DNA from: Myxococcota bacterium
GTDB lineage: Bacteria; Myxococcota_A; Bradymonadia; UBA7976; UBA1532
Direction: 5' to 3'
Assembly (NCBI GenBank): GCA_963169045.1
Contig: CAUJDF010000049.1
Span: forward strand, 1 to 45,578
Length of the DNA: 45,578 nucleotides
The position numbers and the translations under genes are program-made. The first letter of the stretch is position 1. Each line of letters starts with the position of its first letter. Below, one piece after another: positions 1 to 45,578 of the stretch. Below the pieces are notes generated by a model. That model was not told the DNA's origin, did not search any database, and saw only the letters and a list, made by a program, of their open reading frames with translations.

Positions 1-425
1 GCGCCGGCGGCGAAGGCGGCGCCGGCGGCGAAGGCGGCGCCGGCGGCGAAGGCGGCGCCGGCGGCGAAGGCGGCGCCGGCGGCGAAGGCGGCGCCGGCGG
101 CGAAGGCGGCGCGGGTGGCGAAGGCGGCGCCGGCGGCGAAGGCGGCGCCGGCGGCGAAGGCGGCGCCGGCGGCGCCGGCGGCGAAGGCGGTGCTGGCGGC
201 GAGGGCGGCGCCGGCGGCGAGGGCGGCGCCGGCGGCGAGGGCGGCGCCGGCGGCGGCGGCGTCCTCGTCGACGCCGGTCCCTCGTCGGGCGTCGACGCCG
301 GCGACGACCCGGGCGCCGGCAGCGACGGCGGCTGCGCCTGCGATGCGTCCTCCGGCCCCGGTGGCGCCCTGTCGCTGCTCGCCCTCCTGGTGCCGGGTCT
401 GATGCGGCGGCGGCGGCGCGCCTGA
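1..425 (+). CDS. C-terminal part of a Gly-rich repeat surface protein with a MYXO-CTERM-like sorting signal (5' end outside window)
   Basis: The reading frame enters from the left with codons starting at base 3 and stops at 423-425. The first ~86 visible residues are about fourteen near-identical hexapeptides of the form GGAGGE. A short Asp/Gly/Ser linker follows, then the C-terminus: a Cys pair (GGCACD), a hydrophobic stretch (LSLLALLVPGL), and an RRRRR run ending in Ala. Cys followed by one membrane helix and a terminal Arg cluster is the arrangement of MYXO-CTERM signals, which in myxobacteria mark proteins for processing and retention at the cell surface. The repeats are probably a flexible stalk carrying an N-terminal domain that lies outside the window. 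The catalytic or binding role cannot be seen. Confidence is high for frame and C-terminus and low for function. Confidence 0.75.
   Translation, partial: AGGEGGAGGEGGAGGEGGAGGEGGAGGEGGAGGEGGAGGEGGAGGEGGAGGEGGAGGAGGEGGAGGEGGAGGEGGAGGEGGAGGGGVLVDAGPSSGVDAGDDPGAGSDGGCACDASSGPGGALSLLALLVPGLMRRRRRA
3..260 (+). repeat. 18-bp coding tandem repeat (GGAGGE hexapeptide)
   Basis: About fourteen tandem copies of an 18-bp unit (consensus GCCGGCGGCGAAGGCGGC) keep one frame. The left copies are nearly identical. The right copies change GAA to GAG, and one short 9-bp unit interrupts the period at about 165-173. The array reaches the window edge, so the copy number is a minimum. The identity between copies suggests recent slippage expansion. 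Confidence 0.9.
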
Positions 426-448
426 GCGCCGGGCGTCCCGCCCCGGCC

Positions 449-489
449 GCCCGCCTCCGCATCACAGGGGGTTGGACGCGGAGGCGGGC
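449..489. terminator. Stem-loop between convergent genes
   Basis: A perfect 12-bp inverted repeat (GCCCGCCTCCGC at 449-460, its complement at 478-489) encloses a 17-nt loop. It sits between the stop of the Gly-rich protein (425) and the stop of the opposite-strand lipoprotein (647). There is no T-run on either side, so if it terminates transcription it is not a classical intrinsic terminator. The rest of 426-646 shows nothing gene-like. Confidence 0.4.
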
Positions 490-646
490 ACGAGTGGCCG
501 GTTGGCGTGGAAAGGGTGCCGTCCGGGGGGGCAGAGGAGGACGGTCACCCGCCGCCACGATAAGTCATCGGGGGAACCCCGATTAGCGCGCCTGCGGGCA
601 CAAGACTGTTTCCGAAACGAGCACAGTCGGCCGCCCCTGGGCCCGA

Positions 647-1135
647 TCAGCGCCGTCCGATGCCGAAATCCGGACGGGGGATGCGCGCCTTTCCCGTGCG
701 GTGCATCGGGAGCGCGATGCGGCCGAGCACCGGGGCGTCCACGGACAGCTCCACGTCGGCCTCGTAGGGGATGACGTCGCCGTAGCCGACGCCGCTCAGC
801 GTGCGGAACAGCGTCACGTAGCCCATGCGCACCGGCAGCCCGAGCGTGCGCCGGCCGCCGGCGGGGATCGCGCCGTCCAGGTCGGCCTCGCCGCGCACGA
901 ACCGGCGCCCGCCGCTCTTGACGTCGTACTTCAGGTCCACGAGCGGCAGGTCGACCGCGTAGGGGTTGTCCACCTCGACGTCGAGCTCGAGCTTCACCGA
1001 CTTCAGGCCGAGGCCCTCGAAGTCGACGTCGAGCAGGCGCGCGGTCGGGCGGGGGACGTTGTTCCAGGCGTCGGGCCAGGTCGCGTCGCAGCCGGCGAGC
1101 CCCACGCACATCAGCAACGAGAGCAGCGTGCGCAT
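647..1135 (-). CDS. LEA14/WHy-domain lipoprotein
   Basis: A 162-residue lipoprotein. The start chosen is the ATG at 1133-1135, preceded by GGAGG about 7 nt upstream; a longer reading to 1291 has no signal peptide and is rejected. Residues 1-17 form a lipoprotein signal with lipobox LAGC. The mature part has the LEA type 2 (WHy) pattern: a run of ELDVEVDNPYAVDLPLVDL, then a stretch ending in an RTLGLPVR-like beta region. LEA14-like domains are small beta sandwiches linked to desiccation or stress tolerance, and in delta-proteobacteria they are often outer-membrane lipoproteins. Divergent from the TSP3-OmpA gene with a 179-bp gap that must hold both promoters. The exact role is unknown. Confidence 0.8.
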   Translation of the reverse strand: MRTLLSLLMCVGLAGCDATWPDAWNNVPRPTARLLDVDFEGLGLKSVKLELDVEVDNPYAVDLPLVDLKYDVKSGGRRFVRGEADLDGAIPAGGRRTLGLPVRMGYVTLFRTLSGVGYGDVIPYEADVELSVDAPVLGRIALPMHRTGKARIPRPDFGIGRR

Positions 1136-1314
1136 CGCGCGCCTCCACGGCCGGAGGCCACTGCATCGGCGGTGCCGCGGGCGTGGGGCCCGGACCACGC
1201 GGGCCGTGGGGCCCGTCCCCCGCTCGCCGCCGGGGCGCCGCGCCCCGCCGCGCGCCGCGGCCGTGGCACGCGCCTTGCGCTTGGGGACCACCGTTCTCGC
1301 ACGAAGGGGGTCCC

Positions 1315-4300
1315 ATGCGCTGGGGGGCGTTGCTGGCGGTCGCGCTGAGCTGGACGGCGGCCGAGGCCCAGTCGGGCTGCGGTCTCATCTCCACCGATCT
1401 CGACCTCGACGGCGTGTGCGACGCGCGCGACGTGTGTCCGTTCACCGCCGATCCCGAGCAGGCCGACACCGACCGCGACGGGGCGGGGGACGCCTGCGAC
1501 GGCGACGATGACGGCGACGGCGTGGCCGACGGCCGAGATCTGTGCCCGCGGGTGGCCGATCCCGCGCAGGTCGACACCGATCGCGACGGCGCCGGCGACG
1601 CCTGCGACGGCGACGACGACGGCGACGGGCGCCCCGACGCCGGCGACGTGTGTCCGCTGGTCTTCGATCCCGGCCAGGAGGACGCCGACGGCGACGCCCG
1701 CGGCGACGCCTGCGACGACGACGACGACGCCGACGGCGTGCCCGACCGCGCTGACGTCTGCCCGCTCGTCCCCGACATGGCGCAGCTCGACACAGACACC
1801 GACGGCGACGGCGACGCCTGCGACGGCGACGACGACGGCGACGGCGTGGCCGACGAGGTCGATCGCTGCCCGCGCGACCGCGATCCGGCGCAGGTCGACA
1901 CGGACGGCGACGGCGCCGGCGACGCCTGCGATCCCGACGACGACGGCGACGGCGAGGCCGACGGGCGCGACAACTGCCCGCTGGTGCCGAACCCCGACCA
2001 GCGCGACGCCGACCGCAACGGCTTCGGCGACGCCTGCGACGCCGGCGACGGCGACGGCGACGGGTTCCCCGATCTCGCCGACGTCTGTCCCGACGTCGCC
2101 GATCCCGCCCAGGCCGACGCCGACGGCGACGGGCGCGGCGACGCCTGCGATCGCGACGACGACGACGACGGCGTCGAGGACGGGCCCGACAACTGCGACT
2201 ACGCGGTCAACCCGGACCAGACGGATCTCGACGGGGACGGGCTGGGCGACGCCTGCGATCCGGACGACGACGGGGACGGCGTCGCCGACGCGGGGGACGT
2301 CTGCCCGCGCGTCGAGGACCCGCGCCAGTCGGACGCCGACGGCGACGGGGCGGGCGACGCCTGCGATCCGGACGACGACGGCGACGGCGTGCCCGACGAG
2401 CGCGACGTCTGTCCGCGGAGCGCCGATCCCGACCAACGCGACGCCGACGGCGACGGGCGCGGGGACGCCTGTGACGACGACGACGACGGCGACGGGGTGC
2501 CCGACGTCGTCGACGTGTGCCCCGCGGTGCCCGACGCGGCGCAGGTCGACACGGACGGCGACGGCGCCGGCGATGCCTGCGACGGCGACGACGACGGCGA
2601 CGGGGTGCCCGACGAGCGCGACCGTTGCCCGACCGCCGCCGACCCGACCCAGGGCGACACGGACGGCGACGGGGCCGGCGACGCCTGCGACGGCGACGAC
2701 GACGGCGACGGCGTCGGCGACGCGGAAGATGGCTGTCCGCGGGTCGTCGATCCCGCCCAGCGCGACCTCGACGGCGACGGCGAGGGCGACGCCTGCGACG
2801 GCGACGACGACGGCGACGGCATCGAGGACGCAGCCGATCTGTGTCCGCGAACGCCCGATCCCGACCAGGGCGACGCGGACGGGGATGGCTTCGGCGACGC
2901 CTGCGATGCCGACCGCGACCGCGACGCCGACGGCGTCGATGATCTGGTGGACGTGTGTCCCGACATCGCCGACGTCACGCAGTCGGACCTCGACATGGAC
3001 GGCGTCGGCGACGCATGTGACGCGGACGACGACGGCGATGGCGTCGACGACGCGGTGGACGTGTGTCGCGCGGCGTTCGATCCGGCGCAGGCCGACGCGG
3101 ACGGTGACGGGACCGGCGACGCGTGCGATCTCGACGACGACGGCGACGGGGTGCCGGACCTCGTCGATCTGTGCCCGGCGGTCGCCGATCCCGAGCAGCG
3201 CGACGCCGACGGCGACCGCGTCGGCGACGCCTGCAGCGACGACGACGACGGCGACGGCGTGGCCGACGCGGACGACGTGTGCCCCGGCGCCCGCGATCCC
3301 GGGCAGGCCGACACGGACGGCGACGGCGCGGGCGATGCGTGCGACGAGGACGACGACGGCGACGGTGTGCGCGACGCGGACGACGTCTGCCCGACGGTCG
3401 GCGACGCCGCCCAGGCCGACGGGGACGGCGACGGCGCGGGCGACGCCTGCGATGCCGACGCGGACGGCGACGGCGTGCCCGACGGCGAGGACAACTGCCC
3501 GCTCAAGGCCAACGCGACCCAGGGCGACGCCGACGGGGACGGGCAGGGCGATCCGTGCGACGCGGACGACGACGACGATGGCATCGACGACGTCCGCGAC
3601 GTGTGTCCACGGCGGGCCGATCCGGCGCAGACCGACGCCGACGGAGATGGGATCGGCGACGCGTGCGACGACGACGTCGACACGGACGGCGATGGCATCG
3701 ACGACGGCGGCGACGTGTGTCCGCGGCTGGCGGATCCCGACCAGGCCGACGCCGACGGTGATCGCATCGGGGACGCCTGCGATCGCGACGACGACGAGGA
3801 CGGGGTGCCCGACGTCGCCGACCGCTGCCCGGCCCACCCCGATCCCGAGCAGGCCGACCTCGACGGCGACCGCGTCGGCGACGTCTGCGACGCCGACGAC
3901 GACCAGGACGGCGTGGACGACGCCGACGACGTGTGCCCGCGCTCGCCGGATCCCGCGCAGTCCGACCTCGACCGCGACGGCGCAGGCGACGCGTGCGACC
4001 TCGACGACGACGGCGACGGCGTGCTCGACGCGGCGGACAGGTGTCCGGCGGCGGCCGACGCGGCGCAGCGTGACGCCGACGGCGATGGGGCGGGCGACGC
4101 CTGCGACGAGGACGACGACGGCGACGGCGTGTCCGACGCGGACGACGTGTGCCCGCTGGTGGGCGACGCCACCCAGGCCGACGCGGACGGCGACGGGATC
4201 GGCGACGCCTGCGACACCGAGGATGGGTGCGTGGGCCCCGACACCGACGGCGACGGCCTCGCCGACGTCTGCGATCCGGACGACGACGGCGACGGGCTCG

Positions 4301-5985
4301 GCGACGACGTCGAGGCCGAGCTCGGCACCGATCCGCTCGACCCCGACTCCGACGGTGACGGCGTGCGCGACGGCGACGAGCGCGTCGGCGGCAGCGATCC
4401 GAACCGCCCGGATGCGCCTGCCGAGGAGACCGCGCCGCTCGACGCCGTGTCGGCGGGCGGCGGCTGCGCGGTGGGGCCCACCGGCGGCGCGCCGTGGCTG
4501 CTGGCCGTCCCGCTGCTCTTCGCCGCGCGGCGGCGGCGGTGGACGGCGGCGCTGGCCGCCCTGCTCCTCGTGGGCGCCGCGCGCGCCGAGGGCTTCGACG
4601 CGCAGCGCTTCCGTCCGACCGGTCTCGACAGCGGCGGCCTCGAGGTCGTCGGCACGCCCGCGCTCGGAAGGTGGCAGCTGCACGTCAGCGCCCTGTGGCA
4701 CCTGGCGGAGGAGCCGGTGCGCCTCGCGGCGGCGGGCGATCCCGAGGAGACGCTGGCGCCGGTGGTGGAGCGCGAGCACGGCCTGTTCGTCGCCGTGGCG
4801 GTCGGCCTCGCCGACGGGCTGGTCGGCACGCTCGAGCTGCCGGTGGTGGTGGCCCGCGAGGTGGGCCACGGCTTCCGCGGCGCCGTGGGCGGCGCGGCGC
4901 TCGGCGACGTCGGATTGCGCTTGCGTTACGCGCTGGTCGAGCGCGGCGCGGCGCCGATCGGCGTCGGCGCCGAGGGCCGGGTGACGCTTCCCTCCGGCGA
5001 CGCCGAGGCGCTCACCGGCAGCGGCGGGGTGGGCGGGTCGGCCGCCCTCGTCACCGACGCGATGCTGGGCCCGGTCGTGGCGGCGCTCAACCTCGGCTAC
5101 GGCTTCGGCCCCGAGGGCGAGTTCGTCGGCAGCGCCGAGGCGCAGGCCCTCGCGTACGGTGCCGCCGTGCGCGCCCCGGTGCTCGGCTGGCTGTCGGCGG
5201 TCGGCGAGGTGGTCGGCGGCGTGCCGCTGACCGACGCCCGCCCGGGCCACGAGGCGCGCTTCGCGCTGCTCGCCGAGCACGCGGGCTTGGGCCTTGCCGC
5301 CGGCGCGGGCATGGGGATCGGCGAGCGGGTCGGCGTCCCCGCGTGGCGCGCGTTCGGCGGCGTGACCTTCACCCCCGGCGGCGACCCGCAGGCCGCCGAG
5401 GGCGCCGATCCCGACGACGACGGCGACGCCATCGCCGACGCCGGCGCCGCCATCGCCGGCGCCGCCGACACATGCCCGTTCGGCGCAGGGAACGCCGACG
5501 AAGACGGTTGTCCCGAGCCCGACGACGATGGCGATGGCATCCCCGACCAGGGCGACCGCTGCCCGGCGGAGCCCGAGACGATCAACGGCTTCGGTGATGA
5601 GGATGGCTGCCCCGACAGCCGCCCGAGGTTCGTGTTCGACCCGCAGACGCCCGTCATCCTGCACGCCGTGATGTTCCGCAGCGGCTCCGACGAGCTGCTG
5701 CCCGAGAGCCACGCCGTGCTCGACGAGGTCGCCGCCTCGCTCTCGGCGCAGTCCGACGTGAAGGTGCGCGTCGAGGGCCACACCGACGACGTCGGCGACC
5801 CCGACCTCAACCTGCGCTTGAGCCAGCGGCGCGCCCTCACCGTCGTCAACTATCTGATCGACCGGGGCATCGACCGCGCGCGTCTCACGTACGAGGGCTA
5901 CGGCAAGACGCGCCCGCTCGCGCCGAACGTGGACGAGGACACCCGCGCGCTCAACCGCCGCGTGCAGTTCCTCGCGATGCCGTAG
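1315..5985 (+). CDS. Giant TSP3-repeat / beta-barrel / OmpA-C surface protein with internal sorting-signal-like segment
   Basis: 1,556 residues. The ATG at 1315 follows GAAGGGGG and begins a signal peptide (MRWGALLAVALSWTAAEA). Residues ~20-1040 are about 26 TSP3 repeats of ~36 aa, rich in DxDxDG loops with paired Cys, expected to bind many Ca2+ ions and form a rigid stalk. At residues ~1050-1076 there is a MYXO-CTERM-like element: Cys1051, hydrophobic stretch, RRRRR-like cluster. Directly after it comes a second signal-peptide-like segment (TAALAALLLVGAARA, cleavage before Glu1092). Residues ~1092-1370 look like an outer-membrane barrel, ~1370-1435 is a short second TSP3 stretch, and ~1443-1556 is an OmpA C-terminal peptidoglycan-binding domain (GHTDDVGDPDLN ... 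LSQRRA). It may be a natural fusion of two genes or a polyprotein. No stop or clear start separates the halves. Confidence 0.85.
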   Translation: MRWGALLAVALSWTAAEAQSGCGLISTDLDLDGVCDARDVCPFTADPEQADTDRDGAGDACDGDDDGDGVADGRDLCPRVADPAQVDTDRDGAGDACDGDDDGDGRPDAGDVCPLVFDPGQEDADGDARGDACDDDDDADGVPDRADVCPLVPDMAQLDTDTDGDGDACDGDDDGDGVADEVDRCPRDRDPAQVDTDGDGAGDACDPDDDGDGEADGRDNCPLVPNPDQRDADRNGFGDACDAGDGDGDGFPDLADVCPDVADPAQADADGDGRGDACDRDDDDDGVEDGPDNCDYAVNPDQTDLDGDGLGDACDPDDDGDGVADAGDVCPRVEDPRQSDADGDGAGDACDPDDDGDGVPDERDVCPRSADPDQRDADGDGRGDACDDDDDGDGVPDVVDVCPAVPDAAQVDTDGDGAGDACDGDDDGDGVPDERDRCPTAADPTQGDTDGDGAGDACDGDDDGDGVGDAEDGCPRVVDPAQRDLDGDGEGDACDGDDDGDGIEDAADLCPRTPDPDQGDADGDGFGDACDADRDRDADGVDDLVDVCPDIADVTQSDLDMDGVGDACDADDDGDGVDDAVDVCRAAFDPAQADADGDGTGDACDLDDDGDGVPDLVDLCPAVADPEQRDADGDRVGDACSDDDDGDGVADADDVCPGARDPGQADTDGDGAGDACDEDDDGDGVRDADDVCPTVGDAAQADGDGDGAGDACDADADGDGVPDGEDNCPLKANATQGDADGDGQGDPCDADDDDDGIDDVRDVCPRRADPAQTDADGDGIGDACDDDVDTDGDGIDDGGDVCPRLADPDQADADGDRIGDACDRDDDEDGVPDVADRCPAHPDPEQADLDGDRVGDVCDADDDQDGVDDADDVCPRSPDPAQSDLDRDGAGDACDLDDDGDGVLDAADRCPAAADAAQRDADGDGAGDACDEDDDGDGVSDADDVCPLVGDATQADADGDGIGDACDTEDGCVGPDTDGDGLADVCDPDDDGDGLGDDVEAELGTDPLDPDSDGDGVRDGDERVGGSDPNRPDAPAEETAPLDAVSAGGGCAVGPTGGAPWLLAVPLLFAARRRRWTAALAALLLVGAARAEGFDAQRFRPTGLDSGGLEVVGTPALGRWQLHVSALWHLAEEPVRLAAAGDPEETLAPVVEREHGLFVAVAVGLADGLVGTLELPVVVAREVGHGFRGAVGGAALGDVGLRLRYALVERGAAPIGVGAEGRVTLPSGDAEALTGSGGVGGSAALVTDAMLGPVVAALNLGYGFGPEGEFVGSAEAQALAYGAAVRAPVLGWLSAVGEVVGGVPLTDARPGHEARFALLAEHAGLGLAAGAGMGIGERVGVPAWRAFGGVTFTPGGDPQAAEGADPDDDGDAIADAGAAIAGAADTCPFGAGNADEDGCPEPDDDGDGIPDQGDRCPAEPETINGFGDEDGCPDSRPRFVFDPQTPVILHAVMFRSGSDELLPESHAVLDEVAASLSAQSDVKVRVEGHTDDVGDPDLNLRLSQRRALTVVNYLIDRGIDRARLTYEGYGKTRPLAPNVDEDTRALNRRVQFLAMP
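1390..4235 (+). repeat. ~108-bp coding tandem repeats (26 TSP3 units)
   Basis: Imperfect direct repeats, each encoding a CP-xx-xDPxQ-xD-DGDGxGDACD-xDDDGDGV unit. The copies are diverged in sequence but constant in length, which points to an old, selected array. The strong GC-phased repetition also produces very long meaningless open frames on the opposite strand. Confidence 0.85.
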
Positions 5986-6044
5986 TACGCTCGCTGGCGA
6001 TCACCGCGGCCCGATGCCCGCGGGGACGAACCACCGCCCACCGC

Positions 6045-7406
6045 ATGTCCGACGAACGACTCCATCCCTTGTTGGCGCGCTACGGTGGCGAGGCCGTCGC
6101 CGACGAGGGGCTGGACGCCCGACGAGCGGCGGACGCGCCGCGCGACCCTGTCGGCGGCGCGCCGGCGACGGGCGGGCCCGCGTTTCTCGCCGACTACGCC
6201 GGCGATCCCGACGACCTCTCCGCGCAGCGCTGGGCCGTCGTCCTGCCGGCGGGTCGCGAGGATCGCTACGAGGCGATCGCCGAGCTCGTGGCGCGCCGCG
6301 GGGCGGAGGCGCCGCTGCGACGGCCCTACGTGGTGCCGCGCGGCGCCGATCCGGCGGCGTGGCGGCGCGACGTCTACCTCGACGAGGCCGTCCCCGAGGA
6401 GGAGCGGCCGCGCTACCTGCTGATCCTCGGCGACCTCGACGAGCTCGGGCCCGAGTGGCAGCAGGCGCTGTCCGTCGACGCCTTCGTCGGACGCCTCGCC
6501 TTCGCGACGCCCGAGGAGCACGCGGCCTATGCGGCCAAGGTCGTCGCCGCCGAGGCGACGCCGCCGCGGCCGGCGACGGCGCTGTTCTACACGGCCCACG
6601 ACGGCACGCGGGCGACGTTCACCGGCTTCCGGGCGCTGGCGCGGCCGTGCCGCGAGGCGGCGGAGCGCGCGCTCGACGCGGCGCAGTGGCCGCTCGCCGA
6701 CGTGCTCGAGATCGGCGCGCCCGGCGATCCGGCGGCCGGCGCGCTGCGGGCGGCGGCGGCGACGCCCGCGGCGGTGCTGCTGTCGGTCAGCCACGGCCTG
6801 GGCGCGCCGAAGGGCGGCTGGGCCTCGCCGGCGGATCAGCGCGCGCTGCAGGGGGCGCTGCGGCTCGCCGCGGACCGCTGCCTCGACGTCGCGGCGGTGG
6901 GGGCCGAGCCGTTCCTCCCGCACGGCCTCTGGCTGTTCATGGCGTGCTTCAGCGCGGGCACGCCGGCGACGAGCGCGTACGAGCGGTGGCTGGGCGGGCT
7001 CCCCGATGCGGGCGACCTGGTCCGCGCCGCGCTCGAGAGCTTGCCGGCGCCGGGCGTTCCGCCGTTCGTGGCGGCGCTGCCGCGCGCAGCCCTCGCCAAC
7101 CCGCGCGGGCCGCTCGGCGTCGTCGGGCACGTGGACCTGGCGTGGAGCTATGCCTTCCAGGAGACGGACGGCCGCAGCCGCGCCTCGCGCTTCACCGGCG
7201 TGCTGCGCGCCGCCGTCCGCGGCAAGCGGCTCGGACCCGCCACCGACGTCCTGCTGCGCCACGGGCGCGCCGCCAGCGAAGCGCTCGCCGATCTCGAGGC
7301 CGCCGGCGCGCCGCCGGTGAAGCGCGCGCAGGCCTGGATGGAGCGGCAGGACGTCCGCGGATACGTGTTGCTCGGCGACCCGGCGGCGCGCCTGCCCACC
7401 CGCTGA
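6045..7406 (+). CDS. Caspase-like (clan CD, gingipain/CHAT-type) cysteine peptidase
   Basis: 453 residues, start ATG at 6045, no clear ribosome binding site. The clan CD core is visible. A strand-rich segment RYLLILGDLDELGPEWQQ, followed by VGRLAF and an AKVVAAE helix, resembles bacterial C25/CHAT-like proteins. His250 lies in LLSVSHGLGAP and Cys301 in LFMACFSAGTP. A His-Gly after one beta strand and a Cys at the end of the next is the catalytic dyad arrangement of caspases, gingipains and CHAT proteases. There is no signal peptide or membrane helix, so it is probably cytoplasmic, unlike secreted gingipains. Its stop lies 12 bp from the stop of the convergent phosphoesterase gene. Together with the nearby CHAT-nSTAND1 gene it suggests a proteolytic signalling or cell-death locus. 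The substrate is unknown. Confidence 0.7.
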   Translation: MSDERLHPLLARYGGEAVADEGLDARRAADAPRDPVGGAPATGGPAFLADYAGDPDDLSAQRWAVVLPAGREDRYEAIAELVARRGAEAPLRRPYVVPRGADPAAWRRDVYLDEAVPEEERPRYLLILGDLDELGPEWQQALSVDAFVGRLAFATPEEHAAYAAKVVAAEATPPRPATALFYTAHDGTRATFTGFRALARPCREAAERALDAAQWPLADVLEIGAPGDPAAGALRAAAATPAAVLLSVSHGLGAPKGGWASPADQRALQGALRLAADRCLDVAAVGAEPFLPHGLWLFMACFSAGTPATSAYERWLGGLPDAGDLVRAALESLPAPGVPPFVAALPRAALANPRGPLGVVGHVDLAWSYAFQETDGRSRASRFTGVLRAAVRGKRLGPATDVLLRHGRAASEALADLEAAGAPPVKRAQAWMERQDVRGYVLLGDPAARLPTR

Positions 7407-7418
7407 CGGCGGTCGCTG

Positions 7419-8747
7419 TCAGACCGTCGCGGACGCGAGCGTGTGCAGGGCGCCGTCGCGCCACTCGACGAGCGCGACCGCGGCGCCGCCTTCGGGGGCG
7501 TCTTCGAGGGTGACGGCGGTGAAGCGTGAGGCGAGCCGCACGCGCTCGCTGCGGTCCGGCCGCAGGCCGGGGTTGGCGTCGAGCTCGTCGAGCCAGGCGG
7601 CCCACTCGGCGGTGTCGGCGTCGGCGGCGGGCAGGCGCACCTGCCAGATCCACGTGCCGCTGTTGACGTAGAGCACCTCGCCGCCGTCGTGCCAGCGCGC
7701 GGCGTGCGTGTGGCCGACGACGACGACGCGCGCGCCGTACTTCTCGCCGAGGCGGCGGGCCTCCTTGCGCTCGCCGCGCTCCGGGTCGAGGTCGAAGTAG
7801 GCCTCTCCCGGGTGGCCGGCGACCAGGCGGTGCCCCGCGGCGTAGGCGCGCAGGCCGGCGCGGAGCAGCTTGACGCGGGCGGAGCGCAGTCGGTCGGCGA
7901 AGCGCACGTCGCCGTCGGCGAAGGCCGCCGGCCCCTCCAGCGCGACGAAGGCGGCGAGCTCGTCGGCGTCGAGGCCCGCCTCGGCGACGGCGTCCGTCAG
8001 CGCGACCGAGAGCGGGTCCGCCGGCGCCTCGGCGTCCTCGGCGAAGGGTCGGCCGGCGAAGGCGGTGGCGATCCAGCGCCACGCGATGTGGACGGCGGCG
8101 GTCGACAGCAGGACGCGCGTGGCCTCGGGCGCGATCGCCAGCGCGGCGAGCACGGCGCCGCGGAAGTCCGGCTTCAGCAGGTCCATGAACCGCAGGCCGT
8201 AGCGGTGTTTGAGCGGGTTGAGGATGCGCTTCACGAGGACGGAGCCGGCGGGGTAGGTGAAGTCGCCGCCCAGCAAGGCCTCGTGGTCGAAGCGGTTGCC
8301 CGGATCGGCGTGCTCGCCGTGGACGACGAGCGCCGTGCGCCCGCCGTGCTCGTAGAAGGACGGCGAGTCGCCGAGCTCGAACCTCAGCCGGCCGGCGGGG
8401 AGCGCGGCGCGGAAGACGTCCTGGACCGCGGTCAGGCCCAGCTCCACGTCGTGGTTGCCGACGCGGACGTCGAGCGCGCCGCCGGCGTCGAGGAGGCGCC
8501 CGAGGGCGGCGAAGACGGGACCGTTGGCGGCGACGATGGCGCGCGCCTGCGCGACGGCGCGTTGCTCGTCGAGCTCGAGCGGGTCCTCGTTCATGAGGAA
8601 GTCGGCGGTGTCGCCGTTGAGGACGACGCGGCACGGCCCGGCCGCCGCCAGCGCGTCGAGCAGCGCGGGGAGGGCCTCGGCGCCCGCGAAGATGTCGTAG
8701 GGGCCGCCGTTGCCCAGGTGCAGATCGCTCAGGATGACCGTCTTCAT
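7419..8747 (-). CDS. Calcineurin-like metallophosphoesterase
   Basis: 442 residues, ATG at 8745-8747. All five metal-binding blocks of the calcineurin-like superfamily are present: DLHLG (Asp8, His10), GDTAD (45-49), GNHD (97-100), VVHGEH (His143) and GHTH (345-348). A dinuclear metal site hydrolysing phosphomono- or diesters is therefore expected. A ~150-residue insertion between the His143 and GHTH blocks (about 160-340) contains a possible hydrophobic helix (LSTAAVHIAWRWIATAF) and is larger than in minimal family members such as YfcE or UDP-diacylglucosamine pyrophosphatase. The start is 10 bp downstream of the CHAT-nSTAND1 stop, so the two are very likely cotranscribed and functionally linked. 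The substrate (nucleotide, lipid or phosphoprotein) cannot be read from the sequence. Confidence 0.85.
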   Translation of the reverse strand: MKTVILSDLHLGNGGPYDIFAGAEALPALLDALAAAGPCRVVLNGDTADFLMNEDPLELDEQRAVAQARAIVAANGPVFAALGRLLDAGGALDVRVGNHDVELGLTAVQDVFRAALPAGRLRFELGDSPSFYEHGGRTALVVHGEHADPGNRFDHEALLGGDFTYPAGSVLVKRILNPLKHRYGLRFMDLLKPDFRGAVLAALAIAPEATRVLLSTAAVHIAWRWIATAFAGRPFAEDAEAPADPLSVALTDAVAEAGLDADELAAFVALEGPAAFADGDVRFADRLRSARVKLLRAGLRAYAAGHRLVAGHPGEAYFDLDPERGERKEARRLGEKYGARVVVVGHTHAARWHDGGEVLYVNSGTWIWQVRLPAADADTAEWAAWLDELDANPGLRPDRSERVRLASRFTAVTLEDAPEGGAAVALVEWRDGALHTLASATV

Positions 8748-8757
8748 CGCTCGCTCC

Positions 8758-11700
8758 TCATCGCGCCGCGCCGGGCGTCCGCCCGTAGCGCCGCTCGCAC
8801 TCGGCGACGCGCGCCGTCGCTTCGTCGAAGTCGAAGCCCGCGACCTGCCACTGAAGCGTGTCGAGGCAGACCGTCGTCGCCTCGAGGAGACGGCGGCGCA
8901 GGCCGGAGGCCCCGATCTGCCACACTCGGGCGGCGCCGTCCCGGTGGATCGTCACCACCTGCTCGCCGGGGCCGTCGAGGCGCGCGTGCAGGATGTCCCT
9001 GCCGAGGGTGAGCGGCGGCCCGTCGAGCAAGGTGAGGAACGTCCCCACGTCGGTGACGTGCAGCGTCTCGCTGCCGGGCACGTTCGCGAAGCCGAGGAGG
9101 CGGCCGGCGTGACGCTCGCCGCGGCGCGGCTCGACCGCCTCTGGCCGCGCGGCCGACCCGCTCGAGGACCCGTCGGGGTGGACCTCGAACTTCGCGGGGC
9201 GCGCGGGTGACCAGCGCCGGCCTTCGCCACGCTCGTCCACGATGTCGAGCGCACCGAACGCGTCGAAGGCGATCGCGGCGACGTCGAAGTCGAGCTCGAC
9301 GCGCCGGGCATCGGCCGGACGGGCGACGTTCCAGATCCGCACGCCTCGGTCCTCGTGGGCCGTCGCGGCGAACTCGCCGTTCGGGTCGACGGCGACGAGC
9401 GTGACCGGCGCGCCGCCGAACGTCGGCACGCCCGGGCTCGTGCCGCCGGGGAGACACTCGGCGGTGGCGCGGCCGTCGGACCAGCCGACGAGCGCGCAGG
9501 CCGGGAACGCCGGCAGGAAGCGCGCCGCGCGTGCCGCCGCGCCGTCGCGGACGCGGTTCTCGACGCCGGTCGCGTCGGCGCGCGCGAACGCGACGGCGCC
9601 GTCGCCCGTGACCATCGCGAGGCGCTCGCCGTCGATGCTCCAGTCGACGGTCCGCGCGTGGCCGTTCGCCGTCTGCGCGCATGCCGGCGTGGCCTCCGGC
9701 CGCTCGATCGCGTGGACGCAGAGCCAGCCATCGTCCGCGATCGTGGCGAGCCGCCCGTGCGTCGCGTCCAGCGCGGCGTCGACCCACGCGTTGGCCTTCG
9801 GCGCGAACGTGCGCGGCTCGGCGCGGGTCGCGGCGTCCCAGGTTCGCGCGCGGCCGTCACTGCTCAGGGTCGCCAGGCGGCGTCCGTCGGCCGAGGACGC
9901 GAGCGCCGCCATCACCTCGAGGTGATGGACGACCTGGGTCGTCCGGCCGGCGACGGGCGCGACGACCTGCGAGTAGGTGCGCGCCAGGCGAACGCCCGCC
10001 GGGTCGAGGCTCGTCACGAACCCCTCCCGGGCGCACGTCCAGAGGCCGTCGGCGAGCGCGCAGAGGTTGCCCGCCGCGAACGGCGCCACCTGCCCGTTGC
10101 CGGGGAACACGGCCACGGGGGACCCCGAAACGACATCGTCGGGGTGTGCCTGGACGAACTGCAGCCGCTCCGCGCTGTCGGGCCGCCATCGCGCCATGCG
10201 GCCGTTGCCGATCAGCACCCACAGCGCGCCGTCGGCCGCGAAGCGCACCGCGCGCGCCGCGACGCCCTCGGGTCGGAGGGCCTGCGCGTCGGCGGGGTCG
10301 GCCACGCGCCGCACCGCCGCCGCGCCGTCCGCGGCCACGGTGGCGACGCGCTCGCCCGCCGCGTCGAGGTCGACGCTCACCGCCGCGCCCGGCAGCCGCG
10401 CGACCTGCTCGGCCGCCGGCGCGCCGTCCGCCTCGAACACGCGCCACACCACGACCGCGTCCGCGTGCGCCAGGGCGAGCCGTCCGCCCCCGCCGAAGCG
10501 CGCGTCGGCGACCGGCCCGTCGTCGAACTGCAGGCCGTCGCCGCGCCCATCGAAGCGATACAGCCGCGCCGGCCCGTTGGCCCGCAGGATCAAGATCCAT
10601 CGCCCCTCGGGATCGACCCGGATCCCGTTCGCGCTGCCCTCCCCGAAGACCGCGATGTGGCCGAAGCTCGCCAGCGGCAGCGGCTGCCGCAGCAGCTCGA
10701 GCGCCGCGCGCCGCCACCCGTCGGTGCGCTCGACGTCGTGAACCTCGCGCAGGTGCGCCGCCGCCATCGCCGGGTCGCGCGACTCGGACGCGAGCCCCCC
10801 CTGCACGAGCGCCTCGCGGAACAGCGCCGCGTCCCGCGACCTCGCGTCGAGCTGCGCGTTGCGGTGACGCAGGAAGCTGAAGTAGCCCCACGCGCCGCCG
10901 ACCACGACGAGCAGGATCGTCGCCGTCGTCCAGCCGGCGAACCGTCGCCAGAACCGGCGCTTGCGGCTCTTGTCGACCAGCCGCCGCACCTTGTCGGGCA
11001 GCTCGTCCCCGTGCGTCCGGTGCAGCGCCTCGGCGGCGATGAGCTCGAGCCCCGTCAGCAGGCCGTCCGGGCCGATGCGCGCCCAGCGGTCGGCGCGCCG
11101 CGACAGCTCGCGGATGCTCGCCGCGCGGCCCGCGTCCTCGCGCAGCCAGTCGCCGAGCGTCTTCCAGCTGCGGATCAGCGCTTCGTGCGCCAGATCGACG
11201 TACGGACGCCCGTCCGCCTCGCCGGTCACGACGAGGCGGGCGTCCGTCAGCGCCCGCAGGACCGTGGGATCGAGCGTCCCCACCTCGTCGAGCCAGACCC
11301 GCCGACGTGTGTCGCGCCCGCCCGCCTCGCCGAAGTCGACGAGCGACACGAGCAGGCGCCGCGCGTGCCTGCGACCCGCCGGCGACAGCGACCGGACGAC
11401 CTCGTCGGCCGTCCGCGCGATCGCGCCGCGCACCCCGCCCACCTCGGCGAGCGCCGCGTGGGTCAGCGTGTCGCCGGCGCGGTGCGTCCACACCTGGTCG
11501 AGCGCGTGCGCGACGAGCGGCAACGCGCCCGGCTCCTCGCCGAGCTCCGCTGCCAGCGCCTGCGCGAGCCCGGGCTCCAACGTCAGCCCGACGAGGCGCG
11601 CCGGTCCCTCGACGACCTCGATGCGCTGCGGCGGCTCGAGCCCGTAGAGCCACAGACGTCGCGCGTCGTCGTTCACGAGCCGGTCGAGGCCGACGCCGAA

Positions 11701-13224
11701 GGCGCGCAGCGCGCCGCAGCGCCCGATCGCGTCGGCGCGCATGGCGAGGAGCACCACCGTCCGCGACGCCGCGTCCGCCGCGAGCGCCGCCAGCGTGTCG
11801 ACGAACGCCTGCGCTTCGCCGCCGGCCGTCGCCGGCCCCTCCTCGCGCGGATCGCTGGCGGCGTGCGCGCCGCCGTCGAGGGCGAACACCTCCTCGAACT
11901 GGTCGACGAAGAGCACCCGCCAGCCCGAGGCCGGCGGCGGGCCGGGCGGCGTGCGCTGCGCCGGCCGGAGGAGCTCGAGGGTCCAGTCTTGGCCGAGGTC
12001 CGGCAGCACGCCGGCGCGGACGAGCGACGACTTGCCGCTGCCGGACGCGCCGACGACCACCTGCAGCCGCTCGGCCGCGCCGTCCCGCGCCGCCCGCAGG
12101 CGCGTCCGCAGCGCGGTCCGCTCCGCGTCGCGGCCGAAGAACAGGCGCCGGTGTTGCGCCTCGTAGGCGAGCAGGCCCCGATAGGGCCGGACGGCGACCG
12201 GCCGGCACGGCGGCCCGTCCGCGAAGAGCTGCAGGCCGGCCCAGTCGAAGCCCTCGTGGTCGGTGAAGAGGCGCTGCCGCGCCGCGACGAAGGCGTCCTC
12301 GACGGCGCGCCACTCGCCGAGCAGCGCGCCGTAGAACGCGCGGGCGAACGTGACCGAGGCTTCGGCGCCGAGGGGGTATCGCGCGCCCACGACCGCCTCG
12401 ATGCCCGCCAGGTGCAGGGCCTCGGCGACGCTGCCGAGCGTGACGTCGAGCGAGCCGGGATCGGCGCCGCCGCAGGCCGCGACGACCACGAGGCGGAGGC
12501 GGCCGGCGTGGGGCGCGAGCACGCCGGCCAGCTCCTCGCCGCGGACGAACGCGGGCTCGTCGGGCGCGTCGGGGCGGCACAGCACGAGGGCCGTCGCGCC
12601 CGGGTTCGCCGGGTCGTGGGCGCCGTGCGCCAGCAGGTGCAGCGCGCGCACCGGCGGCCGGTCCGGATCGGCGAGCGCCGCCGCGAGCGACCGGCGCGAC
12701 GCGTCGGCCAGGACCGTCGCCTCCCGCGCGAAGACCGGCGGCGCCCCCGCCAGCGTGTCGGCCAGCGCCCGGGCGTGCTGCCGAGCGGGGACCGCGTGCC
12801 GCGGCGCGGCGTGGGCGAACAGGACGCGGCCGCCCTCTGGCAGGGGCGACGGCGAGGGCGGCGCCTTCGTCCGGCCGACGACGGCGTGCCGCACGACGGC
12901 ACCCGGCAGCTGACCGAGCCGCACGCCGGGTCCGGGCAGGCGGAGCAGCTCCCACGGCAGGCGGAAGAGCCCCGGATCGGTCACCCGCACGGTGAGCTCG
13001 AAGTCGCCCGCCGCAAGCGCGTCGGCGAAGCGCGTCCACGCGGGGCCGTCGAGCGCATCGGCGAGGCGCGCCCCGAGCCGCTGGGCGGCGTCGGCGTCGG
13101 GCGTCGGTCCGCGCATCCGCTCGACGAGGGCGCGCGCCTCGTCGTCCCATGCGAAGCGCAGCTCACCGTAGCCACCTTCGAGGCGCACCACCGGACCGGC
13201 GATCTCGAGACCGAAGCGTCGCAC
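8758..13224 (-). CDS. CHAT protease - nSTAND1 NTPase - transmembrane - WD40 protein
   Basis: 1,488 residues, GTG start at 13222-13224, no obvious ribosome binding site. Residues ~1-340 are an N-terminal beta region plus a CHAT (caspase HetF-associated) protease domain with His200 (LHLLAHGAHD) and Cys251 (VVVAACGGADPGS). Residues ~360-740 are an nSTAND1-type NTPase: Walker A GASGSGKSS (392-400), Walker B RVLFVDQFEE (437-445), a GALPLVAHAL block and VDLAHEALIRSW at 677-687. A basic stretch and one membrane helix (~763-785) follow, then a C-terminal ~650-residue propeller region of degenerate WD40 repeats (RDGAARVWQI, GVRIWNVA). STAND proteins are signal-triggered oligomerising switches: the WD40 part would sense, the NTPase gate, and the CHAT protease execute. 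Cotranscribed with the phosphoesterase gene. Confidence 0.85.
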   Translation of the reverse strand: MRRFGLEIAGPVVRLEGGYGELRFAWDDEARALVERMRGPTPDADAAQRLGARLADALDGPAWTRFADALAAGDFELTVRVTDPGLFRLPWELLRLPGPGVRLGQLPGAVVRHAVVGRTKAPPSPSPLPEGGRVLFAHAAPRHAVPARQHARALADTLAGAPPVFAREATVLADASRRSLAAALADPDRPPVRALHLLAHGAHDPANPGATALVLCRPDAPDEPAFVRGEELAGVLAPHAGRLRLVVVAACGGADPGSLDVTLGSVAEALHLAGIEAVVGARYPLGAEASVTFARAFYGALLGEWRAVEDAFVAARQRLFTDHEGFDWAGLQLFADGPPCRPVAVRPYRGLLAYEAQHRRLFFGRDAERTALRTRLRAARDGAAERLQVVVGASGSGKSSLVRAGVLPDLGQDWTLELLRPAQRTPPGPPPASGWRVLFVDQFEEVFALDGGAHAASDPREEGPATAGGEAQAFVDTLAALAADAASRTVVLLAMRADAIGRCGALRAFGVGLDRLVNDDARRLWLYGLEPPQRIEVVEGPARLVGLTLEPGLAQALAAELGEEPGALPLVAHALDQVWTHRAGDTLTHAALAEVGGVRGAIARTADEVVRSLSPAGRRHARRLLVSLVDFGEAGGRDTRRRVWLDEVGTLDPTVLRALTDARLVVTGEADGRPYVDLAHEALIRSWKTLGDWLREDAGRAASIRELSRRADRWARIGPDGLLTGLELIAAEALHRTHGDELPDKVRRLVDKSRKRRFWRRFAGWTTATILLVVVGGAWGYFSFLRHRNAQLDARSRDAALFREALVQGGLASESRDPAMAAAHLREVHDVERTDGWRRAALELLRQPLPLASFGHIAVFGEGSANGIRVDPEGRWILILRANGPARLYRFDGRGDGLQFDDGPVADARFGGGGRLALAHADAVVVWRVFEADGAPAAEQVARLPGAAVSVDLDAAGERVATVAADGAAAVRRVADPADAQALRPEGVAARAVRFAADGALWVLIGNGRMARWRPDSAERLQFVQAHPDDVVSGSPVAVFPGNGQVAPFAAGNLCALADGLWTCAREGFVTSLDPAGVRLARTYSQVVAPVAGRTTQVVHHLEVMAALASSADGRRLATLSSDGRARTWDAATRAEPRTFAPKANAWVDAALDATHGRLATIADDGWLCVHAIERPEATPACAQTANGHARTVDWSIDGERLAMVTGDGAVAFARADATGVENRVRDGAAARAARFLPAFPACALVGWSDGRATAECLPGGTSPGVPTFGGAPVTLVAVDPNGEFAATAHEDRGVRIWNVARPADARRVELDFDVAAIAFDAFGALDIVDERGEGRRWSPARPAKFEVHPDGSSSGSAARPEAVEPRRGERHAGRLLGFANVPGSETLHVTDVGTFLTLLDGPPLTLGRDILHARLDGPGEQVVTIHRDGAARVWQIGASGLRRRLLEATTVCLDTLQWQVAGFDFDEATARVAECERRYGRTPGAAR

Positions 13225-13265
13225 GGGGCGAGCTTACGCCAGCCTCGGATTCACGCCCATGAACG

Positions 13266-13295
13266 TTGACGGCCTGCGACGCCGCGGGCGATGAC
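13266..13295 (+). promoter_or_regulatory. Possible sigma-70-like promoter for the divergent small gene
   Basis: TTGACG at 13266-13271 and a weak GATGAC-like -10 at 13290-13295, 18 bp apart, in the 96-bp gap between the divergent CHAT-nSTAND1 and 241-aa genes. It would fit transcription starting just before the GGAGG that serves the ATG at 13321. The match is weak and this DNA is GC-rich, so it is tentative. Confidence 0.25.
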
Positions 13296-13320
13296 CACGA
13301 CACACCTGCGGAGGATGCCG

Positions 13321-14046
13321 ATGGCGCTGCGGAGCCTGAGCAACGGGGAGATGCTGCTGCTGACGCGGCTGGCGTTCGACGATCTGAAGCCGTCGTTCGA
13401 GGCGGCGCCGGCGTACATGCAGATCCTGCGCGTCCTCGAGGGGTTGCTGCCGGAGCTGGCCGCGCTCCAGCCGAGCGGCGGCCGCGTCCACGACCCGGGT
13501 TTCGCCGACGAGGGGCGGCAGCTCGACGCGGAGCACGACCGGCTGCTGCGCGGTCTCTTCCACCTGCTCGGCGCGCTGGCGGAGCTCGAGCCGGAGCGCA
13601 GCGGCGACTACCACCGCCTGCAGTCGCACCTCTTCCCGGAGGGGCTGCGCGGCATCACGCGCACGTACGCCGACGAGGCCGCCGACGCCCGGCGCGTCGA
13701 CAACCGCCTCGACGAGTTCGACCACACGCTGCTCGCCGCCATCCCGCTGCCCGAGGGCCGGACGGGCACCGACATCTTCCTCGCGTGGGTCGCGGCGGGC
13801 GAGGCGCTCGAGCGTTACGAGCGGCGTCGCATCGCCGCCGAGACCGCGCCGGGCGTGAGCGCCTCCCGGCTCAACGACGTTCGCAATCGCTGGATTCGGA
13901 CGGTGCATGCGTTCGAGGGGCTGGTGAACGTGACCGGGGAGGGGACGCATCCCTGGCTGGACGCGGTGCGCAACGTGGAGCAGCGGGCGGATCTCAGGTC
14001 GGGCCGGTCGGGCTCGGAGACGGTGCCCGCCCCCAAGCCCCTCTGA
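13321..14046 (+). CDS. Uncharacterised helical protein (241 aa)
   Basis: The ATG at 13321 is preferred over upstream in-frame ATGs at 13291 and 13315 because GGAGG lies at 13310-13314, 6 nt before it. The product is soluble, rich in Leu, Glu and Arg, and appears mostly alpha-helical. It starts MALRSLSNGEMLLLTRLAFD and ends in a short basic/Pro tail. No catalytic motif, signal peptide or membrane segment is visible and I do not recognise the family. It is divergent from the CHAT-nSTAND1 operon across a 96-bp gap, so it might be a regulator or partner of that system, or simply a neighbour. Its stop is 3 bp from the stop of the convergent hydrolase gene. Confidence 0.75.
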   Translation: MALRSLSNGEMLLLTRLAFDDLKPSFEAAPAYMQILRVLEGLLPELAALQPSGGRVHDPGFADEGRQLDAEHDRLLRGLFHLLGALAELEPERSGDYHRLQSHLFPEGLRGITRTYADEAADARRVDNRLDEFDHTLLAAIPLPEGRTGTDIFLAWVAAGEALERYERRRIAAETAPGVSASRLNDVRNRWIRTVHAFEGLVNVTGEGTHPWLDAVRNVEQRADLRSGRSGSETVPAPKPL

Positions 14047-14049
14047 CGT

Positions 14050-15735
14050 TCACCAGGTCTGCAGGGCGGCGCGAATCTGCTCGCGGAGCGTCTCGGCGCC
14101 CACCGTGCGGATGTCGTCCGGGTTGAGCGTCGTCGCGCTGTCGATGAACACACCGAACACATAGGCGCGCTGCTGGACGACACCGTTGACGCGGAAGGGG
14201 AGGCGGGCGATGCCGGCGTCGCTGCGCCACGAGGTGCCGTTCCAGCCGTAGCTGCCGGCCTTCCAGGTGACGCGGGTGTTGTTGCGGAAGGCCTGCATCG
14301 TGGCCGCGCTCTTGCCCAGCGCCGCACCCTCGGCGTTGATGATGTTGGTGATGGGCGCGTCGCCGTTCGACATCAGGTTGTAATAGGTGTTCAGCAGGCC
14401 GGGCAGGATGAAGCCGGTCGCCACCGTCTCGTACAGCTCGCCCAGGTCCGACAGCGTCGTGCGGTTGTGGTTGACGATCATGTCCGCGCCGCAGCCGATC
14501 TGGTGAATCGTCGCCGTGTCGCCGAGGCCCATGGCAGTGGCGGTCGCGTTGATGAAGTTCTGGCCGACGAGCTCGCGGATGGCCTGCGTCGAGCGGTTGT
14601 CCGAGTTCTGCATCATCGTCGACAGCACCTGCGACAGCGGCATCTGCTGGGTGGTGGCGCAGTTCGCCAGCGTGTTCGGGCAGCCGTTCGCGCCGTTGTC
14701 CATGCACACCGAGACCATCTGGTTCAGGTTCAGCAGGCCGTCGCCCACGCGGTCCATCGCGGCGGTCAGGTGCAGCACCTTGATGGTGCTCGCGGGCTCG
14801 AAGCGGCGGTTCTCCTGCAGGGCGCCGAGCACACCGCCGCCCACCCGCTTGAGATACATGCCGATGTGACCGTTCGTCCGCGCCCGCAGCAGGTCGCCGA
14901 CGCGGGTCGTCAGCGCGTTGCTGTTGTTGAGCATCACGACGTCGAACAGACGGGTGCCGTCGACGACGCGCGACTCGACGTCGATGAGGCGGGCGCCGTT
15001 GCGGCCGACGAGGTCGTTGACCTGCTGCTCGGTGCGGCCGAAGTAGTACCACCACTTGTAGCCGGCGGCCGGCGCGAGCACGACGGCGAAGCGGTCGTCC
15101 CCGAGGCGCTCGAGGTCGACGATGCGCGCGGCGTCCTGCGACAGCTTCTGGGCCAGCGTGGCCGAAGAGATGTCGTAGTAGTGCCACCACGCGCGCTGGT
15201 CCGCGCCGGCGTTGCGGATCATGACCGCCGAGTACTTGCGAACGCCGCCCTCGACGTAGCTGTCGACGTCGACGACGCGGGCGCCGTTCTGGCTGGCGCG
15301 CTGCGCCACCTGGGCCACCGACTGGCCGTAGTACCACCACCACGCCTTCGCCTGGGCGCCGGTGTTCGGCACCATCACCGCGGCGAAGCGCAGCGCCCCG
15401 CCGACGAAGTACGGGTCGAGGTCGATGAGACGCGCGTTGTGCTGGCTGAGGCGCGCCGACACATCGGCGGCCGACAGACCGTAGTACCACCAGAAGCCGC
15501 TGGCATGGCTGCCCTGGTTGGCGACGAAGTTGGCGCTGAAGCGGTAGGGCGCCGTGCCTTCCACCTCGATGTCCGTCAGGCGGAAGCCCTGGTTGATGCG
15601 GTTCGTCACGTCGGCGGGCGCGGCGTTGCGCAGCCACCACCAGCCGGTGGGGGTCTGCAGGTCGCGCTCCTGGGCGCCGGCGTTGCCGGCGAAGAGGGTG
15701 ACGAGGGCGAGGGCGGCGATCAGTGTCTTCTTCAT
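14050..15735 (-). CDS. Secreted class A beta-lactamase-fold serine hydrolase with N-terminal tandem repeats (polyglycine-hydrolase-like)
   Basis: 561 residues. The ATG at 15733-15735 has GGGAGAG upstream; an upstream in-frame start lacks a signal. A signal peptide (MKKTLIAALALVTLFAGNAGA) ends near residue 21. Residues ~30-275 are five repeats of ~48-51 aa marked by FWWYYG, WWWYYG, WWHYYD and KWWYYFG and by NARLIDLD-type strands. These look like the bacterial tandem repeats (BTRD1) that form the propeller of polyglycine hydrolases. The C-terminal domain carries all class A catalytic landmarks: S316-T-I-K319, SDN at 378-380 and KAG at 492-494. Cys344 and other Cys residues could form disulfides. 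The family includes fungal enzymes that cut polyglycine linkers as well as esterases and beta-lactamases. The substrate here is unproven; an extracellular proteolytic or esterase role is more likely than antibiotic resistance. Confidence 0.8.
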   Translation of the reverse strand: MKKTLIAALALVTLFAGNAGAQERDLQTPTGWWWLRNAAPADVTNRINQGFRLTDIEVEGTAPYRFSANFVANQGSHASGFWWYYGLSAADVSARLSQHNARLIDLDPYFVGGALRFAAVMVPNTGAQAKAWWWYYGQSVAQVAQRASQNGARVVDVDSYVEGGVRKYSAVMIRNAGADQRAWWHYYDISSATLAQKLSQDAARIVDLERLGDDRFAVVLAPAAGYKWWYYFGRTEQQVNDLVGRNGARLIDVESRVVDGTRLFDVVMLNNSNALTTRVGDLLRARTNGHIGMYLKRVGGGVLGALQENRRFEPASTIKVLHLTAAMDRVGDGLLNLNQMVSVCMDNGANGCPNTLANCATTQQMPLSQVLSTMMQNSDNRSTQAIRELVGQNFINATATAMGLGDTATIHQIGCGADMIVNHNRTTLSDLGELYETVATGFILPGLLNTYYNLMSNGDAPITNIINAEGAALGKSAATMQAFRNNTRVTWKAGSYGWNGTSWRSDAGIARLPFRVNGVVQQRAYVFGVFIDSATTLNPDDIRTVGAETLREQIRAALQTW

Positions 15736-15802
15736 CGTGTCTCTCCCGTGTGGCTGCGTTGTTGGCGACACTGGGAGTGACGACGCGACAGAAATTCTTG
15801 CG

Positions 15803-15831
15803 CTTAAACGCCGGGGGGCCCGGCTTAAACG
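15803..15831 (-). promoter_or_regulatory. Direct repeat CTTAAACG flanking a GC hairpin: operator and/or terminator
   Basis: Two CTTAAACG copies (15803-15810 and 15824-15831) lie 21 bp apart, two helical turns. Between them is a perfect 6-bp stem (GCCGGG at 15810-15815, CCCGGC at 15819-15824) with a GGG loop. The element sits just after the kinase stop and before the hydrolase gene on the minus strand. The TTAAA blocks stand out in DNA this GC-rich. It could terminate the kinase operon (stem followed by GTTTAAG on the minus strand), bind a regulator of the hydrolase gene, or both. Confidence 0.4.
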
Positions 15832-15832
15832 T

Positions 15833-17338
15833 TCAGTTGCTGGAATTGGCGGGGGGGCGGGCGACGTCGCCCCGGGCGGGCATCGTGAACCAGAAGGTGC
15901 TGCCGGCGCCCGGACGGCTGTCGGCGCCGAGGCGGCCGCCGTGGGCGATCACGATGCGCTTGGCGATCGCGAGGCCGAGGCCGGCGCCGTGTCGGCGATC
16001 GCGGCTGCCCTGCCAGTAGCGGTCGAAGACGAGGGGCAGGTCTTCGGGGGAGATGCCCGGCCCCTCGTCGCGCACGCTGAAGCGCAGGCCGCCGCCGTCA
16101 CGCTCGACGGCGATCGTCACCGTGCCGTGCTTCGGGCTGAACTTGATGGCGTTGCCGCCGAGGTTCGAGAGGACCTGATGGACGCGGTCGCGGTCCGCGA
16201 GGAAGGGGGGCAGATCCGGCGCGACCTGGTGCGCGAGCGCGACGCCGCCGTCCTCGGCGAGCGCGCGCAGGGCCTCGCACGCGTCGGCGACGACGTCGGC
16301 GGCCTGCAGCGTCGTCCGCGTCATCGGCAGCGCGTCGGCGTCGAGGCGCGTGACGTCGAGCAGGTCGGAGATGAGGCCCTTCATCTGGTCGAGCGCCCGC
16401 CGGATCGCCGCCCGCTGCCGCGCCGCGAGCGCCGGCGGCACGTCGTCGCAGTCGAGCAGCGAGAGCGCGAGGCCGATCACGTTCAGCGGGTTGCGCAGAT
16501 CGTGGGAGACGATGCCGAGCATGTCGTCCCGCGCCCGGTAGAGGCGCGCGTTCTCGACCGCCAGCGCCGCGCGGCGCGCGAAGTCGCCGGCGAGGCGCAC
16601 GTCGTCGGGGGGCCAGCCGCGGGCGAGCGGCCGCCGCGCGAACGTCACGAGCCCCACGTCGCGCCCGTGCGCCGTGAGCGGCACCTGCAGGAGCGCCTCG
16701 TCCCCGTCGTCGGGGCCGGGCGCGCGCACGCCGGCGATGCGCCGCAGCTCGCCGTCCTCGAGCACGTCGATGGCGCAGCCGTCGGCGAGCACGTCGCACA
16801 GCAGGCGCGCCGCCTCGGACAGCGTGCGGCGGTAGTCGAGCGAGGCGGCGAGCACGTCGCTCACCTCGGCGAGGAAGCGGGACCGCGCCTCGGCGGCCTC
16901 GGCCAGGCGCCGCGCCGCCTGCTCCTCGGCGAGGCGGCGGCGGTCCTCGTCGGCCCGCTTGCGCTCGATCGCGTAGCGCAGCGCGCGCGCGATGAGCGGC
17001 GCGTCGGCGCGGCCCTTCACGAGGTAGTCCTGGGCGCCGGCCTTCATCGCGTCGAGCGCGACCGCGTCGTCGTCGAGGCCGGTCAGCACCACGATGGGCA
17101 CGCTGGGCGCCGCCCGCGCTGCCCGCAGGATCGTCTCGCGGCCGGCGACGTCGGGCAGCGACAGGTCGAGCAGCACCACGTCGACACCGCCCCGCGACAG
17201 CCGCTCGAGGGCGTCGGCGAGGCGCACGACGTGCACCACCTCGATGCTCGGCCGCCGGATCTCGGCCAGCACCTCCTGCAGCAGCCGCGCTTCGGCGGCG
17301 TTGTCCTCGACGAGGAGCGTGGTGATCGGCTCATCCAT
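15833..17338 (-). CDS. Hybrid sensor kinase: REC - GAF - HisKA - HATPase
   Basis: 501 residues, ATG at 17336-17338. Residues 1-125 are a receiver domain with the acidic pair ED11-12, phospho-acceptor Asp58 (VVLLDLSLPD), Thr86 and Lys108. A coiled linker (~126-155) leads to a GAF-like domain (~155-265), then HisKA with His279 (GIVSHDLRNPLN) and an HATPase_c domain (N box SNLGGNAIKFS, G1 DEGPGI, G2 GAGLGLAI). The protein has no membrane helix and is cytoplasmic. An N-terminal receiver followed by a kinase core suggests that phosphate from the upstream kinase enters the receiver and tunes kinase output. It is the last gene of a three-gene operon, 11 bp after the single-domain regulator. The output response regulator is not in the window. 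Confidence 0.88.
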   Translation of the reverse strand: MDEPITTLLVEDNAAEARLLQEVLAEIRRPSIEVVHVVRLADALERLSRGGVDVVLLDLSLPDVAGRETILRAARAAPSVPIVVLTGLDDDAVALDAMKAGAQDYLVKGRADAPLIARALRYAIERKRADEDRRRLAEEQAARRLAEAAEARSRFLAEVSDVLAASLDYRRTLSEAARLLCDVLADGCAIDVLEDGELRRIAGVRAPGPDDGDEALLQVPLTAHGRDVGLVTFARRPLARGWPPDDVRLAGDFARRAALAVENARLYRARDDMLGIVSHDLRNPLNVIGLALSLLDCDDVPPALAARQRAAIRRALDQMKGLISDLLDVTRLDADALPMTRTTLQAADVVADACEALRALAEDGGVALAHQVAPDLPPFLADRDRVHQVLSNLGGNAIKFSPKHGTVTIAVERDGGGLRFSVRDEGPGISPEDLPLVFDRYWQGSRDRRHGAGLGLAIAKRIVIAHGGRLGADSRPGAGSTFWFTMPARGDVARPPANSSN

Positions 17339-17349
17339 GGCCCGTCTCG

Positions 17350-17784
17350 CTACTCGCGGGGCAGCTTCACGACGGCGAGCCAGAAGTCGTCGATCGACTT
17401 GACGACCTCGATGAACTGATCGAGGTCGACCGGCTTCGTCACGTAGCAGTTCGCGTGCAGGTCGTACGTGCGCAGGATGTCTTCCTCGGCCTTCGACGTC
17501 GTCAGCACGACCACCGGGATGCGCCGCAACGCCTCATCGCGCTTGATGATCGCCAGCAGCTCGCGGCCGTCCATGCGCGGCAGGTTGAGGTCGAGCAGGA
17601 CGAGGTCGGGCCGCGGCGCGTCGGCGTAGGCCCCCTCGCGCCGCAGGAACGCCAGCGCGTCCAGCCCGTCTCGCGCCACGCTCAGCCGGTTCTTCATCTT
17701 GCCCTCCTTGAGGGCCTCGATGGTCAGGCGGACGTCGGCGGGGTTGTCTTCGACGAGCAGGATCTCGATGGCGTGTTCGGTCAT
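17350..17784 (-). CDS. Single-domain response regulator (Rcp1/CheY-like)
   Basis: 144 residues, ATG at 17782-17784, overlapping the TGA of the upstream kinase gene (ATGA). It is one receiver domain and nothing else: acidic pair ED12-13, phospho-acceptor Asp65 ([12 protein letters not shown]), TTS with the conserved Thr/Ser switch position, and Lys in YVTKPVD. The [20 protein letters not shown] block is typical of Rcp1-type regulators that partner phytochrome-like kinases. There is no DNA-binding output, so it should act by protein contact or as a phosphorelay intermediate between the two kinases encoded on either side. Confidence 0.92.
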
Positions 17785-19976
17785 TGCGCGGTCGCCGGGA
17801 GCGTGAAGTGAAACGCCGCGCCCGTCCCCGGGCCCGACTCGATCCAGATCCGGCCGCCGTGTCGCTCGACGATCTTCTTGCAGATCGCCAGGCCGATCCC
17901 GTTGCCGGGGGACTCGTCGCGAGTATGCAACCGTTGGAAGATGATGAACACCCGCTCGTGGAATTCGGGGGCGATGCCGATGCCGTTGTCGCGGACGACG
18001 AAGGTCCACTCCCCGTCGCCGGGCTCGGCGTCGATGTGGACCTCGGGGGGCGCCTCGCCGCGGAACTTCACGGCGTTCGCCACGAGGTTCTGGAAGAGCT
18101 GGCCGAGCTGGCCGGCGTCGCCGCGGACGCGCGGCAGACGGCCGACGTGGGTGCGGGTGCCGGTCCGCTCGAGCTCCGTGCGCAGGTTGGCGAGGACGTC
18201 GGCGACCACGCGCTCCGTCTCGACCTCGACGGGCTCGCGGGCGCGCGTGCCGACGCGCGAGTACGCCAGCAGGTCGTTGATGAGCGTCTGCATGCGCGTC
18301 ACGCCGTCGACAGCGAACGCGATGAAGTCGTCGGCGTCGGCGTCGAGCCGGCCGCGGTAGCGTCGCGCGAGCAGCTGCGTGTAGCTCGCGACCATGCGCA
18401 GCGGCTCCTGCAGATCGTGGGAGGCGACGTACGCGAACTGCTGCAGCTCGGCGTTGGAGCGCGCGAGCTCCTGGGCGTAGGCGGCGAGCGTCGCCTTCGC
18501 CCGCAGCCGGTCGATGCTCTGGACGATCGCCTCGGCGGCGAGAGACAGGACGCCGACGAGGTCCTCGGAGAGCGGGCGCTCGGCGAACAGGCCGAGCACG
18601 CCGGCGCGTTGGTCGCCGTGGCCGAGGCGCAGCCCGCCGAGCCAGCTGGCGCCCGCCGGGAGGGGCCGGCCCTCGAGCCGCGGATCGCCGGCGCCCTCGC
18701 TGACGAGGGGGCCGTCGGGGTCGAGGATGCCGCGGAACGGGCCGGCGTCGAACGGCAGGCGCGCGAACGCTCCGTCGATCGGCGCGCCGGCCTGCGCGAT
18801 CAGCGCGTAGCCCTCGGGCTCGGCGACCCACAGCGCGGCCGCGACCAGGCCGAGCCGCGACGTGAGGGCCTCGACGCAGCGCGTCATGACGGTGGCGAGA
18901 TCGCCGCGCGTCGTGAGCGCCTCGGCGATCTCGGCGCGTAGGGCGTAGGCGTGGGAGGCGCAGCGCTCGCGCTCGAGGCGCCGGGCCTCCTTCTCGGCGA
19001 GCAGCTTCTCGGTGACGTCGCCGCAGACGCCGATGAGCTTCACCGGCCGGCCCGCGGCGTCGCGGTAGAGGCGGCCGTGGGCCTCGAGCCAGCGCGTCTG
19101 TCCGTCGGGTCGCACGATGCGGTAGCGCACGAAGTGGTGGGTGCCCTCGCGGAGCAGCGACTCGATGCCGGCGAAGAGGCGGTCGCGGTCCTCGGGGTGG
19201 ATGTCGCGCGCGTAGCCCTCGAAGGTGCCGTCGAACGACCCCTCGGGGATGCCGTGCATCGCCTCGATCGCCGGCGACCACCACACGCGACCGGCGGCCA
19301 CGTCCCACTCCCAGGGGCCGAACCGACCGGCGTCGAGCGCGAGGCGCACGCGGTCGGCGTTCTGTTCGGCCAGGGCGCGCGCCGCCTCGGCCTCGGTGAA
19401 GAGCCGCGCGTTGTCGATCGCCAGGGCGGCGCGCCGCGCGAGATCCTCGGCGAGCGCGACGTCGCCGGCCGTGAAGAGGCGGCCCGACTCGGCGTTGACG
19501 AGGCTCAGCGCGCCGAGGACGCGTTCCCGCGCCACGAGCGGGACGCAGATGTACGAGCGCAGGCCGAGCGCGCGGATCACCTCGAGGTGCTCGGGGTCGC
19601 GCGCGCTCGCCACGAGCAGGGCCTCGGGGATCTCCCCCATCCACTCGGTCTCGCCGGTGGACAGCACGTGGTGGACGCCGTGGGGCGCGTCGGGGTCGTC
19701 GGGCCAGCGCCGGCGGACCTCCTCGGCGAAGCGCACCTTCTCGGGATCGACGTGGGCGACGGCGACGCGCCGCGGCGGGTCGTCGGCGAGATCGATGGCG
19801 CACCAGTCGGCGAGGGCGGGCACCACCAGCTGCGCCACGCTCGACAGCGTCGCCTCGGGATCGAGCGAGGCGTGCAGCAGGGCGCCGGCCTCGGCGAGCA
19901 GCAGCAGCGCGCGCTCGCGCGGCGTGGCGTCGGCGGGCGGGCGGGCGGGGCGCGCGTCGAGCAGCGGGGCGTCCAT
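17781..19976 (-). CDS. Cytoplasmic sensor histidine kinase: GAF - PAS - GAF - HisKA - HATPase
   Basis: 731 residues, ATG at 19974-19976 with AGGAGG just upstream. Residues ~20-200 form a GAF domain, ~205-335 a PAS_3-type domain ([16 protein letters not shown] ... [14 protein letters not shown] ... GVCGDVTE), and ~350-500 a second GAF domain. A HisKA domain with His520 ([13 protein letters not shown]) and an HATPase_c domain (N box [13 protein letters not shown]1 RDNGIGI, G2 GNGIGLAI) follow. The [10 protein letters not shown]-box is the phytochrome-kinase subtype. No membrane helices are seen, so the signal should be cytoplasmic or diffusible (light, redox, small ligand). The GAF domains lack an obvious bilin-binding Cys. 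First gene of the operon, with its stop overlapping the receiver start. Confidence 0.9.
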
Positions 19977-20071
19977 CGGGCCTCCTGGTGGGGGACGAAG
20001 GAGGGGATTCCCCGGCGGAACGCAGGATGCAAGGAAAACGCGCCGGCGTCATCTGCTGGTGGGGGTTTCCC

Positions 20072-20878
20072 ATGACCGATCGATCCCGCCTCGAGCGACT
20101 CTGGCGCTATGCCGGGGTGATCCACCACGCCGCCGGGCCGTATCCGGCGCTCTTCTACCCGCTCCACGCCCTGCGCCACGGCGGGCGCGTGCCGCAGGCG
20201 GTGGCGCGCGACACCGAGATCGTGATCGAGGGCTTCCCGCGGTCGGGGAACACCTTCGCGCTGCTCGGCTTCCAGCTGGCGCAGGGGCGGTCGGTGAAGA
20301 CGGCGGACCACCTGCACGTGCCGGCGCAGATCATGCGGGCCGCCGAGTGGGACATCCCGGCGGTGGTCGTCATCCGCGAGCCGGAGGCGGTGGTGCGCTC
20401 GCTGGTGGTCAAGTACCCGTACCTGTCGCCGCGCCACGTGCTGCAGGGCTACGCCGCGTTCTACGAGCGCTGTCTGCCGTACCGCGACAAGCTCGTCGCG
20501 GCGACGTTCGAGCAGGCGACGTGCGACCTGGGGGCGGTGATCGACCGCGTCAACGCGCGCTTCGGGACGCGCTTTCTGCGCTTCGAGCACACCACGGCCA
20601 ACGAGCGGCGCGTGTTCGCGGCGCTCGACCGCCGCAACCTCAGCGTGAACGGGCAGGACGGCGAGGCGCTGACGAGCTACCGCCCGAACGGCGCGAAGGA
20701 GATGGCCAAGCGCGGCGTGCGGCTCGAGGGGTGCGAGCGCGCGCTCGAGCGGTGCCGGGCGCTGTGGGCCACGTACCGCGAGCTGGCGGCCGATCCCGTG
20801 CGCCCGCGCGGGGCGGCGCCGCGCATCCTGCAGTTCCGGCGCGCGCCGCGCCACCGCACCACCCGCGACGCGGGGTGA
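20072..20878 (+). CDS. Sulfotransferase-like P-loop protein
   Basis: 268 residues. The ATG at 20072 follows GGTGGGGG; an in-frame ATG at 19988 is rejected because the extra residues overlap the divergent promoter region and are low-complexity. The segment [20 protein letters not shown] (residues 51-70) is the 5'-phosphosulfate-binding loop of PAPS-dependent sulfotransferases. [20 protein letters not shown] resembles their 3'-phosphate-binding segment (RxP...SL). It should transfer sulfate from PAPS to a hydroxyl or amine acceptor, which cannot be identified. There is no signal peptide. The C-terminus is very basic. It is the first of a run of plus-strand genes but is not obviously linked functionally to the barrel protein that follows 80 bp later. 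Confidence 0.75.
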
Positions 20879-20958
20879 GACGCCTCGCGACGGGGCGGAA
20901 TTCCGCGCGCGCGCCCCACCACGACGCCGCGGCATCTGCGGAGGTGCGGAGGTGTGCA

Positions 20959-22221
20959 GTGCGGCATGCGCTGGCGACCCTGGTCGCGGCGGCACTGATG
21001 GCGAGCGCCGCGCGCGCCGAGGACGCGTCCGAGGGCGGCGACGATCCGCCCGGCTGGCTCATGGGCATCGTCAACCTGATCGTGCGCCCGCTCGACGACG
21101 GCCTGCTCGTCTGGTTTCCGCTGATCGACAGCAATCCGAACCGCGGCACGAACGTGGGCCTGATGCCCGTCTGGGTGCTCGAGAACGAGGACGGGCGCAT
21201 CGTGATGATCAACGCGCCCTCGGTCGCCTGGAACGAGACCTTCGGCGTCACCGGCACCTGGCGCCTGTTCGTCTACCCCACCACCGAGAGCCAGCTGCGC
21301 GCGCGCCTCTCCTATTCGCAGAACACGAACCGCAACGCGCTCGTGAAGTACACGAATCACGACCTCTTCGACGCGCGTTACTTCCTGTTCGCCGGCGTGG
21401 AGTGGCAGCGCGACGGCTCGGCCCGCTTCTTCGGCATCGGCAACGAGACGGAGAGGTCCGACGAGACGAACTACACGCTGGACCACCTCGAGACCCGCCT
21501 GCGGTTCGGCGTGCCGCTGGCGTGGGACGGCGACCTGCGGGTCTACCTCGACCACGAGCTGCGCTTCGACCGCACCCTCCCGGGCGCGTTCGACACGGTC
21601 GACGCCTTCGAGGACGTCCACCCGGCGCTGATCGAGCCCGACTTCCGGCCGCTGTCCGGCTACGGGCTGGCGGTCGGGCTCGACACGCGGGACGGCTACG
21701 TCGTGCCGAGCGAGGGCGTGCTGCTCGAAGCGGCCGGGATGCTCTATCCGAGCCACTTCGGCATCGACGCCGGCTACTGGTCGACCTGGCTCGACGCGCG
21801 CGCCATCGTGCCGCTCGACGACGGCCGGGAGTGGCTGCTCGCGGCGCAGGCGCAGGTCCGGCAGATCTTCGGCGACGGGGCGCCGTTCTATGCGCTGAAC
21901 ACGCTGGGCGGGAAGTTCAGCCTGCGCGCGTTCGGCGAGCAGCGCTTCACCGATCGCGGCGTGGCCTGGGCGAACGTCGAGGTGCGGCACCGCCTCTGGG
22001 ACACGCGCGTGCGGGGCACGCCGGTGGAGATCTGGCTCGACCCGTTCGCCGGCGTCGGCGAGGTGTTCGACACGCCGGACGAGGCGCGAATCGGACGCCT
22101 GCAGTGGGTGGGCGGCGCCGCCCTGCGCACCGTGGCGCGGCCGCAGGTCGTGGGCTCGATCGACATCGGCTACGGGCGGGAGGGGCTCGCCGTCTTCCTC
22201 GACATCGACTACTCGTTCTGA
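20959..22221 (+). CDS. BamA/Omp85-like outer-membrane beta-barrel protein without POTRA domains
   Basis: 420 residues. The GTG at 20959 has GGAGG at 20948-20952, 6 nt away, and yields a clean signal peptide (MRHALATLVAAALMASAARA, then EDAS). The mature protein begins with PDDG-type residues close to a region WFPLIDSNPNRGTNVGLMPV, typical of surface-antigen (D15) barrels that lack POTRA domains. Alternating strands with aromatic girdles follow, including GLDTRDGYVVPSEGVLLEA and LGGKFSLRAFGEQRF, the latter resembling the conserved Omp85 RGF/Y motif block. The chain ends in FLDIDYSF, a terminal Phe beta-signal recognised by the BAM complex. Function could be pore, lipid or protein export. It is not likely to be the essential BamA because of its size. 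Confidence 0.8.
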   Translation: MRHALATLVAAALMASAARAEDASEGGDDPPGWLMGIVNLIVRPLDDGLLVWFPLIDSNPNRGTNVGLMPVWVLENEDGRIVMINAPSVAWNETFGVTGTWRLFVYPTTESQLRARLSYSQNTNRNALVKYTNHDLFDARYFLFAGVEWQRDGSARFFGIGNETERSDETNYTLDHLETRLRFGVPLAWDGDLRVYLDHELRFDRTLPGAFDTVDAFEDVHPALIEPDFRPLSGYGLAVGLDTRDGYVVPSEGVLLEAAGMLYPSHFGIDAGYWSTWLDARAIVPLDDGREWLLAAQAQVRQIFGDGAPFYALNTLGGKFSLRAFGEQRFTDRGVAWANVEVRHRLWDTRVRGTPVEIWLDPFAGVGEVFDTPDEARIGRLQWVGGAALRTVARPQVVGSIDIGYGREGLAVFLDIDYSF

Positions 22222-22299
22222 CAGCGGCGGCCGTCCTGGTGGACGACGCCTCGTCTGTCCGGCGGGCCGATGGGACGGCCGCCGCGCGTTCGCGCCCGG

Positions 22300-23160
22300 C
22301 TGCCCTGCCCGCCGGCTTCCGGTTCGACCGGCCGGTCGCGCCCGCGTGCCTCTTCCGTCACGAAGACCTCGTCCCGATCCGCGACGGCACCCTCGCCGGC
22401 GACCGCGCGGCGCTGCATCTCGTGCGCGCGCGACCACCGGGACGGCGCGGCGCACGCGGCGGAGGGCGATCCGGCGCAGATCCTGAACCCGGCGCGGCTG
22501 CCGCCCCGAAGGCAGCTGCAGGTGTGCCGGCAGCGCCACCTCCAGGGCGTGGCGCGCGTCTTCCGCGAGGGGCGGCGCCGGGACGCGTATGATCCGCGCG
22601 AGCCCCTGGAGGCGTTCGTGTCGGTCTACGTCCGCGCCGAGGCCGGAGGAGCGGGTTTCGGCATCGCCAGCCACGCGCACGGGAGGTCGCACAGCGCGTG
22701 TGCGAAGTCCGGACCGCGGCGGTGCACGACGTGTCACGACCCGCACCGCCCGGCCGCCGCCGGCGACCGGCAGGCGTGCCGGTCGTGCCACGACGCGGGT
22801 CGTTCGTGCGCCGATGCCGGCGGGCGCGCCGCGGACGCCGACTGCGCGCGGTGCGACATGCGCAAGGGCGAGCCGAGCGACATCCCGCACGTGGAGCTCA
22901 CCGACCACTTCATGCGCCGGCGGCCGACGGCCGACGAGCCGGGCGCGGCGCCGCCCTCGACGACGCTCGTCGACGCGCTGGCGCCGGACGCGCGCGACGC
23001 CGACGCGCCGGTGCGGCTCGGCCTGGCCCACGACCGGGTGTGGCAGCACAAGGGCCTCGTCGCGCACCTGCCCGAGGCGACGCCGACGCTGACCGCGGCG
23101 CCGGCGGCGCGCCCCGAGCGCCCCGAGGCGTGGGCGACGCTGGGCCGGGCGCGGGCGGCG
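22300..23160 (+). pseudogene. Decayed multiheme cytochrome c / TPR protein
   Basis: The translated fragments match a family of multiheme cytochrome c proteins with C-terminal TPRs, but they lie in two frames and most heme sites are ruined. Frame 3 (about 22311-22400) gives GFRFDRPVAPACLFRHEDLV. Frame 1 continues with CISC-ARD-H (a 9-nt insertion inside CxxCH), VCRQRHLQG, SACAKSGPRRCTTCHDPH, CRSCHDAG, then CARCDMRKGEPSDIPHVELT. Only CTTCH and CRSCH remain canonical; CLFRH, CRQRH and CARCD have lost a Cys or the His. A TPR-like RPEAWATLGRARAAQ follows and then stops abruptly at the 39-bp repeats. No signal peptide or start is present. A frameshift, a lost 5' end and lost ligands together indicate a relic. 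Frame 1 stays open into the next gene because of GC content. Confidence 0.65.
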
Positions 23161-23316
23161 CAGCGCGACGACGCGGCGCCCCGGACGGCCGCGGGCGGAC
23201 GGCGCGACGACGTGGCGCCCGGGACGGCGGCGGGCGGGCGGCGCGACGACGCGGCGCCCGGGACGGCCGCGGGAGGACGGCGCGACGACGTGGCGCCCCG
23301 GACGGCCGCGCGCGGG
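23161..23316 (+). repeat. Four tandem 39-bp repeats
   Basis: Units at 23161-23199, 23200-23238, 23239-23277 and 23278-23316 encode a 13-residue RDD(A/V)AP(R/G)TAAGGR motif. They lie exactly between the cytochrome relic and the next lipoprotein and contain its probable GTG start. The copies are nearly identical, so the duplication is recent. Confidence 0.88.
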
Positions 23317-24117
23317 CGGCGTCCGCGCGCCGGCGGACTGCTCGCGCTGGCGTTGTTCGTCGTCGGTTGTGACGGCGGCGGCGCCCGGCCGCCGGGACGG
23401 CGCGACGCGGCGTTGCGCGACGCGGCCGCTGGCGACGCGGGCCGGACCGATGACGATGCGGCGCGGGACGCCGACGGCGCGGCGGGGGGGCGCGGGGGCG
23501 ACGGGGACGCCGCCGCGACCGACGCGGGGCTGGACGCCGACGGTGCGGCGCATGCCCCGGCCGACGCTGCGGCGGTCGGGGATGGCGGTGCGGCCGACGC
23601 CGCGGCGGTCGGGGACGCCGCCGCCGGGGACGGCGCCGCCGGGGACGGCGCTCCGAGCGACGCGGCGGCCACCGACGCGGCGGCGGGCGCGGACGGCGCG
23701 GCGTTCGACGCGGCGGCCGGCACGGATGGCGCGGCGGGCGGCCCGGGCGACGCCGCCGCGCCCGTCGCAGACGGCGCGCCGGCGGACGCGCGCATCTGGC
23801 CGGAGTGCGCCGCCGACGGCGAGTGCGGCGCGGGCCGCATCTGCGTGAACCGCGCGTGCCGCGCCGGCTGCCGCGACGACGTGGCGTGCGGTCCGGGTCG
23901 CGTCTGCGACTTCCTCCAGTGCCGCGATGGCTGCCGCGAGGACGCCGAGTGCGACGCCGATCACATCTGCGAGCGCGCGATCTGTCGCGCAGGCTGCCGC
24001 GCCGACGCCGCCTGCGCCGTCGGCGAGTTCTGCCTCAACCTCGGGTGCCGCGCCGGCTGCCGCGCCGACGCCGACTGCGGCGCCGGCCGCCTCTGCCGCG
24101 GGCACGTCTGCCAGTAA
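23290..24117 (+). CDS. Lipoprotein with Ala/Asp-rich linker and five Cys-rich modules
   Basis: 275 residues if the GTG at 23290 is used; GGGAGGA at 23271-23277 is somewhat far (12 nt), so the start is uncertain. A lipoprotein signal follows (GGLLALALFVVGC, lipidated Cys27). Residues ~30-175 are an Ala/Asp/Gly-rich low-complexity linker. The last ~100 residues are five modules of ~20-24 aa with the spacing C-x5-C-x5-C-x4-5-C (for example CGPGRVCDFLQC), like the small disulfide modules common in myxobacterial surface lipoproteins. It is probably exposed on the outer membrane. No enzyme motif is seen. The frame is open upstream into the cytochrome relic, so a fused reading from 22270 is possible in principle but would bury the signal peptide mid-protein. 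Confidence 0.65.
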   Translation: MAPRTAARGRRPRAGGLLALALFVVGCDGGGARPPGRRDAALRDAAAGDAGRTDDDAARDADGAAGGRGGDGDAAATDAGLDADGAAHAPADAAAVGDGGAADAAAVGDAAAGDGAAGDGAPSDAAATDAAAGADGAAFDAAAGTDGAAGGPGDAAAPVADGAPADARIWPECAADGECGAGRICVNRACRAGCRDDVACGPGRVCDFLQCRDGCREDAECDADHICERAICRAGCRADAACAVGEFCLNLGCRAGCRADADCGAGRLCRGHVCQ

Positions 24118-24223
24118 CCCCCCTCCTCTCGATCGCCCCCCGGCTGCCGCGCGCCTGCCGCGGGCGCCGCCGCGTGGGGCTCGCCGGTCGTGGTATCTTC
24201 CGCGGCCGAGGGAGGTCCCGCGC

Positions 24224-26740
24224 GTGTCGAGGTTGAGGAGGTCGGCCGCCGCCGCCGAGCGGCTGCTCGCGCGGGTCGAGTCCCGCGCGGTGCTGAGCGT
24301 CGCCATCGTCGTGAGCCTGCTGCCGGTGCCGGCGGTGGACGCGCTCTCCGGCGTCTTCCTGACGCTCTTCGGCGCCGAGCTCCTGCTGCGCGTGCTGGCG
24401 CTCTTCCGGCCGGCCCCGGCGGAGGGCGACGCGCCGGGACGCGGGCCGTTCGCGACGGGGGCGCTCCTGGCGCTCGACGCGCTGGCGCTCGCGTCCTTCG
24501 TGCCGCTGGGGCCGCCGCACGCCGCGCCGGCGTGGCTGCGGGTGTTCCGGCTGACGCGCATGCTGCTGCTCGCCGGTTACTGGAGCCCGCTGCTGCACGA
24601 CCTGCGCACCGTCGTGACCCAGCGCTCCCGGTCGCGGCAGGTGCTCCTCATGGGCTTCGCCGTGGCGCTGCTGGCGTTCGGCGGCGCGGTGCTGCTGCAC
24701 CACCTCGCCCCGCAGAACGCCGACTTCGACGGCAACAACGTCGTCGACACGCAGGACGGCGCCTTCGGGCTGCGCCTGTGGTGGGCGTTCCGGCAGATCC
24801 AGGACCCCGGCAACATGATGCAGTCGCCGAGCGACTGGGCCGCCGTGGTCGTGAGCGTCTTCCTGACGGTCTCTGGCCTGCTGCTGGTCAGCTTCCTCAT
24901 CGGCCTGGGCACCGACGTGGTGCGCGAGATGGTCGAGCTGTCGCGGACGCGCCCGACCGGCCTGTCCCGGCACCTGGTCGTGGTGCACACGACGACGTCG
25001 ACGCCGCGGGTGCTCGCCGAGCTCGTCCGGCACTATCGCAAGTCGTTCCGGCGGCCGCAGGCGGCGCTGCTGGGGAGCGAAGCGGAGCGGCCCGACTTCC
25101 TGGACGCGCCGGCGCTCCGGCACATCCAGTACCGGCAGGGGACGGAGGTCGACGCCGAGACGCTGCGGCGGGTCGACGCGACGGCGGCCCGGCGGGTGGT
25201 CGTGCTCTCCGAGGCGCGCCGGCCCGACGCCGACGCGCACACCACGCGCGCCCTGCTGGCGGTGCGCGAGACGAACCGCGAGGCGTGGCTCGTCGCGGAG
25301 GTCCTCGATCCGCGCAGCGTCTCGGCGGCCCGCGCGGCCGGGGGCGAGCGCACGGTGATCGTGCCGTCCGAGAAGCTGCTGGGCCTCGCGGTGGCGGCGA
25401 TGGTCCGGCGGCCGGGCATCGAGGGGTTGCTGCGCTCGCTGCTCAGCAGCGCGGGGCACGAGATCTACACGTTCCTGTTCGACGCGCCCGACTTCGACTG
25501 TCCCGGGCGCCCGCTGCGCGTGCGCGGCCCGGACGACCTCGAGCGCGTGGTCGCCGGCGGCGCCGACGACGGCGACGGACCGCGGGTGCTCGTCGTCGGC
25601 GCGCTGCTCCCGCCCGAGCCGGGGCGGCGCGGGCACCGCGTGCGGCTCGGCGCGCCCTCGGCGGTGGTGACCGAGGGCGGCGCGATCGCGGGCCTGGTCG
25701 CCGTCGCGGAGAGCTTCCGCGTGATGAAACGCTTCGCGACCGCCGCGCTCGACGGCGCCGGTCCGTCCGGGCCCCCGCCGGCGGCCGGGGCGTCCGGCCT
25801 CGCCGTCTCTGCGCCCGAGGCGCCCGACGAGGTGGTGGTGCTCGGCTTCCGGCCGGCGGTGGTGCACCTGCTCGAGTCGCTGATGCTCGCGGCGCCCGGC
25901 GTGCGGGTGCAGCTGCTGGTGCGGACGGCGGCGGAGCGCGACGAGGCGCTGGTCATGCTGCGCGAGCACAGCCTGCACCAGAAGCTGGGCCTGTGGCGCG
26001 AGCACGGGCCGGCGACGCGGTTCGAAGCGCAGGGCGACGGCACGCTCTCGTGCCACGCGCGGGCCGGGGCGCCCGCGTGCGGGCGGCTGCGCATCGACGT
26101 CGCCGACTGGCACCAGGACCACGTCCTGCTCGATCGGCCCCACGGCGGCGGGTCGCTGGCCGACGCGGACCACGTGCTGGTGGCGGGCGGGCCGCATCCC
26201 GACGACGACGCGCGCACGGCGACCGTGGTGCTGCGCATCGCGGACCTCGTCGGCTCCGCGCGGCTGGCGTTCGCGCCGCACTTCCGCGTCACGGCGCTCG
26301 TCGTCGACGAGAGGCTCGGTCAGCTGCTCGAGGCGCGGACGGCGGCGTCCTCGGGCGCGGCCGGGTGCTTCCGGGCGCTCTCCACGCGGGAGACGGGCGC
26401 CTGGTTCACGTTTCAGTCCGCGGTGGTGCCGGGGTTCGACGCGATCTGGTCGGAGCTGCTCGGGCCGTGGGGGCAGGGCCTGGTCTGGGCCGCGCCGGCG
26501 CCGGGCGGCGATCCCGCGGCGCGCTGGACGTTCGGCGAGCTGTCACGGGCGCTGCGGGCCGAAGGGCGCACGCTGATCGGCGTCGTGGCGCGCGGGGTCG
26601 ACGGCGCGCCCGAGCTGGTGATCGCGCCCCCCGCGGGTCGGACGTTCGCGCGGGGCGAGGTGGTCGGGGCGTGGCTCGTCGCCGAGGAGGGGCTGGCGGC
26701 GGAGCCGCGCACGACGTCCGCCATCTTCGAGCCCGCCTGA
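24224..26740 (+). CDS. CASTOR/POLLUX-like ion channel with S4-like helix, EF-hand-like loop and RCK domains
   Basis: 838 residues. The GTG at 24224 has GGAGG at 24211-24215. Six hydrophobic segments lie in residues ~20-230. The fourth carries R106-x2-R109-x2-R112 like a voltage sensor. TM5 (~139-160) is followed by DFDGNNVVDTQD (167-178), an EF-hand/dockerin-like Ca2+ loop, then the pore helix with QDPGN (193-197) and TM6 (~206-228). DPGN resembles the ADAGN-type filter of CASTOR/POLLUX channels rather than the GYG of K+ channels. Residues ~249-400 form an RCK-like Rossmann domain (HLVVVHTTTSTPRVLAEL), and a second one starts near 583 (DEVVVLGFRPAVVHLLESL). A monovalent or Ca2+ permeable channel gated by cytosolic ligand is the best reading. 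Ion selectivity cannot be determined from the sequence. Confidence 0.8.
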   Translation: MSRLRRSAAAAERLLARVESRAVLSVAIVVSLLPVPAVDALSGVFLTLFGAELLLRVLALFRPAPAEGDAPGRGPFATGALLALDALALASFVPLGPPHAAPAWLRVFRLTRMLLLAGYWSPLLHDLRTVVTQRSRSRQVLLMGFAVALLAFGGAVLLHHLAPQNADFDGNNVVDTQDGAFGLRLWWAFRQIQDPGNMMQSPSDWAAVVVSVFLTVSGLLLVSFLIGLGTDVVREMVELSRTRPTGLSRHLVVVHTTTSTPRVLAELVRHYRKSFRRPQAALLGSEAERPDFLDAPALRHIQYRQGTEVDAETLRRVDATAARRVVVLSEARRPDADAHTTRALLAVRETNREAWLVAEVLDPRSVSAARAAGGERTVIVPSEKLLGLAVAAMVRRPGIEGLLRSLLSSAGHEIYTFLFDAPDFDCPGRPLRVRGPDDLERVVAGGADDGDGPRVLVVGALLPPEPGRRGHRVRLGAPSAVVTEGGAIAGLVAVAESFRVMKRFATAALDGAGPSGPPPAAGASGLAVSAPEAPDEVVVLGFRPAVVHLLESLMLAAPGVRVQLLVRTAAERDEALVMLREHSLHQKLGLWREHGPATRFEAQGDGTLSCHARAGAPACGRLRIDVADWHQDHVLLDRPHGGGSLADADHVLVAGGPHPDDDARTATVVLRIADLVGSARLAFAPHFRVTALVVDERLGQLLEARTAASSGAAGCFRALSTRETGAWFTFQSAVVPGFDAIWSELLGPWGQGLVWAAPAPGGDPAARWTFGELSRALRAEGRTLIGVVARGVDGAPELVIAPPAGRTFARGEVVGAWLVAEEGLAAEPRTTSAIFEPA

Positions 26741-26789
26741 GAAGGTGTCTCCTGAAAATGCATGCTGCACGGCGGCGGATGAACGGCGT

Positions 26790-28484
26790 TCAGTCGCGCC
26801 AGGCGGCGCGGCGGATGGCGCGCGTCGTGTCGCGCGCCCAGTCGGACGCCAGCGCCCAGACGCGCGCGAACTCCACGGGATCACTGTGCTTTCGGATGCC
26901 GGTGAACGTGCGATCCGCGCGGGCGGCGGCGACGGCGAGCGCGCGCAGGAGGGTGGCGCCGCGCGGCATGAGGCGGCGCTCGAGGCGCGCGGCGTCGCGG
27001 GCGATCTCCGCGGCGGCCTCGGGCGGCAGGGCGGCGCGCCCGCCGAGGGCGATGCGATGCAGGCGGCGGCGGAGGGCGTCGGCGGGGTCGGGCAGCGTCC
27101 CGGCGTCGTCGGGCGCGGGCGAGTCGCCGGCGGCGCGCAGGTGCGTCGTCTGCAGCGTGTCCAGGCCGGCGTTCACCCGATCGCCCCACGCCGGCGGCAG
27201 GCGCAGCGCGTCGTCGACCGGCGCGAAGGCCAGCAGCTCGCCCGTGCGCGCCTGCTCCGGCACGAGGCGCAGGACGGCGCGCAGCCGCAGCCCCGGCGCG
27301 GCCAGGCGCCGCAGGTTCTCGACGTAGCAGAGCGCCTCGTGGTCCGACGGGGCCACCCAGCGCACCGAGCCGCCCTCGAAGCGCAGCCCGTCGCCGTCGG
27401 TCACCCCCTCGACGAAGAGCAGGTCGGCGCCGGCGGGGCGCTCCTCGTCGGGCAGCTCGAGCGCGGCGAAGGCGCGGTCGAGCTGGGCCCCGAGGGGCAC
27501 CGCCCAGAGCGCGGCGGCGGGCCCCTCGCGCCACGAGGACGCCCCGGCGGACGCGGCGCGGGCCTCCTTGCCGCCGCCGAGCCGGCCGTCGGGGCTGGCG
27601 GTGGCCTGCTGCACGAACAGCCCGGCGCGGCACAGCGCGCGGTGCGCGGTGGTCACGCCGCCGAAGTCGACGCCGAGGTCGTACGCCGCGGCGGCGCGCG
27701 TGGCCCGGCCCGGCCGCACGTCGCCGAGACGGAAGAGGCGGCCGTCGGCGGCCACGAGCCACGTCACGACGCCGGCGCTGTTGCCGACGATCGGCTCGCA
27801 GAAGAGGCCGTGCAGGCGAAGCCCCTCGATCGGCGCGTAGGTGCGCCGCGCGACGCCGATCCAGTGGCCCTCGACCTCGGGCGCGCCGAGCGCGGCGGCG
27901 GTGGCGACGAGGTCGTGCAGGTCGGCGGCGAGATCGGCGAGGCGGAAGTCGGGCCGCCGTTCGTGCAGCGCGTCGACGCGGCGCACGACGCGGATGCCGG
28001 CCGCCGCGCCGCGGTGCAGCCCGCTGGCGCGGCACGCGTGAACGGCGCGCAGCAGGTCCGCCTGCAACACCGCGCCCACGGCGTCCGCGCCCGCGGCGAG
28101 CGTGGCGCAGGCGACGGCGAAGAGGCGCGCCGCGGCGGCGCGCTGCTCCTCCGTGAGCGAAACGCTCGCAGAAACGGGGACTTCCGCCGCCGGCGCCTCC
28201 GGGGACGCGCCCTCGGCGAGCGGCAGGCGCGTCACGACCGACAGCACGTGCAGGCAGCGCGGCGAGAGCAGGCAGCTGCAGGCCACCTGCTCGGGAGCGC
28301 TCACGTGCGGCCCGTTCAGCGTGACCGTCTCGCCCTTGTCGGTGACCACCGTGACGCGGTCGCCGTCCTGCGCCCAGGTCCACGCCTCGGCCGCGGTGGG
28401 CTCGGCGTCGAGCTTCTTCACGAGGCGCGCGGGCGCCGCCTCGACCAGCGCGGCGCGCACCGCGCCCTCGATCGTCGGCCTCAT
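26790..28484 (-). CDS. SWIM zinc-finger protein (YehQ-like)
   Basis: 564 residues, ATG at 28482-28484, overlapping the TGA of the upstream DUF5682-VWA gene (ATGA). Residues 69-79 are a SWIM zinc-binding motif, CxCx5CxH (Cys69, Cys71, Cys77, His79), near the N-terminus. SWIM fingers bind DNA or proteins. The remaining ~480 residues are a beta-rich region with no catalytic motif that I recognise. Escherichia coli YehQ, encoded next to a VWA protein (YehP) and a MoxR-like ATPase (YehL), is the likely counterpart by gene order and domain. It is the last gene of the operon and converges on the channel gene across 49 bp. Its function is unknown in any organism I can name. Confidence 0.8.
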   Translation of the reverse strand: MRPTIEGAVRAALVEAAPARLVKKLDAEPTAAEAWTWAQDGDRVTVVTDKGETVTLNGPHVSAPEQVACSCLLSPRCLHVLSVVTRLPLAEGASPEAPAAEVPVSASVSLTEEQRAAAARLFAVACATLAAGADAVGAVLQADLLRAVHACRASGLHRGAAAGIRVVRRVDALHERRPDFRLADLAADLHDLVATAAALGAPEVEGHWIGVARRTYAPIEGLRLHGLFCEPIVGNSAGVVTWLVAADGRLFRLGDVRPGRATRAAAAYDLGVDFGGVTTAHRALCRAGLFVQQATASPDGRLGGGKEARAASAGASSWREGPAAALWAVPLGAQLDRAFAALELPDEERPAGADLLFVEGVTDGDGLRFEGGSVRWVAPSDHEALCYVENLRRLAAPGLRLRAVLRLVPEQARTGELLAFAPVDDALRLPPAWGDRVNAGLDTLQTTHLRAAGDSPAPDDAGTLPDPADALRRRLHRIALGGRAALPPEAAAEIARDAARLERRLMPRGATLLRALAVAAARADRTFTGIRKHSDPVEFARVWALASDWARDTTRAIRRAAWRD

Positions 28485-31400
28485 CGCACCTGCTCCGCGA
28501 TCCAGCGCGCGACCTCGAGCGGCGTGAGCGCGGCGACGGGCATGCCGGCGGCGGCCACCTGCTCGGCGACGGCCCGCGCGTAACGCGGGCGGCCGTGGTC
28601 GTCGAGCGCGGCGAGACCGAGGCCGCGCGCGCCGCTCTCGACCAGCGTGCGGACCTCCTCGACGAGCGCGCTCACGGCGCCGCCCTCCTCGAAGTCGGAG
28701 ACGCAGAGGACGAGCGTGCGCGCCGGCACGGTGACGAGCGTGCGCGCGTACCGGAACGCCTTCGCGATGTGCGTGCCGCCGCCCACGGCGATCTCGAGCA
28801 GCAGCTCGAGCGGGTCGGCGACGCGGTCGCTGAGGTCGACGATCTCGGTGCTGAAGGCGACGAAGTGCACCGACACCGCGGGCAGGCCGGACAGGATGGC
28901 GGCCATGATCGCGCTGTAGATGACCGAGGCCTCCATCGAGCCGGAGACGTCGACGAGCAGCACCACGCGCCAGTCGAGGCTGCGGCGGGCGCGCGTGCGG
29001 AAGACGAGGCGCTCGCACACGACGCGGCCGTCGCGGCGCACGTGCTTCAGGTTCGCGCGCAGCGTGCGGCCGAGGTCGAGCGGTCCGCCCGGGCGCCGCG
29101 TGGGGATGGGCGTCGACAGGCCGGTGAGCGCGGGGCGGATGCGCGTCGCCAGCGCCTCGGTGAGCTGCTCGACGACGCGCCGGACGAGGCGGCGCAGGTG
29201 CTCCATCTGCCCCGGCGGCAGCGCGCCCTTGAGCGCCAGCAGCTCCTCGAGCAGCTCGACGGACGGCGCGACGTGCGCCGGGTCGAGCTCGAGCGCGGCG
29301 GCGCCGTTGCCGCCCTCGGCGGCCCGGCCGAGGACCTCCTCGCGGACGCGCTCGCCGAACAGGTCCTCGAGCTCGCCGGCCCACTCGCGCACGGTGGGGA
29401 AGGGGGCGTCGTGGCCGCCGCCCTCGCCGCGCGCGCCCTCGCCGCGGCCCGTCCCGTAGAGCTCGTCGAGCGCGCGGGCGGCCCGGCATGCCATGCCCGA
29501 CAGGTGCGACCGCTCACGGCCGAGGATGAGGCGCCAGCGGTCGCGAGGGCCGATGACACCGGGCGTCTGCGCGACGCGTGGCCGCGCCGCGCCGTGCTCG
29601 AAGGCCGCGGCGAGCGCCAGGACGAAGTCGGGCAGCGGTGTTGGCGCCGCCCGCGGCTCCCCGACGGCACCGCCTCGGTCGGCCGCGGCGTAGAGCGCGA
29701 GCAGCTCGGGCGGGTCCTCGAGCTCGGTCTCGGGCGCGTCGCCGCCGAGGCGCTCGGCGAGCACGTCGAGCAGGCGACCGCGCGCCGCGGGCGAGAGCGC
29801 GTCGAAGCCGTCGCGCAGCGCAGGGAGCCGCGACAGGAACGCGTCGTCGTCGAGCGCCTCCACGCGATCGAGCAGGCCGCCGACGAACGCCGGCGAGGCT
29901 TCGAACAGCGGTGCGGCCACCGTGAGCGCGCCGCCGAGGCGCCCGGCCAGCGTGCGGCGGCCCTCGTTGTCGACGGCGGCGTCGATCCAGGCGCCGAGCC
30001 GCTCGCCGACGTGCTCGGCGGGCTCGCGGCCGGTGAGCGCGCGGATGGCCTCGGCCGCGCCGGCGATCACCGGCGCGCCGTCGCGCGCGAGCGCGTCGAG
30101 GGCGGCGCCCAGCCGCGACGTGCCGAGATCCGCGGCGTCGCGCTCGAACAGCCGGACGAGCGCCAGCAGCGCGCGCGCGTCGTCGAGCGAGTCGGAGCCG
30201 GCGAGGCCTTCGACGGCGCGCACCGCGGCGGCCAGCAGGTCGGCGGCGCGGACTTCGGCGGGACACTCGAAATCGTCGGGCAGCGCCGGCACGTGCTTGC
30301 GGCGCAGGCGCTCCACGAGCGCGAAGGCGTCGAGCAGCTCCGTCAGGCCGGCCTCGGCGAGGAACGGCCCCATCAGGTCCGCCAGGCCCTCGCGCAGCAG
30401 GTCGGGCAGGCCGCACGCGGCGGCGCGCGCCGTGAGGGACAGGCGCGCCGCGGCGCCGAGCAGGTCCCCGGCGGCGAGCCGCGCGCGCTCGGCCCGCAGG
30501 GCGCCGGCGGCGGCCTGCTCGAGCGTGACGCCGCGCGCCGCGCCGAGCTCCAGCGTCGCCGCCGTCGCCGGCCGCCACGACATGCGCCAGACCTCGGTCA
30601 GCGTCTCGACGTCGCCCATGACGCCGCTCTCTTCCCGCTGGCCGTACGGGACGCCGATCGCCTCGAGGCGCACGAGCACCGTGTGCCGGCGCCGGTCGAT
30701 GTCGGCGCGCAGCGGGTCGAGGCGCATCCGCACGGGATCGGGCGGCGACGTCGGTCCGGGCAGGCCGAGCGCCGCCAGCAGGCCCTCGACGTGGGGCGCG
30801 AGGCCCGAGCGCGGCGTGCCCGGCGCGAGGACGCCGCGCCGGCGGCCCACCAGCACGCTCTCGGCGGCGCGCGCGACGGCGCGTCCGCGGCCCAGCAGCT
30901 CGCCGTGGCCGAGCGCCGACTCGACGCCTTCGAGCAGCTCACGCCGCCCGGGCGCCGGCAGGCCGCGCACCGCGGCGAGGCCCCGGGCGAGGCGCGCCAC
31001 CTCGGCGGCGTCCGGCGTGCCCGCCACGTGGCCCGCCTCGCGCAGCGCGCGGCAGATGGCCACCGCCAGCTCGACCACCGCGTCCTCGAGCGTGCCGTCG
31101 CCCGCGAGCGCCGCCCAGGCGCGCCGCTGCCACTGCGGATCGCGGATGCCCGCCGGGTAGCCGGAGCGCGAGTCGAGCAGGTCGTCGGCGTAGGGGACGA
31201 GCGACGTCGTCGGCGCCGGGCCCGGCTCGGCGACGAGCGTGGGCGCGCGCCACAGCAGCGGCTCGGGCAGGAGCGCCGCGGCGTGGAACGCGCCGACGAC
31301 CGCGGCGGCCCGCGCCCCGGAGAGGCGCGAGCGCATGTGCGCCTCGCGCAGCAGGTCGACCTCGGAGACGCCGCCGCCGTCGACCTCGGCCCGCCGCAGC

Positions 31401-31909
31401 GCCAGGCCGACGCCGAGCGCCGCCCGCCGCACCTGCTGCGGCGTCGCGCCGGGGGCGCGCGCCTCGACGAGGCGGTCCCACATCGCCTCGACGTCCGGCG
31501 CGCCCGTCGCGTGCAGGAGCGCGCCGAGCAGCGCCTGGTCGCCCGCCTCGCGCTCGTGGCCCGTCCGCCGGGCGATCGGCAGGTCGAACGCCTCGATGGG
31601 CACGCCGCGCGCGACGGCCCAGCGGACGGCGGCGAGCTCCGGCGAGAACTCGGCGAACGGGTAGAAGGCGAGGGCGCCGTCGTCGGTGGCGCCGGCGAGC
31701 GCGACCGGCGGCTGCAGCCCGGCGTGGCCGAGCCACGGCAGCCAGGGCTGCAGCTCCTCCGGCAGCTCGACGAGGACGCGCTCGGGCGCGAACGCGTCGA
31801 GGAGCGCGGGCACCGCCGCGGCGCACGCGGCGGAGTGGTGGCGCACGCCGATCAGCAGCGGGCGATCGCAGGCGACGAGCGCGTCGAGCGCCGCGGCGAT
31901 GGGATCCAC
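28481..31909 (-). CDS. DUF5682 - VWA fusion protein (YehM + YehP)
   Basis: 1,142 residues, GTG start at 31907-31909. The N-terminal ~750 residues fit DUF5682: the opening PLLIGVRHHSAACAAAVPAL, VLVELPEELQPWL, then AFYPFAEFSPELAAVRWA. The C-terminal ~160 residues are a von Willebrand A domain with an intact MIDAS: DVSGSM at 987-992, Thr1046 in GGGTHIAKA and Asp1072 in CVSDF. In E. coli the two parts are separate neighbours, YehM (~759 aa) and YehP (~378 aa); their summed length nearly equals this protein. VWA proteins coupled to MoxR ATPases act in metal insertion or protein-complex remodelling. The start is 4 bp after the ATPase stop and the stop overlaps the SWIM gene start. Confidence 0.88.
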   Translation of the reverse strand: MDPIAAALDALVACDRPLLIGVRHHSAACAAAVPALLDAFAPERVLVELPEELQPWLPWLGHAGLQPPVALAGATDDGALAFYPFAEFSPELAAVRWAVARGVPIEAFDLPIARRTGHEREAGDQALLGALLHATGAPDVEAMWDRLVEARAPGATPQQVRRAALGVGLALRRAEVDGGGVSEVDLLREAHMRSRLSGARAAAVVGAFHAAALLPEPLLWRAPTLVAEPGPAPTTSLVPYADDLLDSRSGYPAGIRDPQWQRRAWAALAGDGTLEDAVVELAVAICRALREAGHVAGTPDAAEVARLARGLAAVRGLPAPGRRELLEGVESALGHGELLGRGRAVARAAESVLVGRRRGVLAPGTPRSGLAPHVEGLLAALGLPGPTSPPDPVRMRLDPLRADIDRRRHTVLVRLEAIGVPYGQREESGVMGDVETLTEVWRMSWRPATAATLELGAARGVTLEQAAAGALRAERARLAAGDLLGAAARLSLTARAAACGLPDLLREGLADLMGPFLAEAGLTELLDAFALVERLRRKHVPALPDDFECPAEVRAADLLAAAVRAVEGLAGSDSLDDARALLALVRLFERDAADLGTSRLGAALDALARDGAPVIAGAAEAIRALTGREPAEHVGERLGAWIDAAVDNEGRRTLAGRLGGALTVAAPLFEASPAFVGGLLDRVEALDDDAFLSRLPALRDGFDALSPAARGRLLDVLAERLGGDAPETELEDPPELLALYAAADRGGAVGEPRAAPTPLPDFVLALAAAFEHGAARPRVAQTPGVIGPRDRWRLILGRERSHLSGMACRAARALDELYGTGRGEGARGEGGGHDAPFPTVREWAGELEDLFGERVREEVLGRAAEGGNGAAALELDPAHVAPSVELLEELLALKGALPPGQMEHLRRLVRRVVEQLTEALATRIRPALTGLSTPIPTRRPGGPLDLGRTLRANLKHVRRDGRVVCERLVFRTRARRSLDWRVVLLVDVSGSMEASVIYSAIMAAILSGLPAVSVHFVAFSTEIVDLSDRVADPLELLLEIAVGGGTHIAKAFRYARTLVTVPARTLVLCVSDFEEGGAVSALVEEVRTLVESGARGLGLAALDDHGRPRYARAVAEQVAAAGMPVAALTPLEVARWIAEQVR

Positions 31910-31913
31910 GCCG

Positions 31914-33053
31914 CTACTCCTCGATGACGGCGCGCAGCTCGTGCAGCTGCTTCCACAGCCGCGCCCGACCCTCGGCGCGCCGCTTCACCGCCGCGTCCCA
32001 GTAGGCGAGCAGGCGCCCGCGGTCCTTCGGGTCGTCCTTGAGCACGACGCCGAGCAGATAGCCGGGCAGCAGCGACAGCACGTCGCGGTCGGACCGGAAC
32101 CACGCCGCCTGGAAGCCGAGCGCCCCCGCGACCGCCACCGCCTCGGCGGTGCTCATCACCGCCTGCGGCTTCTCGACCGCCCAGCCCTCGACCGTGCGCC
32201 CGCTGCGCAGGTCGCGGAACACGGTCACGAGCGCCTCGAGCACCGCGTCGTCCACGGCCAGCGGCACGCCGACGCTCGCCAGCGACGCCTCGGCCTGCGC
32301 CTTGACGAGCGCCTTCTCGCGCTCGAGATCGGCGATCGGCGGCACCGTCTCGAAGTTGAAGCGGCGCTTGAGCGCCGCGGACATCTCCGACACGCCGCGG
32401 TCGCGCAGATTGGCGGTGGCGATGAGGTTGAAGCCGGCGCGCGCCGGCTCCACGTGGGCTCCGCCCAGCTCCGGCACCGCCAGCGCGCGCTCGCTCAGGA
32501 TGGAGACCAGCGCGTCCTGCACCTCGGGCAGGCAGCGCGTGATCTCCTCGAGCCGCGCCATCGCGCCGCGCCGCATCGCCTGCAGCACCGGCGACGGCAC
32601 GAGCGCCTCTTCGCAGGGGCCGCGGTCGATCAGCAGCGCGTAGTTCCAGCCGTAGCGCAGCTGGTCCTCGGTCGTGCCGGCGGTGCCCTGCACGGTGAGC
32701 GCGCTCGTGCCCGAGACGGCGGCCGACAGCAGCTCCGACAGCATCGACTTCGCGGTGCCCGGCTCGCCGACGAGCATCAGCCCGCGCGGACCGCCGAGCG
32801 TGACGACGCACCGCTCGACGAGCGCGCGGTCGCCCACGAACTTCTCGGGGATGACGCGTGAGCGATCTCCCTCGAATTCCGCGGTCTTGGGCAGCGTGAG
32901 CTTCTCGCCGCCGGAGCCGGCGACGAACGTCACGACCGCGCGCGGCGTCAGCCGCCAGCCGGGCGGGCGCGGGCCGTCGTCCCACGCCGCCAGGAACGCG
33001 AGCTCGTCGGCGTGGCGCGCCTCCGCCGGCGGCGCCTGGATGGCCGCGCTCAT
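31914..33053 (-). CDS. MoxR-family AAA+ ATPase (YehL-like)
   Basis: 379 residues, ATG at 33051-33053, overlapping the stop of the 1,591-aa gene (ATGA). Walker A is GEPGTAKS (96-103). The Walker B position reads ARLEEITR (167-173), with Glu where the usual metal-binding Asp would be, a variation that may be normal in this subfamily. Sensor 1 is LIATAN (210-215) and an arginine-finger-like KRRFNFE follows (229-235). The block EVQDALVSILSERALAVPEL is the MoxR pattern. MoxR ATPases partner VWA proteins as chaperones or remodelling machines, here the VWA fusion encoded immediately downstream. The short linker after the AAA core and a C-terminal helical lid complete a typical-length protein. Confidence 0.9.
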   Translation of the reverse strand: MSAAIQAPPAEARHADELAFLAAWDDGPRPPGWRLTPRAVVTFVAGSGGEKLTLPKTAEFEGDRSRVIPEKFVGDRALVERCVVTLGGPRGLMLVGEPGTAKSMLSELLSAAVSGTSALTVQGTAGTTEDQLRYGWNYALLIDRGPCEEALVPSPVLQAMRRGAMARLEEITRCLPEVQDALVSILSERALAVPELGGAHVEPARAGFNLIATANLRDRGVSEMSAALKRRFNFETVPPIADLEREKALVKAQAEASLASVGVPLAVDDAVLEALVTVFRDLRSGRTVEGWAVEKPQAVMSTAEAVAVAGALGFQAAWFRSDRDVLSLLPGYLLGVVLKDDPKDRGRLLAYWDAAVKRRAEGRARLWKQLHELRAVIEE

Positions 33054-36000
33054 CGCACCTCCTCGTAGCGCGGCGCGTCGCCGGACTCGATGCGGCGCCA
33101 CGCCCTCTCGAACAGCGTGTGCAGCGGCTCGAGCGGCAGCACCTTGTCGAGCGGGACGACCTGCGCCTCGGTCGCGGGGTCGGTCTCGATGCCGTAGAGC
33201 AGAAGCTTCCAGGTCTCCATGGGCAGGCTGCCGTGGGACCACGCCTCCCACCCGCCGGGCAGGAAGTGGTTGCGGCCCGCGCGCTTGCGCTTCGCCTCGA
33301 TCAGCAGGCCGGCGGCGACGAGCGCCTCGGCGGCCTTGCCGTAGCGCGCCGCCGTCCAGCCGTTCCACGTCCGCACGTTCGCGGTCGTGGGCGCCGAAAG
33401 CGCCAGCGTCTGCAGGTAGAGCGTCGCCGCGTCCTCGCCGAGGCCACGCGCGGCCATCACCTCTTGCACGAGCGCCGGCGCCGACTGCCGCGGATCGGCC
33501 TCGAAGCCGCCCGCCGCGACCGGCGTCTCGGCGACGCGCGCCGCCATCGCCGCGAAGCCCGGCGACCGCACGAACGCCAGCGCGCGCAGCACGGACGGCC
33601 GGTCGCCGGCCATGCGCTCGACGGCGGCGATGTCCTCGACCTGCGCCGGCCGGACCGCGAAGTCGATGCCGTAGTCGTCGGACATCACCGCGACGACGGC
33701 GCCGGTGTCGCGGCCCGGGCACTTGCGCTTCCCGGACTTGATCGTGATCTCCTGCCCGCCGAAGCCGTCGAGCAGCGCGCGCACCGCCTTGGTCATCTTG
33801 TCGTCGTCGTCGTCGTACTCCGCCTCGACGCGCAGGCCGCCGAACAGCAGCTTCGGGTTCGCGAGGCGCGCCCGCACGCGCTCCACGATCTGCGGGATGC
33901 CCGCGCGGAACGGATCGCCCACCGGCCGTTCGGCGAACAGGTGCGGCACGAGCCGCGCCGCCGCCTCGAGCGCCGCGCCGTCGAACGCGCCCTCGCGGGC
34001 GCACTCCGGCGAGCCGCTCGTGTCCATCTTCCAGTCGCCGTCGACGGCGAAGCAGTCGTCCTTGGCCGGCGCCACGAAGGCCGTCAGGAAGGCCGCCGCG
34101 TCGCCCTCGTCGATCAGGTCGTTGGCGGCGGCGAGCACCTCGGGCGGCAGCGACACGCGCTGGCCGAGCTTCTCGTTCACCGCCGCGGCGAGGCGCTCGA
34201 GCGCCGCGCCGTCCCACGGGTCGGCGCCGAGGGCCTTCGTCACGATCGCGCGCCGGTCCGCGACGTCGACGCGGAGGAGGCTGTCGCGCGCCGCCGAGGC
34301 CTCCTTCAGCTTGAGGCCCATCGCCTCGCGGAACTCCTTGGGCAGGAAGTTCGACTGGTAGCTGCTCTGGCACCACGCGAAGCCGGGCAGCAGGAGCGCC
34401 GCCTCCGCGACCGTCAGGCCCGTGCGCTGCGCGAGCTGCTCGACCTCGGCCTTGCCCCACGCCACGCGGCCCTTCGCCCGCTGGGCCTCGACGAAGGCGC
34501 GCAGCGCGGCGCGGTCCATCGTCTCGGCGGGCAGGCGGTTCTCCTCGGTCATCTTGGCGCCGGGCAGCGCCGCGAACGCGCCGTCGTCGCCGGCCTGCTC
34601 GATCACCTTCGTCTCGTCGTCGTACTCGGGGTCGATCAGCTCGACGAGGTAGCGCCGGCCGTCGTGCACGACGGGACGCCAGCCGTCCTCGTCGTCGTCG
34701 CGCCGCGGCTTCGCGATCGAGGCGTCGATCTTGCCCTTGTAGGTGCAGATGCGGACCGGCCGGTCGAGGAACTCGAGGTCGCTCCACAGGTCGAGCAGGC
34801 GCGTCAGCACCTCGCGGTGCTCCTCGGGCCACGCGAAGGCCGCGCGCCAGGCGATCGCCGGGGTCTGGCCGACGAGGTCCCACCACTCGAACGACGAGGA
34901 CTCGATGCGGGTGGCCGTCTCCTCGCCGGAGAAGAACGCCTGCAGCGCGTACAGGTGCGCCGACAGCGAGTCGCCCCACGCGTAGCCGACGAGCCCGAGG
35001 CCCTCGAGCGGCTCGCGCAGCTCGCTCTCGGCCACCTGCACGCGCCCCGCGGGCGCCGACTCCGCGCCGTGGCGCTCCGCCAACAGCGCCGCCAGCTCCT
35101 GCGCCTTGTGCGCCGCCGCCTCGACGACGCCGGCCACCGCCGCGCGCAGCGTCGCGTCGGTGATCGCCGGCAGCTGCGCGCGGAGGGCCCCGTCGAGCTG
35201 CGTCATCTCGTCGTCGGCCTCGTTCTCGAGGTCGGCGACGGCCGCGTCGAGCAGCGCCTGCGCCTGCTCGTCGCCGATCGAGCGCAGCGCCTTCGAGCCC
35301 TCGACGTCGCGCGGCACGAAGAAGTGCCAGTACTCGTGGGGCGGCACGTACTTCGAGCCCTCGATGTACGTTTCGCTCACGTCGCTCGCCGCGAAGGACC
35401 CGTCGGGCGACAGCAGGACGGCCGCGTCGGCCCAGCGCCCGGCGCGTTCGCCCGAGATGGGGCGCGGCGTCTCGTCGCCGGGCAGCGTGAGCAGGCCGAC
35501 GAGCCGGTTGCCCTCGACCTCGCCGACGAAGCGACGCCCGTCGATGCCCTCGTACTCGACCGGGCCTTCGCCGTCCTCGCGGGCGCGCACGCGCCAGCCG
35601 ACGAGGCCGTCGCGCGCGCCGAACGGGCTCTGCACCCCGGCGGGCACGGGCATCAGCGACGCGGGCGAGAAGTCGAGCTCGTAGCCCGGCGCGGCGAAGG
35701 CCTCGAAGAAGCGCGGCAGCGAGCGACGCCCGAGCTTGTCTTCGATCGGGTCGTACTCGCGCAGGCCGTGCTCGCCGTCGTCGCCGCGGCCCTCCTTCCA
35801 GATCGTCTCGCCGTCGAAGAAGACCTCGTCGCGGCCGTGGCGCTCGGTGTCGCCGGCGCGCAGCAGCTTGTTGCCCTCGCAGACGCCGCCGCCGGGCAGG
35901 TGCGCCGCGTAGCTGCCGGGCGACACGTCGCCCCAGGCGTACTCCACGTCGAACTTGCTCTTCGGCGCGCTCGTCCAGAGGCCCTTCGCCTCGTTCCAGC

Positions 36001-37825
36001 GCTCACCGAAGATGGCGAGCACCTGCCCGTCGGCGTAGCGCAGGTCCTTGACCTCGGCCTTCTTCGGGCAGCTCCACGAGCGCTCGAGGACGCGGCCCTC
36101 GGGCCCGACGACGAGGATCTTCGTGCGGTTGGCGACGATGAGGAACGGCCAGGTGCCGCCGATCCAGCGCTCGTCGCCGACCTCGGCCAGCGCCGCCTCG
36201 AGCGCGGGCCAGCCGAGCTCGTCGATGAACCCGGCGCGCAGCGTGCGGGCGAGCGCGGGCGCGACGCGGCGCGCCTCGAGCACCGGCATCGCCTCGGGGA
36301 ACTCGGTGAACGTCTCCGCCGACGTGACCTCGCCGACCCTCTCGAGCTTCTCGCCGAGCAGCGGCAGGCCCGCCGCGTCGACGCTCTCGAGCAGCTTCAG
36401 CAGCCAGCGGCGCCGCATCTCCGTCAGGCCCGCGCGCCCGCGCGCCGCCTTCTCGAAGTCGTCGTCGCCGGCGGCGGAGTCGAGCGCCTCCTCGAGCATC
36501 GGGACGAAGCGCGGATCGGCGACCACGAACGTCAGGTCGCGGTCGAGGCCGGCCGTCTCGATGTCCTCGGCCCAGCGGCCGAGGTCCGTGCCGGCGCCCT
36601 CTTCGGGATCCTTCAGCGGGATGCCGAGCTCGAGCGCGAGGTCGGCCAGCGCGATGTGCCACTGCTCGCCCCAGCGGCCCGGCGGCTTCATCGGCTTGCC
36701 GTCGGCCTTCAGGCGGTCGGCGAGGCGGCGCAGCAGGTTCGGGACCTGCGTCGGCAGCGAGCGCTCCTGGTCGTTGGCCCACTCGATCAGGCGCTCGAGC
36801 CACGCGGCGGCGCCGTCCTTCGGGGCCTCGCCGGCGGCCACCGCGTCGAGCGCGCCCGCCTCGTCGAGCAGGTCGAGCCACCACGCGGCGAAGTCGTTGG
36901 CCTGGCCCGAGGGCTCGGGCAGCAGGTCGAGCAGCGTCGCCACGACCGCCGGCGTCGACTTCGCGAGGCGGATCAAGGGCTTCTGGAAGTCTTTCCAGAA
37001 CCCCATCGGCGCCTTCTTGAGCGCGGGGCAGTCGATGATCTCGCGCAGGACGCCCTCGTCCTCGGCGGCGGCGTTCAGCCCCGAGGCGCTCGACAGCCCG
37101 CGCAGCTCCTTGGCCATGCCCGCCCACGGCGGCATGCCGCCCGCGGTGCGGCGCACGCTCAGCTCGCGGAAGTGCGCGTAGGCCTCGGCGGGGGTGTAGT
37201 CCTTCTTCAGGTCCTTGGCGTAGGCCTGCAGCGACTTGATCGACACGGCGCCGGCGAGCGCGAATTCCAGAACGGTCTCGCGGCGTTGCGCCTCGTCGAC
37301 CTTCAGGCCGTGCACGCGCTCCGCCTCGCGCGACTTCTCGAAGTACTGCGCGGCGTACGTGGCGTTGCCGGCGCCGAGGAAGCCGCGCCCGGCCTCCTCG
37401 TAGAAGCTCGGCAGGAAGTGCGGGACCGAGCGGCCGAGGCGCTCGCCGATCTCGTCGATCGCCTCCTTCGCGTAGCCGGGCTTCGACGCCACCTGCCGCA
37501 GCGCCTTCTTCAGCGACTGGACGACCTCGAGCGCGAAGCGGGCGCGCGCCGGGTCGTGCACGAGCGCCCAGCCGGGGAACCCGAGCGCGCGGCGGCGGCG
37601 GCGCCCCACCGCGCCGTGGTCCGTCCCCGGCTCGAAGCCGAGGAACGCCATCTCCGCGTCCTCGCCGGGGGCGAGCGCCGCCGGGCTCAGGCGCACGACG
37701 GGGCGATCGCCGAGCGCCGGGTGCGTGAAGGCGCGGGCGTGGACCTCGTCCGTGGTCTCGCCGGGGACGTCGGCGTCGAGCGGCACGAGCCCGCCGGCCT
37801 TCAGCAGCGTCTTGAAGGTGCTCAC
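33050..37825 (-). CDS. Large uncharacterised protein of the yehI/MolR-like operon (1,591 aa)
   Basis: The GTG at 37823-37825 overlaps the TGA of the preceding gene and follows GGAGGAGGA. A longer open frame to 38503 runs antisense-free through the upstream gene and is a shadow. The protein is soluble with no signal or membrane helix. Residues ~110-200 contain TPR/helical-repeat-like segments (AAQYFEKSREAERVHG), the middle has beta-rich propeller-like stretches (~750-1050), and the C-terminal third is helical. No catalytic motif is recognisable. Its place before the MoxR gene matches E. coli YehI/MolR (~1,200 aa), which carries DUF4132. Here the DUF4132-like part appears to be on the separate upstream gene. 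It may be a scaffold or substrate-recognition subunit for the ATPase-VWA pair. Confidence 0.75.
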   Translation of the reverse strand: MSTFKTLLKAGGLVPLDADVPGETTDEVHARAFTHPALGDRPVVRLSPAALAPGEDAEMAFLGFEPGTDHGAVGRRRRRALGFPGWALVHDPARARFALEVVQSLKKALRQVASKPGYAKEAIDEIGERLGRSVPHFLPSFYEEAGRGFLGAGNATYAAQYFEKSREAERVHGLKVDEAQRRETVLEFALAGAVSIKSLQAYAKDLKKDYTPAEAYAHFRELSVRRTAGGMPPWAGMAKELRGLSSASGLNAAAEDEGVLREIIDCPALKKAPMGFWKDFQKPLIRLAKSTPAVVATLLDLLPEPSGQANDFAAWWLDLLDEAGALDAVAAGEAPKDGAAAWLERLIEWANDQERSLPTQVPNLLRRLADRLKADGKPMKPPGRWGEQWHIALADLALELGIPLKDPEEGAGTDLGRWAEDIETAGLDRDLTFVVADPRFVPMLEEALDSAAGDDDFEKAARGRAGLTEMRRRWLLKLLESVDAAGLPLLGEKLERVGEVTSAETFTEFPEAMPVLEARRVAPALARTLRAGFIDELGWPALEAALAEVGDERWIGGTWPFLIVANRTKILVVGPEGRVLERSWSCPKKAEVKDLRYADGQVLAIFGERWNEAKGLWTSAPKSKFDVEYAWGDVSPGSYAAHLPGGGVCEGNKLLRAGDTERHGRDEVFFDGETIWKEGRGDDGEHGLREYDPIEDKLGRRSLPRFFEAFAAPGYELDFSPASLMPVPAGVQSPFGARDGLVGWRVRAREDGEGPVEYEGIDGRRFVGEVEGNRLVGLLTLPGDETPRPISGERAGRWADAAVLLSPDGSFAASDVSETYIEGSKYVPPHEYWHFFVPRDVEGSKALRSIGDEQAQALLDAAVADLENEADDEMTQLDGALRAQLPAITDATLRAAVAGVVEAAAHKAQELAALLAERHGAESAPAGRVQVAESELREPLEGLGLVGYAWGDSLSAHLYALQAFFSGEETATRIESSSFEWWDLVGQTPAIAWRAAFAWPEEHREVLTRLLDLWSDLEFLDRPVRICTYKGKIDASIAKPRRDDDEDGWRPVVHDGRRYLVELIDPEYDDETKVIEQAGDDGAFAALPGAKMTEENRLPAETMDRAALRAFVEAQRAKGRVAWGKAEVEQLAQRTGLTVAEAALLLPGFAWCQSSYQSNFLPKEFREAMGLKLKEASAARDSLLRVDVADRRAIVTKALGADPWDGAALERLAAAVNEKLGQRVSLPPEVLAAANDLIDEGDAAAFLTAFVAPAKDDCFAVDGDWKMDTSGSPECAREGAFDGAALEAAARLVPHLFAERPVGDPFRAGIPQIVERVRARLANPKLLFGGLRVEAEYDDDDDKMTKAVRALLDGFGGQEITIKSGKRKCPGRDTGAVVAVMSDDYGIDFAVRPAQVEDIAAVERMAGDRPSVLRALAFVRSPGFAAMAARVAETPVAAGGFEADPRQSAPALVQEVMAARGLGEDAATLYLQTLALSAPTTANVRTWNGWTAARYGKAAEALVAAGLLIEAKRKRAGRNHFLPGGWEAWSHGSLPMETWKLLLYGIETDPATEAQVVPLDKVLPLEPLHTLFERAWRRIESGDAPRYEEVR

Positions 37826-38706
37826 GCGTCCTCCTCCTGCGCCTCGGTGGCGCGACCGGCGTAGATCGCGCTCGCCATGCGCATGCCCTCGCTGAAGGCC
37901 ACCGGCCCGACCTCGCCCACCGCGAGGCCGCGCTCGCGGTCGTCGACCCACGTCAGGTCGTCGGTGTAGGTCTCGTCCTCGGGGTAGTCGGTGCCGATCC
38001 AGAAGCGGGCCTCGACGAGGCGCCCGCCCTCCCACACCGGCAGCACCGCGTAGCCGCCGCTCACGCGGTAGCCGAGCGTGCGGCAGCGGCCGAGCGCGTG
38101 GTTCAGCTCCTCGAAGCGCCCGCCGGCGAACTGGTCGACGGCGTGGGCGTCCTCCTCGAGGTCGGCCGGCCGGGCGAACGTCTCGCGGAAGAGCTGTGCG
38201 GCGCCCTGCTTGAGGCCGAGCTCCGTCGCCAGCTCGCGCCAGTCGTCGAGCTCCGCGAGCAGGATGGGGTGGGGGATGACGGCGCACGGCGCGTCGATCC
38301 AGTCGGTCTCGCCATCGAGCGTGACCACGCCGATGCCGCCGTCGGCCTTGGCCCCGCGCAGGAAGCCGAGCGCGTCGGCGATGGGCGTGCCGTCGGCCTG
38401 CGCGCCCTGCACCACCGCGTTCTCGAGCGCCGTGCGCCAGGCCGGGTCGGGCCAGAGCGCCTCGAGCGCGCGCCGCGGGACCGGCAGCGACCGGAGCATC
38501 CACTGCTCGACGGTCTCCCGGCAGCTGCGCTCGTGCTCCGAAAGCCAGTCGCGCAGCGCCAGCAGGCGCCCGGCCTGCTCGCTCTCGCGCACCGCCTTCG
38601 GCACCGAAGCGAGCTGCTTGCCCTTGGCGTTGCGGCAGATCAGCTTCCCGTCATCGAGGGCCAGGCCGTAGCCGTCGGGCCCCTCCACCCAGGTTGCGGT
38701 CGACAT
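37822..38706 (-). CDS. DUF4132-like protein (294 aa)
   Basis: The ATG at 38704-38706 follows GGAGGAGG. The C-terminal half, with IPHPILLAELDDWRELATEL then KQGAAQLFRETFARP, resembles the C-terminal DUF4132 segment of E. coli MolR/YehI proteins (HPxxL...WR...QLFRE). The stop overlaps the next gene's GTG start, so translation is coupled. It appears to be the first gene of the five-gene operon; a weak TTGACC at 38756-38761 on the minus strand could be part of its promoter. The N-terminal segment begins WVEGPDGYGLALDDGKLICR, a small beta domain. The role is unknown. The separation of this domain from the 1,591-aa protein is a local difference from the E. coli arrangement. Confidence 0.7.
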   Translation of the reverse strand: MSTATWVEGPDGYGLALDDGKLICRNAKGKQLASVPKAVRESEQAGRLLALRDWLSEHERSCRETVEQWMLRSLPVPRRALEALWPDPAWRTALENAVVQGAQADGTPIADALGFLRGAKADGGIGVVTLDGETDWIDAPCAVIPHPILLAELDDWRELATELGLKQGAAQLFRETFARPADLEEDAHAVDQFAGGRFEELNHALGRCRTLGYRVSGGYAVLPVWEGGRLVEARFWIGTDYPEDETYTDDLTWVDDRERGLAVGEVGPVAFSEGMRMASAIYAGRATEAQEEDA

Positions 38707-38816
38707 CGACGTCCTCCTCCGCGAACCCCGGCAACGTCCTCCATCGCCACGTTCGGGTCAATCGGGACGTGCGGGTCGGGGCGCGGCGCGGCCGGGCGCG
38801 GGGCGCCGGAAGTCGC

Positions 38817-39020
38817 GTCGTCGAGCCTCGGAACGCGATTTCGGCGGCGCATGTCGCGTTTCGAGGCTCGGGAGGCGATTCGCGCGGCGCAATGCGCGTG
38901 ATCGAGGCTCGGAAGGCGATTCGGGCGGCGCGATGCGCGTGATCGAGGCGCGGAGGGCGATTCGGACGGCGCGATGCGCGTGATCGAGGCTCGGAAGGCG
39001 GTCGCGGCGGCGCGGCTCGC
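38817..39020. repeat. Five tandem 40-41-bp repeats
   Basis: Units begin at 38817, 38858, 38898, 38939 and 38980; a sixth degenerate copy starts at 39021. The core is GTGATCGAGGCTCGGAAGGC and the rest includes GCGGCGCGATGCGC. The period is not a multiple of three, so the array is unlikely to be coding. There are no unique spacers, so it is not a CRISPR array. Confidence 0.8.
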
Positions 39021-39230
39021 CTCTTCGAGGCTCGAGGGGCCGGGCATCGAGCGGCGAGAGGCGCGTTCGACCCTCGACGGCAGGTGTTGCGCCGAGGCGC
39101 TCGCGCTTCCCGACGCGATCGCCTGATTCGTGGCGAAGAAGTCGCGCGTTCCAGGCTCGGCGCCCGGTTCGTCACGGAGAAGCGTCGCTGCGGGCCGGGC
39201 CGTCGCCGGGCAGTGAGCGGACGTGGGCGT

Positions 39231-39316
39231 GGGACGCGATCGTGGGCGCGATCGTGGGCGCGGGACGCGATCGTGGGCGCGATCGTGGGCGTGGGACGCG
39301 ATCGTGGGCGCGATCG
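39231..39316. repeat. 31-bp tandem repeats made of GCGATCGTGGGC 12-mers
   Basis: Nearly three copies of a 31-bp unit start at 39231, 39262 and 39293. Each contains two GCGATCGTGGGC 12-mers plus GGGAC. These 12-mers resemble, in inverted orientation, the 12-bp repeat on the far side of the large inverted repeat. Confidence 0.8.
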
Positions 39317-39322
39317 GGCTCC

Positions 39323-39567
39323 TCGCGGTCGTGGACGCGCTCGCGCTCGCGCTCGCGCTCGGGTTGGCGATCGTCCAACGGCCAGACGCGAACGAATCGA
39401 CGCGATCGCCCGGCAGCGCTTGTGCGCAGCGCCGTGTGCGGGCGATCTCCGGGCCGGCGCGCTGCCCGAGCGCGCGCTCTCGTCTCGCGTCGAGCCGATC
39501 GCGTCTGGCCGTTGGACGATCGCCAACCCGAGCGCGAGCGCGAGCGCGAGCGCGTCCACGATCGCGA
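39323..39567. repeat. Large inverted repeat, 82-bp arms, 78/82 matched
   Basis: The left arm 39323-39404 and right arm 39486-39567 are reverse complements with four mismatches, including a perfect 63-bp core (39329-39391 against 39499-39561). The central 81 bp contains further short complementary GC segments. As DNA it could extrude a cruciform; as RNA it would give a very long hairpin. No transposase or terminal target duplication is visible, so a MITE origin is possible but unsupported. Confidence 0.85.
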
Positions 39568-39574
39568 GGCGCCC

Positions 39575-39666
39575 GTTCGCGTCCACGTTCGCGTCCACGT
39601 TCGCGTCCACGTTCGCGTCCACGTTACGAGCACGAGCACGAGCACGACACGAGCACGAGCACGAGC
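39575..39666. repeat. 12-bp tandem repeat (x4) followed by an ACGAGC hexamer microsatellite
   Basis: GTTCGCGTCCAC is repeated four times at 39575-39622. About six to seven ACGAGC hexamers follow at 39626-39666 with one interruption. The reverse complement of the 12-mer, GTGGACGCGAAC, differs at only two positions from the GCGATCGTGGGC units (rotated) on the left of the inverted repeat, so the inverted symmetry extends outward beyond the main arms. Confidence 0.8.
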
Positions 39667-39792
39667 GCGGGCGTCGCGGCGCGACCGCCGCCCCCTCGTC
39701 GGGATCCACTGTGACTGAGGTCGGGGGGGCGCCAGCGGGTGCCCCGCGTGTGGGCCCCGGGTCGGCGCCTCCTCTGGACTGGGGAGGTCTCG

Positions 39793-42700
39793 TTGGATAC
39801 CGGGCGACGGTTGCGTGCGGTGGGGACGTGCCTCGCGCTGCTCGCGGGGTGCGACGGGGGCGAAGGCAGGCTCGAGTCGGCGGCGTCCGCCGCGCAGCAG
39901 GGTCCACGCGTGGTCGACCCGCGCCGCGACGACGAATTCTCGTGGGCGTGGCGCCCCGGCGACGGCGTGCTGCGCGACATCCGGGACTGGCCGGGCGGCG
40001 TGGTGCCCGGGTGCGTCGAGGTCCCCTCGAGGATGGAGGGCCGCGACGCCGGCCCGGACGACGCCGGGTCACCGCCGGACGCGGCGCTGCCGGACGGGGG
40101 GCCGCCCGATGCGGCGCCGCCGGACGCCGAAGCGCCGCTCCCGGATCAGGGCCCGCGGCCGCCGCCGCCCGAGCTCGTGCGCGTCGTCCTGCGCGAAGGC
40201 GCTGCCGGCTTCGACGGCGTCGAGGACACGTACCTCAGCGGCGTCGAGCACACGGCGGTGCCCGAGACCGTCGGCAACTTCGGCGCCGCCCCGCAGCTCG
40301 TCGTGTTCGACGCCGGCGTGCGCGTCGCGCTCCTGCGCTTCGACCTCGCCGGCATCCCGCACGACGCGCGCATCGAGTCGGCCACGCTGCAGCTCCACGT
40401 CGAGTCGATCGAGTACCCGCTCGACCCCACGCTCTTCGTCCACCGCGTCGTCGGCGACTGGGCCGAGGGCACCTGCCTCAACCAGTACGAGTGCGACGCG
40501 GACGGCGCCACGTGGGAGACGCGCGGCCCCGGCCTCGGCGACTGGGACGTCCCCGGCGGCGACTACGACGACCTGCTCGCGACGGTGCCCGTGGCCGACG
40601 CCGGCCGCGTGGATGTCGACCTGACCGCGCAGGTGCGGCGCTGGGTCGCCGGGACGCAGGCGAACCACGGCGTCCTGCTGCGCGCCGGGCGCGTCTTCGC
40701 CAACAGCTTCGTGATCACCGCCTCGGAGGCCGACGACGCGGCGAACCGCCCGGCGCTCGTCGTCCGCTTCCGCCCGCGGCCGGACGTGGGCGCGGGGAGC
40801 GGCCCCCTGGCGCCGCGCGTCGAGAACGAGACCTGTCACTTCCCGCCGCTCGAGCGCGACCTCGTGGCGCTGCAGCCGGCGTGGCCCGCGCTCCCGCTGG
40901 ACCGGCCGCTCTGGTTCGGCGGCCCGCCCGGCGACCTGCGCTTCGCCGCCGAGTACGACGGCACGATCTGGTCGTTCTCCGCCGATCCGCGCGCGCGCGA
41001 CGCCGAGGAGTTCCTGCAGGTCGACGTGACGAACGCGACGCCCGAGGAGGGCCTGCTCGGCCTCGCGTTCCACCCGGATTACGCGCGGAACGGGCGCTTC
41101 TTCGTGGCGTACTCCATGGCCGGCCCCCGGCGCATCCGGCTCAGCGAGTACCGGCGCGATCCGGGCGACCCGCGCCGCGCGTCGCCCGACTCGGAGCGCG
41201 TGCTGCTCGAGATCCCGAAGCAGATGGAGATGCACAACGCAGGCGATCTGCACTTCGGGCGCGACGGCTACCTGTACATGGCGACGGGCGACGGCGGCGA
41301 CGACGGCGATCCGTTCGACAACGCGCGGCGGCCCTCGCGGCTGCTCGGCAAGATCCTGCGCCTCGACGTGGACGGCGCGGCCCCCTACGCCATCCCCGCG
41401 GACAACCCGTTCGCGGACCGCCGCCGGGTCGCGGGCGACGACGCGCCGGCGCGGCCGGAGGTGTGGGCGTACGGCTTCCGCAACCCGTGGCGCATGGGGT
41501 TCGACCGCGAGACGGGCGACCTCTGGCTCGGTGACGTGGGCGAGGACACCTGGGAGTCGGTGGAGTTCGTGCAGCGCGGGCAGTTCTACGGTTGGGACGA
41601 CCGCGAGGGCTTCGTGTGCCAGGACGCGCTCGGCGCCGACTGTCCCGGCGAGGAGACCGGGATGCGCATGCCGGTGCACGTGTATGGGCGCGATCAGGGG
41701 CGCTGCGTGATCGGCGGGCGCGTCTACCGCGGGCGCGCGCTGCCCGAGCTCCGCGGCCAGTACGTGTTCGGCGACTGCAACTCGGGCCGCGTCTTCGCGC
41801 TGGCGCTCGACCGGAGCGGCGCCGTGCCGCGCGTGACCGGGATGCGCACGCTCGGCCGCGTCGACTTCGGCATCACGAGCTTCGGCGAGGACCCGGACGG
41901 CGAGCTGTACGTGACGACGTTCGCCTTCGGCCACGCGCTCTACAAGCTGGCGCCGCGCGCCGACGACGGGGCGCCGGTGCCGCCGTTCCCGCAGCGCCTG
42001 AGCCAGACCGGCTGCTTCCGCGACACCGCGGCGCACGCCGTCGCGCCGGGCGTCGTGCCCTTCGACGTGAACATGCCGCTGTGGAGCGACGGCACGGACA
42101 AGCTGCGCTTCTTCGCGCTGCCGCCGGACGGCTTCATCGAGTACGACGCCGACGGCGCGTTCGACCTGCCCTCGGGCAGCGTGCTCATCAAGACCTTCCT
42201 CGCGCCGGGCGCGCAGCGTCGCCTCGAGACGCGCTTCTTCGTGCGCCACGACGAGAGGTGGGAGGGCTTCACCTACAAGTGGAACGCGCAGCAGACCGAC
42301 GCCGACCTGCTGCCGGGCGCGCTCGACGAGGCGCTGCCGGGCGGCCTCGTCTGGCACTACCCGTCGCGCGCGGAGTGCGACGCGTGCCACACGGCGGCCG
42401 CCGGGCACGTGCTCGGCCCGCGCTCGCGACAGCTGAACGGCGACTTCGACTACGGCCGCCGGACGATGAACCAGCTCGAGGCGCTGGAGCGCGCCGGTTA
42501 CCTGCTGCTGCCGAGCGCGCCGGAGGAACTGCCGGCGTGGCCGCGCCTCGACGACGCCGGCGCCTCGCTGCAGGACCGCGCGCGCGCCTGGATCGACAGC
42601 AACTGCAGCCAGTGCCACCGTCCCGGCACGCCGCAGCCGATGGACCTGCGCGGCCACGTGCCCTTCGCGAGCGCCGGCCTGTGCGACGCGCTGCCGCGCC

Positions 42701-42882
42701 ACGGCGAGCTCGGCCTCGTCGACGCGCGCCTCATCGCCCCCGGCGACCCCGCGCGGAGCATCCTGTTCCACCGCCTGAGCCGCCGCGGCCCCAACCAGAT
42801 GCCGCCGCTCGGCACGCGCATCCTCGAGGACGCCGCCGTCGACGTCGTCCGCGACTGGATCCGCGGCCTTCAGTGCCCCTGA
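39793..42882 (+). CDS. Lipoprotein PQQ-type sugar dehydrogenase with DNRLRE-like and cytochrome c domains
   Basis: 1,029 residues. The TTG at 39793 is chosen because GGGGAGG sits at 39781-39787 and it gives a short lipoprotein signal (LALLAGC, Cys20). After a Pro/Asp/Ala-rich linker, residues ~125-330 form a DNRLRE-like beta domain (VALLRFDLAGIPHDARIESA). Residues ~345-720 are a glucose/sorbosone dehydrogenase-type six-bladed propeller (EEGLLGLAFHPDY, NAGDLHFGRDGYLYMATGDG, WAYGFRNPWRMGFDRETGDL). The C-terminal ~300 residues carry two heme c motifs, CDACH (862-866) and CSQCH (938-942), with a Met in NQMPPLG as a possible axial ligand. It should oxidise a sugar or polyol at the cell surface and pass electrons to its own hemes. 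The substrate is unknown. Confidence 0.85.
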   Translation: MDTGRRLRAVGTCLALLAGCDGGEGRLESAASAAQQGPRVVDPRRDDEFSWAWRPGDGVLRDIRDWPGGVVPGCVEVPSRMEGRDAGPDDAGSPPDAALPDGGPPDAAPPDAEAPLPDQGPRPPPPELVRVVLREGAAGFDGVEDTYLSGVEHTAVPETVGNFGAAPQLVVFDAGVRVALLRFDLAGIPHDARIESATLQLHVESIEYPLDPTLFVHRVVGDWAEGTCLNQYECDADGATWETRGPGLGDWDVPGGDYDDLLATVPVADAGRVDVDLTAQVRRWVAGTQANHGVLLRAGRVFANSFVITASEADDAANRPALVVRFRPRPDVGAGSGPLAPRVENETCHFPPLERDLVALQPAWPALPLDRPLWFGGPPGDLRFAAEYDGTIWSFSADPRARDAEEFLQVDVTNATPEEGLLGLAFHPDYARNGRFFVAYSMAGPRRIRLSEYRRDPGDPRRASPDSERVLLEIPKQMEMHNAGDLHFGRDGYLYMATGDGGDDGDPFDNARRPSRLLGKILRLDVDGAAPYAIPADNPFADRRRVAGDDAPARPEVWAYGFRNPWRMGFDRETGDLWLGDVGEDTWESVEFVQRGQFYGWDDREGFVCQDALGADCPGEETGMRMPVHVYGRDQGRCVIGGRVYRGRALPELRGQYVFGDCNSGRVFALALDRSGAVPRVTGMRTLGRVDFGITSFGEDPDGELYVTTFAFGHALYKLAPRADDGAPVPPFPQRLSQTGCFRDTAAHAVAPGVVPFDVNMPLWSDGTDKLRFFALPPDGFIEYDADGAFDLPSGSVLIKTFLAPGAQRRLETRFFVRHDERWEGFTYKWNAQQTDADLLPGALDEALPGGLVWHYPSRAECDACHTAAAGHVLGPRSRQLNGDFDYGRRTMNQLEALERAGYLLLPSAPEELPAWPRLDDAGASLQDRARAWIDSNCSQCHRPGTPQPMDLRGHVPFASAGLCDALPRHGELGLVDARLIAPGDPARSILFHRLSRRGPNQMPPLGTRILEDAAVDVVRDWIRGLQCP

Positions 42883-42902
42883 CGCGTGCTAAGGTGCGGC
42901 CC

Positions 42903-43385
42903 GTGAAGAAGGGCTGGCTGCGAGAGGTGGGAGGGCAGGCGCTGTTCGTCGGCTTCGTCGGGCTGGCGAGCGGCGCGGCTGCGGGGCTGGCCGCGCTGCG
43001 GGCGCCGGCGGACGTGCCCGCCATGATCGCGAAAGCATTGCCTTTCTACCGCGCGATGCCGCCGCTCGCCGCCACCGCCGTGCTGTTCGCGACGTTCATG
43101 AACTGGCGGCGCGGTGCGCTCGATGCGTACCGGCCCCCGGGGCGCGCCATCGCGACGGGCGCGGTCGCGGGGCTGGCCGGCGGCGCGCTGGCGATGGCGA
43201 TGTGGCTGGTGGCGTCGGTGAACCTGCCGGCGGCGCTCAACGACGGCGTCGCGGCGTGGCCGCTGCGCGAGGGCCTGGCGCGGGCGCTGGGCTGGGCGGC
43301 GCTGGCCTGGACGTCGGGGATGGCGGGGGTCACCGGGGCGCTCGCGGGCGCGGCGCTCGGCTTCAAGGCCGCCGCGCGGCGGTGA
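42903..43385 (+). CDS. Small four-helix membrane protein
   Basis: 160 residues from the GTG at 42903, which follows AAGGTG weakly; a GTG at 42894 is an alternative. Four hydrophobic helices rich in Gly and Ala (for example LFVGFVGLASGAAAGLAAL and ATGAVAGLAGGALAMAMWLV) are separated by short loops, with a basic N-terminus (KKGWLR) and C-terminus (FKAAARR). No motif identifies a transporter or enzyme. It starts 20 bp after the dehydrogenase stop and could be cotranscribed with it, perhaps as a membrane partner, but nothing proves this. Confidence 0.65.
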   Translation: MKKGWLREVGGQALFVGFVGLASGAAAGLAALRAPADVPAMIAKALPFYRAMPPLAATAVLFATFMNWRRGALDAYRPPGRAIATGAVAGLAGGALAMAMWLVASVNLPAALNDGVAAWPLREGLARALGWAALAWTSGMAGVTGALAGAALGFKAAARR

Positions 43386-43397
43386 TCGCCGGCGCGC

Positions 43398-43726
43398 TCA
43401 CGGCGCGGCGCGCAGGACCTCGGCGAGGCGGTACGGCGGCGTGGCGAGCCCGGCGGCCGCGTCCTCGCTCGTCGCGATCGCGCCGGCCGTATCGCCGTCG
43501 GCGTACCGGGACGCCGCCGCCGTCCGCGCGCACAGCACGATGCAGGCACTGCTCGTAGCGCCCAGCGCAGCGCGAAGCGCAGCTCGGCGTGCTGCGCCAC
43601 GCGCTCGGGCTCGGCGAAGGCGGCGCCGAACGCGAACACCGCCTCGTCCCGCGTCTCCCACGAGTCCGCCAGCTCGCCGCAGCCGGCGAGGGCCACCGCG
43701 AGGAGCGCGGCCGCGGCCCGGGTCAC
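43398..43726 (-). pseudogene. Frameshifted small lipoprotein downstream of anti-sigma gene
   Basis: The GTG at 43724-43726 overlaps the anti-sigma stop (GTGA) and starts a lipoprotein signal (MTRAAAALLAVALAGC, Cys16), then ELADSWETRDEAVFAFG up to AELRFALRWAL. Near 43555-43580 the sensible frame is lost and resumes in the frame ending at 43398: TSSACIVLCARTAAASRYAD, then a stretch ending YRLAEVLRAAP. A one-base shift would join them into a ~109-aa protein of the kind often encoded after myxobacterial ECF operons. The alternative unshifted frame runs on to 43046 as Arg-rich nonsense. It is either a real disruption or a sequencing error in a GC-rich run. Confidence 0.6.
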
Positions 43727-44388
43727 GGCGACTCCGACTCGATCCGCAGCGACGTCACCGACGGTCCGTCGCGCGGCACCGCGGGCGGCTCCACGAGCGC
43801 CGGCGGCCCCACCCAGATCGTGACGCGCGTCGCCTCTTCGTCGGCGCGCAGCGTCGGCTCGAGCAGGTGGACGCCCGCCTCGAGCCTCGCCCCCGAGACC
43901 AGGACCTCCGCCGGCCCGTCGTCGGGCCGCGCCACGACCGAGAGGCTCTTCGCCGCCGGCACCGTGACCTCGAAGCGCAGGCGATCGCCGGGCCGCACGA
44001 GGACGCGCCCGCGCTCGCGGACCTGCGCGCCGTCGCGGTCGCGGATCGCCACGACGCCCACCGCGCCCTTCATGCGGATCTCGTCGGGCGGCGGCCCGTC
44101 GGCGCCCGGTCGCAGCAGCACGAGCGCCAGCGCCGCCGCCGCCGCGAGCGCCGGCAGGATGTAGACCAGGCGACTGCGGCGCGCGGGGAAGGGGACGACG
44201 TTCGCCGGCGCCTCGAGGAACGCCGGCATCGGCGCGGCCTGGTGCGCGGCGCGCTCGGCGTCGAGGCCGTCGAGGTACGCGCGGCAGGCGGCGCAGCGCT
44301 CGACGTGCGCGGCGGCCTCGGCGTCCGCCTCGCCGGCGTGCAGCGCCTCGAGCCGGAAGGCCGACGGATGGCTGCCCGCGTCGCTCAT
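43723..44388 (-). CDS. Anti-sigma factor with zinc-binding N-terminus and one membrane helix
   Basis: 221 residues, ATG at 44386-44388, overlapping the sigma stop (TGATG). Residues 28-35 are H-x3-C-x2-C (HVERCAAC), the ZAS-type zinc anti-sigma signature. One membrane helix lies at ~74-93 (LVYILPALAAAAALALVLL). The remaining ~120 residues are a periplasmic beta-rich domain (RGRVLVRPGDRLRFEVTVPA). The N-terminal domain should hold the cognate sigma factor at the membrane, and the outer part may sense an envelope signal. There is strict coupling with the sigma gene upstream and a lipoprotein gene downstream. Confidence 0.85.
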   Translation of the reverse strand: MSDAGSHPSAFRLEALHAGEADAEAAAHVERCAACRAYLDGLDAERAAHQAAPMPAFLEAPANVVPFPARRSRLVYILPALAAAAALALVLLRPGADGPPPDEIRMKGAVGVVAIRDRDGAQVRERGRVLVRPGDRLRFEVTVPAAKSLSVVARPDDGPAEVLVSGARLEAGVHLLEPTLRADEEATRVTIWVGPPALVEPPAVPRDGPSVTSLRIESESP

Positions 44389-44903
44389 CACCCGTCCTCC
44401 CGCCGCGGCGTCCGCAGCGCGCGCTCGGCCCGCTCGCGCAACGCCTGGACCCGCTTGTTCACCGTCACCCGCGACACGCCGATCTCCTCGGCCGCCTCGC
44501 CCTGCGACAGCCCGTCGACGAACACCAGCACCGCCAGCTGCCGCTCCTCGGGCGACAGCGCGTGCAGGAAGCCCAGCACCGCGCCGCGCAGCGCCGGATC
44601 GACGCCCGGCGCGGCGAACCCGTGCCAGTCGTCGGGGGGCGCGTCCTCGCGCCGGCTGCTGCGCCGCTCGAGGAGCTCGAAGCAGCAGCGGTCGGCCACG
44701 CGATACAGAAAGCGCAATGGAGACGCGGCGTTGCGGTACTCGCCGCCGTAGCGCAGCAGCTTGACGAACGTCTCCTGCAGCGCGTCGTCCCCCAGGGCGT
44801 CGTCGCGCAGGATCATGCGGCACCGGCGGCGCAGCAGGTGGCCGTGGCCGTGCCAGATCGCCTTGCACTCGTCGGGGGTGAGGGAGGACACGCGGGCGCG
44901 CAT
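44388..44903 (-). CDS. ECF-type RNA polymerase sigma factor
   Basis: 171 residues, ATG at 44901-44903. The region 2 core is DALGDDALQETFVKLLRY with its conserved acidic/aromatic pattern. Region 4 is LSPEERQLAVLVFVDGLSQG then EIGVSRVTVNKRVQALRER, the helix-turn-helix that reads the -35 element. Length and lack of regions 1 and 3 fit ECF sigma factors. It is cotranscribed with a zinc anti-sigma gene, so activity is probably held until an envelope signal releases it. The target promoter motif is unknown; autoregulation would place a site between 44904 and about 45000, where I see no distinctive AAC/CGT pair. Confidence 0.9.
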   Translation of the reverse strand: MRARVSSLTPDECKAIWHGHGHLLRRRCRMILRDDALGDDALQETFVKLLRYGGEYRNAASPLRFLYRVADRCCFELLERRSSRREDAPPDDWHGFAAPGVDPALRGAVLGFLHALSPEERQLAVLVFVDGLSQGEAAEEIGVSRVTVNKRVQALRERAERALRTPRREDG

Positions 44904-45123
44904 TGGAGCAGAGTCGCGACGCGCGCGCCAGACGGCTCACCGCGCCAGAGCGTGGGCATCGCGGGTCTCCTCGTGCGGGCGACGGTCGCGTCGCCGGGGG
45001 CTCGACGAGGATGACCGGCGCCGGCGTGGGATCTGTAAACGGCGCCCGCATGGTTTCTCCTCGGACCGCGCGCGTCGCGCCCGAATGGCGCGCGTGCGCG
45101 CTGGCGCCGCCTGACCTCCGCCG

Positions 45124-45444
45124 ATGCTGATCTGGGGCGTCTTCGTCCGTCTCGGGCTCGTGTACCTGCTGGCGTTCTTCTCGCTGTGGCGCGAGGCGAT
45201 CGCGCGCGGCGTCACGCGGGTGCGCGAGGTGCTCGCCCGCGCCGCCGCCGACGACCCCGGCGCGCGGCGCAAGTTCAAGTTCCGCCTCGGCGAGCGCCTC
45301 GACCGGGACGACCTCCACGGCTTCCTCATCGCGCAGCCGCTCGTGGGTCGCGCGCGGCTGGCCCTTCTGGCCGTCGCTCGCCGGGCTCGGGCGTCCGCTG
45401 CGCGCCGTCCCCGCAGCAGCCCGCGTCGAAGGCGGATCGCGTAG
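45124..45444 (+). CDS. Small membrane-anchored ORF, possible truncated lipase-maturation-factor-like remnant
   Basis: 106 codons, ATG at 45124, with no ribosome binding site. It opens with a hydrophobic helix MLIWGVFVRLGLVYLLAFFS followed by LWREAIARG. The pattern W-x-F-x-R-x-L-G-L-V-Y-L-x-A-F-x-S-L is reminiscent of the first helix of lipase maturation factor proteins. Those are several hundred residues long, whereas here the sense is lost after about residue 75 (GFLIAQPLVG) and the tail becomes Arg/Ala-rich. It abuts the broken rtcR-like fragment on the other strand. It may be a truncated gene, a small protein or chance. The 220 bp before it (44904-45123) show nothing else. Confidence 0.35.
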   Translation: MLIWGVFVRLGLVYLLAFFSLWREAIARGVTRVREVLARAAADDPGARRKFKFRLGERLDRDDLHGFLIAQPLVGRARLALLAVARRARASAARRPRSSPRRRRIA

Positions 45445-45578
45445 ATGCGCCGCGCGAGCTGCGACTTGCCCGCGCCGGTGGGTCCGGTGAGCAGCACCGC
45501 CGCCGTGGAGCCGGCCGCGACGCGCGCCACTTCGCGCAGCATCGCCGCGAACTCCGGGTTGCGCGTCTCGATGCCCTG
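45440..45578 (-). pseudogene. rtcR: RtcR-like sigma-54 activator fragment (runs off window; broken at its inner end)
   Basis: Reading leftward from the window end, the translation begins GIETRNPEF, then AAVLLTGPTGAGKSQLARR followed by IYAI. This is the start of the AAA+ domain of RtcR, the sigma-54 activator of the RNA-repair genes rtcBA, with its Walker A GPTGAGKS. An intact RtcR continues for ~300 more residues, including a FVEVNCATL-like stretch and GAFTGA. Here the sense stops within about 15 residues and becomes Arg/Ala-rich low complexity, and the ECF operon occupies the space where the rest should be. So the 3' part has been lost by deletion or rearrangement. The 5' part lies outside the window. 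Confidence 0.55.

Follow-up and report, generated by a model that had tools for sequence, protein, structure and literature searches.

The locus described here raises a question that the yeh genes of Escherichia coli pose as well: what is achieved by a set of genes that joins a MoxR ATPase and a VWA protein to proteins named after domains such as DUF4132 and DUF5682? The E. coli genes are so far without assigned biochemistry despite the retention of yehL-Q. The window (the whole stretch of 45,578 nucleotides that was analysed) lies on contig C49 of a 9.0-Mb genome, 75.8% GC, of a Myxococcota bacterium. An ORF listing of the window places five open reading frames, A-B-C-D-E, consecutively on the minus strand at 38706-26790, and they form a genuine, tightly packed five-gene operon. 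The initial annotation had these frames coupled by GTGA and ATGA overlaps or a 4-bp gap, and so we found them: A/B meet at GTGA, B/C at ATGA, C/D across 4 bp and D/E at ATGA, with a purine-rich, ribosome-binding-like stretch preceding the downstream gene at each of the four junctions. All gene and domain coordinates of the operon given below are on the minus strand.

Gene C (31914..33053; 379 aa) is a MoxR AAA+ ATPase of YehL, a named MoxR subfamily (PMC3893208). It matches Pfam AAA_5 at 5.6e-37, shares 49% identity with YehL in a tblastn comparison with the E. coli yeh cluster, has yehM-, yehP- and yehQ-type neighbours, and groups with YehL in a MoxR tree composed of YehL and DUF5682-linked MoxRs. 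Its Walker A motif (GEPGTAKS, 32745..32768) is intact, with most residues invariant in the family, and so is the MIDAS motif of gene D (DVSGSM, 28934..28951), whose D, S, S and M are present in 100% of 48 sequences. Gene E (26790..28484; 564 aa) encodes a YehQ-like SWIM-motif protein. The protein itself falls below the Pfam SWIM threshold; 7 of its 14 homologues match PF04434 (best 1.2e-9), an iterated E profile recovers YehQ, and in its CxCx5CxH motif (CSCLLSPRCLH, 28248..28280) residues C69, C71 and H79 are conserved at 93-100%.

Gene D (28481..31909; 1,142 aa) was proposed to equal YehM plus YehP, and profile searches bear this out. It covers the full DUF5682 profile (PF18934, 1-727/727, 4.5e-160) and the full VWA_CoxE profile (PF05762, 1-222/222, 2.1e-61), and tblastn aligns it to both YehM (26% identity) and YehP (41%). 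In the AlphaFold2 model (mean pLDDT 87.6) strands and helices alternate at the N-terminus and the middle is helical; linkers of low confidence at about residues 727-977 and the CoxE-type VWA domain (residues 920-1137; 28499..29152) complete the protein. Hits of a fold search with D were filled by VWA domains (Z 18.9), and NorD of the NorQD system was among the solved matches (E 1.8e-4). Ro60/TROVE-VWA, the top Foldseek match, was set aside as a likeness in the VWA domain and helical repeats only (TM-score ≤0.26, rmsd 18-23).

Gene A (37822..38706; 294 aa) is a stand-alone DUF4132 protein, matching the full PF13569 profile (E 1.7e-23) and the YehI/WGR-type DUF4132 (hhalign 98.4%). The description "yehI-like" therefore suits A as a DUF4132 protein and does not suit gene B (33050..37825; 1,591 aa), which has no significant domain in a Pfam search and whose profile does not resemble the YehI N-terminus (hhalign 0.4%); with hhalign values of 1.1% or less, B was also rejected as a distant YehI or DUF5691 protein. 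YehI joins an N-terminal YehI region to a C-terminal DUF4132, an architecture that this operon lacks, A being DUF4132 alone. Homologues of B occur next to A in one planctomycete as well as in Myxococcota and Actinomycetota. An AlphaFold2 model of B residues 395-1591 (pLDDT 87.2) consists of helices, a beta-rich propeller-like part, further helices and small beta domains. The beta-rich region (residues ~528-842; 35300..36244) resembles WDR5 and other propellers weakly (Foldseek probability up to 1.00 at E ~1e-2; best VIA Z 5.4), and B, as modelled, resembles a scaffold of helices and a beta-propeller. Sequence-profile searches against solved structures returned nothing usable for A, B, D or the DUF5682 N-terminus.

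DUF5682 is encoded in 64/284 genomes of the phylum and B in 17/284. We scanned 60 stretches and 80 named loci, the latter found with a MoxR profile, using custom-built profiles. The order A-B-C-D-E with a fused D recurs in four further Myxococcota loci (L081, L084, L086, L090) and in the actinomycetotal genera Streptomyces, Rhizohabitans, Virgisporangium, Catenulispora and Nonomuraea, and a Planctomycetaceae contig carries A-B-C. The RefSeq annotation of Streptomyces atratus lists the same five genes, with 4-bp overlaps at three of the four junctions. Homologues are thus co-located well beyond this genome, and because the 19 other A+B loci measured retain 35-76% identity to the window, depending on the gene, and the gene order recurs, the operon is not a chance arrangement. 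Some loci depart from the usual plan. Genome G033 (L084, L120) has B twice, the second copy 4.9 kb downstream of the SWIM gene; in L114, L116 and L118, B (with A in L116) stands without a MoxR-DUF5682 neighbour; and in Arachnia propionica (L142), where the scan detected no A, B is split into three frames beside a fused core that is otherwise intact.

The near-perfect coupling had been taken to imply a stoichiometric complex. Four-base overlaps are common in relatives (A/B 21/30, B/C 15/28, C/D 13/29, D/E 23/27) and far from universal, so a complex of this kind does not follow from them. Conservation is graded across the operon: median identity to the window among the 19 A+B loci is highest for MoxR (71.5%), followed by VWA (62.6%), the DUF5682 N-terminus (56.2%), A (47.1%), E (43.2%) and B (37.5%). 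Such a pattern, a conserved motor with divergent outer parts, would be expected of recognition parts and also of loosely constrained scaffolds. By the same comparison B, as the least conserved part, is a better candidate for recognition than the DUF4132 part.

Comparison with related loci separates a constant core from a variable partner. In E. coli K-12 the gene order is yehI-K-L-M-P-Q, with DUF4132, MoxR, DUF5682, VWA and SWIM proteins arranged as in the window; there, however, YehM and YehP are separate and YehI is one long protein ending in DUF4132, whereas in the window DUF4132 stands alone beside B, itself without detectable relation to YehI. The genome from which the window comes holds a paralogous locus as well (L004, contig C14), with the same MoxR, DUF5682, VWA and SWIM genes but with DUF5682 and VWA unfused, a WGR-DUF4132 protein and no B; one genome thus keeps both versions. 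In Deinococcus taeanensis and many myxobacteria the MoxR-DUF5682-VWA-SWIM set is again present, but DUF5691 replaces DUF4132 and B, the SWIM gene comes first, VWA is separate and the MoxR forms its own clade. On a D. taeanensis plasmid (L232) the order is SWIM-DUF5691-AAA-hypothetical-DUF5682-VWA, where an additional 78-aa ORF separates AAA from DUF5682. Across lineages the MoxR-DUF5682-VWA core and the SWIM protein are constant, and the large partner may be DUF4132 plus B, a helical-repeat (HEAT) DUF4132 protein with or without WGR, or a DUF5691 protein; in some lineages it matches none of these. The initial annotation had regarded the DUF4132 part as an interchangeable recognition subunit. 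Exchange of the large partner between lineages agrees with the first half of this view, yet the partner sets track the clades, and "recognition subunit", like "stoichiometric complex", was inferred.

The fusion within D has a history of its own. The A+B loci form one clade of the MoxR tree (29 rows, SH-aLRT 100), from which the DUF5691 loci are separate; 2 of the 29 rows lack A-B nearby and have B elsewhere in the genome. All testable A+B loci have a fused D, and fusions also occur beyond them, in Kitasatospora (L160), which is nested among unfused Streptomyces relatives, and in a myxobacterial group apart from the others (L087-L093). On the DUF5682 tree the YehM-VWA fusion requires at least three changes (depending on where the tree is rooted, one gain and two losses are also conceivable, against which stands the nesting of L160), and a single fusion clade was rejected by the AU test (p 2.8e-7). 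The recurrence of the fusion and the rejection of one clade give good grounds for the earlier proposal that YehM and YehP work as a unit, and we treat them so.

The N-terminus of D is currently annotated as "DUF5682" only, and we found no open-access paper naming this domain in the literature collection searched. Nine residues (H24, E48, E91, D109, E149, R188, M192, G206 and H209) do not vary across 120 sequences, and R172 and E189 are 99% conserved. Profile comparison aligned the domain (D residues 15-250; 31160..31867) with TraB/PrgY proteins from this phylum (hhalign 97.0%, E 1.3e-10) and, when a wider set was used, at 97.3% (E 2.4e-11), the two comparisons spanning 222-227 columns. Reversed TraB scored 0.9%, nine unrelated alignments scored below 1%, and TraB against GumN, members of one Pfam family, scored 94.5%. 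Five motifs fall in register (DUF5682/TraB): GxRHHS/GTAHIS, VLIEGP/VCVEL, FIDLP/LADRD, REAxM/DERDxYL and VVGGFH/VVGAGH. The Pfam DUF5682 model matches TraB proteins at equivalent places in four genomes (G014, G024, G034, G086), weakly (E 1e-4 to 6e-4). Taken alone, the A+B clade matches TraB over just 32 residues, in the first motif (73-78%), so the DUF5682-TraB link rests on the wider family. A ChaN match (83.7%) was weaker than that to TraB and was not used alone. On this core-domain homology, the DUF5682 N-terminus appears to belong to the TraB/TIKI superfamily. In genome G261 a TraB/PrgY-family gene (L107:306-1529, plus strand) lies directly upstream of MoxR-DUF5682; its match to the custom-built DUF5682 profile is weak (E 6e-4).

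Members of the TIKI superfamily are built on a parallel sheet core and share a conserved base, a His-Glu pair and a further His (PMC6254334), and TIKI itself is a metalloprotease (PMC12329661). As sequence positions, the residues of the catalytic form recur in DUF5682 (H24, E48, H209 and R188 at 100%, R172 at 99%). The additional Glu of Ere/RRSP-type members, two residues before the first His (E-x-H), is replaced by V22, and the TraB relatives compared likewise lack it (GTAH). In the model of D, whose whole-protein fold search was filled by VWA, strands and helices alternate in the N-terminus and the invariant residues lie near strand ends. DUF5682 thus shares its motifs, invariant His-Glu pair and second His with the TIKI/TraB hydrolases, but differs from them in being embedded in a long helical protein that is fused or coupled to a VWA domain. 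We consider its N-terminus a candidate TIKI-superfamily hydrolase tied to a MoxR-VWA motor.

From the joint occurrence of the genes and the repeated fusion of DUF5682 with VWA, we suggest that the operon encodes one MoxR-VWA machine in which the motor controls the hydrolase-like N-terminus of D and A, B and E serve recognition, a reading that we regard as evenly balanced between right and wrong. By analogy with NorQ-NorD, in which NorQ remodels a linker in NorD (PMC13036017), a MoxR hexamer would grip the VWA end of D and, driven by ATP, pull or twist the flexible linkers that connect the VWA domain to the remainder of the protein. The N-terminus would then act as a hydrolase, probably a peptidase or an ester/amide hydrolase judging by its TraB/TIKI homology and invariant His, Glu and Arg, with its activity or substrate access gated by the motor. 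The scaffold B, with the DUF4132 protein A and the SWIM protein, may recognise a client or trigger; in other lineages a HEAT-DUF4132 protein, often with WGR, or a DUF5691 protein could fill that place. Jumbo phages provide a precedent in a MoxR accompanied by a peptidase-VWA fusion (PMC7824862). The likeliest role is that of a stress- or damage-triggered processing machine. A DUF4132 protein of Deinococcus radiodurans is induced by DNA damage and molR has been described as LexA-regulated (PMC8533742), and the WGR domain has been described as DNA-binding; by analogy, these reports suggest a link to DNA damage.

The likeness to NorQ-NorD also admits another explanation, in which the MoxR-VWA pair inserts a metal or remodels a partner, as NorQ-NorD does, and the fused DUF5682 is a client or docking part. 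Both systems combine a MoxR AAA+ hexamer with a CoxE/NorD-type VWA, NorD is a fold match of D, known MoxR-VWA pairs mature enzymes (PMC3893208, PMC13036017), and relatives of TIKI can be metal-dependent (PMC6254334). NorQ-NorD itself has no hydrolase-like domain and no DUF4132, B or SWIM partner. We consider such a maturation chaperone unlikely: the scan, which covered the profiled components, brought up no dedicated metalloenzyme family as a regular companion, and the invariant His, Glu and Arg suggest that DUF5682 has chemistry of its own.

A conflict system (antiviral or self-killing), in which a third component senses a trigger and frees the DUF5682 hydrolase as a toxic effector, seems to us improbable. 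Systems of MoxR, vWA and a third component have already been described (PMC7159879), in VMAP, iSTAND, FtsH and beta-propeller forms, and the operon shares with these ternary systems a MoxR, a vWA and a variable third part. The five-gene form is common in multicellular Streptomyces and myxobacteria, and a CHAT-nSTAND1-WD40 gene lies about 14 kb from the operon. The YehL and DUF5682 components are, however, outside the four systems described, and the propeller-like part of the window is in B rather than fused to vWA. None of the five proteins has a Pfam match to VMAP, iSTAND or FtsH components, a weak, sub-threshold bpMoxR match being the one similarity of this kind, and none matches any PADLOC family at E 0.1. 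Where ternary systems swap many effectors, a single hydrolase-like domain was seen here. Searches of plasmids and phages gave no clear mobile form and hardly any phage copy, and yehL-Q, at 80% or more of its length, is core in E. coli (5162/5426 complete genomes, 95%), a prevalence arguing against a mobile defence cassette in that species. The A-B-C-D-E set is a variant among MoxR-VWA systems of the YehL subfamily and is absent from both the four described systems and PADLOC. A VWA protein encoded on one faecal phage contig (MT835988.1:9401-10471) shares 34% identity with the VWA end of D.

That the neighbourhood is conserved without a joint machine, as co-expressed stress genes whose products act separately, would accord with the detachment of A-B from C-D-E in some genomes (L116, L114, L118) and with the partial coupling in relatives, but we think it very improbable given the recurrent DUF5682-VWA fusion, the constant association of the SWIM protein with the core, DUF5691-type loci included, and the retention of both A-B and C-D-E in one genome (G087) where they lie 4 Mb apart on a single contig.

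Extended to the wider family, the reading of one motor-controlled hydrolase would make DUF5682/YehM an ATP-gated TIKI-type hydrolase within a widespread class of bacterial machines. In these, a hydrolase fused or coupled to a MoxR-VWA motor would be controlled by it and aimed by interchangeable helical or propeller scaffolds and a SWIM zinc finger, with A-B-C-D-E as a distinct, undescribed subtype. We offer this generalization tentatively, at less than an even chance. If true, it would extend what MoxR-VWA systems do beyond cofactor insertion to regulated hydrolysis, and His24, Glu48 and His209, through their equivalents in YehM, would make that function testable by mutation. Elsewhere in the window, the CHAT-nSTAND1-WD40 gene mentioned above is an ORF of 1,488 aa at 8761-13224 (minus strand) that pairs a caspase-like peptidase with a STAND NTPase, and 15836-20048 (minus strand) encodes two adjacent sensor kinases, one a GAF-PAS histidine kinase and the other a histidine kinase fused to a response regulator.
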